DNA from: Candidatus Korarchaeota archaeon NZ13-K
GTDB taxonomy: Archaea > Korarchaeota > Korarchaeia > Korarchaeales > Korarchaeaceae
Assembly (NCBI GenBank): GCA_003344655.1
Contig: MAIU01000005.1
Span: 1-40,012, forward strand
Direction of reading: 5' to 3'
Length of the DNA: 40,012 nt
How positions within the stretch are numbered: position 1 is the first letter of the stretch; the number at the start of each line of letters is the position of its first letter. The notes beneath the pieces were generated by a model, which was given only the letters and a program-made list of their open reading frames with translations, ran no database searches and was not told the DNA's origin. Below, piece after piece: positions 1 to 40,012 of this stretch. The position numbers and the translations under genes were made by a program.

Positions 1-1234
1 CCTCAACTATGCTGGATGCCTCTCTAACTATCTCAAGCTTCTCCTTGGTGACCTCCCCTATTATCCTCACTGAGAGCCCTGGGCCGGGGAAGGGGTGCTT
101 GCTCACTATCTCCTCGGGCACCCCGAGGCGCCTCGCCAGCCTCCTGACCTCATCCTTGTACAGGTGACGGAGGGGCTCTATCACCCTTCCCCTGAACCAG
201 CTGGGAAGACCCGCCACATTATGATGGCTCTTTATCCTATCGGCCCCCACCTCGACGCCGCTCTCGATCACATCAGGATAGAGGGTACCCTGAACCAGGC
301 AGTCGCATCCCTCCCTCTCGAACACCTCCATGAATATCCTGGCGAACAGCTCACCAACTATTGCCCTCTTCTCCTCGCAATCCTTGACCCCTCTCAGGGC
401 TCTGAGGAATTCCTGGGAGGCATCCACGTAAATCACATCTATACCGATCTTCCTCAGGGAAGAGAGGACGCTCTCCGGTTCCCCTTTTCTGAGGAGGCCG
501 TGATTCACGAAAACGGGGACTAGCTTCTCCTTGGCCACTCTGCTGACAAGCAGCGCGGAGAGCGTGGAGTCTACTCCCCCGCTAACGGCAACCAGCACCT
601 TCTTGCACTTGGACACCTCGTCCATGAGGTATCTCTCTATCAGGAGGAGCATCCTCTCCGCGTCCCAGTCCCTGTCGGCTCCAGCTATCCTAATGAAGTT
701 CTCGAGGATCTTCATGCCTCCCTGGGTGTGCTTGACTTCAGGATGAAACTGAACCCCGTAGATGGGCTTGCTCTCATGCTTAAAGGAGCTCACGTAACCG
801 TTCTCGGAGATGGATGTGATAAGGAAGCCCTCAGGCAATTTGGAGACGAAGTCCGAGTGACTCATCCACACGAACTCACCGCTCCATCCTTCCAGGAGCT
901 CGTCCTCCTTGAGCACGCGAATCCTCGTGGGGCCGAACTCCCCAATCCCTCTCCTGACCTCTCCCCCGAGGAGCTTCGCTATTAGCTGAAAACCGTAGCA
1001 TATCCCCAGCACTGGTAATCCCATTTCCAAGACCCTTGGGTCTATGGATGGGGAGTTCGGCGAGTAGACACTGCTGGGCCCTCCTGAGAGGATTATCCCA
1101 GCCGGTTTCCTGGCCTCTATCTCCTCGTAGCTGGCCCTGGTGTATGGTATTATCTCGGAGTACACCCCGAGATCCCTGATCTTCCTGGCGATGAGGTGTG
1201 CGTACTGCCCCCCGAAGTTCACTACGAGTATCAT
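1..1234 (-). CDS. guaA: GMP synthetase (glutamine-hydrolysing), 3' end cut by window
   Basis: Converts XMP to GMP in purine synthesis, using ATP and ammonia released from glutamine. I read 411 codons from the ATG whose complement ends at 1234. The N-terminal class I amidotransferase has the nucleophile Cys79 (GICYGFQ) and the His164/Glu166 pair (QFHPEVK). The ATP-pyrophosphatase PP-loop SGGVDST lies at about residues 218-224. The family is about 510 residues, so roughly 100 residues of the C-terminal dimerisation domain lie outside the window. The start overlaps the tldE stop as ATGA, implying co-transcription and translational coupling. Both activities are on one chain, whereas many euryarchaea split them into two subunits. 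Identity is secure from motifs. Confidence 0.95.
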   Translation of the reverse strand, partial: MILVVNFGGQYAHLIARKIRDLGVYSEIIPYTRASYEEIEARKPAGIILSGGPSSVYSPNSPSIDPRVLEMGLPVLGICYGFQLIAKLLGGEVRRGIGEFGPTRIRVLKEDELLEGWSGEFVWMSHSDFVSKLPEGFLITSISENGYVSSFKHESKPIYGVQFHPEVKHTQGGMKILENFIRIAGADRDWDAERMLLLIERYLMDEVSKCKKVLVAVSGGVDSTLSALLVSRVAKEKLVPVFVNHGLLRKGEPESVLSSLRKIGIDVIYVDASQEFLRALRGVKDCEEKRAIVGELFARIFMEVFEREGCDCLVQGTLYPDVIESGVEVGADRIKSHHNVAGLPSWFRGRVIEPLRHLYKDEVRRLARRLGVPEEIVSKHPFPGPGLSVRIIGEVTKEKLEIVREASSIVE

Positions 1235-2553
1235 GAGGACCCCGGTCCCGAAACCCTAGCCTTGAGCCTTATGGAACCCCCGAAGTAAGATCCGACTGAC
1301 TCGACGTCACGGCCGACCCCTTCGAGCTCCCTCATGAGCTCCTCCAGCGTGAACGCGATTCCCGTCTGTCTCAGAGATTTCGTGAGCTCTCCATTCTCGA
1401 TCAGGAAAGCGGTCTCAGCCATTCCACTGAACTCGCCCGTGGCCAGGTTGGGGGTGTCCCCGGTGTAAAGCACCAAGACCCCTCTCCTTACATCTAGGAG
1501 TTCCTCCTCGCTCATCTCAAGGGAGGGGGCCTCTATCCTGACATTATTTGCTCCCACGGAAGGCATCCTCCTGTAGTCCCTCGAGGCGTTACCCGTGCTC
1601 TCCCTGCCCTCCTTCTTCGCGGTGTACCAGTTGTGTATGGGACTCCTGAACACCCCCCTCTCGATCACCTTGGTCCTCCCCGTGGGGACCCCCTCGTCAT
1701 CGAAGCTCGAGCTCCCTATGAGCCAGGGGATCCTTCCATCATCCACTATTGACAGCTCCTCCCTTCCCACCTCCTCGCCCAGCCTGTTGGTGAGGAAGCT
1801 CCTCCCATACTGTATGTTCTCCGCATTGGCCGCGTCGTTCACTATGAAGGGGATAATGCCGTGAAGGGCCTTGGGCCTGAATATCACGGGGATCATCTCG
1901 ACGCCTATCCTCACGGAATCCAAGCTCCTTATGGCGATCTCCCCAGCTTCCCTTCCTAATCTCTCGGGATCGAGCACATCGAGTCTTCTGCCGTTTGAGA
2001 AGTTGAATCCGGAGCCCCTCCTATCTCCATCCCTAGCCGCAACCTCTAGGAACACGTCGAAGGAGGTCCTGCTCTCGTGGACATCGACGCCCGTGGAGCT
2101 GAATATCCTGACCTCCTCATAAGTCAGGGTGAATATCCCCGATACTGAGACGATGGCAGGGGAGAGCCTCGCAGCCTCCACGGAGGCCATGAAAGTGGAG
2201 GAAGCATCCCCAACGTCCATGTCCCTGATCCTATCATCCATGAGCCCCTCCATGAACTCAACCCTCAGGGGCTCGGGCAGGGACCGGAAGTCAGAGTCCT
2301 CGGGGGAGGCCTTCGCGTTCATGAAGGCCCTCCTACCAATGGAAGCTCCTTCCAAGGGATTTGTAGCGAATGCAATACCTAGCTTTTTTCCTATGCAGGC
2401 CCTGACGCCCAGCCCGGTTTCCCTAAATGTACTGGAGGTCTTCAGAGATCCCCTCTCAACGCTGAGGGATATGCCCCTGATGCGGACCTCGAAGGCCTCC
2501 GCCCCATCCGCCCCCTCTGATATAGCTGCCCTCACGGCATCCTCAGCGAGCAT
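1231..2553 (-). CDS. tldE: TldE/PmbA-type subunit of the TldD-TldE metalloprotease
   Basis: A 440-residue partner of the upstream TldD. In the characterised TldD/TldE (PmbA) system a heterodimer degrades unfolded peptides and matures some modified peptides; TldE lacks the metal site and shapes the active chamber. Here no HExxH motif is visible, while the TldD/PmbA fold is recognisable from the N-terminal GADGAEAFEVR region and the C-terminal NLATGEFSGMAETAFLIENG region. The ATG at 2553 sits 4 nt after a GGAGGTGA ribosome site whose TGA is also the stop codon of tldD. The 3' end overlaps guaA by 4 nt. The substrate is unknown; no precursor peptide gene is obvious nearby. Confidence 0.9.
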   Translation of the reverse strand: MLAEDAVRAAISEGADGAEAFEVRIRGISLSVERGSLKTSSTFRETGLGVRACIGKKLGIAFATNPLEGASIGRRAFMNAKASPEDSDFRSLPEPLRVEFMEGLMDDRIRDMDVGDASSTFMASVEAARLSPAIVSVSGIFTLTYEEVRIFSSTGVDVHESRTSFDVFLEVAARDGDRRGSGFNFSNGRRLDVLDPERLGREAGEIAIRSLDSVRIGVEMIPVIFRPKALHGIIPFIVNDAANAENIQYGRSFLTNRLGEEVGREELSIVDDGRIPWLIGSSSFDDEGVPTGRTKVIERGVFRSPIHNWYTAKKEGRESTGNASRDYRRMPSVGANNVRIEAPSLEMSEEELLDVRRGVLVLYTGDTPNLATGEFSGMAETAFLIENGELTKSLRQTGIAFTLEELMRELEGVGRDVESVGSYFGGSIRLKARVSGPGSS

Positions 2554-2557
2554 GTCA

Positions 2558-3916
2558 TCACCTCCCCCCGAAGACCAGGCTCCTTATCATCAGGTGAGGG
2601 GATCCCGTGGTGACCGGAACCCACTGACCCTTCTTACCACAGCTTCCGGGATCATGATATAGATCCTTGCCCACCGCATCCACGTTGTGGAGCACCTCGA
2701 GGGTCATGCCCGTGATCGCGACCTCCCTCAATCTTCTGGTCATCTCTCCCCTCTCTACGAGCCATCCACCCTCGGCCTTGAACATGAACTGTCCCTTCGC
2801 CGGATCCGTGTATCCGTAGAGGGATCCGAAGGCATAGATACCCTCTTTGATCTCGGAGATCATCTCCTCAAGGCTCCAATCACCCCTATCTATGAAAGTG
2901 TTCGACATCCTGACCTCGGGAGGGTTGCCGAAGTCCATCGATCTGGCATTACCGGTGGGTTCGAGGTTCAGCCTCTTGGACACCTCGAGATTTGTGAGGT
3001 AGCCAATCAGAATTCCATTCCTAACTATGTACTTTCTCCTGGCCTCGGTCCCCTCATCATCATACCTATAACTGCCGTAAAGTCCCTCCAGCGTCGGATC
3101 ATCGACCACGCTTATCGAGGGGGGACCCACGGGCTTCCCCATCATGTCCGTCAGGATGCTCTCACCGTTGACGACGGAGTCCCCCTCTGCGGCGTGACCG
3201 AAGGCCTCATGTATGAACACGCCGGCCAGCTTGGGATCGAGTATCGCCTTATGAGGACCCGGTGGGGCTGGCACAGCGGATAGCGCTTCAACAGCCCTCC
3301 TGGCCGCTCTCTCAGCGACATCGCTTCCCTCCACCACCTCGATGCCACCCAAACCTCCCTTGGACTCGAAAGCCGCTTCCGTCACCCCCGCCTCGTGAGC
3401 GAATACGTAAGCCGCTATCCTGACCCTGCCTATTCTCTGCCTCACATCTGTCCCTAAGGAGTTCACTATCCTAGTCTCCCTGAAGGAGTCTACTAGGGAG
3501 ATGTTGGTGTTCCTGACCTCTTTCAAGGAGCTGGCCGCCTTATGCTGCTCAAACAACATGGCAAGCTTCCTCTCCACAGGGACCTCATAAGCGGGTTCTT
3601 TCCCCATAACCTCGTAACTACCCTTAAATGAGGGCCAATCCGCTTCTAAACGCCGAGACTCGTTCGATGAAAGTCTTGCAAGCTCAAAAGAATCCCTTAG
3701 AGCGTCCTCGAGCTCCTCCTCCGATCTGGCAACGCTGAACCCCCATCCTCCCCTATAGAGAGTTCTAACGCCTATTCTGAACTCATCCCCGCTGCTGAGC
3801 TCCCTCACCACCCCATCGATGACCCTCAGTATCGTGGTGCGGATCCTCTCCTCTCGGATCTCAACGAACTCAGAGCCCAACTCAAGTCCCTTGCTAATCA
3901 TGGCCTCCAAATGCAT
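2558..3916 (-). CDS. tldD: TldD-type zinc metalloprotease, catalytic subunit
   Basis: Catalytic member of the TldD/TldE pair. The zinc motif HEAFGH is at about residues 236-241 when counted from the ATG at 3916, and the conserved GSCGKKGQ segment that supplies the third metal ligand is near the C-terminus. Length (452 aa) is normal for the family. A longer reading from a GTG at 3940 is open, but an AT-rich TATA-like element at 3941-3950 lies about 29 nt before ATG 3916, so I prefer a leaderless start there. It is first gene of an operon with tldE and guaA and is divergent from the cysteine-cluster gene at 3951. Housekeeping peptide degradation is likely; a dedicated substrate cannot be excluded. 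Confidence 0.92.
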   Translation of the reverse strand: MHLEAMISKGLELGSEFVEIREERIRTTILRVIDGVVRELSSGDEFRIGVRTLYRGGWGFSVARSEEELEDALRDSFELARLSSNESRRLEADWPSFKGSYEVMGKEPAYEVPVERKLAMLFEQHKAASSLKEVRNTNISLVDSFRETRIVNSLGTDVRQRIGRVRIAAYVFAHEAGVTEAAFESKGGLGGIEVVEGSDVAERAARRAVEALSAVPAPPGPHKAILDPKLAGVFIHEAFGHAAEGDSVVNGESILTDMMGKPVGPPSISVVDDPTLEGLYGSYRYDDEGTEARRKYIVRNGILIGYLTNLEVSKRLNLEPTGNARSMDFGNPPEVRMSNTFIDRGDWSLEEMISEIKEGIYAFGSLYGYTDPAKGQFMFKAEGGWLVERGEMTRRLREVAITGMTLEVLHNVDAVGKDLYHDPGSCGKKGQWVPVTTGSPHLMIRSLVFGGR

Positions 3917-3921
3917 AATCG

Positions 3922-3950
3922 TTTTATGAGATGCGTCCACTTTTAATTTT
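3922..3950. promoter_or_regulatory. Divergent promoter pair for tldD and the cysteine-cluster gene
   Basis: Two TATA-like elements lie back to back in 35 bp: ttttatga at 3922-3929 is about 25 nt before ATG 3951 on the plus strand, and the AT tract 3941-3950, read on the minus strand, is about 29 nt before ATG 3916. Both spacings fit leaderless transcripts. The two core promoters overlap, so polymerase binding to one should exclude the other. Confidence 0.55.
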
Positions 3951-4307
3951 ATGCGATGCCCGAACGGGTGCCATGCCTGCTGCCTCGAGACCGAGATGAT
4001 ACTGACGGAGAGCGACGTAAGAAGGATAGAATCTATGGGCTACAGGAGAGAGGATTTCAGTGAGTTCAGGGATGGTTTCATCAGGTTGAGGAATATAAAT
4101 GGCAGATGTTACTTCCTGCATGATGGAAGGTGCGTGATATACGAGGCCCGCCCGCTGGGATGCAGGGCCTATCCCGTGGTGTTCAACGTCATCACTAGGA
4201 ACTGCGAGCTGGACGATGAATGCCCGGCCGTGGATACGATCGATTATGGAGAGATCCTGAGCAAGTGCGAAATCGTCATGAGGATAGTAGGGGAACTTGG
4301 GATCTGA
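3951..4307 (+). CDS. YkgJ-type CxxCxxCC cysteine-cluster protein
   Basis: A 118-residue protein of the zinc- or iron-chelating family (PF03692 type). The family motif opens the protein: Cys3, Cys7, Cys10 and Cys11 in MRCPNGCHACC. Further conserved cysteines are in GRCYFLHDGRCVIYEARPLGCRAYP and DDECP. Members bind a metal or an iron-sulfur centre, but the reaction is generally unknown. ATG 3951 follows a TATA element by about 25 nt, giving a leaderless message. It precedes tatC by 100 bp on the same strand, although tatC appears to have its own promoter. Function not assigned beyond the family. Confidence 0.8.
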   Translation: MRCPNGCHACCLETEMILTESDVRRIESMGYRREDFSEFRDGFIRLRNINGRCYFLHDGRCVIYEARPLGCRAYPVVFNVITRNCELDDECPAVDTIDYGEILSKCEIVMRIVGELGI

Positions 4308-4370
4308 AACCCCAATTCAGCCGACTCGCTTTCAGTTTCGGCGTTCACACATCGGGGCCCATCGGAAAGA

Positions 4371-4378
4371 TTTATTAG
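4371..4378 (+). promoter_or_regulatory. TATA box of tatC
   Basis: tttattag lies about 33 nt before ATG 4408, predicting a transcript with a leader of under 10 nt. It supports ATG 4408 over the longer open frame beginning at 4297, which overlaps the upstream gene. Confidence 0.5.
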
Positions 4379-4407
4379 CGCTGACGGATCAGCCGTGGGA
4401 AACCGAA

Positions 4408-5223
4408 ATGTGTCCCGATGAGGAAGCACCGATACAGGAGCACTTAATAGAGCTCCTCGAGAGGATTAGAAGGATACTGATCGCTCTGATAGTTTCCTCA
4501 ATAATAATCCCCTTCTCACCGGATCCCTCATACATCTCCCGGGGCGGTATCATCTACAGACCACTGGTACTGTCCCTGATCGATAGGATAAGGAGCGATA
4601 TGACGAATCTGAACAACCCGGTGACAAGACCCCTGGCATCACTCCTGGGGATCGATGAGCTGAGGATAGAGCTCATAGCCTACAGCTGGATAGATTCTCT
4701 GGAGGTTATGTTCATACTGGGATTGCTCCTGGGCTTCATCTTCTCCTCCCCCTACATAGCGAAGCAGATATACGATTTCATAGAGCCAGCACTTGAGAGC
4801 CATGAGAAAAGAATGCTGATACCTTTCATCATCGGATTCACCCTTTTGTTCGCCTCAGGGGTTGTCTACGCGTACTTCGTGGTGATGCCCCTCACGATAC
4901 TCTTCCTCTCTTACATATACATCCTGAGCGGAATAAGGCTGATCTTCTCCCTGAGCGAATTCTTCTCCTTCGTGATAAGCGGTCTTCTGATAGTAGGCCT
5001 CTTCTTCACGTTCCCCTTGCTGGTGGCCGCGATCTCCTACCTGGGAATAATATCCCCGTCCTCGATAAGGGGGAACTGGAGGTATGCGTTCCTCCTGACC
5101 CTCGTGATAACAGCGGTGATAACCCCTGACCCGACCCCGGTGTCGATGCTCGCATTATCCTTGCCATTCCTCATCCTCTACTGGTTGTCCTACATCCTCT
5201 CCAAGAGGTTCCATGGGGAGTAG
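4408..5223 (+). CDS. tatC: Twin-arginine translocase subunit TatC
   Basis: Multi-spanning receptor of the Tat pathway, which exports folded, often cofactor-bearing proteins with an RR signal. The 271-residue reading from ATG 4408 begins with the short acidic N-terminus and the HLIELLERIRR segment typical of TatC. About six hydrophobic spans follow, and the conserved segments around FIEPALESHEKR, the SEFFSFV turn and the ITAVITPDPTPVSML region before the last helix are present. The frame is open upstream to 4297, but that part shows no TatC similarity and overlaps the previous gene. tatA lies head-on 4 bp downstream on the other strand, so the two Tat genes converge. Confidence 0.93.
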   Translation: MCPDEEAPIQEHLIELLERIRRILIALIVSSIIIPFSPDPSYISRGGIIYRPLVLSLIDRIRSDMTNLNNPVTRPLASLLGIDELRIELIAYSWIDSLEVMFILGLLLGFIFSSPYIAKQIYDFIEPALESHEKRMLIPFIIGFTLLFASGVVYAYFVVMPLTILFLSYIYILSGIRLIFSLSEFFSFVISGLLIVGLFFTFPLLVAAISYLGIISPSSIRGNWRYAFLLTLVITAVITPDPTPVSMLALSLPFLILYWLSYILSKRFHGE

Positions 5224-5227
5224 GATC

Positions 5228-5542
5228 TCATCCTTCCCTTTCCTTTATCCTAGATTTTATCTCCTCCAGGATCTCATCATCAGTTTTTCCAGCGACGTCT
5301 ATGCCCAGGCTTAGCGCCAGCTCCCTTATGCTGCTCTTCCTCTCCTCCTTCCTTCTCGCATCCTCCTCAACCACTTGGGAGGATGCCCTTCTGAATTCCC
5401 TGACGGCCTCGCCCATTGCCCTGGCGAGTTCAGGTAGTTTCCTTGGGCCGAAGAGGATCAGGGCTATCAGAATGATGAGCAGGATCTCCGGAAGCCCGAG
5501 GCCCCCGAACTGCATCAACCTGATCGCCTGCATAGCCATCAT
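5228..5542 (-). CDS. tatA: Twin-arginine translocase subunit TatA
   Basis: Pore-forming partner of TatC: one N-terminal membrane helix (LGLPEILLIILIALILFG), the FGPRKLPELAR hinge and amphipathic helix that define TatA/B, then a charged tail. Several in-frame starts exist (GTG 5560, ATG 5542, 5539, 5533, 5515). A TATA box at 5571-5580 predicts transcription from about 5550, so ATG 5542 or one just after is favoured. The tail (SSIRELALSLGIDVAGKTDDEILEEIKSR region) is longer than in minimal TatA and predicted helical. It converges with tatC with a 4-bp gap. Confidence 0.92.
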   Translation of the reverse strand: MMAMQAIRLMQFGGLGLPEILLIILIALILFGPRKLPELARAMGEAVREFRRASSQVVEEDARRKEERKSSIRELALSLGIDVAGKTDDEILEEIKSRIKEREG

Positions 5543-5570
5543 GAGGGTCTCCGCGATCACCCTCTATGAG

Positions 5571-5580
5571 GAATATAAAA
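5571..5580 (-). promoter_or_regulatory. TATA box of tatA
   Basis: Reads TTTTATATTC on the minus strand, about 34 nt before ATG 5542. This makes the GTG at 5560 unlikely as the start, since it would lie upstream of the predicted transcription start. Confidence 0.5.
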
Positions 5581-5643
5581 TGGTATCGCAGGGCTCTTGC
5601 GTGCAGGATTAAATGGAAGTGAGGCGAGGAGCTATAAAGGGTC

Positions 5644-6459
5644 TCAAAGCTGAGTTTCCTCGTATTTTAGCATCAATATTTGATACAACTCCCTGGGGAT
5701 GTCCCTCCCAATAACGCCCTCATCGAAGAAGTTCCAGCCGTTCCCGCACCCGTTGCACCTCATCATGCGGAACCCCTCCTTCGGCTCGGTCGACCCAACA
5801 TCGGAGGATCCGCAGAACGGGCACGTGCCCTCCGGGTACTCCCACTCCATACCGCAGATCTCACATTTAAGATGGACCCCGCTCTCATCTGAGAATGAGA
5901 GCCTCGTGTAGCTTCCGCAGATGGGACAGAAGCCCCTGTTCCACCCCTTGAGATCGATCTTTCCCTCTAGGATCTCCCTAATTTTAATGAAGATGGACTG
6001 CATCATCCAGACCCCTAGGGCGACCAATAGATCCTCGCTGACGCCTATTGTGAAGGAGACCCCCCTAGCGTAATTCAAATCTCCCTCGAAGGAAAGCCTG
6101 GCCAGGCTCTCCGGGTCGAAGAGGTCTTCCTCGAGGGACTCATTGATGGTATTCGCCTCCTCCCTGAGGTCCTCCCTCTGGGAGGCCAGAGCGGAGGATA
6201 GGATGGATGCGATCTCCTTCCATGAGGAGCGATCAATCTTCGGGAGATAGCAGATGTCGAAGAGGGAGGAGCCCTCCGATTCCGCCAGCTCGAGACATTG
6301 CAGCATACGCCCCTCCTCGTTGCGGAAATAAGCGGATATAATTTCGCCAATATGAGCCTGAGCTTCTAAAATATTTAGGAAAAATAGCACAGAGTTGGAA
6401 AGGGCTGGCTCCTTCTTGGCGATCATATGGGCGGCTTCCCTGATCCTCGCGAGATCCAT
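5644..6459 (-). CDS. fdhE: FdhE-like maturation factor with four CxxC motifs
   Basis: A 271-residue protein resembling FdhE, which in bacteria helps activate Tat-exported formate dehydrogenases. The N-terminal half is helical and poorly conserved. The C-terminal half carries four CxxC knuckles in order: CPICGS, CEICGM, CPFCGS and CNGCGN, the rubredoxin-like iron- or zinc-binding arrangement of the family. It stands alone between its own promoter (6487-6495) and tatA, so it is next to the Tat genes, but no formate dehydrogenase or other molybdopterin enzyme is adjacent. Client unknown: it could be an exported oxidoreductase elsewhere. Family assignment is good; role in this organism is inferred. 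Confidence 0.75.
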   Translation of the reverse strand: MDLARIREAAHMIAKKEPALSNSVLFFLNILEAQAHIGEIISAYFRNEEGRMLQCLELAESEGSSLFDICYLPKIDRSSWKEIASILSSALASQREDLREEANTINESLEEDLFDPESLARLSFEGDLNYARGVSFTIGVSEDLLVALGVWMMQSIFIKIREILEGKIDLKGWNRGFCPICGSYTRLSFSDESGVHLKCEICGMEWEYPEGTCPFCGSSDVGSTEPKEGFRMMRCNGCGNGWNFFDEGVIGRDIPRELYQILMLKYEETQL

Positions 6460-6486
6460 CGCTATCGTAGCTACACGCCCTGCTCA

Positions 6487-6495
6487 GTATAAAAC
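6487..6495 (-). promoter_or_regulatory. TATA box of the fdhE-like gene
   Basis: Reads GTTTTATAC on the minus strand, about 32 nt before ATG 6459, giving a leader of about 5 nt. Confidence 0.5.
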
Positions 6496-6513
6496 CATGC
6501 CGTTATGAATGTA

Positions 6514-6531
6514 ATTGATTTTAACATCAAT
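6514..6531. repeat. Short palindrome upstream of the fdhE-like gene
   Basis: Inverted arms ATTGAT (6514-6519) and ATCAAT (6526-6531) around a 6-bp spacer, with a third copy of ATTGAT at 6552-6557. They lie 20-60 bp upstream of the fdhE-like TATA box, a position suited to an activator or repressor. The surroundings are very AT-rich, so chance is a real alternative. Confidence 0.3.
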
Positions 6532-6692
6532 ATTTGGAAAATTTTATCATAATTGATGCAATCTAAGTGAAAATAATTACACAAATGAATATCTCAACGG
6601 AGATTTATTACATCACTTATCACCGAATGGTAGAAGCGGTGCTAAAATTGGCAGATTTGATGCCGATACTATGCCAAATTTCATAAAAATGT

Positions 6693-7745
6693 TCAGCATA
6701 TCCTGGGCACTATGACCCCCGAGGGGGGTTCGAGGATCCTCAGACCACCCACTAGGGTCCTCATGATCACAATGCCTCCGTAATCCCTATTCTCTCTCAC
6801 CTCCCCAATTATCGAGGCATCAGAGTAACCCAGATCCCTGATGAAGTCCAATATCTCCTCAGCGAGACTTCCATCAACTCCCAAGACGGCCCTGCCCTCG
6901 CAGGCCAGGAAGAAGGGATCTATCCCCAGCAGCTCGGTGAAGGCCCTGACCTCCTCCCTAACGGGGACCCTTTCCTCACTCACGACCAAGAGGAGGCCCG
7001 ACTTCTTGGCCCATTCATTGAGCGTTTGGGCCAAGCCGCCCCTCGTTGGGTCCTGAGCCGCGTGTATACTCTCCCCATACTTCTCGATGAGAGGCACCAT
7101 TAGCCTCGTCAGCGGCTCCACATCGCTCCTCAACTCTCCCTTGACGGAAAGCCCCTCCTGAGCCGCTAATATAGCGGCTCCGTGCTCCCCTATCGTGCCC
7201 GTGACTATTACCTTGTCCCCGGCCCTCACCCTGGAATCGACTATGGGTCTCTTGGCTATCCCCAAGCCGGCCGTGGTTATCACGTAGCGGTCAAGCTGAC
7301 CCCTCGGCATAACCTTGAAGTCCCCTCCGACGAGCTTCACTCCCTCGCTCCTCAACGTCTCGATGAGGCTGTTAGCTATCATCTCAACCTCGGAGATGGG
7401 AGATCCTTCCTCGACTATTATTGAATCCAGTATCACTTTCGGAACCCCTCCCATCATCAGCACGTCGTTTATCGTGCCGCAGGCCGCCAGCTTTCCCAGG
7501 TCCCCCCCTGGGAAGAAGGGAGGGTTGACCGTGTAGGAGTCTATCGAGAGTACCAAGTACTTCCCATCCGGCAGGGGGATGGCTGCGCCGTCATCCAGCT
7601 CCCCGAGGCCGACTCCCCCCTCCAGGGAAAGCTCCTCACCAGATAGCTTCGAAAGTATGAGCCTCTCCACAATCAGACTTGTCTCCTTCCCGCCAGATCC
7701 GTGGGACAGCTTCACCTTGGCTTCCTCTGAATCAAGCGATCTCAT
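6693..7745 (-). CDS. hypE: Hydrogenase cofactor maturation protein HypE
   Basis: Dehydrates the carbamoyl group received from HypF to the thiocyanate that supplies the CN ligands of the NiFe site. It belongs to the PurM/ThiL-type ATP-binding family: KLSHGSGGKE at the N-terminus, the GELDDGAAIPL motif, then the VGGDFKVMPRG and AQDPTRGG segments. The C-terminus ends in PRIC, and that terminal cysteine carries the carbamoyl and cyanide groups, so the protein is complete and should be active. Length (350 aa) is typical. ATG 7745 overlaps the hypC stop by 14 nt. It is the last gene of hypA-hypB-hypC-hypE; hypF and hypD are at 17.5-21.0 kb. Confidence 0.97.
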   Translation of the reverse strand: MRSLDSEEAKVKLSHGSGGKETSLIVERLILSKLSGEELSLEGGVGLGELDDGAAIPLPDGKYLVLSIDSYTVNPPFFPGGDLGKLAACGTINDVLMMGGVPKVILDSIIVEEGSPISEVEMIANSLIETLRSEGVKLVGGDFKVMPRGQLDRYVITTAGLGIAKRPIVDSRVRAGDKVIVTGTIGEHGAAILAAQEGLSVKGELRSDVEPLTRLMVPLIEKYGESIHAAQDPTRGGLAQTLNEWAKKSGLLLVVSEERVPVREEVRAFTELLGIDPFFLACEGRAVLGVDGSLAEEILDFIRDLGYSDASIIGEVRENRDYGGIVIMRTLVGGLRILEPPSGVIVPRIC

Positions 7746-7953
7746 AGCTCTCGATCTCCCTCAGGAGGGCCATTATCTCAGAGGCCTCCTCCTCATCTAT
7801 CTTGGCTATTATCATGCCGACGTGGACCAGCACGTAGTCTCCCGGTGAAACCTCCTCGAGGCTCGCGTCGACCTCCCTCACCACTCCCCCGAAGTCGACC
7901 AGAGCCCTTCCTTCCCTCACCTCCAAGACCCTTCCGGGTATGCCCAGGCACAA
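7732..7953 (-). CDS. hypC: Hydrogenase maturation chaperone HypC (TTG start)
   Basis: Small chaperone that works with HypD to build Fe(CN)2CO and deliver it to the hydrogenase large subunit. The family N-terminus MCLGIPG is present; Cys2 becomes N-terminal after Met removal and is essential. Because Cys2 must directly follow the start, the initiator has to be the TTG at 7951-7953. The protein is 73 residues, normal for HypC, with the conserved DYVLVHVGMIIAKIDEEEA segment. It begins 1 nt after the stop of the upstream hypB-like gene and overlaps hypE, so it sits mid-operon with tight coupling. Confidence 0.95.
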   Translation of the reverse strand: MCLGIPGRVLEVREGRALVDFGGVVREVDASLEEVSPGDYVLVHVGMIIAKIDEEEASEIMALLREIESYEIA

Positions 7954-7954
7954 G

Positions 7955-8737
7955 TCACCCCACCTCCATCAGGGCATCCAACAGGTTCCCCAACTGCATC
8001 CTGAAGCTCCCGGGTAGCTCTGTGACTTTCCCTTTCCTGATACTCTCCTCCACCGAAGGATCTATGGGCAGGCTAGCCAGCACCCTGAGACCGCATTCCC
8101 TGAGGAAATCCTCATCAATGCTCCCGAACGGTCTTATAAGCTCGCCGTGACACTCGATGTATGCCATGTTCTCGACGAGCCCGTGGATCCTGACACCCTC
8201 CTCCCTGAGCAGCTCGACCAGTCTCATGACGACGGACCTCGATAGTGAGGAGGGGGTTGTAACTACCAAAGCGCCTGCGTTGCTCAGCCCCCTGAGGACC
8301 CTCACCCCGAATATGGTCTCATCCCCCGTTCCGGGAGGCATGTCTATAACCAGATGGTCCAGCTCTCCCCAGTCCGTTATGGCGAGGAGGAATGATAGGA
8401 CCGACCTCTTGCTCTCCCCCTTCAGTGGAACAGGATTCCCCCCTATCATCAAGCCCAGCGACATGAGCTTAACTCCATTGACCACGGGTGGAACCAGACC
8501 ACCCTTACCTGCTCTTATCTCACCCTTGAACCCGAATATCCCGGGTACGGATGGTCCATGGACGTCTAGGTCCAATAAAGCTGTTTTATAACCTCTATCA
8601 GCCGAAACTATCGCTAGTGAGGCTGCGATCACGCTCTTACCCACGCCTCCTTTCCCAGAGGCAACTAAGGTAACCTTCCCCACTCCCTTGAGCTTTTTCT
8701 TGGCTCTCTCGAAGATCATGTCCTCCAAGGGACTCAC
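7955..8737 (-). CDS. hypB: Mrp/MinD-type ATPase, probable ATPase-form HypB (nickel insertion)
   Basis: A P-loop ATPase of the SIMIBI class with a deviant Walker A (ASGKGGVGKS), the LLDLDVHGPSVP switch and DMPPGTGDE segment of Mrp/NBP35 proteins. Only one cysteine is present where Fe-S carriers have a CxxC pair (ENMAYIECHG), so iron-sulfur scaffolding is doubtful. Position between hypA and hypC, and the lack of a GTPase-type HypB in the window, match the Mrp/MinD-type HypB shown in Thermococcus kodakarensis to partner HypA in nickel delivery. Start uncertain: GTG 8737 overlaps the hypA stop, while TTG 8728 lies 5 nt after GGGGTGA. A general Fe-S Mrp protein is the alternative. Confidence 0.8.
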   Translation of the reverse strand: MSPLEDMIFERAKKKLKGVGKVTLVASGKGGVGKSVIAASLAIVSADRGYKTALLDLDVHGPSVPGIFGFKGEIRAGKGGLVPPVVNGVKLMSLGLMIGGNPVPLKGESKRSVLSFLLAITDWGELDHLVIDMPPGTGDETIFGVRVLRGLSNAGALVVTTPSSLSRSVVMRLVELLREEGVRIHGLVENMAYIECHGELIRPFGSIDEDFLRECGLRVLASLPIDPSVEESIRKGKVTELPGSFRMQLGNLLDALMEVG

Positions 8738-9171
8738 CCCTCTAGGACCAACCTGCGGACGCTCAAACCCTTCCCGGATTCCACCTCGAAGTCCCTGCTA
8801 CCGCAATTGGGGCACCTCATCAGAGCCTGAGCTAGCTCTGGGATGAAGTGAATGGGGCTCTCCCTCTCGCCGTTCTCCCCCTCCCTTATCCCTAGATCCT
8901 CGGGAAGCGAGTCATGGACTTGCTTGAAGTTCCACCTATGACCGCAGGAGTTGCACCTGAAGGAAGCCTCTTCCTCCTTGAACACGAACTTTGATCCCTC
9001 CAAGGGGGTTCCTTTGGACAGCTCCTCCAGCGCGAACCTAAGTATGTCCAACTCCAGCTCCATCATCTCCCCGTATACTATCTCGACCTCCGAGACTCTC
9101 TTGGCACCCTCCCGCAGTATAACCGGGATCAGGCTATCGACTATGGCCTCCGCGAGCGACCATTCATGCAT
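8734..9171 (-). CDS. hypA: Hydrogenase nickel incorporation protein HypA
   Basis: Nickel metallochaperone that passes Ni to the NiFe site after Fe insertion. The N-terminus MHEWSLAEAI includes His2, the family nickel ligand. The zinc site is formed by two CxxC pairs, CNSCG and CPNCG, separated by about 50 residues; this long insertion and the 145-residue length resemble Thermococcus HypA rather than the shorter bacterial form (about 115 aa). It is first gene of the hypA-B-C-E operon with its own TATA box at 9203-9215, which lies in the end of the preceding protease gene. Overlap with hypB is 4 nt. Confidence 0.97.
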   Translation of the reverse strand: MHEWSLAEAIVDSLIPVILREGAKRVSEVEIVYGEMMELELDILRFALEELSKGTPLEGSKFVFKEEEASFRCNSCGHRWNFKQVHDSLPEDLGIREGENGERESPIHFIPELAQALMRCPNCGSRDFEVESGKGLSVRRLVLEG

Positions 9172-9202
9172 TACATTCCACCTGCCTCAAAAACTTCCAC
9201 AG

Positions 9203-9215
9203 CCTTAAAAATTTA
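9203..9215 (-). promoter_or_regulatory. Promoter of the hypA-B-C-E operon
   Basis: Minus-strand TAAATTTTTAAGG about 38 nt before hypA ATG 9171. It overlaps the stop codon of the upstream protease gene, so hyp transcription can be independent of the hydrogenase operon although the genes are almost contiguous. Confidence 0.5.
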
Positions 9216-9701
9216 GACATCACCGGGCGAGGCTTGCTGGTGAGTCTGAAGAAGCTCAATTAATTCAGCTAATATGAGCTCGGCGAGTATCCTCGCTGCG
9301 CTCCTGACTCCCTCGCTGACAGGGGAACCTATATCCGGCTTATTGATTGTTATACCATAGATCTTCACCACAGGAATCTTCTCATTTAACTCCTCTAACA
9401 GGTTTAATATCTCAGGAATGCCGTAATAATGGGGTGATGGTGCAACGGCCCGACGGGGGGAACCTGGCTCTATCATCACGATCTCACCTACTCTGTCACC
9501 TATTATAGAATCTATTAATATCACATAATCATAATCCATCATAAAATAATCTAACAGCTTAATGCCTGATTCGGAAGTTTTTATTACATCAATTGACTTT
9601 AGGTTTTTGGGCATTTTCGATAAGAGTTCGTCCGCTACTAAAAACCCTGCGCAATCATCCCCAAATAGCTCATTTCCCAGCGCCAAGATAAGGACTCTCA
9701 T
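9213..9701 (-). CDS. [NiFe] hydrogenase maturation endopeptidase (HycI/HyaD family)
   Basis: Protease that removes the C-terminal tail of the large subunit after nickel insertion, closing the active site. The family signature GNELFGDDCAG is at about residues 9-19, with the Asp that binds nickel; a second conserved acidic position is in ILIDSIIG, and a His lies in the SPHYYGIPEIL segment. ATG 9701 begins MRVLILALGN, as in homologues; a GTG at 9710 adds three residues. A TATA box at 9742-9750 in the 83-bp gap after mvhA gives it a separate promoter. Expected substrate: the adjacent MvhA, which has a 26-residue tail. Confidence 0.92.
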   Translation of the reverse strand: MRVLILALGNELFGDDCAGFLVADELLSKMPKNLKSIDVIKTSESGIKLLDYFMMDYDYVILIDSIIGDRVGEIVMIEPGSPRRAVAPSPHYYGIPEILNLLEELNEKIPVVKIYGITINKPDIGSPVSEGVRSAARILAELILAELIELLQTHQQASPGDV

Positions 9702-9741
9702 CCCAATCACTTGAGAGCAAAAATAAAATATGAATGATGAT

Positions 9742-9750
9742 CTATAAAAA
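9742..9750 (-). promoter_or_regulatory. TATA box of the hydrogenase maturation protease
   Basis: Minus-strand TTTTTATAG about 45 nt before ATG 9701 (36 nt before GTG 9710). It separates protease expression from the upstream hydrogenase structural genes. Confidence 0.5.
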
Positions 9751-9784
9751 TTGTTTTAGGCCTATATGGCAGGCATTTTGTTGA

Positions 9785-11245
9785 TCAATCTCTTCTAATC
9801 TCTTTTATCAGGTTGTCATCACTATCGTATATCCTAACTATCAGCGGCATTGAGCCTGGCAGCGAGTGAGTCGCGCAGGCGTGGCACGGATCGTAAGCCC
9901 TGAAGGCCATCTCCACCATGTTCAGAATTCCGTCATCTATTTTTCCATTCTTTATAAGAGATCTGGCGGCTTTATCTACTGATAGGACCATTCTAGCTGA
10001 ATTGTTCTGCGTTGCAACTATTAGGTTCGCTCTTTTTATTATTCCCCTCTCATCTGTCTCGTAGTGATGAATCAATGTTCCTCTGGGTGCCTCGACGACG
10101 CCTATTCCGACGTCAGGCCTCTCTTTCGGGAGATTCCTCACATCCTTGCTCCTTATCTCCGGATTCTCAATAAGTTCCATCATTCTCTCAGCAGCGTACA
10201 CCATTTCAATGACCCTAGCCCAGTGGAATGCGAGTGTGCTATGAATGGGCTTCCCACCCATAACTTGGTAGAACTCCTTGTAGAGTTCGTTAGCCATGGG
10301 AGTCGCCATTCCATTGGAGGCATTGAGCCTAGCAAGCGGGGCTACGCTGTATATACCACTCTCCTTCCCATCGACGAATCCCTTCCATCCCACGCCCTTA
10401 AGGTAGGTGAACCTCACATAGGTCCAAGGTTCCACATGTTCCGCTATATGATCTAAGTAATTCCTCACATCAAACTTAGCGAACTCTCTTCCCTCCGGAT
10501 CGACCACTCTTATCTTCCCATCGTAGAAGTTGACGTTATTGTTATCATCAACTAGTCCCATGTAATACGTTTTATGCGTATATGCATCCGATTTTATCAA
10601 CTCTACATATTGGTCGTTCGAAAGCACTATATCTTTGAGGGCTTTATATGCGAATTTAGCAAACTCTATCCCCTCCTTCGAGGTATCGAAGCATATCTTC
10701 CAATCCTCATCCGAGAGCGGTTTGGCGACACCTCCTGGGAGACCTAGCACCGGATGCGTTATCTTCCCACCTATCAGCTGCTCTAGATACCTCAACTTCT
10801 TCCTAGTTATTATGACGTTTTTGACTACATCAGCCCCTAGCTTCTTGATGATCCCCACGAGATTCCTCTCTTCCTTGGCTGCTGTTGGTCCCACGATGAA
10901 GTCTGGTCCTCCGAGGACGAAGAAATGTAAAGCATGATCCTCTAGCATGAAGACATTATAAGCGAACTCTCTTATCATCTTGGCAGCAAGCGGTGGTTCA
11001 ACCTTGAATAAGTCATCTAGTGCCTTGGTCGCAGCCATGTGATGAGCCCATGGGCATACACCACATATTCTGGAGGTTATTTGGGGCGCATCCTCAGCGG
11101 TCCTACCGACTAAGAACTTCTCAAATCCTCTGAGCTCCGGGACTTGCAAGATTGCTTTCTGAACATTACCATTTTCATCAAGCTTTATCACAATTTTTCC
11201 ATGTCCCTCCAACCTAGTTATGGGATCTATCACAACTTCCCTCAT
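9785..11245 (-). CDS. mvhA: [NiFe] hydrogenase large subunit, Mvh type
   Basis: Catalytic subunit that holds the NiFe centre and splits or makes H2. The N-terminal ligand motif RICGVCPWAHH supplies Cys61 and Cys64; the C-terminal DPCHACATH supplies Cys454 and Cys457 and ends at His460, the expected cleavage point, leaving a 26-residue tail (SLPGSMPLIV onwards). All four nickel-ligand cysteines are present and no selenocysteine codon is seen. ATG 11245 follows GAGAGGTGA by 5 nt; the TGA of that site is the mvhG stop. Length (486 aa), the ITRLEGHGKIVI opening and the DG partner genes place it in the F420-non-reducing, cytoplasmic group 3 type. It is last structural gene of the qmo/hdr-mvh operon. 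Confidence 0.95.
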   Translation of the reverse strand: MREVVIDPITRLEGHGKIVIKLDENGNVQKAILQVPELRGFEKFLVGRTAEDAPQITSRICGVCPWAHHMAATKALDDLFKVEPPLAAKMIREFAYNVFMLEDHALHFFVLGGPDFIVGPTAAKEERNLVGIIKKLGADVVKNVIITRKKLRYLEQLIGGKITHPVLGLPGGVAKPLSDEDWKICFDTSKEGIEFAKFAYKALKDIVLSNDQYVELIKSDAYTHKTYYMGLVDDNNNVNFYDGKIRVVDPEGREFAKFDVRNYLDHIAEHVEPWTYVRFTYLKGVGWKGFVDGKESGIYSVAPLARLNASNGMATPMANELYKEFYQVMGGKPIHSTLAFHWARVIEMVYAAERMMELIENPEIRSKDVRNLPKERPDVGIGVVEAPRGTLIHHYETDERGIIKRANLIVATQNNSARMVLSVDKAARSLIKNGKIDDGILNMVEMAFRAYDPCHACATHSLPGSMPLIVRIYDSDDNLIKEIRRD

Positions 11246-11250
11246 GCCAC

Positions 11251-12222
11251 TCACCTCTCCTCCTTCTTCCTATAGATTGTTCCCTTCCCTAAGCAGTACT
11301 TCGCGAACCATCCCAACGGATCCACACCCAACTCCTCCACGAGCTTCCTGAACGTATTTTCATCATCAATGTTGATTATTGAGGAGAAGAATGAGAGCGC
11401 CTTTGCTCCTTGATAGCTCACACCATCTACTGGTCCGAAGCAGCCAGTGCAAGGCATGTTCCCCTTTATGCAGAGCGCCTTGCAGCCTCCCCTAGTGACT
11501 GGTCCCATGCACAATACTCCTTGGGTCAAGTAGCATTTGTTCGGGTCCAATACGATCTGATGCGGTCTCTTTATAGTATCCAAAGATATCTTCTCAGGTT
11601 TTGTCTCATTGAGCGGACACTCATAGCAGAGGGCCCTGTCGCTACCGAAGACGTGACCCTTGGGTGGTAGCTTACCGGAGAGTATTGAGGAGATGGCCTC
11701 CCAAGTGATCTCCGGGGTTGGAGGGCATCCGGGGATATAATAGTCAACCTCTACGACTTCATCCAATGGTTTCAAATAATCCAAGAATGCGGGCAATTCA
11801 AGTTCCACCCCATCAAACGAGGCCCTCACCTCTGGTCTTCTGCCCTCGGGATTGTTAACTGTAGGAGCTTCCTCGTAAGCATATTTGAAGATGGACTCCT
11901 TCGTGTAAGCATTCGCTAGAGCAGGAATTCCCCCCATATGAGCGCAGCTACCATATGCAACGACCAATTTAGACTTCCTTCTGAGGAGCTTGACCATCTC
12001 CTCATGCTCACTCATCCTTATCCCGCCGTTTATTATGGCGACATCTATGGAGCCATCAGGCATCCTCTCTACATCCTCTCTCTTGAAATCCATGGCTACG
12101 GGCCAAAGTACTATATCCGCAGCTTCAACTAAGTCAAATAGCTTGTCAGCGAGATCCACTTGAGCTTCTTCACAGCCTCCGCAGCTTGCGCACCAGTAAA
12201 AGGCTACCTTGGCCTTGGGCAT
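11251..12222 (-). CDS. mvhG: [NiFe] hydrogenase small subunit, MvhG type
   Basis: Electron-transfer small subunit with three predicted Fe-S clusters linking MvhA to MvhD. The proximal-cluster motif is WCASCGGCEEA near the N-terminus, with conserved cysteines in AYGSCAHMGG and YYIPGCPP. The C-terminal half has further groups (LCYECPL, KCYLTQGVLCMGPVTRGGCKALC, MPCTGCFGP) for the other clusters. No Tat signal is present, so the enzyme is cytoplasmic. ATG 12222 (after TTG 12225, which is not needed) is 6 nt after GGAGGTGA and overlaps the mvhD TGA by one base. At 323 residues it is near the usual MvhG size. Confidence 0.94.
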   Translation of the reverse strand: MPKAKVAFYWCASCGGCEEAQVDLADKLFDLVEAADIVLWPVAMDFKREDVERMPDGSIDVAIINGGIRMSEHEEMVKLLRRKSKLVVAYGSCAHMGGIPALANAYTKESIFKYAYEEAPTVNNPEGRRPEVRASFDGVELELPAFLDYLKPLDEVVEVDYYIPGCPPTPEITWEAISSILSGKLPPKGHVFGSDRALCYECPLNETKPEKISLDTIKRPHQIVLDPNKCYLTQGVLCMGPVTRGGCKALCIKGNMPCTGCFGPVDGVSYQGAKALSFFSSIINIDDENTFRKLVEELGVDPLGWFAKYCLGKGTIYRKKEER

Positions 12223-12653
12223 CAACCATCACCTCCACCAGATCTCATCACGAGAGGTCCGAGCTTCCTGATCTGCTCCACCATTTCGGTCACAACGTCC
12301 ACCCACTTTTTAGCCTCAGCGGCCGAGATCCACTCCCTCCTAAATCTTCCCCTCTCTATACCCATCTGTTCAAGCATCTTCTCAAGTAAGACCGTTCTCC
12401 TCATCGTCTTCATGTTTCCGTTGACATAGTGACAGTCGCCGGGATGGCAGCCTGCAACTAGTACGCCATCAGCCCCGTTCCTGAATGCCTCTATTACGAA
12501 TTGAGGATCACTTCTCCCGGAGCACATCACCCTTATCACCCTGACGTTGGGTGGGTACTTGAACCTACTCGTCCCAGCTAGATTGATCGCCTGATAGGTG
12601 CACCAGTGACATGCAATAACGACTATCTTTGGCTCAAAATTCTCATCACCCAT
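12222..12653 (-). CDS. mvhD: MvhD-type electron-transfer subunit ([2Fe-2S])
   Basis: Links the hydrogenase to HdrA in Mvh-Hdr complexes, where MvhD contacts the C-terminal ferredoxin domain of HdrA. The 143-residue protein has the MvhD cysteines: ACHWCTY, VMCSGRSD and AGCHPGDCHY. ATG 12653 lies 5 nt after GGAGGTGA, whose TGA is the hdrA stop, so the start is well supported. In QmoB of sulfate reducers the same domain is fused to the C-terminus of an HdrA-like chain; here it is a separate gene immediately after the long HdrA. It therefore marks the long HdrA as the hydrogenase contact. Confidence 0.93.
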   Translation of the reverse strand: MGDENFEPKIVVIACHWCTYQAINLAGTSRFKYPPNVRVIRVMCSGRSDPQFVIEAFRNGADGVLVAGCHPGDCHYVNGNMKTMRRTVLLEKMLEQMGIERGRFRREWISAAEAKKWVDVVTEMVEQIRKLGPLVMRSGGGDG

Positions 12654-12658
12654 CCGGA

Positions 12659-14644
12659 TCACCTCCCAAATATAGCTAAAATTTGCGGTATTATCTGCTT
12701 ATCCTTATAACCGTACTGCTGTATCGCTGCTGAGGGGCATGCAGCCACACACGTTCCACAACCCTCGCAAAGCATCGGATCTATCTTCGAATATTTGGTA
12801 CCATCATCCCTCTTTTGGATCGATATCGCATTGAACGGACATAAAGAGACGCATATACCGCAACCAGAACACTTGTTCTCGTCAACCTCCGCTATCAGAG
12901 GCTCTACCTCTATCTGATCCTTGACTAAGAGTATGGAGGCTTTTGCCGCAGCAGCACTACCAGTTATCACGCTCTCAGGCACGCTCTTCGGGCCCGTAGC
13001 TGTTCCAGCCAAGTATATTCCCCCTGTGAGAGACTCCACTGGATTTAGCTTCAGATGCAACTCCTTAAGGAATCCATCTCCTCCGCATCCTACCTTGAAG
13101 AGGCTCCTCACAGAATCTATCTCCTTGATGGGAGTCATGCCTGTGACTAAGACCACGAGATCCGCCGGTATGGATATTCTCTCCTGCAGCGTGGTTTCGA
13201 AGACCTCCACGTATAACTCATCATTCTCGATGGATACCTTGGGAGCCTCCTCATCAAATCTAACGAACTTGATGGAATTTTCGATGGCATCCCAATATAA
13301 CTTCTCATCCTTTCCATAGACCCTCACGTCCTTGTGTACGTAGAAAATGCTCGCATCAGGATATTTGCTCTTTATGTGTAACATCTCGGAAAGAGCGGCC
13401 ATGCAGCAGGTTCTAGAGCAGTACTGATTGGCATGAGGTGTTGTACTGAGCGAACCCACGCATGATATGAAAACGATCCTCTTGGGTTCACTTCCATTCA
13501 CTAAAAGCTTTCCCCTAGTCGGCCCATCATCGCTTAAGTATCTCTTAAGCTGATTCAGTGTTATCACTCTCGGGGAGAGGGAATATCCATACTCCCCAAT
13601 GGCTGGCTCATAGTCGTCGTGGCCCACCGCCATGATTATAGCTCCCACGTTGAGGGAGACCTCCTCATCTTTCTCTTTCAGATTTATAGCGTTTACGGGG
13701 CAAACTTCAACGCATTTACCGCAGAAGGTACAGGAACTTGGATCTATGACGTACCTCGCAGGGTACGCTCCTAGGAAGGGGAGATATATCGCTTTTCTCT
13801 CGTTGATCCCGTACTCATATTCGTTGGGGACTGAGACCGGACAAACCTCAACGCACTTACCGCATAGATTGCAGTTCTCGTTCACATACCTAGGTCTCTT
13901 CTTAACCGTGATCTTGAAGCTTCCTATCGAGCCATCCACTCCCACCACTTCAGAATTTGTGTGGACAATAATCCTTGGATTCCCATTAATTCTGTCCAGG
14001 AGACTCTTCACCATCTCTCTGCCGGATACTCTCCTTCCTTCCCAGTTCAACAAACCCATCGAAGCCACATGACCACCAAGAGTGGGTTTCTTTTCCACCA
14101 AGTGGACTTCAAATCCTCTGTTGGCTAAATCAAGGGCCGCTGTGATCCCAGCCACTCCGCCTCCCACCACCAATGCTCTGTGGACGACCTCCCCCCTTAT
14201 CTTTTCTAGTGGCTCTAAATTCCTAACTCTGGCTACGGACATCCTTATCATATCCTTTGCTTTTTCGGTGGCAGCCTTAGGATTATCGTAATGTACCCAA
14301 GAGCTTCCCTCACGTATCGCTATGAGATCTATCAAGAATGGATTCAAGCCGGCCTCCGATACCGCAGCTCTGAAGGTGGGTTCATGCATCTCAGGCCCAC
14401 AAGCAGCTATAACCACTCTATTGAGCTTATACTGCTCAATATCCTCCTTTATTAAGTTCTGTCCTGGTGCAGAACACATAAATACATACTCCTTGGCAAC
14501 CACAACGTTGGGCAATGTTTTAGCATATTCAACAAGCTCCTTAACGTCTATCACTCCCGCTATGTTGAGGCCACAGTGGCAAACATAGACGCCTATCCTT
14601 ATCTCCTCGGACTCAGACCCAGAAACTCCGACCCTCTCACTCAT
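12659..14644 (-). CDS. hdrA: HdrA-type FAD iron-sulfur protein, long form (QmoB/HdrA-like)
   Basis: A 661-residue HdrA homologue. Order: N-terminal HdrA domain (IGVYVCHCGLNIAG, VFMCSAPGQ, AACGPEMHEPTF); FAD-binding fold (VVGGGVAGITAALDLA); inserted ferredoxin with CNLCGKCVEVCP and CTFCGKCVEVCP; the FISCVGS plus YCSRTCC cysteines of the cluster close to the flavin; and a C-terminal ferredoxin with CSGCGICVSLCP and CEGCGTCVAACP. Unlike canonical HdrA it lacks the TLDCxxCILTP stretch after the FAD site, which is instead found in the neighbouring short homologue. In Mvh-Hdr complexes this flavin is the bifurcation site. With the next gene, mvhD, it corresponds to an unfused QmoB. Confidence 0.92.
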   Translation of the reverse strand: MSERVGVSGSESEEIRIGVYVCHCGLNIAGVIDVKELVEYAKTLPNVVVAKEYVFMCSAPGQNLIKEDIEQYKLNRVVIAACGPEMHEPTFRAAVSEAGLNPFLIDLIAIREGSSWVHYDNPKAATEKAKDMIRMSVARVRNLEPLEKIRGEVVHRALVVGGGVAGITAALDLANRGFEVHLVEKKPTLGGHVASMGLLNWEGRRVSGREMVKSLLDRINGNPRIIVHTNSEVVGVDGSIGSFKITVKKRPRYVNENCNLCGKCVEVCPVSVPNEYEYGINERKAIYLPFLGAYPARYVIDPSSCTFCGKCVEVCPVNAINLKEKDEEVSLNVGAIIMAVGHDDYEPAIGEYGYSLSPRVITLNQLKRYLSDDGPTRGKLLVNGSEPKRIVFISCVGSLSTTPHANQYCSRTCCMAALSEMLHIKSKYPDASIFYVHKDVRVYGKDEKLYWDAIENSIKFVRFDEEAPKVSIENDELYVEVFETTLQERISIPADLVVLVTGMTPIKEIDSVRSLFKVGCGGDGFLKELHLKLNPVESLTGGIYLAGTATGPKSVPESVITGSAAAAKASILLVKDQIEVEPLIAEVDENKCSGCGICVSLCPFNAISIQKRDDGTKYSKIDPMLCEGCGTCVAACPSAAIQQYGYKDKQIIPQILAIFGR

Positions 14645-14659
14645 ATGAATCCCCCCAAC

Positions 14660-15940
14660 TTATTGACTAATCGCTAAAAGGGATGCCTTCATTGCAGCAG
14701 CGCTGGCTTGAACTACGGAGTCAGGTATATCCTTAGGACCGCTTAACATCCCGATCACGAATATCCCCGGTAAGGGTGAGCTTACTGGCTCCATAATGGG
14801 ATCCTTAAGCTGAGCGAAGGAGTCTTCAGCGGTTGGTACGAAGGAGTCGGGCAACCTGGGCTTAACTCCCACCGCCAAAACTACCATATCGAACTCCTCC
14901 TTAACGAATTTGCTCTTTTGGGTGTCTTCGTAATATACTATTAGATTCTTAGTATTTGGATCTTCCAAGATCTTGGCTGGTTTACTCCTAATGAACCTCA
15001 CGCCAAATTCTTCTCTCGCTCTGTCATAGAACTCCTGGTATCCCTTTCCAAAGGCCCTGAGGTCCATGTAAAAGACGGTCACATCAACGTCATGCATGTG
15101 TTCCTTCGTCAGTATGGCTTCCTTCACTGAAGCCATGCAACAGACCGCAGAACAGTTGGGATTGATCCTAGCGTCCCTTGAACACACGCACTGGATGAAA
15201 GCTATCTTCCTCGGATGCTTCTTGTCAGATCTCCTTAAGATCTCGCCACCCGTTGGTCCAGTGGCTGAAACTATCCTCTCGTACTCTAAATTCGTGTAAA
15301 CGTTTGGGTAGACTCCATAGCCGTATTGTTCCCTCAGGAAGTCAGCATCCATTATTAAATCATATCCGGTCGCAAATATCACCGCCGCAACATTAAGTTC
15401 GATATCTTCCGGTTTTTGGTTATAATCTATAGCTTTAGCTGGGCAGAACTTCTCGCAATTTTTACAAATTCCTTTCTGGAAGAAAAGGCAGTGTTCTGCA
15501 TCTATTGTAGCCTTTAAAGGAACTGACTGAGGAAATGGAATGTAGATGGCCTTTCTCTCGCTCATCCCCTCGTTATATTCATCCGGGACTTTGGATGGGC
15601 AATATTTGAAGCAAACCATACAGCCAGTACACTTATCGATGTCAACGTATCTTGGTTTCTTCCTAATTCTTAATGTGAAGTTCCCAGCCTCCCCCTTTAC
15701 ATCTAGAAGGTCGCAATAGGTTAGAAGCTCTATATTCTTGTTTCTAGCAACCTCTACCATCCTAGGTGTCAGTATGCACATGCTGCAGTCCAATGTGGGG
15801 AAGGTCTTATCGAGTTGAGCCATTCTACCGCCGATTGAGGGTGTCCTCTCTATGAGGTAAACCTTAATACCTTGGTTCGCGAGATCCAAGGCCGCTTGAA
15901 TACCGGCAATACCGCCACCAACAACGGCAACAGGCTTCAT
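14660..15940 (-). CDS. qmoA: HdrA-type FAD iron-sulfur protein, short form (QmoA-like)
   Basis: A 426-residue second HdrA homologue with only the core: FAD site VVGGGIAGIQAALDLA, the canonical FPTLDCSMCILTPRM stretch, an inserted ferredoxin (CTGCMVCFKYCP and C-x7-CKNCEKFCP), and the FIQCVC plus NCSAVCC cysteines. N-terminal HdrA domain and C-terminal ferredoxin are absent. Size and place directly after the qmoC-like gene resemble QmoA, but the retained cysteine stretch and ferredoxin insert are closer to true HdrA. ATG 15940 overlaps the qmoC-like stop as ATGA after a purine-rich GGGAGGAG site. Likely pairs with the long HdrA, as QmoA does with QmoB. Naming as qmoA is by architecture, not by alignment. 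Confidence 0.85.
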   Translation of the reverse strand: MKPVAVVGGGIAGIQAALDLANQGIKVYLIERTPSIGGRMAQLDKTFPTLDCSMCILTPRMVEVARNKNIELLTYCDLLDVKGEAGNFTLRIRKKPRYVDIDKCTGCMVCFKYCPSKVPDEYNEGMSERKAIYIPFPQSVPLKATIDAEHCLFFQKGICKNCEKFCPAKAIDYNQKPEDIELNVAAVIFATGYDLIMDADFLREQYGYGVYPNVYTNLEYERIVSATGPTGGEILRRSDKKHPRKIAFIQCVCSRDARINPNCSAVCCMASVKEAILTKEHMHDVDVTVFYMDLRAFGKGYQEFYDRAREEFGVRFIRSKPAKILEDPNTKNLIVYYEDTQKSKFVKEEFDMVVLAVGVKPRLPDSFVPTAEDSFAQLKDPIMEPVSSPLPGIFVIGMLSGPKDIPDSVVQASAAAMKASLLAISQ

Positions 15941-17079
15941 ACTCCTCCCTCCCAAACTTTCGCAAACCAGAGGGCGAGTGGCCTATAGATGAGATGAGCC
16001 AGCTTGGAGAATGGTGCTGAGACTATTAAGATGAAAACGGCCACTAGGTGAACTCCATAGGATGTGTAGGCCATCATAGGAATGTTTGCATATATCGCTG
16101 TCGTTATTAGGAAGCCCGATAATCCTATCACAAAGATCAGTGAGAGAAGCCACCAATCAGGCAGGTAAGTCCGCTCAGCGTAAACGGCATCCTTCCTGCT
16201 CCTGTGAATTATGTAATATATGCTACCATACATGAGCAGTAACCCCCCGGCAATCCCTAGAATTCTAGCAGTATTTGTGACAATGAAGGGCTCGGGAGCT
16301 CCCGGGTAGAGTGTTAACCACATGAAGTGGACACCAGTGGCCGCAAATGTCAAAACAAATCCCCAGAATATCGATAGATGAGCTAAATATCTGTTATTCA
16401 AACCCTTTTGGCATCTAAGTCTCAACTGGAATAATCCCTCTTTGAGGACGACGTCTATCAACTCCCTGATCCAAGCAGACAGCCTAGCGCTCTTTCCGTA
16501 CCCCATTGTTGCTCTTGCATACCTATACATGGTAAGGATGTTAATTAAGCTCACCAAAATCACGTAGGCTAGGAGCCATAACCCTATCTCATGAATCACT
16601 TCCGAACTGATTAGTGTATTTATGTCCACTCTAGTGAGATCTAGCCTGCTCAGACCATCGGACCATAGGAAGATCCCGAGGATTCCCACTAGAATCATTA
16701 CCACAGAAACTATTGATGCGGAGAACCTTTCATAAAATATTTTCCCTATTTTGAAGGGGCTGTAGTGAATCACTTGGTATTTCCTAGCGGAGTCCATTAT
16801 ATATCCAGGCGTAGCCTCTTTAGGACATGTCGCGTTACAATCACCGCAGAAGTAGCAAGTCCAAGGTGTAGGATCTCCCAGCACACTGTGCCTCATCCCA
16901 AGCTGGATCTTCTTTATCAACTTTCTTACTCTCACAGTCTGGATCTCGGAGTTAGGGCATATCGCTGTGCATGTCCCGCACTGGTAGCATTTCTTTATCC
17001 CATCTCCCCCAAGTCTCAGGAATTCCTTGGAAAGATCCTCCGTCACTACAAGTGGTCTTTCCATAGTGAGCGGGGCCAT
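15937..17079 (-). CDS. qmoC: QmoC-like membrane subunit: HdrC ferredoxin domain fused to cytochrome b
   Basis: A 380-residue fusion. Residues 31-41 and 75-85 hold two [4Fe-4S] motifs (CYQCGTCTAICP and CYFCGDCNATCP) as in HdrC. From about residue 118 six hydrophobic spans follow, with candidate haem histidines in VIHEIGLW, AHLSIFWG, TGVHFMW and GVHLVAV, matching the HdrE/NarI-like cytochrome b of QmoC. This should pass electrons between cytoplasmic flavoproteins and a quinone or similar lipid carrier. It opens the hydrogenase operon behind a TATA box at 17114-17127; ATG 17079 or ATG 17064 may be used. No HdrB is present, as in Qmo and unlike soluble HdrABC. Confidence 0.88.
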   Translation of the reverse strand: MAPLTMERPLVVTEDLSKEFLRLGGDGIKKCYQCGTCTAICPNSEIQTVRVRKLIKKIQLGMRHSVLGDPTPWTCYFCGDCNATCPKEATPGYIMDSARKYQVIHYSPFKIGKIFYERFSASIVSVVMILVGILGIFLWSDGLSRLDLTRVDINTLISSEVIHEIGLWLLAYVILVSLINILTMYRYARATMGYGKSARLSAWIRELIDVVLKEGLFQLRLRCQKGLNNRYLAHLSIFWGFVLTFAATGVHFMWLTLYPGAPEPFIVTNTARILGIAGGLLLMYGSIYYIIHRSRKDAVYAERTYLPDWWLLSLIFVIGLSGFLITTAIYANIPMMAYTSYGVHLVAVFILIVSAPFSKLAHLIYRPLALWFAKVWEGGV

Positions 17080-17113
17080 CGCTAGAATCCCCAGCAGTTG
17101 TAAGGACGTTGAA

Positions 17114-17127
17114 ATTTAAAAATATTT
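17114..17127 (-). promoter_or_regulatory. Promoter of the qmo/hdr-mvh hydrogenase operon
   Basis: Minus-strand AAATATTTTTAAAT lies about 40 nt before ATG 17079 and is the only clear TATA element ahead of this operon down to mvhA. The six structural genes that follow are overlapping or 4-15 nt apart. Confidence 0.55.
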
Positions 17128-17454
17128 CCTGATTCTCATGGAGAACGTCCCTATCCCCACGCTCGTTAGAAATTATATAATTAATCGCAACTATAGGAAA
17201 ATATTATATTGCTATAAATGATATAAAACACTATAATATCAATCTTCTACTTCATTAAACTGATAATGTTATACTATTTCAAATCTTCAGTTCCTATATG
17301 TTTATTCACTCAATAGCAGTAATTTTAATTGTAGCATGGAGTTTATGATCATAAATTTTTCATAATCTTGTTATGGAATTTTAATAATATGAGAAGAATT
17401 ATTAAATGAATTACCGTATTCTCGTTTAAAAGTATGTAAATCTACTTCTGTTAT
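17128..17454. other. AT-rich divergent intergenic region between hydrogenase operon and hypF
   Basis: About 330 bp of very AT-rich sequence in an otherwise GC-rich window, with no convincing gene. It holds inverted arms ATATTATA (17201-17208) and TATAATAT (17232-17239) and several possible TATA elements, including gtttaaaagtat at 17424-17435. I found no copy of the GGTAATA/TATTACC element seen before cbiM. Likely carries the control sites for two divergent units. Confidence 0.5.
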
Positions 17455-17493
17455 ATGCGGTGGCCTGTTATCGGCAGAATATTGTTAACAAGA

Positions 17494-17500
17494 TTTATTA
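17494..17500 (+). promoter_or_regulatory. Probable TATA box of hypF-hypD
   Basis: tttatta about 42 nt before ATG 17539. A competing element at 17424-17435 would give a leaderless message from ATG 17455, adding 28 basic residues not known in HypF, so I favour the downstream pair. Confidence 0.4.
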
Positions 17501-17538
17501 GAGCTTATCACTATAGGATTAGGCGGAGTGCTGGAGCG

Positions 17539-19866
17539 ATGAGGGCGCCGTTTGAGGAGAGAATTACAGCTCTGGTAGTCAAAATATCCGGCATAGTTCA
17601 GGGAGTTGGCTTCAGGCCCTTCATCCATAGACTGGCCACCAGATACAGCTTATCGGGATATGTCAAGAACTTGGGAGGGAGCGAGGTAGAGATAAGGATC
17701 GAGGGGAGTTTGGGATCTATTTCATCGTTCTTAAAATCCCTGTTGGATGAGAGACCACCTCCGGCTAGGATAGAGGAGATGGTAATAAGGGCTGATGAGC
17801 CAAACGGGACCTCCGGTTTCTCGATACTCAAGAGCGATGCTAGGTCGGAGCTCTACTCCATGATACCGCCGGACTTCAGCATATGCGAGCACTGCCTCAG
17901 GGAGGTTTACGACCCCTCGGACAGGCACTACAGGTATGCTTTCAACAGCTGCGCCTGGTGCGGCCCCAGGTTCTCGATGATGAGGGGGCTTCCCTACGAT
18001 AGGGAGAACACCTCGATGTCGGAGTTCCCCCTCTGCAGGAGTTGCGAAGCTGAGTACGGAGATCCCGGAAATTTAAGGAGGTTCCACGCTCAGGGAATCT
18101 CCTGCCCCGAGTGCGGCCCCTCCCTCTGGCTCGAGGATAACAAGGGGAATAGGTTGAGCGTCGAGGATCCCATAGGGAGGGCGGCTAGACTCATAGATGA
18201 GGGTAAGATAGTTGCGATAAAGGGGATAGGAGGTTATCACATCGCCTGCCTGGCAACGGACGATCTGATCGTCAGGAGGCTCAGGGAAAGGAAGAAGAGG
18301 CCTCACAAGCCCTTCGCCCTCATGGCTCTCGACCTTGAGACCGTTGAGAGGCATGCTGTTCTTGATGGGCCATCAAAGGATCTCCTGACGAGCCCGGAGA
18401 GACCAATAGTCCTCCTGCCTAAGAGGGACGGTTCGGGAATCTCTGAGCTGGTGGCGCCGGGTCTGCACCTGATAGGGATCATGCTCCCCTACACAGCTCT
18501 TCATCACATGCTGCTGAGGGAGACGGCCGATGGGGTGCTCATAATGACGAGCGGCAACGAGCACAACAGGCCCATGTGCACCGATGTAGAGAGCGCTAGG
18601 AGATCGCTGTCCGGTGTGGTGGACTACTTCCTGCATCACGATCGTGAGATAGTCAACAGGGTGGACGACAGCGTGCTCAGGTTCACCGGCAGGAGGGTTA
18701 CAATGCTGAGGAGGTCAAGGGGCTATGCCCCAATGTGGATAAAGCTGCCGGCCCGCCTGAAGAGACCCGTAATAGCATTCGGCGCCGAGCTGCAGAACGC
18801 GGGGGCCGTGGCCTTCGATGACAAGGTTGTCCTGACTCAATTCATAGGGGACACCGATGAGATGGAGAACCTGGAGTTCCTTGACAGGATGCTGAGGTTC
18901 TTCATGAACGCTTACTCCATAGATCCATCGAGGGCCGCGCTCGTGGTGGACAAGCATAGAGCGTATTCATCCAGGAGGCTGGCCGAGATCTGGGCTGAGA
19001 GACACGGCGCCAGCCTGATAGAGGTTCAGCACCACCATGCGCACGTGCTCTCTGTCATGGCTGAGGAGAGGCTGGGCCTCGAAACTAGGGCCATTGGTGT
19101 GGCGGTGGATGGTCTGGGGTATGGGGAGGATGGGACTCTCTGGGGAGGGGAGGTTCTCCTCTCCAAGTTCTCCGGCTTCGAGAGGATCGGCCACCTGAGG
19201 CCCCAGCCCATGCCCGGGGGTGACAGGGCATCTAGGTACCCCGTCAGGATGCTCATAGGGATCCTGAGCACCTTCATGAGCGATGAGGAGATTCTGGAGG
19301 TGCTGAGGAAGAATGATCTCCTCAAAGGACTTCCTATGGGGGAGGAGGAGGCAAGGGTATCTTTGATTCAGGCTAGGAGCAGGGGGGTGCCTCTAATATC
19401 CAGCACCGGCAGGTTCATGGACGCGGTGAGCTCTCTGCTGGGCATCTGCTTCGAGAGGACCTATGAGGGGGAGCCAGCCATGAGGCTCGAGGCCGCGGCC
19501 TCAAGGGGGAGGCTGGTGGATGTGGATCCCCCCAGGGTGGTTGGTGGCGTCGTAGACACAAGCGAGTTCCTGGAGAGGCTGATGAGCGTTGAAGCGAGGA
19601 GGGAGGACCTGGCTTTCACCTCGATATACCTGCTAGGGTACTCCCTTGGAAGGTTGGCCTCGATGGGTCTGAAGAGTAGCGATTTGAACTCTGTTCTGGT
19701 TTCAGGAGGCGCAGCCGTCAACTCTATCCTGATCTCTGGCATTGAGGATGCCCTCAGGGAGGTGGGCGCTCAGGTGAGGCTGAACTCCTCCGTGCCACCG
19801 GGGGACGGCGGTATAGCGCTGGGACAGGTGGCCTTCGTCTTGGGGAGGGATAGCGATGTTGACTGA
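17539..19866 (+). CDS. hypF: Carbamoyltransferase HypF
   Basis: Makes carbamoyl-adenylate from carbamoyl phosphate and transfers the carbamoyl group to the C-terminal cysteine of HypE, the first step to the CN ligands. Domains in order: acylphosphatase (ISGIVQGVGFRPFIHRLA), four CxxC zinc knuckles (CEHC, CAWC, CRSC, CPEC), YrdC-like domain (KGIGGYHIACLATDD) and Kae1-like domain with QHHHAHVLSV and GDGGIALGQ. From ATG 17539 it has 775 residues, normal for HypF; the frame stays open to ATG 17455, but the extra segment is outside the family pattern. It overlaps hypD by 11 nt, so the two are co-translated. Confidence 0.96.
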   Translation: MRAPFEERITALVVKISGIVQGVGFRPFIHRLATRYSLSGYVKNLGGSEVEIRIEGSLGSISSFLKSLLDERPPPARIEEMVIRADEPNGTSGFSILKSDARSELYSMIPPDFSICEHCLREVYDPSDRHYRYAFNSCAWCGPRFSMMRGLPYDRENTSMSEFPLCRSCEAEYGDPGNLRRFHAQGISCPECGPSLWLEDNKGNRLSVEDPIGRAARLIDEGKIVAIKGIGGYHIACLATDDLIVRRLRERKKRPHKPFALMALDLETVERHAVLDGPSKDLLTSPERPIVLLPKRDGSGISELVAPGLHLIGIMLPYTALHHMLLRETADGVLIMTSGNEHNRPMCTDVESARRSLSGVVDYFLHHDREIVNRVDDSVLRFTGRRVTMLRRSRGYAPMWIKLPARLKRPVIAFGAELQNAGAVAFDDKVVLTQFIGDTDEMENLEFLDRMLRFFMNAYSIDPSRAALVVDKHRAYSSRRLAEIWAERHGASLIEVQHHHAHVLSVMAEERLGLETRAIGVAVDGLGYGEDGTLWGGEVLLSKFSGFERIGHLRPQPMPGGDRASRYPVRMLIGILSTFMSDEEILEVLRKNDLLKGLPMGEEEARVSLIQARSRGVPLISSTGRFMDAVSSLLGICFERTYEGEPAMRLEAAASRGRLVDVDPPRVVGGVVDTSEFLERLMSVEARREDLAFTSIYLLGYSLGRLASMGLKSSDLNSVLVSGGAAVNSILISGIEDALREVGAQVRLNSSVPPGDGGIALGQVAFVLGRDSDVD

Positions 19867-20989
19867 ATTGAGGGATAAGGAAATATCATTAAAAATCGCT
19901 AGAAAGATAAAAGAAATAAGCAAAAATCTGGGAAATGTGAAAATAATGAACTTCTGCGGGACTCACGAGTGGGTGATAACGCACTACGGGCTGAGGTACC
20001 TCATGCCCGAGAGCGTGGAGCTGATAGCTGGCCCCGGATGCCCCGTCTGCATAACTCCCGCTCGCTACGTCGACGCCGTGGTGAAGCTGGCGATGGAAGG
20101 GGTGAGAGTGATGACGTTCGGGGACAGCTACAGGCTGATGGGCTCCAGGAAGAGCGGGCTCCCCAGGAGCCTAGAGGAGGCCAGGGAGAGGGGAGCGAAT
20201 GTTGAGATAGTTTACAGCATGCTTGATGCGATAAGGATGGCCAAGGATGGCAAGGAATCCGCTTTCTTCGCGGTAGGCTTCGAGACAACGGCACCCGCCG
20301 TCCTAGCTCCCCTGCGCTCGGGTGAGGTCCCCAGCAACCTTAGCCTCGTGGTGGCCCACAGGCTCACGCCTCCCATAATGAGGTACGTCTTGGAAAGGTT
20401 CCCCGGTTCCCCCATAAAGGGAGTCATAGCCCCGGGTCACGTCTCCACGGTGGTGGGCTCCTCGGCCTGGGAGTTCGTCGCCACCGAGTATCGCATACCC
20501 GTGGTCGTATCCGGTTTCGAGCCAGTGGACGTGCTCCTCTCCATCCTTGAGATAGTGAGGCAGATAGCCAGGGGTGAGGCCAGGCTCTTCAACGAGTACT
20601 CGAGGGCCGTCAGCAAGGAAGGGAACAGAAGAGCCATTGAGGTGATGAGATCAACAACCGAAGTGGTGGATGCTGATTGGAGGGGAATAGGGATCGTTCC
20701 GGACAGCGGGCTGGTCCTAAAGGATGAGTTCTCTGAATTCGACGCCCTAAGGAGGTATGATGTGGGAGAAAGTTCCTTAAACTTCGATGACTCCCTCCCG
20801 GGTTGCAGGTGCGCCGAGATCACCTTGGGAATGATCAGACCCACGGAGTGCCCACTCTTCATGAGGGCCTGCACTCCGGAGAGACCCTACGGCCCTTGCA
20901 TGGTCTCCAGCGAGGGAACCTGTCTGATATGGGCCAAGTATAGGGGTAGCGAGTTCCTAAGAGGACTGGCCGAGGATCTTTCCGTCTGA
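19856..20989 (+). CDS. hypD: Hydrogenase maturation protein HypD
   Basis: Iron-sulfur scaffold on which, with HypC, Fe(CN)2CO is assembled. The family motifs are all present: NFCGTHEWVITHYGLR (about residues 32-47), GPGCPVCITP, GFETTAPA, and the C-terminal [4Fe-4S] ligand set in CRCAEITLG, ECPLF, ACTPE, GPCMVS and GTCLIW. At 377 residues it is full length. Start ATG 19856 lies within the end of hypF. It closes the plus-strand maturation unit and is followed after 100 bp by the nickel transporter operon, which has its own promoter and operator. Confidence 0.97.
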   Translation: MLTELRDKEISLKIARKIKEISKNLGNVKIMNFCGTHEWVITHYGLRYLMPESVELIAGPGCPVCITPARYVDAVVKLAMEGVRVMTFGDSYRLMGSRKSGLPRSLEEARERGANVEIVYSMLDAIRMAKDGKESAFFAVGFETTAPAVLAPLRSGEVPSNLSLVVAHRLTPPIMRYVLERFPGSPIKGVIAPGHVSTVVGSSAWEFVATEYRIPVVVSGFEPVDVLLSILEIVRQIARGEARLFNEYSRAVSKEGNRRAIEVMRSTTEVVDADWRGIGIVPDSGLVLKDEFSEFDALRRYDVGESSLNFDDSLPGCRCAEITLGMIRPTECPLFMRACTPERPYGPCMVSSEGTCLIWAKYRGSEFLRGLAEDLSV

Positions 20990-21021
20990 GGTCAGCTCTC
21001 CGGGGTCCCGCTGACTCATGT

Positions 21022-21070
21022 TATTACCAATTTCTATCTTTGGTAATATTTTTAAGCAGGCGGTATTACC
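21022..21070. promoter_or_regulatory. Candidate NikR operator overlapping the cbiM/nikM TATA box
   Basis: Three copies of one half-site: TATTACCAA (21022-21030), TTGGTAATA (21040-21048) and TATTACC (21064-21070). The second and third form GGTAATA-N15-TATTACC, 22 bp start to start, the geometry of known NikR operators (GTATGA-N16-TCATAC in E. coli). A TATA box at 21047-21055 lies inside it, so bound repressor would block initiation. nikR is encoded 2 kb away. Operator identity is inference. Confidence 0.6.
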
Positions 21071-21089
21071 GTACAACCGGGTAGGTATT

Positions 21090-21704
21090 ATGCATATCCC
21101 GGACGGCTTCCTGGATCCGGCTGTCGCCCTCGCGCTCTACGTGATCTCTCTGTCGCTGGTGGTCTACTCGGGCAGGAGGTACTTCAAGGGAGGAGGGGAC
21201 ATCTACTACCTCTCAGTCATGGCGGCCGCCATATTCGCGGCTCAGATGCTGAACTGGCCGATACCCGGGGGCACATCGGCTCACTTCGTTGGGGGCGCCT
21301 TCGCGTCCATATTCCTGGGACCATTCGGGGGATGCGTTGCCATGTTCATGAACCTCCTCGTTCAGTCCCTCCTGATGGGCGACGGCGGCATAACGGCTCT
21401 AGGGGCCAACGCGTTCAACATGGCCGTCGTCGACGTTTTCGTGGGCTATGCGATATACAAGGCCGTGCTGAGGTATCTGGGCGAGGGGAAGAGGTTCCTC
21501 GCGGCATTCCTAGCCGGCTGGCTTGGCATAACGCTGGCGGCCGTGGCGTGCGGCATAGAGTTGGGTCTCTCCCCAAGCTTCGGCTATCCCCTAGCGGTGA
21601 CCGTGTCCGTCATGGGGATCTGGCACCTCGCTTTGGGGCTGGTGGAGGGAATAGCCACCGCGCTCATCGTCACATACCTAGCCGGCAGGGGGTGGAGATT
21701 ATGA
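21090..21704 (+). CDS. cbiM: ECF nickel/cobalt transporter substrate-binding subunit CbiM/NikM
   Basis: Metal-binding membrane subunit of a CbiMNQO/NikMNQO importer. The N-terminus MHIPDGFLDP is diagnostic: the amino group and His2 bind the metal, together with a downstream His (His65 in GTSAHFVGGA). About six to seven membrane spans follow over 204 residues. The frame is open back to 21018, but His2 fixes ATG 21090. The NikR-type palindrome in its promoter and the adjoining hydrogenase maturation genes make nickel the likely substrate; cobalt is the alternative, as the sequence alone does not separate them. It overlaps the next gene as ATGA. Confidence 0.93.
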   Translation: MHIPDGFLDPAVALALYVISLSLVVYSGRRYFKGGGDIYYLSVMAAAIFAAQMLNWPIPGGTSAHFVGGAFASIFLGPFGGCVAMFMNLLVQSLLMGDGGITALGANAFNMAVVDVFVGYAIYKAVLRYLGEGKRFLAAFLAGWLGITLAAVACGIELGLSPSFGYPLAVTVSVMGIWHLALGLVEGIATALIVTYLAGRGWRL

Positions 21705-21967
21705 GGAGGAGCCATCTGGCCATAATCGTTCTGGTGCTTATAAGCCCCCTCTTTGGGGTCATAGGCGCCAACATCGTGGGCTACAGAGAACCTCTGGACG
21801 TGGCCGCAGAGCTCATAGGGATGAAGGAGTCTGAGCCCGTCTGGAGCGGTATATTTCCGGATTACACCATACCTGGATTGCCCGATGAGATAGCTTACAT
21901 CGTAGCTGGGCTGGTGGGGGTTGGGGTGCTCCTCCTACCCTCCCTGATAAGGAGGACTGGGAAGTGA
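21701..21967 (+). CDS. Small two-helix ECF transporter subunit, PDGLE/CbiN-like
   Basis: An 88-residue protein with an N-terminal membrane helix (LAIIVLVLISPLFGVIGANI) and a C-terminal one (IAYIVAGLVGVGVLLL), with a polar loop containing FPDYTIPGLPDEI between them. This matches the PDGLE-type small subunit that accompanies or is fused to CbiM/NikM. ATG 21701 overlaps the cbiM stop by 4 nt, and its stop overlaps the cbiQ GTG. The role of such subunits is thought to be assisting metal loading. The frame is open upstream through cbiM, but that part is only an out-of-frame shadow of cbiM. Confidence 0.8.
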   Translation: MRRSHLAIIVLVLISPLFGVIGANIVGYREPLDVAAELIGMKESEPVWSGIFPDYTIPGLPDEIAYIVAGLVGVGVLLLPSLIRRTGK

Positions 21968-22689
21968 GGGCGTTCGAGAGGGCTTTCGAGGGGATCCTGA
22001 GGTCCTTCTACGAATGGGTTTCATTGGTGGAGCTCTCACCCGGGAGGCTCCATGCGAATCCCCTGATATCCTTTTTCTCCTGCTTAGCAGTCGTTTCCAC
22101 GATATCCTTCTCCTCTAAGGTGACCCAGATTCTGCTCTCAGTTTCCCTCTCCTGCCTGATACTCCTGCTCTGCGATATCAGGGGATTCAAGAGGTCCCTG
22201 AAGGTGTCAATCATCTGGCTGGCTTTCACCTCAATCATAATGCTGCCCAGGATCGCTCAGGACTCCGGGGCCCTGGTAGTACCCATGAGGGTTGCCGCCG
22301 CCCTGCTGGCTCTCAACTCATTCATCGGGCTTGTGGGGACCAAGAGGCTGATCGGGGGCATTGACGTGGCGCTGACCCCCCTCATCGGGAGGGACCTGGG
22401 CACGGCCTTCGAGGTGATGATCATACAGATGGGCAGGTACTTGAGGTCGCTCAGCGGACTCATACTGGCAAAGGCGTCCAGGCTTGTAGAGCGCAGCTTA
22501 CTGGGGGATTACTCCATCATATCTATGGCGGCCTCTGAGCTTTTCCTCAAGGGGCCCGGAGATGCCTTCAAGACATCCCTGGTCTTCAGGTCTAGGGTGC
22601 TCGAGCTCGAGTTGAGCAACAGCTTGAGGGACACCCTCTTGCTGACGGTCATATCATTTACATATGCGATCCTCCTCCTGGTTCCCTAG
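21964..22689 (+). CDS. cbiQ: ECF transporter membrane component CbiQ/NikQ (EcfT)
   Basis: Transmembrane scaffold that couples the ATPase to CbiM. A 241-residue protein starting at GTG 21964 within the stop of the previous gene. It has an N-terminal LHANPLISFFSCLAVV segment, several hydrophobic spans, and a cytoplasmic helical region with charged turns including FKTSLVFRSRVLELEL near the C-terminus, the position of the EcfT coupling helices. Sequence conservation in this family is low, so the call rests on size, topology and place between cbiM and cbiO. It ends directly against the cbiO start with no gap. Confidence 0.85.
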   Translation: MRAFERAFEGILRSFYEWVSLVELSPGRLHANPLISFFSCLAVVSTISFSSKVTQILLSVSLSCLILLLCDIRGFKRSLKVSIIWLAFTSIIMLPRIAQDSGALVVPMRVAAALLALNSFIGLVGTKRLIGGIDVALTPLIGRDLGTAFEVMIIQMGRYLRSLSGLILAKASRLVERSLLGDYSIISMAASELFLKGPGDAFKTSLVFRSRVLELELSNSLRDTLLLTVISFTYAILLLVP

Positions 22690-23508
22690 GTGCCCTCAAT
22701 GAGGCTCTGCGCGCACGGGGTGAGCTACGCCTACCCTGATGGCACGCTGGCAATCGAGGGGGTGAGCCTCTGCGTCTCCTCCGGTAAGGTTATATGCGTG
22801 CTCGGCCCCAACGGATCCGGAAAGAGCACACTTCTCCTCCTCATGGCTGGGCTGATCAGACCATCCTCGGGTCGCATCACGCTGGACGGTGTTGAGATAG
22901 ATTCGCTGGAGTACAGAAAGATTTGCGGGATCCTCTTTCAGGATCCGTCAGATCAGCTCATAGCCCCGACCGTCGAGGAGGATGTGGCGCTGGGACCGGA
23001 GCAGCTCAGGCTGGGTAAGGAGGAGGTCAGGGAGAGGGTCAGGTCATCCCTGGAGAGGCTGGGACTCCTGGGGCTTGAGAGAAAATCCCCATTCAGGCTG
23101 AGCGGTGGAGAGGCAGCTAAGGTCGCTCTAGCAGGTTTGATGGCCCTGGATCCCGAGGTCTACCTGCTCGATGAGCCCAGCTCCTCACTCGACCTCAGGG
23201 GGGTCGAGGTGCTCAAGGAGGTGCTGAGGGAGCTCAAGGGTAGGGGGAAGATCGTGGTGATAGCAACGCAGGACTCAGACTTCGCCTCCGAGGTCGCGGA
23301 CGAGGTGTACATCATGAACAAAGGAAGGCTTATTGCCGGGGGAGACTTGAGGATCCTGAGCGAGCTGCCGCTGGAGGAGATCGGCATAAAGCCACCCACG
23401 GCCCTCAGAATATGCAGGATGCTGTTTCCTCTCATCAAAGATCCTTTGGTGGACCTGGATTCGCTCATAGAGGTCTTAAGGAGAACCCTCTCAAGCCAAA
23501 GGGACTAG
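22690..23508 (+). CDS. cbiO: ECF transporter ATPase CbiO/NikO
   Basis: ABC ATPase that powers nickel/cobalt uptake. Motifs in order: Walker A GPNGSGKST (about residues 38-46), Q-loop LFQDPSDQLIAPTVEEDVALGP (typical of cobalt/nickel and ECF ATPases), signature LSGGEAAKVA, Walker B VYLLDEPSSSLD, and Q rather than H in the switch region (IATQDSD), an unusual substitution at the usual H-loop position. GTG 22690 follows the cbiQ stop directly; ATG 22699 is an alternative. Its 3' end overlaps the convergent nikR by 18 nt. Confidence 0.93.
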   Translation: MPSMRLCAHGVSYAYPDGTLAIEGVSLCVSSGKVICVLGPNGSGKSTLLLLMAGLIRPSSGRITLDGVEIDSLEYRKICGILFQDPSDQLIAPTVEEDVALGPEQLRLGKEEVRERVRSSLERLGLLGLERKSPFRLSGGEAAKVALAGLMALDPEVYLLDEPSSSLDLRGVEVLKEVLRELKGRGKIVVIATQDSDFASEVADEVYIMNKGRLIAGGDLRILSELPLEEIGIKPPTALRICRMLFPLIKDPLVDLDSLIEVLRRTLSSQRD

Positions 23509-23895
23509 GAAGGGCTTTATGATCTCCACAACTCCCAGCCCCTGAAGCTCCATGAAGAGCTGCCTGACCCTGGAGAGTGATCCCAGAATTATAACGACCT
23601 CGAGGCACCTCTCCTCATCCACGTGAACGTGAGAAGTGGATCTTATCAGATCGAGGTACTTATGCTGGACCTCGACTACATCCCTCCCCCTATGGTGGTC
23701 GTAAACGAGCAATATCGCTCCGGTAACTTCCTTGTCAACGTCGGAGAGGATCCAGTATCTCTCAGCTATGTAGAGAGATATAGCCTCTGATATTGCCTTC
23801 GATCTGCTCCTCACACCAGTACGGGAGAGTAGATCGCTCAGCTGATTCATCAGATCCCTGGGCACGGATATGGCCGTTCTGGAGACGCCCCTCAT
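23491..23895 (-). CDS. nikR: Nickel-responsive regulator NikR
   Basis: Ribbon-helix-helix repressor with a nickel-binding ACT-like domain; with nickel bound it shuts off nickel uptake genes. From ATG 23895 (134 aa): DNA-binding strand SRTAISVP and helices to about residue 45, then the regulatory domain with all four square-planar nickel ligands: His78 (VEVQHKYLD), His89 and His91 (TSHVHVDEERC) and Cys97, each two positions later than His76, His87, His89 and Cys95 of E. coli NikR. A TTG at 23922 adds nine residues, but a TATA box at 23921-23932 predicts transcription from about 23900. Its expected target is the palindrome before cbiM. Confidence 0.95.
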   Translation of the reverse strand: MRGVSRTAISVPRDLMNQLSDLLSRTGVRSRSKAISEAISLYIAERYWILSDVDKEVTGAILLVYDHHRGRDVVEVQHKYLDLIRSTSHVHVDEERCLEVVIILGSLSRVRQLFMELQGLGVVEIIKPFLVPLA

Positions 23896-23920
23896 ACTAC
23901 CTTTTATCCCAGCGATGTGC

Positions 23921-23932
23921 AATCTAAAAAAT
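23921..23932 (-). promoter_or_regulatory. TATA box of nikR
   Basis: Minus-strand CATTTTTTAGATT-type element about 31 nt before ATG 23895; it overlaps the TTG at 23922, which argues against that start. No NikR half-site is visible here, so autoregulation is not indicated. Confidence 0.5.
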
Positions 23933-24044
23933 GTTAGCTCGACCAGAAGGGCTCTGGATCCGATGCACCTCCGGAGTGTTCACTCGGGTTCCATTGCCAT
24001 CCCGGGGGCGTCAGCATTTGGCCGATCCCGAATGACATACTTTC

Positions 24045-24055
24045 TTTAATATATT
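24045..24055 (+). promoter_or_regulatory. TATA box of the CBS-domain gene
   Basis: tttaatatatt predicts a start of transcription near 24076. ATG 24068 would lie upstream of it, so ATG 24083, preceded by GGTGAT, is the better start. Confidence 0.5.
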
Positions 24056-24082
24056 CACCCCACCACTATGGCCGGTGATACC

Positions 24083-24517
24083 ATGCCCCTGCTGAGGAGG
24101 AAGCGTGAGCTGCCCCTGAGGGTGGAGGATGTCATGACATCTCCCGCCGTGACGGTGAAGATGGACACTCCGGTTGAGGAGGCCGCTAAGGTGATGGATG
24201 AGAAGAGGATAAGCAGCATATTGGTGGTGGATGAGGGTGGAAAGCTGGTAGGTATCTTCACGGACAGGGATCTCAGGTTCGCCGCCGCCAACGGTAAGAT
24301 AGGGAAGGGGATCCCGATACACATGCTGATGACCGAGAATCCCATAACTATATCCCCGAGCGACCCGATAACAGAGGCCCTCAGGAAGATGAGGGATGCG
24401 GACGTGAAGCATCTGCCAGTTGTAGATAAGGAGAACAGGCCGGTCGGCATCGTGGCCGTCAGGGATGTGCTGGATGCCGTGATGATGCTTATGCAGCTCA
24501 TAACGGGCCAAGTCTGA
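24083..24517 (+). CDS. Tandem CBS-domain protein
   Basis: A 144-residue protein made of two CBS domains (about residues 14-72 and 78-138) and nothing else. Each has the usual pattern: VEDVMTSPAVTVKMDT...AAKVMDEKRISSILVVDEGGKLVGIFTDRDL, then HMLMTENPITISPSD...ALRKMRDADVKHLPVVDKENRPVGIVAVRDV. Such stand-alone pairs bind adenine nucleotides or S-adenosylmethionine and regulate partner proteins; the partner here is unknown. The N-terminal MPLLRRKREL is basic. Transcribed alone, with a T-rich tract (24524-24531) just after its stop that may end transcription. Confidence 0.88.
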   Translation: MPLLRRKRELPLRVEDVMTSPAVTVKMDTPVEEAAKVMDEKRISSILVVDEGGKLVGIFTDRDLRFAAANGKIGKGIPIHMLMTENPITISPSDPITEALRKMRDADVKHLPVVDKENRPVGIVAVRDVLDAVMMLMQLITGQV

Positions 24518-24523
24518 AATATA

Positions 24524-24531
24524 TTATTTTT
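24524..24531 (+). terminator. T-rich terminator after the CBS-domain gene
   Basis: A short T-rich tract ending in five T residues, 7-14 nt after the stop codon, with no stem. Archaeal RNA polymerase commonly terminates on such tracts. Assigned by position only. Confidence 0.35.
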
Positions 24532-24537
24532 ATGGAA

Positions 24538-24837
24538 TCACTTCGACGGGAAGATGTCCTCGATCTCCCCGGTAGTTGGATTCCACACCTTCAACTCCTT
24601 CCCCTTCTTCTCCTTGGGCTCCACCAGCATGCTCCTTCCCGAGGTCTTGGTCGGTATGACGAAGAACTCCTGAACCCTGCCATCCTCGTGAAGTAGCAGG
24701 AGCTTGTACTTATCCTCCGTCCTCTCCCTGGTGACGGGGTCCCTGTACTCTATCAGGGCGAACCTCCCCCTGGAGACGAGGGTCCTCAGCTCCCTCTTCC
24801 CCCTCTTGCTGACCGTTATGGCCTCATCCAGCGACAT
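24538..24837 (-). CDS. Small basic protein of unknown function
   Basis: I do not recognise this 99-residue protein. It is lysine/arginine-rich with alternating charged and hydrophobic stretches (TLVSRGRFALIEYRD, DKYKLLLLHEDGRVQEFFVIP) suggesting a small beta-rich fold, and has no cysteine, membrane helix or known motif. A TATA box (minus-strand ATTTTTATTA, 24861-24870) is about 29 nt before ATG 24837, supporting a leaderless real gene; GTG 24840 is the open-frame start. It follows, on the same strand, another unknown small gene 37 bp upstream, but each seems to have its own promoter. Codon use resembles its neighbours. Could be a nucleic-acid-binding protein by composition only. Confidence 0.65.
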   Translation of the reverse strand: MSLDEAITVSKRGKRELRTLVSRGRFALIEYRDPVTRERTEDKYKLLLLHEDGRVQEFFVIPTKTSGRSMLVEPKEKKGKELKVWNPTTGEIEDIFPSK

Positions 24838-24874
24838 CACGTGAGGCAGCGAAGGGAGGCTAATAAAAATTTGG

Positions 24875-25192
24875 TCAATAGTCCACCCCGACCCTGAACC
24901 TCTCGGCCTCCTTGGATATCACCACCTTGAGGCTGTCCCCCACGGTGGGTCTACCTATCCTCTCGTACTCATCCTCGCTCAACACCATGGTCAGGGTGGG
25001 CAGGGATGGCTGGGAGATGGGGATGGGGAGCCTCATGTACTTCTCCATGGCCCTCATGACCTGGAACATCATGGCTTCCTCCTCGCTCTCAGGAGTGGGG
25101 ATCTCCTCGATGCCGCTGGGCCTGCTTAAGGATAGCACTATCCCCGATTGGGTCTTCCTAACCTCAGTGACCTCCAGGTTGAGTGTGAGCAT
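24875..25192 (-). CDS. Small protein of unknown function
   Basis: Not recognised. 105 residues, acidic, with an N-terminal beta-hairpin-like stretch (LTLNLEVTEVRKTQSGIVLSL), a helical middle (SEEEAMMFQVMRAMEKYM) and a proline-rich link (LPIPISQPSLP) before LTMVLSEDEYERIGRPTVGDSLKVVISK, a pattern seen in small beta-barrel domains. No cysteine and no membrane helix. ATG 25192 follows a TATA-like element (minus-strand GCTTAATACC, about 25221-25230) by about 33 nt. It precedes the basic small protein at 24538 on the same strand and has ordinary codon use, so I treat it as real; function not assigned. Confidence 0.65.
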   Translation of the reverse strand: MLTLNLEVTEVRKTQSGIVLSLSRPSGIEEIPTPESEEEAMMFQVMRAMEKYMRLPIPISQPSLPTLTMVLSEDEYERIGRPTVGDSLKVVISKEAERFRVGVDY

Positions 25193-25228
25193 ATTTATCG
25201 CGGCATCAGCGTGGCCCAGGTATTAAGC

Positions 25229-25756
25229 TTATCCTTCCCCTCCGAGCCTGGCTGGGGATGGCTGCAGCAACCTCCTCCTGATTCCCTCCTCCATGATCGC
25301 CCTCACCAGGGAGTCTATGCTCGGGAATCCGCCCTCCAGTGTTCCCCTCTCGGAGTAAGCGCCTATGACGGGAGGTGATAGCTTCTCCATGAGACCCCTC
25401 GCTTCTGATGGGCTGAATGTGACGACTACCTTCATAAGCCTGCCCTCCCCGGCGAGCTCCTCCTCAAACCCCATGAACAAGATAGCATCCGGCTCCACGG
25501 GGGCCAGGTGAGATACGACTTTGACGAAGTCGTCCAGATCCCTTAGCGGGAAGTTGGATGATATGAGCACCTTGTCCCTGGAGCAGGCGATCCTTATGCC
25601 AGCTCCAGCATCGGCATGCTCCCTCAACTCCTCGGGAACCCCGAGCCTCCTCACCTGGGAGACCGTGGCGACCCTGTACCCCCTGCTGGCCAAGGCCCTC
25701 ACCAGGGGTCTCAGAAGGGCCTCCCTCCTACTGCCCATGATGGCTAGCAGGAGCAA
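25229..25756 (-). CDS. MobB-like protein without a P-loop
   Basis: A 175-residue protein that follows the layout of MobB, the GTPase associated with molybdopterin guanine dinucleotide synthesis: an N-terminal strand-loop-helix (LLLAIMGSRREALLRPLVRAL), then ASRGYRVATV, a central HADAGAGIRIACSRDKVLISS that parallels the MobB HREAGA segment, and AILFMGFEEE. The glycine-lysine P-loop that should sit at residues 8-15 is replaced by GSRREALL, so nucleotide binding is doubtful. Start is TTG 25756, 4 nt after GGGGTGA whose TGA is the stop of the upstream gene. It may be a regulatory or structural homologue; relation is by pattern, not alignment. Confidence 0.6.
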   Translation of the reverse strand: MLLLAIMGSRREALLRPLVRALASRGYRVATVSQVRRLGVPEELREHADAGAGIRIACSRDKVLISSNFPLRDLDDFVKVVSHLAPVEPDAILFMGFEEELAGEGRLMKVVVTFSPSEARGLMEKLSPPVIGAYSERGTLEGGFPSIDSLVRAIMEEGIRRRLLQPSPARLGGEG

Positions 25757-25760
25757 GGGA

Positions 25761-26285
25761 TCACCCCGGCCACCTCTCCGCAGCTGAGAACTTGGCCAAA
25801 GCCATTAGGACGCCGTGAGTGTACAGGTCGACCCTGTTTACGACCCCCCTGGTGAAGAACCCTATGGCCCCCTCCTCCCTCTTTATGCTGGCCCTTCCGC
25901 TGAGCTTGGCCATGAGGTCACCCAGCTCGGTCCCTGTTAAGAGCTCAGGAATGAACCTGCTGGGGCATTCGAACCAGCCGCTGGTCCCAGTGCCGTAGAC
26001 TCCATCCCTCCTCTCAACCCAAACGAAACCAGCGCAGTAATACCTGCCGTGGAGGTGAAAGATCCCTCCCTCTATGCCGACGCCGAAGTCGGCATTTAGG
26101 ATGCTCAAGGCCTTCCTAGCCCTGTTCCTAGCTCCCTCTACAGCTGCGGCGCCGAAGGGCTCCGCGGGCACTCCGCTCTCCACCTCGACTCCCCTGACCT
26201 CGACCTCCCAGAACTTGGAGAATGCCCTCCTCACCGCCTCCACCTTGACCGGGTTGGTCGAACCCACCGCAACCATCAGCCTCAT
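25761..26285 (-). CDS. Inosine/xanthosine triphosphatase, DUF84 (YjjX) family
   Basis: House-cleaning enzyme that hydrolyses non-canonical ITP/XTP. The N-terminal [18 protein letters not shown] motif is characteristic, followed by [25 protein letters not shown] and the [11 protein letters not shown] segment. ATG 26294 is the longest start, but a TATA element at 26304-26314 predicts transcription near 26285, where a second ATG gives [12 protein letters not shown], so I chose that (174 aa). It is first gene of a two-gene unit with the MobB-like protein and is divergent from the gene at 26344, sharing the same AT tract. Family assignment is confident. Confidence 0.88.
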
Positions 26286-26303
26286 TAGGTCCATCGGGCA
26301 TGA

Positions 26304-26314
26304 CCTTTTTATTG
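26304..26314. promoter_or_regulatory. Bidirectional TATA tract
   Basis: ccttttttatt-like AT tract centred near 26310, in the only short gap between two divergent genes. It is about 25 nt from ATG 26285 on the minus strand and about 34 nt from TTG 26344 on the plus strand, so one element may serve both. Confidence 0.45.
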
Positions 26315-26343
26315 AGATTTACCCCCGGTGACTAGGTGTTCGT

Positions 26344-26748
26344 TTGTCGGCCGAGCTGATGGATGAGGTGGAAAGGTACCTGTCCGAGATGGGGGTCAAG
26401 TACCAGAGGGGCGAGGGCTACTTCGCCTCCCTCTGGAGGATAGGCGAGGGCAGCTACATGGTGGCAGTGCTGGTGAGCGATGACTGGGTGACCATAACCA
26501 CGAGCATACTTGACAGGGAGAAGTTGAGGGATGACATAGAGTTCTACAAGACGCTCCTCAACGCTCACTACGCGCTGGCGGAGGTGAGGTATCACCTGGA
26601 TGATGACGGTAATCTGGGAGCCAGCACGACAATACCTGTGGCTGGACTGAACAAGGAGGCCTTCTCCTCAAGGTTCGATTCGATACTCTTCGCCATAGAC
26701 TACTTCCTGGGATCAATAGCCCCTAGATTCGGGATAGAGGTGGAGTGA
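26344..26748 (+). CDS. YbjN/CesT-like small protein
   Basis: A 134-residue acidic protein with the alpha-beta pattern of YbjN and type III chaperone-like (CesT) domains: an N-terminal helix (ELMDEVERYLSEMG), a meander of strands (SYMVAVLVSDDWVTITTSIL), a helix (DIEFYKTLLNAHYALAEVRYHLDDDGNLGAS region), and a final helix (FSSRFDSILFAIDYFLGSIA). Such archaeal proteins are common but uncharacterised. The frame starts at TTG 26344; ATG 26359 is an alternative. It ends 2 bp before the stop of the convergent DHQ synthase gene. Assignment is from fold pattern, so moderate. Confidence 0.6.
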   Translation: MSAELMDEVERYLSEMGVKYQRGEGYFASLWRIGEGSYMVAVLVSDDWVTITTSILDREKLRDDIEFYKTLLNAHYALAEVRYHLDDDGNLGASTTIPVAGLNKEAFSSRFDSILFAIDYFLGSIAPRFGIEVE

Positions 26749-26750
26749 GC

Positions 26751-27758
26751 CTACCTCTCCTCTATGAACTCATCCACCGCCATTCCGAAGTGCCTGGCTT
26801 TTTTAGGGGCGATGTAAACCAGCACGCTGTCCCCGGGCTTGAGCTCCGTGACCGATATCGTGGAACCATCCGGGCTCACCAGCGGTATTGTCTCAGCCAA
26901 TTGAAGCACGACCCATCCCTCCTCACCATCGCTGGTCGCCCTCACGAGGGCCAGGGGTCTCCTCTCGATCTTAGCCCTGCCAACGCTGACTGCCCTCCTC
27001 CTTCCCTCCCTCGAGACCGCCAGAATCTCGCTACCGGATCTCACCTCGGAGAGGTAGAGAGTCCTCCCACCCGGGGCTAAGGTGTAGTTCGAGACGGCCC
27101 CGGCATTGACCCTGAACTCCCTTGGTGCGGTGAAGGGGGATTCTATGTTCTCACTGTGTATCAGGAAGAGGAAGGATGCCGAGCCTCCCACGAGCATTCC
27201 CTCCCCCTTAGAGAGTATCGATGTGGTGTCTACGCAAACCCTGTCGCCCATCCCAACCTGCTTGACCTCGGTCACCCTGGCCGGCCTCAGAGAGAGGGGA
27301 CTGGTCTCTTCCGATAGTCTGATGAGGGCTTCCAATTGAGATGAATCCCTGATCGGGACGATAACCCCTTTCACCCCTACCTCAAGGACTCCTAGGAGTG
27401 ACCTAGCCTCCTCCAGGCTATTCGCAATAGCATAGATCCTCTCACCTCCCATACTGGCTATTATGTTCTCAAGGGGGATTATCTTCCAGCTCTCACCGTC
27501 TATCAGGACATCGGAATCGTGAAGCTCCCTCCTCAAGGTGTCTATGTCCTCAGGTCCCCTCACCCTGAACAGGGTCAGGTCCCCTCTGGACGGCCACTCG
27601 CTCACGCGAACTATCATTGAAGGATCGACGAGGCTCTTTAGCCTGTCATCGGACGCTCTTTCGATTGTTGCTACCCTTATCCCCATCTTCGCTGCTCTCT
27701 CTATGACGGAATCCGGTGAGGAGTCAGCCAGCACCATGAGCTCCTTTCCCGGCTGCAT
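26751..27758 (-). CDS. 3-Dehydroquinate synthase II (archaeal aromatic pathway)
   Basis: Converts 2-amino-3,7-dideoxy-D-threo-hept-6-ulosonate to 3-dehydroquinate, the archaeal entry to the shikimate pathway that bypasses DAHP. The family core is clear: GMGDRVCVDTTSIL, GEGMLVGGSASFLFL, ESPFTAPREFRVNAGAVSNY and LAPGGRTLYLSEVRSG. A TTG at 27782 is the longest start; a TATA element (27781-27788, minus) suggests ATG 27758 as a leaderless start, giving 335 residues. The partner aldolase is not in the window. aroE and shikimate kinase lie 3.6 kb away on the other strand, so the pathway genes are near one another but not in one operon. Confidence 0.93.
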   Translation of the reverse strand: MQPGKELMVLADSSPDSVIERAAKMGIRVATIERASDDRLKSLVDPSMIVRVSEWPSRGDLTLFRVRGPEDIDTLRRELHDSDVLIDGESWKIIPLENIIASMGGERIYAIANSLEEARSLLGVLEVGVKGVIVPIRDSSQLEALIRLSEETSPLSLRPARVTEVKQVGMGDRVCVDTTSILSKGEGMLVGGSASFLFLIHSENIESPFTAPREFRVNAGAVSNYTLAPGGRTLYLSEVRSGSEILAVSREGRRRAVSVGRAKIERRPLALVRATSDGEEGWVVLQLAETIPLVSPDGSTISVTELKPGDSVLVYIAPKKARHFGMAVDEFIEER

Positions 27759-27897
27759 CACGACCGCATGGGATGGGCTCAATTTAACGGGTGAGTACGG
27801 AGAGGATCACACTCCCCGGTGATGCATGGGCGTTAGCTAGGACTTCGAAGTTTTCCCCATGGAGGTTTTCATCTCGCGATCCTGGGTGCGACAGGAT

Positions 27898-29553
27898 TCA
27901 TTTGAGGCGATCCCTCAGCTGTGAGAGGGGCTGACGCCTCCTCAGCGCGAGCCCCTCCAGAAAGATGTCCGGAAAGTGATGCTTTCCGGTCAAATCCACG
28001 TGGATCATGTCGTCGAGGAGCGAGCGAGCCAGCTCGAAGGCCTCCCTGCTCAGTAGCATGGACTTGGCGCCGGATAAAGCGGCATTTCCTATTGAGATGA
28101 AGCCATCCTCGGGCACAGGTGGTATGAGCCCTATGTCCAGGGCATCCCTGTAACTCACGAAGGTCCCGAAAGTTCCGGCCACCACCACAGCGGCCGGCAT
28201 CACGCGGGCCTCCTCGACGAGAATCCTCCAGGCGGCGTATATGGATGCAACACCTTTCTGGATCTCTCTCACGTCTCTCTGGGAGATCTCTATCTTAGGA
28301 TCCTCTAGCAAGGTGACGCGGCCACCCAAATCCTTCCTCATCCTTCCACTCTCATCTATGATTCCGCTCCTCAACATCTCCGCTACAGCGGATATGAGGC
28401 CGGATCCAGCCATGCCGAGGATTCTGCCAGAGGATCTCAGGCTCCATCCCTCATCCCCGAGCCTGGCCTCCAGAACGGCCCCCTCAAGACCCCCCATCCC
28501 CGAGAACACGCTCGTCTCGAAGGCTGAGCCAGCGGGTGCAGTGGCGACCAGTACGGAGCTGCCTGTGTCCAAAATGACCTGGGCGTTCGTCCCGAGGTCT
28601 AAGATGAGGTAGGGTCTCCTGATCCCCAGGAGTCTCGTGGTGATGACGTCAGCGAGCGCGTCAGAGCCAGCGAAGCCCCCTATCGAGGGAGGAATTATCG
28701 CTAGGGCCCTAGGCCATCGGAAGCCGAGTTCCTCAGCCGGGCATATGAGCCACTCCCTCAGGGGGGGATCGAACGGGGCCCTGGATAGACCCTCCACGCT
28801 CAGTCCCAGTAGGAGGGCCTGCATCACGGAATTTCCGACGATCAGGATGGAGGATATCTCCCCCTGAATTGAGAGCTTTTGGATGAGATCGGATATCCCC
28901 TTCATGGCGAGTCTCCTCAGCTCCTCACCCCCGCCCCGGAGCGCCCTCTCGAGCCTCGTGATTATGTCCGCCCCCATCGAGACCTGAGGATTCCTCACGA
29001 ATCCCTCTGACAGGGTCTCACCGGTGCTCAGGTCCAGGAGCGCTCCAGCTATATTCGTCGTGCCGAGGTCGATCGCGAGGCCCAGCTGCGCTGATCCTCC
29101 CCCGAGGTAATTGACCGTGGGATCCGGCCTTATCTTGGGCATCATTCCGGAGACCACAGCGATGGGCCTCAGCTCGGGCAGCTCTATCACCATGTCTCCC
29201 TCGATCCTGGTCCTGCAGGCTAGCCTCATCCCCCTATCGAGGACGCCCGAGATCACCTCCTCCGGCGAGGGTTCGGAGACGCTGCCCTCAATGATCCGAA
29301 CGGAGCATCCCCCGCAGAAACCGGCGCCACCACAGGGAAGCTCGAATCCCAGCTCCCTGCTGAGCACATCCCCTAAAGCATCACCCTCCCTCGCCGGGAG
29401 CTCCCTACCCAGCGGAAGCACTTTGATCCTCGGGCTTATGCGACCACCTCCCCCTCGCAGCAGAACCGCTGTTAAACCTTTCCTTTTCGAGCCGAGATCC
29501 CATAAGGGATTATCCTCAGATAGGTCCTGAGGGGCCTCCCTCGAGGGATCCAT
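27898..29553 (-). CDS. RACo-like ASKHA ferredoxin (corrinoid protein reductive activator)
   Basis: Resembles the reductive activators RACo/RamA that use ATP to re-reduce inactive Co(II) corrinoid proteins in methyl transfer. An N-terminal [2Fe-2S] domain has Cys74, Cys80 and Cys83 (CGGAGFCGGC) and Cys113 (LACRTRIEG). After a linker, the ASKHA (DUF4445-type) ATPase begins with AIDLGTTNIAGALLD (about 160-174) and continues with LIVGNSVMQALLLG, GGFAGSDALADV and LDLGTNAQVIL. About 35 N-terminal residues before the ferredoxin domain look non-conserved, but ATG 29553 has a GGGGAGG site upstream. The corrinoid client is not in the window; a core MetE lies 0.8 kb further on. Confidence 0.85.
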   Translation of the reverse strand: MDPSREAPQDLSEDNPLWDLGSKRKGLTAVLLRGGGGRISPRIKVLPLGRELPAREGDALGDVLSRELGFELPCGGAGFCGGCSVRIIEGSVSEPSPEEVISGVLDRGMRLACRTRIEGDMVIELPELRPIAVVSGMMPKIRPDPTVNYLGGGSAQLGLAIDLGTTNIAGALLDLSTGETLSEGFVRNPQVSMGADIITRLERALRGGGEELRRLAMKGISDLIQKLSIQGEISSILIVGNSVMQALLLGLSVEGLSRAPFDPPLREWLICPAEELGFRWPRALAIIPPSIGGFAGSDALADVITTRLLGIRRPYLILDLGTNAQVILDTGSSVLVATAPAGSAFETSVFSGMGGLEGAVLEARLGDEGWSLRSSGRILGMAGSGLISAVAEMLRSGIIDESGRMRKDLGGRVTLLEDPKIEISQRDVREIQKGVASIYAAWRILVEEARVMPAAVVVAGTFGTFVSYRDALDIGLIPPVPEDGFISIGNAALSGAKSMLLSREAFELARSLLDDMIHVDLTGKHHFPDIFLEGLALRRRQPLSQLRDRLK

Positions 29554-29792
29554 GATACATGCCTCCCCTCAGAGTCCCCTGAGCTTTGGGAATTCCGCTG
29601 GAGGGATGGCGGAGGTCTTAGCATGATGCCCGAGGTGAGGCCCAATGCACCCTCGCAGCCCGGTCCTTGAGGGATCAGCCGGATCCCAAGGTCATTCCAC
29701 GAACCCTTAAGCCATCCGGTGATGGAGAAAGGACCTTGAGACCGAATAATCTTTCATGGTTCGACCCGCGGAGTTGAGAGGTCATAATCACG

Positions 29793-29803
29793 CTTTATTA
29801 ATA
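29793..29803 (+). promoter_or_regulatory. TATA box of the PLD-like gene
   Basis: ctttattaata centred about 27 nt before ATG 29825. This marks a leaderless start and rejects the 23 extra residues open to 29756. The rest of the 29554-29792 gap shows nothing else I can name. Confidence 0.55.
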
Positions 29804-29824
29804 AGACTCGATAGGTCCAGCGGT

Positions 29825-30358
29825 ATGAGGTCGTACGTGGGCAGGAACCTGGGGGCGTTCTTGGAGCTGATGATATTCAGCGCCAGCAGATCCATCTGGA
29901 TGTGCAGCCCTAGGATATCACCCAACTTCGCCCAGAAACTGGTTGAACTTGCTAAGGAGGGAGTGGACGTCAAGGTGATCACCGAGAGCAGCAGGAATGA
30001 GGAGAGCGCTAACATACTGAGGAAGGCCCTGAAAACTAACAGGGAATCCGAGGGGGGTAAGGAAGGGGCAGTCCGTCCCCAGCTGGACTACCTGATATTG
30101 AAGCAGGGAGCGGGAGAACTTCAGTTGCGGCTCTACATAATAGACGGTAGGCAGGCCGTGATCGGATCGGCTGACCTCACGGAGTCCGACCTCTACGGGG
30201 GCATCGAGTACGTGATCATAATGGATGATGCCAGGGACGTTGAGAAGATTATGGAGGACTTCATAGCCCTGTGGAGGATATACTCAGGGCTGAGCGATGA
30301 TGCGGTCGAGTTCACCAGGTCCTTCCCCAAGAGCATGCTCTCCCAGCGCGTCACCTAG
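29825..30358 (+). CDS. PLD-fold protein lacking the HKD catalytic motif
   Basis: A 177-residue protein with a single phospholipase D-like domain: FLELMIFSASRSIWMCSPRISPNFAQKLVELAKEGVDVKVITES followed by LYIIDGRQAVIGSADLTESDLYGGIEYVI. The segment before the GSxxLT motif should read HxKxxxxD; here it is LRLYIIDG, so both the His and the Lys are lost and only the Asp remains. Catalysis as a nuclease or phospholipase is therefore unlikely; nucleic-acid binding is possible. It starts leaderless at ATG 29825 and shares a CTAG at its stop with the convergent metE, a 4-nt overlap. Confidence 0.7.
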   Translation: MRSYVGRNLGAFLELMIFSASRSIWMCSPRISPNFAQKLVELAKEGVDVKVITESSRNEESANILRKALKTNRESEGGKEGAVRPQLDYLILKQGAGELQLRLYIIDGRQAVIGSADLTESDLYGGIEYVIIMDDARDVEKIMEDFIALWRIYSGLSDDAVEFTRSFPKSMLSQRVT

Positions 30359-31311
30359 CTGAGCAGATCCTCGTCCCTCATATCCCGTTCATCCAGGGAC
30401 GAGACCACCTCGCTTATCACCCTCAACTTCCTGAGGGAGATGTTGTAGGCATCATCCCTCCCCTTGAGACCCCCGAAACCGCAGTCAGCGCTCACAAGAT
30501 CTATGGAATCCCTACCGAACCTCTCAATCAAGCTTCTGAGCAGAGAGCTCACTTCTTCCCGAGACTCGACCTCTGCGCTCCTCGCGCTCACCACGCCCGG
30601 CGAGATCACCTTCCCAGATTCCTCCAGTCGGTCCCTCGTGAAGACCCCCATGTTCTCCGCGGTGTCGTGGAACTCGAGGCTCAGGTACCTCACGGGAGCC
30701 CTCATGAGGATCTCCGCCAGCAGAGGTGGAATCCTGCCGCAGACGTGCAGACCAGCCTCTTGATCGAGACCTTCCAACAGCTCCTCATATATCTCTAGGA
30801 TCTCCCTCTCCGTGTAGCCGAACAGGATCCTCCTCCCGACCATCAACCCCAAGACCGGCTCGTCTAGGAAGACGTACCCTATGCCCCTCGAGGACGCCCA
30901 ATCCACCACCCGCTTGACGTAGGGGACGAAGAAAGAGAAGACAGCATCCTTCTTGGACAGCATGGAGCCCTGGAGCCCCCCTCCACCCTCCTCAACCCTG
31001 CTGGCTAAAGTCAGAGGACCGGCTATCGCGAACCTCAATCTCTTGGGATCAGCTCCCGAGTGTTCTAGGAAGTCCTCAATCTCCCCTAAATCTATGGAAG
31101 GCTCCCCCAAAGTTATTGGGACATATTTTCCCTCTCCGATCCTCCTGAGACTCCCATCCCTGACCAATGGCTCCAGGTATATGTCGGTGAAGCTCCTCAG
31201 CTGTGGTATTGGGGGGACCGATATGCCGATGCTCACGGTGTCCGAGTAGGCCCTGATCATGTTCTCCAGCGAGTGCTCGAGCGGGTAGCTCCCCACGTGA
31301 GATGTCCTCAG
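30355..31311 (-). CDS. metE: Core MetE: B12-independent-type methionine synthase catalytic domain
   Basis: Transfers a methyl group to homocysteine at a zinc site. This is the short archaeal form without the N-terminal half of folate-dependent MetE. Counting from the GTG at 31296, the four zinc ligands are His184 and Cys186 (GLHVCGR), Glu208 (LSLEFHD) and Cys272 (SADCGFGG); spacing from Cys186 (+22 and +86) nearly matches E. coli MetE (+22 and +83). The conserved N-terminal HVGSYP begins before that GTG; an in-frame CTG at 31309-31311, 4 nt after GGAGGTGA, would give MRTSHVGSYP, so I extend to it. Short forms are known to take methyl from methylcobalamin or corrinoid proteins; the methyl donor here is not shown. 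Confidence 0.82.
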   Translation of the reverse strand: MRTSHVGSYPLEHSLENMIRAYSDTVSIGISVPPIPQLRSFTDIYLEPLVRDGSLRRIGEGKYVPITLGEPSIDLGEIEDFLEHSGADPKRLRFAIAGPLTLASRVEEGGGGLQGSMLSKKDAVFSFFVPYVKRVVDWASSRGIGYVFLDEPVLGLMVGRRILFGYTEREILEIYEELLEGLDQEAGLHVCGRIPPLLAEILMRAPVRYLSLEFHDTAENMGVFTRDRLEESGKVISPGVVSARSAEVESREEVSSLLRSLIERFGRDSIDLVSADCGFGGLKGRDDAYNISLRKLRVISEVVSSLDERDMRDEDLLS

Positions 31312-31355
31312 AGCATCACCTCCCGGCCTTCCTCGACTGTACCGCCCACCGCACC

Positions 31356-31366
31356 TAAAGCTTAAG
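31356..31366. promoter_or_regulatory. Shared TATA tract between metE and aroE
   Basis: taaagcttaag is near-palindromic. It is about 29 nt before aroE GTG 31390 on the plus strand. On the minus strand it predicts a start near 31334, leaving metE a leader of about 23 nt that contains its GGAGGTGA site. Confidence 0.45.
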
Positions 31367-31389
31367 TCCCCCCTTGGTGTGCTTTAAGC

Positions 31390-32241
31390 GTGTCGGCGCT
31401 TCCGGATGCCAGCACCAGACTCACCTGCCTGCTCGGACATCCGGTTGCTCACTCGGCATCCCCAGCGATGCACAACGCCTCATTCAGGAAGCTGGGGATA
31501 AACGCGGTCTACCTGGCCTTCGACGTCATCAGGCTGAAGCCAGCCCTGGAGGGCCTGAGGGAGCTAGGTGCCCTCGGCTGCAATATAACGGTGCCATACA
31601 AGGAGGAGGTGGTGATGCTCCTCGATCTCTTGGATGAGAGGGCGGAGCTAATAGGGGCTGTGAACGTCGTCAAGTTCGGGGAGGAGGTCATGGGCTTCAA
31701 CACGGATGTGGACGGCGTGAAGTACAGTCTGGAGCTCTTGGAAGCCACTGGAGATTGCGCTCTGCTGTTGGGGGCAGGGGGAGCGGCCAGAGCGGTCCTT
31801 GCAGCACTCCAGGGATCATTCGATAGGGTGTTAATAGCATCCAGGAACGTCAATAGGGCGAGTGCCCTCTCCGACCTCTGCCTCAGGCTGGGTCTGGATT
31901 GCATCCCCATCCCGTGGGAGGAGAGGAACAGACGCCTGGCCGAGGCCGATCTGTTGGTCAACGCGACCCCTCTGGGGACAGGGGGAGGGGAGCCCCCCTT
32001 GGACCTCAGCGGGCTCAGGAGCGGAACCGCTGTGCTGGATCTGGTCTACAATCCCGTGGAGACACAGCTAGTGAGGGAGGCAAGGGAGAGAGGATGCAGG
32101 GCCATTGGGGGGTTGAAGATGCTGGTGAGACAAGCGGCGATGTCCGAGAGGATATGGTTCAATGTCGACCCTGACGAGGGCCTGATGGAGGAGGCGGCCC
32201 TGAGGTTCCTGGGTGTCGGGATTGGCGGTGGTGAGGGTTAA
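31390..32241 (+). CDS. aroE: Shikimate dehydrogenase
   Basis: NADPH-dependent reduction of 3-dehydroshikimate to shikimate. The substrate-binding HPVAHSASPAMHNASF segment, the catalytic Lys in NITVPYKE, GFNTDVDG, the dinucleotide-binding LLGAGGAARAVLAAL, and NATPLGT are all present over 283 residues. GTG 31390 follows a TATA tract by about 29 nt, so the message is leaderless. Its end overlaps the shikimate kinase gene by 29 nt, giving a two-gene unit for consecutive pathway steps. Confidence 0.95.
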   Translation: MSALPDASTRLTCLLGHPVAHSASPAMHNASFRKLGINAVYLAFDVIRLKPALEGLRELGALGCNITVPYKEEVVMLLDLLDERAELIGAVNVVKFGEEVMGFNTDVDGVKYSLELLEATGDCALLLGAGGAARAVLAALQGSFDRVLIASRNVNRASALSDLCLRLGLDCIPIPWEERNRRLAEADLLVNATPLGTGGGEPPLDLSGLRSGTAVLDLVYNPVETQLVREARERGCRAIGGLKMLVRQAAMSERIWFNVDPDEGLMEEAALRFLGVGIGGGEG

Positions 32242-33046
32242 CGGCGCCATAACGGTGGTCAACGCGATAGCATCTTGGAAGGGGTCCGCCGTGGGTATCG
32301 AGATGAACGTCATGGCGAGGGCGGAGGTGTCGAGTGATCTCTCCGTGATACCAGATGATCCCTTGGTGGTCGAGGCAGCTAAGGAGGGTCTCAGATTCGT
32401 CGGAGGGGAGGGGATAAAATTGGAGGTGGTCTCGGAGATACCGGCTGGGTGGGGACTGAAGAGCAGCAGCGCCGTAGCCAACGCAGCGGTATTAGCTGTT
32501 ATAAGCGCTTATGGGGAAAAAGTAAGGCTTATAGATGCCGTGAGGCTCTCGGTGAGGGCAGCAAGAAGGGCCGGCGTTACGGTAACGGGAGCCATGGATG
32601 ATGCTGCGGCGTCCATGCTCGGGGGACTCGTGATCACGGACAACATGAGGGACGAGTTGCTGCTGAGGATCCCCCTTCCGGAGCTGGAGGTAGCGATACT
32701 CCTGCCCTCGAAGGAATCGGCCAGGCCAACTTCATCGATTGACGCGAGGAGGATTTCCAGGTACTCCTCTGTGGTGGGCTCACTGATGGAGCTCCTCCCC
32801 AAGAGGCTCTGGGAGGTCATGACGCTCAATGGTCTGATATACAGCGAGCTCCTCGGATTCGATGCGGAACCGGCTCTGAAGGCCATAGAGCTCGGAGCTC
32901 TCGGGGCGGGGCTCTCCGGAACTGGGCCAGCCGTGGCCGCGGTTTGCAGGGACTGCGGGGAGGTCGCTGAGCACTGGTCCTCCCTGGGGAGGGTTATGAG
33001 GAGCAGGATAACCAATCAGAGGGCCAGGGTGGAGCTCACCGGGTGA
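32213..33046 (+). CDS. Archaeal shikimate kinase, GHMP family
   Basis: Phosphorylates shikimate; the archaeal enzyme is a GHMP kinase unrelated to bacterial AroK. Motifs: GAITVVNAIASWKGSAVGI at the N-terminus, the ATP-binding IPAGWGLKSSSAVANAAV loop (PxGxGLxSSS), TGAMDDAAASMLGG and the C-terminal GALGAGLSGTGPAVAAV. Starts at 32213, 32228 and 32231 (all GTG) are possible; GTG 32213 has a GAGGT site 6 nt upstream. Length (277 aa) fits the family. It follows aroE with overlapping frames, and the 65-bp gap after it separates it from the convergent helicase. Confidence 0.93.
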   Translation: MSGLAVVRVNGAITVVNAIASWKGSAVGIEMNVMARAEVSSDLSVIPDDPLVVEAAKEGLRFVGGEGIKLEVVSEIPAGWGLKSSSAVANAAVLAVISAYGEKVRLIDAVRLSVRAARRAGVTVTGAMDDAAASMLGGLVITDNMRDELLLRIPLPELEVAILLPSKESARPTSSIDARRISRYSSVVGSLMELLPKRLWEVMTLNGLIYSELLGFDAEPALKAIELGALGAGLSGTGPAVAAVCRDCGEVAEHWSSLGRVMRSRITNQRARVELTG

Positions 33047-33111
33047 GTGCCATGATGCCGGGATGGTCGCTGGCAAACTCCCCACAGCATGAACTTATAC
33101 CTCGAGTCTCC

Positions 33112-34911
33112 CTAGCCCCTGGCGTCCCACCTCACCACCCTCGCGTTCCACCTAACGAAGTCGGGGAGCAGGGAGAAGTAGCTCCTCCTGAGGAACCTCT
33201 CATCGGCCAGAAGGAAGGAGGCCTCGTCCTCCTCAGATCTTATGGCCCTTCCCAGGGCCTGGGATGCCCTCCTCAGCGCTGGGACCACGTAGGTTAGGTA
33301 CCTCCCCCTCCTCCTCCCGTGGACCCTCTCGCTGTACTCTATCTGTATCCTCGTCTTCGTCGTCAGCCTATCGAAGGGTATGCCCAGGAGCATCACGCCC
33401 TCCAGCTCCTCCCCGGGGAAGTCGGCGCCCTCAGCGAACCTCCCACCTGCCGGAGCCACGAGGAGACCCTCCTTCCCCGTCTTTGGAAGGAGCTTGAACT
33501 CCCTCAGCATGTTACTGGCCTCATCACCGCTCATGCTCCTCTCCTCGATGAACAACCTCCTGCCGCACTCGGCGGCTAGATCCCTTATACCACCTATGAC
33601 CTCCTCCTGGACCCTGTAGCTTGCGGTGAATATGGCCAGATTGCCGGGGAGCTCCAGGAAGGATCGAACGACCCTCAAGTACCTCCTGATCATCTCATCA
33701 GATAGCTCCTCCCCCTTGGTGCTCACCCCCTTCACTATGACCGTGGCCACCCTCTCGGGATCGGCTATGGAGGGGACGCTCATCCCGGAGAACTCCTTGA
33801 TACCTACCGTCTCCGCGAATGCATCCATCGGCTCCAGAGTCCCGGACATGAATACGACCGACCTGAAGTCGCTCCATATTGACGAGAGGATCTCCCTGGC
33901 TCTCATGTCCCAGACCTCCAGGCTTATCCCGTCCTCCTTGGAGTAGAGGTAGGCCACGCCGTCCTCCCCGGCCTTCTCCAGGGCAGTGACTAGGAACTCC
34001 GTCAGGGAGTTGAGGTGGGATCTCGGCTCCCTCCCCCTCTTCACTTGGTCAGAATAAATCGCATCTATGAGTTCGTGGAGCTTCCTCAGGTCCTCGGGCT
34101 CGAATCCCGTCAGGGAGAGCATCTCCCCCAGATCGAAAGTTCCGTCCTCCTCCTTGGCCACGTTGACCATGAAGTCCCTGAGAGAGGCTATCTTCCCCTT
34201 CAAACCCAGGGAGTCCCTGGGATCATATTTCTCATCCTCCCTCAACGCTCTCTCCACGCTCGTCAAGCTTATTGACTTGCTGTTGAGTTCCTTCGCCACC
34301 CTATCTATGTTATGGGCCTCGTCAACGACCAAGAATGATTCCCTGAACTTTATCTTGTGCCTTATGGCCCAGCCCAGGGGGGAGAGCACGTAGTTGTAGC
34401 TGAGCGAGATGACCCTGGCCCTGTCGAGCATCGATATCTGAAGGAAGTAAGGGCAAACACCAGATTCGGAGGCTATCTCAAGTATTTCGGAGAAGGATAG
34501 AGGGTTCTCAAAGTAAAAGTCCCCAATTCTCCTCAGATTCCTGAGATATGGGCAGCTCTCCTTCCTGAGCCTGCACAGATTGCTCACACCCTCGTTGCTG
34601 CTTATCCCCATCCTCCTGGCAAGGAGGCACATGTCCCTTTTTCCCCTGAAAGAAATTCCAAAAACACTCTTCCTCCTACTTATCACCTTTAGTTCCTCTA
34701 TTGGCCTATCTGTCTCATTTCCGGTTCTTACGGCCCATATTATCCTGCCCCCTTCCTCAGCCGCGTCCAGCAGCGCTGAGAGAACAACAGGCGTCTTACC
34801 GAAGCCAGTGGGCGCTTGGAGGCAGAAGTGCTTCCCCTCCTCGGCGGCCCTCCTCACGGCCTCCATGACCTCCTCCTGATGTCTCCTAGGAGTGTAGGGG
34901 AAGTGCCTCAT
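33112..34911 (-). CDS. XPD/Rad3-like iron-sulfur DNA helicase
   Basis: Superfamily 2 5'-3' helicase of the XPD group, used in DNA repair. Walker A QAPTGFGKT is at residues 32-40, and the four Fe-S cysteines are Cys95, Cys113, Cys120 and Cys153, in the expected insert between motifs I and II. DEAH is at 197-200, and further motifs include VFMSGTLEP, LLGIPFD and QALGRAIRSEED. At 599 residues it is somewhat long compared with crenarchaeal XPD (about 550). ATG 34911 has a GAGGAG site; a possible TATA tract at 34956-34964 is shared with the opposite strand. A DinG-like role is an alternative, but the cluster spacing fits XPD. Confidence 0.9.
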   Translation of the reverse strand: MRHFPYTPRRHQEEVMEAVRRAAEEGKHFCLQAPTGFGKTPVVLSALLDAAEEGGRIIWAVRTGNETDRPIEELKVISRRKSVFGISFRGKRDMCLLARRMGISSNEGVSNLCRLRKESCPYLRNLRRIGDFYFENPLSFSEILEIASESGVCPYFLQISMLDRARVISLSYNYVLSPLGWAIRHKIKFRESFLVVDEAHNIDRVAKELNSKSISLTSVERALREDEKYDPRDSLGLKGKIASLRDFMVNVAKEEDGTFDLGEMLSLTGFEPEDLRKLHELIDAIYSDQVKRGREPRSHLNSLTEFLVTALEKAGEDGVAYLYSKEDGISLEVWDMRAREILSSIWSDFRSVVFMSGTLEPMDAFAETVGIKEFSGMSVPSIADPERVATVIVKGVSTKGEELSDEMIRRYLRVVRSFLELPGNLAIFTASYRVQEEVIGGIRDLAAECGRRLFIEERSMSGDEASNMLREFKLLPKTGKEGLLVAPAGGRFAEGADFPGEELEGVMLLGIPFDRLTTKTRIQIEYSERVHGRRRGRYLTYVVPALRRASQALGRAIRSEEDEASFLLADERFLRRSYFSLLPDFVRWNARVVRWDARG

Positions 34912-34955
34912 GCTCCTCTATCCCATCCACCTCTCGACCCCTCGGAATAGCTTCA

Positions 34956-34964
34956 TTAATAAAA
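34956..34964. promoter_or_regulatory. Strong TATA tract, probably bidirectional
   Basis: ttaataaaa lies about 26 nt before ATG 34987 on the plus strand and about 49 nt before the helicase ATG 34911 on the minus strand. It predicts transcription into the otherwise empty 510-bp gap starting at about 34986. Confidence 0.5.
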
Positions 34965-34986
34965 CTAGTTGGGTCGAGGATCAGTC

Positions 34987-35130
34987 ATGAGCCTCAGGAT
35001 GGGCGCCTTGGTGAGCTGGATGAAACCCGGGCTCTCGGGCAGGGTTCCGGCAAGCCCGACGAAGGGATCCTCAGGTTATTGCGTTGATTCAGCTAAAATA
35101 TGCGATCCTGTGCCCTTGGAGGCCCTCTAA
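34987..35130 (+). CDS. Possible leaderless 47-residue small protein
   Basis: ATG 34987 lies 26 nt after a good TATA tract, the spacing used by the leaderless genes of this window. The frame gives 47 residues, beginning MSLRMGALVSWMKPG, with two cysteines (GYCVD, KICDP), and ends at TAA 35128-35130 inside a hairpin. No family is recognised and no long hydrophobic stretch is present. The transcript may instead be a non-coding RNA; the sequence cannot decide. Confidence 0.35.
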   Translation: MSLRMGALVSWMKPGLSGRVPASPTKGSSGYCVDSAKICDPVPLEAL

Positions 35131-35141
35131 TAACGAGAGGG
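35123..35141 (+). terminator. Hairpin at the end of the small open frame
   Basis: Perfect 6-bp stem CCCTCT/AGAGGG around a 7-base loop AATAACG that contains part of the stop codon. No T-tract follows, so termination is uncertain; it may be part of an RNA fold. Confidence 0.3.
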
Positions 35142-35391
35142 TCCCCGAGGAGAGGTGAAGCTGAGCGGTCATCGTGCTGATCAATACCCTGAGGGTTCCA
35201 TGTTCAATCAGATAGCCAGTAGCTCATCGATCTCCGGAGCTCCTCCAAGCAGTCGAATTCGGCATCTCGGGACCAGAATTGTTGTAGCGATGAGCCAGCG
35301 TCCCTCGGGCAGAGGAGTACGTTGAGCTGGCTTTTAAGGCTGCCGTCAGGGTTCTGAATGCGTTGAGATACCGGGAGCTGAATCCGGCGAA

Positions 35392-35401
35392 CTTTATATC
35401 G
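35392..35401 (+). promoter_or_regulatory. TATA box of the phosphoesterase gene
   Basis: ctttatatcg centred 26 nt before ATG 35422, predicting a leaderless transcript for the phosphoesterase-HAD unit. Confidence 0.6.
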
Positions 35402-35421
35402 ATACCTTGTCCCTATGAGGG

Positions 35422-36156
35422 ATGGATCCGGATGTGGAGGTGTTCCCCTACGGGGTCATGATAAACGGCGCTCTGGTGGTCGCGGACCTTCACCTGGGAT
35501 ACGAGGATGCTCTCAGGGAGAGGGGCGTCGAGCTGCCCTACGAGCAGTACAGCTGGGTGAAGAGGGAGATAGTGAGCTACGTTGAGGGGCGAGGACCTGA
35601 TGTGGTAGTGCTGGGCGGGGACGTGAAGCACGAGTTCAGCGGGGCCCTGAGTCAGGAGTGGAGGGAAGTCTTGGATCTGATAAGCACACTCAAGGGCTTA
35701 GGGGTTAAAATAGAGGTTGTGAGGGGGAATCATGACAACTTCCTGATCCCGATACTCAGGAGGGAGGGGATAGATGTGAGGGATCCGTGCCTCAAGCTGG
35801 GGGACTTGCTGGTGATTCACGGTCACATCGAGCCGATGATACCCGAGGACATCGAGCTGATAGTGATGGGACACGAGCATCCCGCTATAACGTTGAGGGA
35901 TGAGATAGGCGCCTCCCAGAAGTTCAAGGTGTTCCTGGATGGGGAGTACATGGGGGCCAGGCTCCTGGTGATCCCGGCGATATCGCCCCTGGCCCCTGGC
36001 ACGGACCTGCTCAGCGTGAGCAGGAGGGATCTGCTCTCACCCATCCTCAGGAAGGTCGATCTGGACGAGTTCAGGGTGATAGTGGCGGACAAGGATGTGG
36101 GCGTGGAGAACCTCGGTCCGCTGGGCACGATAAGGATGGCGACGAGGCTGATCTGA
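35422..36156 (+). CDS. Metallophosphoesterase (calcineurin-like, archaeal ICC type)
   Basis: A 244-residue dinuclear-metal phosphoesterase. All metal motifs are visible in order: ADLHLGYE (DxH), VLGGDVKHEF (GD), VRGNHDN (GNHD), VIHGH and MGHEHPAITL (GHxH). The close spacing and compact size match the archaeal/bacterial YbbF- and Icc-like group found next to helicase or DNA-repair genes in archaea; the substrate is not known. It is leaderless from ATG 35422 and overlaps the following HAD gene by one base (TGATG). Confidence 0.87.
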   Translation: MDPDVEVFPYGVMINGALVVADLHLGYEDALRERGVELPYEQYSWVKREIVSYVEGRGPDVVVLGGDVKHEFSGALSQEWREVLDLISTLKGLGVKIEVVRGNHDNFLIPILRREGIDVRDPCLKLGDLLVIHGHIEPMIPEDIELIVMGHEHPAITLRDEIGASQKFKVFLDGEYMGARLLVIPAISPLAPGTDLLSVSRRDLLSPILRKVDLDEFRVIVADKDVGVENLGPLGTIRMATRLI

Positions 36157-36686
36157 TGGGTTGCGCGGTTTTCGACATCGATAACACACTCTTCGATGTC
36201 AGGGCCAGGTTCAAGGTGGCGATATCGGGGTTCGGAGTCTCATCACCCAGGGAGCTCACCCCGAGTGAGCAGAGGGAGTTCTGGAGGAGGTTCCTCGACC
36301 CGACGCTCCTTCACCTAGATATACCCATAGGCAGGAGTCTGGAGATGGTGCTCGAGGCGAAGAGGAGGGGACTGAGGGTGGTTCTGATAACGGGAAGGTA
36401 TGAGAGCCTCAGGAGGGACACGGAGCTCCAGCTGATCCAAGCTGGTGTGCCCTACGATGAGCTGCTCATGAGACCGGACGGGAACTTCGAGAGGGATAGG
36501 GAGCTTAAACCGTCCATACTCAGGAGGCTGAATTGTGAGGTGGTTGAGTATCATGATGACGATCTGGAGACCCTGCTGGAGGTCAGGAGGATGTTCCCGA
36601 GGGCCTTGCTCTTCCTTCACAGGCCCGATGGTAGCTTCGAGATGATATCAGTGGGGCGGAACGGCGATCCTCCTGTACCTATCTAG
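36156..36686 (+). CDS. HAD-superfamily hydrolase
   Basis: A 176-residue haloacid dehalogenase-type phosphatase. Motif I FDIDNTLFD (residues 6-14) has the nucleophile and acid aspartates, motif II is VVLITGRYES, motif III Lys is in RELKPSILR, and motif IV is EYHDDDLETL. A short helical cap lies between motifs I and II. The substrate cannot be read from the sequence. It is translated with the preceding phosphoesterase, suggesting a shared phosphate-ester pathway. Its last 39 nt overlap the convergent AOR gene. Confidence 0.82.
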   Translation: MGCAVFDIDNTLFDVRARFKVAISGFGVSSPRELTPSEQREFWRRFLDPTLLHLDIPIGRSLEMVLEAKRRGLRVVLITGRYESLRRDTELQLIQAGVPYDELLMRPDGNFERDRELKPSILRRLNCEVVEYHDDDLETLLEVRRMFPRALLFLHRPDGSFEMISVGRNGDPPVPI

Positions 36687-38411
36687 GGCCCTCATCACGT
36701 AGCCCTCATCTATCCTGCCTTGGGGAGAAGGGGTCTCGAAGATCCTCCTTGGGACCCTGAGCCTGCTCGGATCGAACCCCATCCTGATCTTGAGATCGAG
36801 CTTCTCCCTGTATATCTCCCTTCCGAGGGCCCTGAGGTCCTCCTCATCAATCTCGATCCCGAGCGGTTTCAGGGCCCTTGAGATCATCTCAGGTTTGTAG
36901 ACACCCCTGGCGAACAGGCAGATGACTAGGGATGTCAGGACCTGCCTCCAGGACTCCTCCTCCACCAACTCATCGACGAGCGCATCCGGATCCGGATAAG
37001 ACTTGCCCAGATATCTCTGATCAAGGGAGTAACCCGCATTATCCAGGTGGCTGTGCCTCAGGCCTATCAGGTAACCTATGTGAGACGCCGGCCCAGTGTG
37101 ATAGCCCGGCATCTCATTGCCACCGAATGTGAGCGCGCAATCCTGGCAGCCATACCTCTCAGAGGCCCTTTCAGTGCCCTCAGCAAGCACCCCATAGAAA
37201 TCATTAGGCTGATCCACTATGAGCTCCAGCATCTTGAGGTAAGTCCTCCAGTCTCCCCACTCCGGCCTTACAATGGTCTCCCTCTCGCTTATGACCCCCC
37301 TCTCGAAGGCCTCCGTGGCCCAGGCAAGCGCGACTCCGGAGCTTATGGCATCCAATCCGAGGATGTCCGTCTGCTCTATCAGCTTAAGAATGCCCTCAAT
37401 CTCGCTGACCCCCAGCATGCTACCTAGGGCATAGATTGGCTCGTAATCGTAGCTTATGTACCTAGTGACGTAGAAGTACTTCTCCCCTGGGTAGATCTCC
37501 CTTATGGAAGCTATGTGCACGCACGCTATTGGGCAGTGAGCGCAGGCTATCCTCCTAGCGAGGCTCTCCTTAGCGAACCTCTCCCCGCTTATGAGCTCGG
37601 CCCCCTCGAACCTGGCGGACCTCAGGTTCCTGGTCGGCAGGCCTCCGATCTCATTGAGGGGCATCACGTTCTCCGCAGTCCCCAGCTCGTGGTACTTCCT
37701 GGTTGAGGGGCTCCTGAGACACTCCTCGAAGATCTGCTTGTATATCTCCCTGTAACCTCTCACGTCAGCGACTGGAACGGCCCTTCTCCCGCCTATAACC
37801 AGCGCCTTGAGCCTCTTAGATCCCCAAACCGCCCCGAGCCCCAGCCTGCCGAAGTGCCTGTAAGTCTCAAGGATGACCGAGGCGTACCTGACCAGCCTCT
37901 CCCCGGCCCTGCCTATCCTCATTATGCTCCTGAGGCCCGGCCAGGGCTCCCTCTCCCTGAGTACCTTGCCTATGGTGAGGGAGCTCCTAACGCCCCAGAG
38001 GGCACTTGCGTCCTTGAACTCCACCCTCCCGTCGTGCACGGAGAGGTAGATGGGTGTCTCGCTGGATCCCTCTAACACCAGAGCCCCGAAGCCGGACATC
38101 CTCAGGGCCAGGGCGGCTCTTCCCCCAGCATGGGACTCCCCCAGGTTGCCGGTGAGCGGTGACTTGAACATGGCCACCAGCTTGGAGGCCGCCGGATAGA
38201 CCCCGGTGAGGACGCCGACCGCCATCACTACCACGTTATCAGGGGACAGGGGATCGACCCTAGGGTTTAGGTTCTCCTTCAGCAGCTGGACGGCAACCCC
38301 CGTCCCTCCCAAGTACCTCGAGAAGAGGTCATCCCTCCTCTCGACCCTGTACCTCTTGTTCGTGAGATCCACTCGGAGCACCCTGGCCAGCTGCTCATCC
38401 ACCAGGGGCAT
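36648..38411 (-). CDS. Aldehyde ferredoxin oxidoreductase family tungstoenzyme
   Basis: Oxidises aldehydes to acids, or reduces acids, with a tungsto-bispterin cofactor and one [4Fe-4S] cluster. The 587-residue chain opens with the AOR-type VLRVDLTNKRYRVERRDD and YLGGTGVAVQLL, has the pterin-binding SPLTGNLGESHAGG and GAVWGSKRLKALVIGG segments, IGGLPTRNLR, and cluster cysteines CAHCPIAC plus a later Cys in LVICLFARG. ATG 38411 overlaps the stop of the ferredoxin gene and is 4 nt after GGGTGA. No enzyme substrate can be assigned. The partner ferredoxin suggests a form like the AOR relatives that work with polyferredoxin subunits rather than a free-standing Pyrococcus-type AOR. Confidence 0.92.
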   Translation of the reverse strand: MPLVDEQLARVLRVDLTNKRYRVERRDDLFSRYLGGTGVAVQLLKENLNPRVDPLSPDNVVVMAVGVLTGVYPAASKLVAMFKSPLTGNLGESHAGGRAALALRMSGFGALVLEGSSETPIYLSVHDGRVEFKDASALWGVRSSLTIGKVLREREPWPGLRSIMRIGRAGERLVRYASVILETYRHFGRLGLGAVWGSKRLKALVIGGRRAVPVADVRGYREIYKQIFEECLRSPSTRKYHELGTAENVMPLNEIGGLPTRNLRSARFEGAELISGERFAKESLARRIACAHCPIACVHIASIREIYPGEKYFYVTRYISYDYEPIYALGSMLGVSEIEGILKLIEQTDILGLDAISSGVALAWATEAFERGVISERETIVRPEWGDWRTYLKMLELIVDQPNDFYGVLAEGTERASERYGCQDCALTFGGNEMPGYHTGPASHIGYLIGLRHSHLDNAGYSLDQRYLGKSYPDPDALVDELVEEESWRQVLTSLVICLFARGVYKPEMISRALKPLGIEIDEEDLRALGREIYREKLDLKIRMGFDPSRLRVPRRIFETPSPQGRIDEGYVMRALDRYRRIAVPPH

Positions 38412-38809
38412 CACATCACCCTCAGGACGCCGTAAGGGCAGAAATCAACGCAGTAGCCGCAGTGAGTGCATATTATAGGCTTATCATTGACCCCGTCCCA
38501 GAAGATAGCCCCGAAGGGGCAGGCTCGAACGCAGTAGCCGCAGCCTATGCACAGCTTGGCATCCAGCGTGACACCGCCCCCTCTCCTCATCCTGAGGGCG
38601 GAGGTCGGACAGACCTTGGCGCATGAGGGGTCATCGCAGGCCCTGCAGACGATCACGGTGAATCCCCTCTCAACCCCTCCAACGCTCCTCACATGAATGG
38701 CAGAGTAGTTGAGGCCGGAGTCACCGAACCTCCTCGAGCAAGCGAACATGCATGACATGCAGCCCACGCAGAGGTCCGGGTCGACGAGCTCCAATCTCCT
38801 TGCCGGCAT
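38411..38809 (-). CDS. Four-cluster ferredoxin-like electron-transfer subunit
   Basis: A 132-residue protein of the HycB/CooF/DMSO-reductase B type with four cysteine groups: CVGCMSCMFAC, CRACDDPSCAKVCP, CIGCGYCVRACP and CTHCGYCVDFCP, enough for four [4Fe-4S] clusters. ATG 38809 is about 26 nt after a TATA element (minus-strand CTTATTAAG-like tract at 38831-38839), so it is a probable leaderless start; the frame is open to GTG 38830. It is first gene of the pair with the AOR and should carry electrons away from it. No signal peptide, so both act in the cytoplasm. Confidence 0.88.
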   Translation of the reverse strand: MPARRLELVDPDLCVGCMSCMFACSRRFGDSGLNYSAIHVRSVGGVERGFTVIVCRACDDPSCAKVCPTSALRMRRGGGVTLDAKLCIGCGYCVRACPFGAIFWDGVNDKPIICTHCGYCVDFCPYGVLRVM

Positions 38810-38830
38810 CACTGGGTGGGGCATCACCAC

Positions 38831-38839
38831 TTAATAATG
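38831..38839 (-). promoter_or_regulatory. TATA box of the ferredoxin-AOR unit
   Basis: AT-rich element reading TTATTAAG on the minus strand, about 26 nt before ATG 38809. It argues against starts at 38830 and 38824. Confidence 0.5.
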
Positions 38840-38943
38840 ATCCCTCCACCCCCGATTCATGAGCTTAAATGATGTCATAAAACACCATTAGGGATAGCTT
38901 CGTGAAAATCAGTCCCCTTTATCGCGTCCGATCCCTCAGGCAG

Positions 38944-38951
38944 TTTTAATA
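38944..38951 (+). promoter_or_regulatory. TATA box of the Lhr-like helicase gene
   Basis: ttttaata about 40 nt before ATG 38987, giving a leader of about 13 nt with a GGGGG stretch before the start. Confidence 0.45.
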
Positions 38952-38986
38952 CGGCGTCCCGTTGACCTGCCCTGCGGGGGAATGCG

Positions 38987-40012
38987 ATGCTCGCGAGGAC
39001 TCTCAGGGAGTACAGCAAGGAGGAAGTGATGGCCGTGCTCCATCCGGCGGTGGCGGAGTGGTTCGATTCGAACTTCACGGACTTGAGCCCCCCTCAGAGG
39101 CTGGCGATAGTTCCAATACATGAGGGGAGGAACGTCCTCATATCCAGCCCCACGGGAACCGGTAAAACATTGACGGCATTCCTCTCAATAATAAGCGAGC
39201 TCTTCAGCATGGGGGAGAGGGGGGAGCTCCAGGATTCGGTTTACGCCATATATGTATCCCCGCTCAGGGCGCTCAACAACGACATATACAGGAACCTGGA
39301 GGTCCCGCTCAGGGAGATAAGGGAGAGAAATCCAGATCTCCCCGAGGTGAGGCACTCAGTCAGGACCGGAGATACGACAGCGTCCGAAAAATCCAAGCAG
39401 CTTAGGAAACCGCCCCACATACTGATAACGACCCCTGAGACTCTAGCAATAATCCTCACGGCCCCCAAGTTCCGAGAGAAGCTGAGGACAGTCAGATGGG
39501 TAATCGTTGATGAGATACACAGCCTGGTGGAGAACAAGAGGGGGAGCCACCTCTCCCTCTCCTTGGAGAGGCTGAGCCACCTGACGGGGAGGGACTTCGT
39601 GAGGATAGGGTTGTCCGCTACGATAAATCCGCTGGAGGAGGTCGCAAAGTTCCTGGTTGGATACAGGAACGGGGAGCCCAGGGACTGCCTGATAGTCGAG
39701 ACCAGTTGGGCCAAGGGACTGGATCTGGCGATGCTGTCCCCTGTCGAGGATCTCGTCAACACACCCAGCGATGTCGTATCCTCCGAGATGTATAAGATAA
39801 TATCGGATCTGATCAGGGAGCACAGGACCACCCTCATATTCACGAACACTAGGAGCGGCACTGAAAGGGTGGTCTTCCACCTAAAGAAGATTCTTGAGAA
39901 CTCGGTAGAGGAGATGGACGAGATCATAGCCGCCCATCACAGCTCCCTCTCGAGGCAGGTCAGGGGGGATGTGGAGGGGAAGCTCAAGAGGGGGGAGCTG
40001 AGGGCCATAGTG
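38987..40012 (+). CDS. Lhr-like/ASH-type superfamily 2 helicase, 3' end cut by window
   Basis: N-terminal 342 codons of a large ATP-dependent helicase. Motifs in order: Q-motif-like SPPQRLAIVPIHEGRNVLISS, Walker A SPTGTGKT (about residues 62-69), motif Ia YVSPLRALNNDI, motif Ib TTPETLAIIL, DEIH (motif II) in WVIVDEIHSLVENKRG, motif III GLSATINPLEEVA, and then a second RecA-like domain with TTLIFTNTRSGTERV and AAHHSSLSR. This motif set is that of archaeal Lhr-type helicases. The stop and C-terminal domains are outside the window. ATG 38987 follows a TATA box; an out-of-frame ATG at 38982 leads nowhere. Confidence 0.9.
   Translation, partial: MLARTLREYSKEEVMAVLHPAVAEWFDSNFTDLSPPQRLAIVPIHEGRNVLISSPTGTGKTLTAFLSIISELFSMGERGELQDSVYAIYVSPLRALNNDIYRNLEVPLREIRERNPDLPEVRHSVRTGDTTASEKSKQLRKPPHILITTPETLAIILTAPKFREKLRTVRWVIVDEIHSLVENKRGSHLSLSLERLSHLTGRDFVRIGLSATINPLEEVAKFLVGYRNGEPRDCLIVETSWAKGLDLAMLSPVEDLVNTPSDVVSSEMYKIISDLIREHRTTLIFTNTRSGTERVVFHLKKILENSVEEMDEIIAAHHSSLSRQVRGDVEGKLKRGELRAIV

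Follow-up and report, generated by a model that had tools for sequence, protein, structure and literature searches.

A cluster of six genes, located within the analysed window (the whole stretch of DNA examined, 40,012 nt, of the korarchaeal genome NZ13-K), probably encodes a membrane-anchored, flavin-based electron-bifurcating hydrogenase; from its sequence, we assign this reading a probability of roughly 0.6. It is based on (i) overlapping genes kept together as one block in two archaeal phyla, (ii) HdrA-like proteins which form groups of their own, (iii) the distribution of residues equivalent to K409 and E356 in these proteins, (iv) the matches obtained with a model of the QmoC-like subunit, and (v) the expression of the same gene set in Ca. 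Methanoglobus. If the reading is correct, a single enzyme couples the oxidation of H2 to the reduction of both a membrane carrier and ferredoxin. To our knowledge, bifurcation of this kind has so far been inferred from genes and expression only.

Organization and occurrence of the gene cluster

The six-gene block occupies positions 17079–9785 on the minus strand, in the order QmoC-like, short HdrA-like, full-length HdrA, MvhD, MvhG, MvhA. The intergenic gaps are -19, +15, -4, -4 and -4 bp, i.e. the genes overlap or almost abut. An earlier note on this DNA had described six contiguous genes of these types; all six ORFs lie at its coordinates, on the minus strand, and the families assigned by Pfam/NCBIfam profile searches agree with it (HdrC plus a membrane domain, two HdrA-type proteins, FlpD/MvhD, MvhG and MvhA). 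Hydrogenase-maturation genes are located on both sides of the block. The predicted features are as follows:

6693..7745, minus strand: HypE (NCBIfam hypE 2e-104, over the cut-off)
7955..8737, minus strand: Mrp/NUBPL-type P-loop ATPase, probably an Fe-S cluster carrier (profiles; kept in same-genus clusters)
8734..9171, minus strand: HypA nickel chaperone (Pfam/NCBIfam profiles)
9213..9710, minus strand: HycI-type hydrogenase maturation protease (Pfam/NCBIfam; linked in every relative inspected)
9785..11254, minus strand: MvhA, [NiFe] hydrogenase large subunit of group 3c type (NCBIfam VhuA 5.4e-118; ligand motifs)
11251..12225, minus strand: MvhG, hydrogenase small subunit (NCBIfam VhuG 5.7e-58; Pfam Oxidored_q6)
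12222..12662, minus strand: MvhD (FlpD), a separate gene; 2Fe-2S link between hydrogenase and HdrA (Pfam FlpD 1.3e-53)
12659..14644, minus strand: full-length HdrA, 661 aa, with N-terminal, inserted and C-terminal Fe-S domains (Pfam/NCBIfam, alignment, tree)
14660..15955, minus strand: short HdrA-like (QmoA-like, HdrA6-type) flavoprotein, 431 aa as listed (profile search, alignment, tree)
15937..17079, minus strand: QmoC-like protein, 380 aa, HdrC domain (two 4Fe-4S motifs) plus cytochrome b membrane domain (NCBIfam qmoC E 8.6e-62)
17455..19866, plus strand: HypF, divergent from the operon (sequence; orthologues in relatives)
19856..20989, plus strand: HypD (sequence; orthologues in relatives)

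For the short HdrA-like gene and for mvhG the listed start codon is TTG; the real starts are probably at nearby ATG codons, in the short HdrA-like gene probably that located 5 codons in. A scan for bacterial-type promoters and terminators, models ill-suited to archaea, revealed nothing above chance. The window also encodes an aldehyde:ferredoxin oxidoreductase.

The two NiFe ligand motifs, RICGVC and DPCHACATH, are retained in MvhA, which ends in a 26-aa tail for cleavage by HycI, whose gene is adjacent. These motifs, together with the MvhG and MvhD partners, place it among the group 3c NiFe hydrogenases (Mvh), with a score of 394 bits against the narrow VhuA equivalog (cut-off of 800).

Among 29 genomes from the phylum of the window, at least 5 show the same six-gene order, as do 6 of 59 Archaeoglobi genomes (loci L052, L202-L205 and L216). 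The search for this exact order, suggested in the earlier note, yielded at least 11 genomes from two archaeal phyla, which argues against a chance association. A scan of named genomes with the short HdrA returned mostly ordinary HdrA loci, since the patterns of this protein are common to the whole family, and also the Archaeoglobaceae locus L052. Korarchaeum cryptofilum, with a genome publicly available for many years, probably carries the block as well.

Properties of the HdrA-like and QmoC-like subunits

According to PMC12054007, residues K409 and E356 stabilise the bifurcating FAD. Their equivalents are retained in the short HdrA-like subunit in all 11 genomes, while the long HdrA lacks K409 in 10 of the 11; in NZ13-K, Ser replaces K409 and Lys replaces E356. 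Of the two subunits, only the short one thus has the residue pattern of a flavin-bifurcating HdrA. This difference has an exception, as the relative G116 carries both residues in both subunits. The cysteines of the inserted ferredoxin domain are retained in the short and the long proteins alike. The preservation of K409 and E356 in one partner and the loss of K409 in the other suggests a heterodimer with a single bifurcating flavin, and predicts which subunit bifurcates. Flavin bifurcation in the HdrA pair is likely. The coupling to ferredoxin through the HdrA flavin, mentioned as possible in the earlier note, would take place at the short subunit. In a quick tree, the short and long HdrA proteins each form one group (11 rows apiece, both phyla represented; support of 100 and 99, respectively), as expected of co-inherited partners, and the flavoprotein pair shows common descent across the two phyla.

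The QmoC-like protein shares approximately 21-30% identity with its Archaeoglobi versions. The aligned Cys residues, as well as His234 and His362, are invariant; the position of His344 is not occupied by His in 5 of 6 Archaeoglobi versions, so that the haem content may vary. The best PDB matches of its AlphaFold model (a single chain, as were all structure models) were HdrC, NarI cytochrome b and EtfD, all weak and none reaching E 0.001. In the full QmoC tree the cluster-type proteins are split, although a single clade is not rejected (p-AU 0.117); with two TusA-linked sequences left out, they form one clade (100/100).

Predicted electron flow and alternative roles

We infer that the subunits assemble into one complex, with the following electron path, acceptors and direction. 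MvhA would oxidise H2 and hand the electrons, by way of MvhG and MvhD, to the ferredoxin domain at the C-terminus of the long HdrA. From this domain they would reach the FAD of the short subunit, the carrier of the bifurcation residues, where the electron pair would be split. The HdrC domain of the QmoC-like protein would take up the high-potential electron, which would travel via the b haem(s) of this protein to a lipid-soluble carrier; the low-potential electron would reduce ferredoxin. Compared with MvhADG-HdrABC, cytochrome b and a lipid carrier would take the place of HdrB and the heterodisulfide. Reverse operation, with H2 produced from ferredoxin and reduced carrier, may also occur.

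For the two known menaquinone pathways, no marker was found in this genome: MqnA/MqnD were not detected, and neither MqnC nor MenD gave a match over the cut-off. This makes the lipid carrier doubtful, and raises the question of which one is used by Korarchaea. The MenD matches, far under the cut-off, resemble related ThDP enzymes, and weak PF02621 matches in relatives correspond to an ABC-transporter binding protein adjoining a UbiD-UbiA pair. This pair was not found in the genome of the window, which contains one UbiD only; the UbiA search was uninformative, with several UbiA per genome in all genomes. The earlier note, which saw the hydrogenase arm of one system coupled to the membrane arm of another, predicted H2:lipid-carrier oxidoreduction. 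The sequence supports the junction and the membrane arm, while the carrier is in doubt. We only tentatively propose that a single flavin of the unlike HdrA pair bifurcates, with the high-potential electron passed into the membrane, to a scavenged or undescribed lipid carrier and no known menaquinone being made.

The cluster might instead encode a canonical Qmo complex that works with APS reductase, the hydrogenase genes adjoining it by happenstance. The fusion of HdrC to cytochrome b and the two HdrA-like proteins do resemble QmoABC, but the genes overlap those of the hydrogenase, at least 11 genomes share this order, aprAB is not present within the window, and the QmoA-, QmoB- and QmoC-like subunits all fall outside the type I clades (type I QmoA/QmoB were sampled from Archaeoglobi only in the HdrA tree). 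On this domain and tree evidence the explanation was rejected as highly improbable. The position of the cytochrome fusion outside type I, a case foreseen in the earlier note, means that its Qmo label fails in the strict sense. This is in agreement with the score of the protein against NCBIfam qmoC (209.7 bits, under the 300-bit cut-off), while the functional analogy stands; "Qmo" would here denote a similar architecture rather than canonical type I subunits. It is also unlikely that the cluster specifies a simple, non-bifurcating H2:lipid-carrier oxidoreductase, in which the HdrA pair acts as a wire that leads both electrons to cytochrome b, its FADs do not bifurcate and ferredoxin plays no part. 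Electron transfer from H2 to quinone is downhill without bifurcation, and this reading agrees with the missing K409 of most long HdrA proteins. However, an all-wire enzyme would need neither the K409 and E356 of the short subunit nor the ferredoxin domain cysteines retained in both.

Two further explanations concern the partners and the direction of the enzyme. HdrB was not found within the cluster in a CCG profile search of the genome, whose matches lie on contigs C3, C11, C12 and C45, and its absence, claimed in the earlier note, is thus confirmed for the cluster. Contig C45 encodes a HdrA, MvhD, HdrC and HdrB set without a hydrogenase, and only two NiFe large subunits, including the MvhA of the cluster, were found in the genome, so MvhAG may also plug into this set and drive disulfide reduction, the cluster being one of two outlets. 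Moreover, QmoC-linked MvhA proteins are not exclusive in the MvhA tree: an Aigarchaeota MvhA adjoining HdrABC genes falls among them. We nevertheless regard such sharing as rather unlikely. An hdrB gene elsewhere, which the earlier note considered adverse to its reading if it formed a standard HdrABC with these subunits, does exist, but together with its own HdrA, MvhD and HdrC; this MvhA is missing from many Korarchaeal relatives; and, according to PMC10667645, a partial HdrABC/MvhD set is present in every genus of Korarchaeia, in most of them without MvhA, which indicates that the set can work without it. Finally, the enzyme may operate mainly in reverse in a fermenting archaeon, with reduced ferredoxin and reduced lipid carrier co-oxidised (confurcation) to form H2. 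The aldehyde:ferredoxin oxidoreductase can supply reduced ferredoxin, a fermentative lifestyle is generally ascribed to Korarchaea (PMC10667645), and a terminal acceptor for the lipid carrier was not identified here. This direction is set against the uptake proposed in Ca. Methanoglobus (PMC10945360), and we consider it possible but doubtful.

Comparison with known systems

The bifurcating hydrogenase proposed here resembles MvhADG-HdrABC of methanogens (5odc) in having MvhA, MvhG, MvhD and a HdrA whose domains and Fe-S cysteines are the same. It differs in lacking HdrB, in the fusion of HdrC to cytochrome b, and in having two dissimilar HdrA proteins where the methanogen complex has one. Mvh:Hdl of Archaeoglobus fulgidus, for which bifurcation was also proposed, combines an Mvh hydrogenase with Hdr-like proteins, but, by its published description, is a soluble MvhABC/HdlABC complex whose presumed substrate is a disulfide (PMC3949148). 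Type I QmoABC of sulfate reducers resembles the cluster in its fusion of HdrC to cytochrome b and its pair of HdrA-like flavoproteins. The subunits of the cluster belong to separate clades, its MvhD has a gene of its own and is not a C-terminal domain of QmoB, and the cluster includes a hydrogenase and has no aprAB neighbours. The part of the literature consulted on type II QmoABC, known from V. moutnovskia and A. degensii and compared by description only, describes no hydrogenase link (PMC10504309).

The closest counterpart is Mvh-Qmo-Hdr of Ca. Methanoglobus hypatiae and M. nevadensis, published in 2024 (PMC10945360, citing Buessecker 2023), whose components (MvhAGD, two HdrA proteins and a QmoC-HdrC fusion, with no HdrB) are all matched here. 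The gene set is the same according to the published description, and the Archaeoglobi loci compared here have the same order. In this system H2 was hypothesised to be oxidised with the reduction of menaquinone and ferredoxin, and the gene set is expressed at a high level in M. hypatiae (PMC10945360). Since both the gene set and the hypothesis have been reported, the cluster is not new, which settles the question of novelty raised in the earlier note. It differs from the Methanoglobus/Archaeoglobi version in the linked hyp genes, the lack of a detected menaquinone marker, and its presence in another phylum. The cluster thus appears to extend a hydrogenase type, known so far from hot-spring Archaeoglobi, to a second archaeal phylum, and the block is not a quirk of methanogenic Archaeoglobi.

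Organization of the six-gene cluster and its neighborhood

Inspection of the window confirmed six ORFs at the coordinates claimed in the earlier note, and family searches backed each of the gene names proposed there. On the minus strand they are arranged (5′ to 3′) in the order QmoC-like, short HdrA-like, HdrA, MvhD, MvhG and MvhA, with gaps between consecutive genes of -19, +15, -4, -4 and -4 bp, which fits a single operon. Both motifs that supply the nickel-iron ligands are present in MvhA, which extends 26 residues beyond DPCHACATH. A HycI maturation protease is encoded 74 bp beyond MvhA, followed by HypA, an Mrp-type ATPase and HypE; HypF and HypD are encoded upstream of the operon, in divergent orientation. 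Features of the window include:

9785-17079, minus strand: six-gene cluster
21018-23508, plus strand, immediately after hypD: CbiM-type cobalt/nickel uptake gene, weak PDGLE-domain match and ABC ATPase, probably a nickel transporter supplying the hydrogenase
27898-29553, minus strand: RACo-type 2Fe-2S ASKHA protein, of a family of corrinoid-protein reactivators
36648-38414, minus strand: aldehyde:ferredoxin oxidoreductase, an enzyme from which fermenting archaea ordinarily obtain reduced ferredoxin

The QmoC-like protein has conserved Cys motifs for two 4Fe-4S clusters, and two of its histidines, His234 and His362, do not vary; a third, His344, is retained in Korarchaea and in type I Qmo (the canonical QmoABC of sulfate reducers), and absent in 5 of 6 hydrogenase-linked versions of Archaeoglobi. 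Its predicted model (pLDDT 80, pTM 0.80) shows a soluble domain together with long helices, as expected. The best PDB matches of this model are HdrC, NarI and EtfD, with E-values of 0.009-0.13 despite a probability of 1.00, so they lend support to the QmoC-like assignment rather than establish it.

Distribution and phylogeny

The search of genomes for the exact six-gene order, proposed in the earlier note, revealed that it recurs in both groups searched. A full-length QmoC-type protein is encoded by 7 of 29 genomes of the phylum; the hydrogenase-linked order is intact in five (G000, the window's genome; G010, G011, G013 and G022) and divided among contigs in G007. Among 59 genomes belonging to the same class as the Archaeoglobaceae locus L052, QmoC-type matches are common, and the identical order is present in at least six (G061, G116, G118-G121), a lower bound derived from the subset of QmoC-type loci inspected. 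The remaining inspected loci nearly all have the canonical qmoABC genes, in which QmoB and MvhD form a single fusion protein. In G116 (L216:2697-15516), hypF, hypD and hypE adjoin the cluster. The G116 flavoproteins group with those of Korarchaeum (support 87-88), hinting at transfer between phyla.

An HdrA tree of 68 rows, built with a quick method, groups all 11 short subunits together (support 100) and does the same for the 11 long ones (support 99); both groups lie apart from type I QmoA and QmoB. The hydrogenase-linked QmoC-like proteins likewise fall outside type I QmoC. They constitute a single clade (support 100/100) when two DsrE/TusA-linked Korarchaeal sequences are left out; with these included, the clade appears in 5% of bootstrap trees and is not rejected (p-AU 0.117), so its status hinges on the two sequences. 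The MvhA tree placed this subunit in a group not exclusive to the QmoC-linked system. The Qmo label is thus justified by architecture but not by clade. A type II Qmo, closer to HdrA, has been described (PMC10504309), to which the flavoproteins and QmoC-like protein of this cluster may belong.

Two Korarchaeal clusters without hydrogenase (L044:3805-9738 of G007 and L045:3147-8871 of G019) encode DsrE-like, TusA, MvhD, short HdrA, long HdrA, a 93-aa protein and a QmoC-like protein, possibly forming a sulfur-carrier-linked Qmo-like complex. The G007 long HdrA has lost most of the inserted-ferredoxin cysteines.

Predicted electron transfer partners

CCG-domain matches were found on contigs C3, C11, C12 and C45 of the window's genome. 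C45 (L048:2667-6718) carries a set made up of HdrA, an MvhD bearing a ferredoxin domain, HdrC and HdrB, and this contig lacks hydrogenase genes. The earlier note had set against its own reading an HdrB elsewhere that forms a standard HdrABC with the subunits of the cluster; an HdrB is present, but within a separate set having its own HdrA, MvhD and HdrC. Since only two NiFe large subunits were found in the genome (MvhA of the cluster and one on C33), MvhAG may be shared with the C45 set.

Flavin residues were compared with HdrA of Methanothermococcus thermolithotrophicus (5odc). Cysteines 386, 399, 403 and 404 are retained in every subunit examined. K409 and E356, which are reported to stabilise the bifurcating FAD (PMC12054007), are both retained in all 11 short subunits. 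In 10 of the 11 long ones another residue (Ser, Leu, Ile or Asn) stands in place of K409, and five of these ten have also lost E356. The exception is the G116 long subunit, so both HdrA subunits of that genome carry the pair. In type I Qmo, K409 is kept in QmoA (9/9) and QmoB (8/9, the remaining one having Arg). Read most simply, these sequences suggest a single bifurcating flavin, which would reside in the short subunit. The long subunit might serve as a wire and docking platform, as it alone possesses N- and C-terminal Fe-S domains.

The quinone acceptor is the weakest step of the model, since markers of the menaquinone pathway were not found: MqnA/MqnD gave zero matches in the window's genome (1,374,210 bases, 148 contigs), and MqnC and MenD gave nothing above cut-off among 24 family genomes. 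Absence from a 96%-complete draft falls short of proof; the complete, single-contig G010 of the same genus (1,590,757 bases) presents a similar picture, its one PF02621 match, below cut-off, being an ABC-transporter protein. In Korarchaeum relatives (L136:6184-10698 and L137:4331-9018), a UbiD-UbiA pair adjoins an ABC transporter with a binding protein that is a weak match to the MqnA/MqnD family. These genes might salvage an aromatic quinone precursor, but the search of the window's genome did not recover the pair.

Comparison with published systems

The interpretation as a membrane-anchored bifurcating hydrogenase is plausible, but for Archaeoglobi both the arrangement and the hypothesis, in which H2 oxidation reduces menaquinone and ferredoxin, are already known, having been described in Ca. 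Methanoglobus hypatiae (PMC10945360, which also cites them for M. nevadensis). An HdrABC/MvhD complex associated with MvhA has been reported in a few lineages of Korarchaeia (PMC10667645), with Qmo unmentioned in the portion of that article consulted. In the literature found, the version in Korarchaeum seems not to have been described; beyond the published system, it adds the missing menaquinone markers, the asymmetry of the flavin pair and the occurrence in a further phylum.
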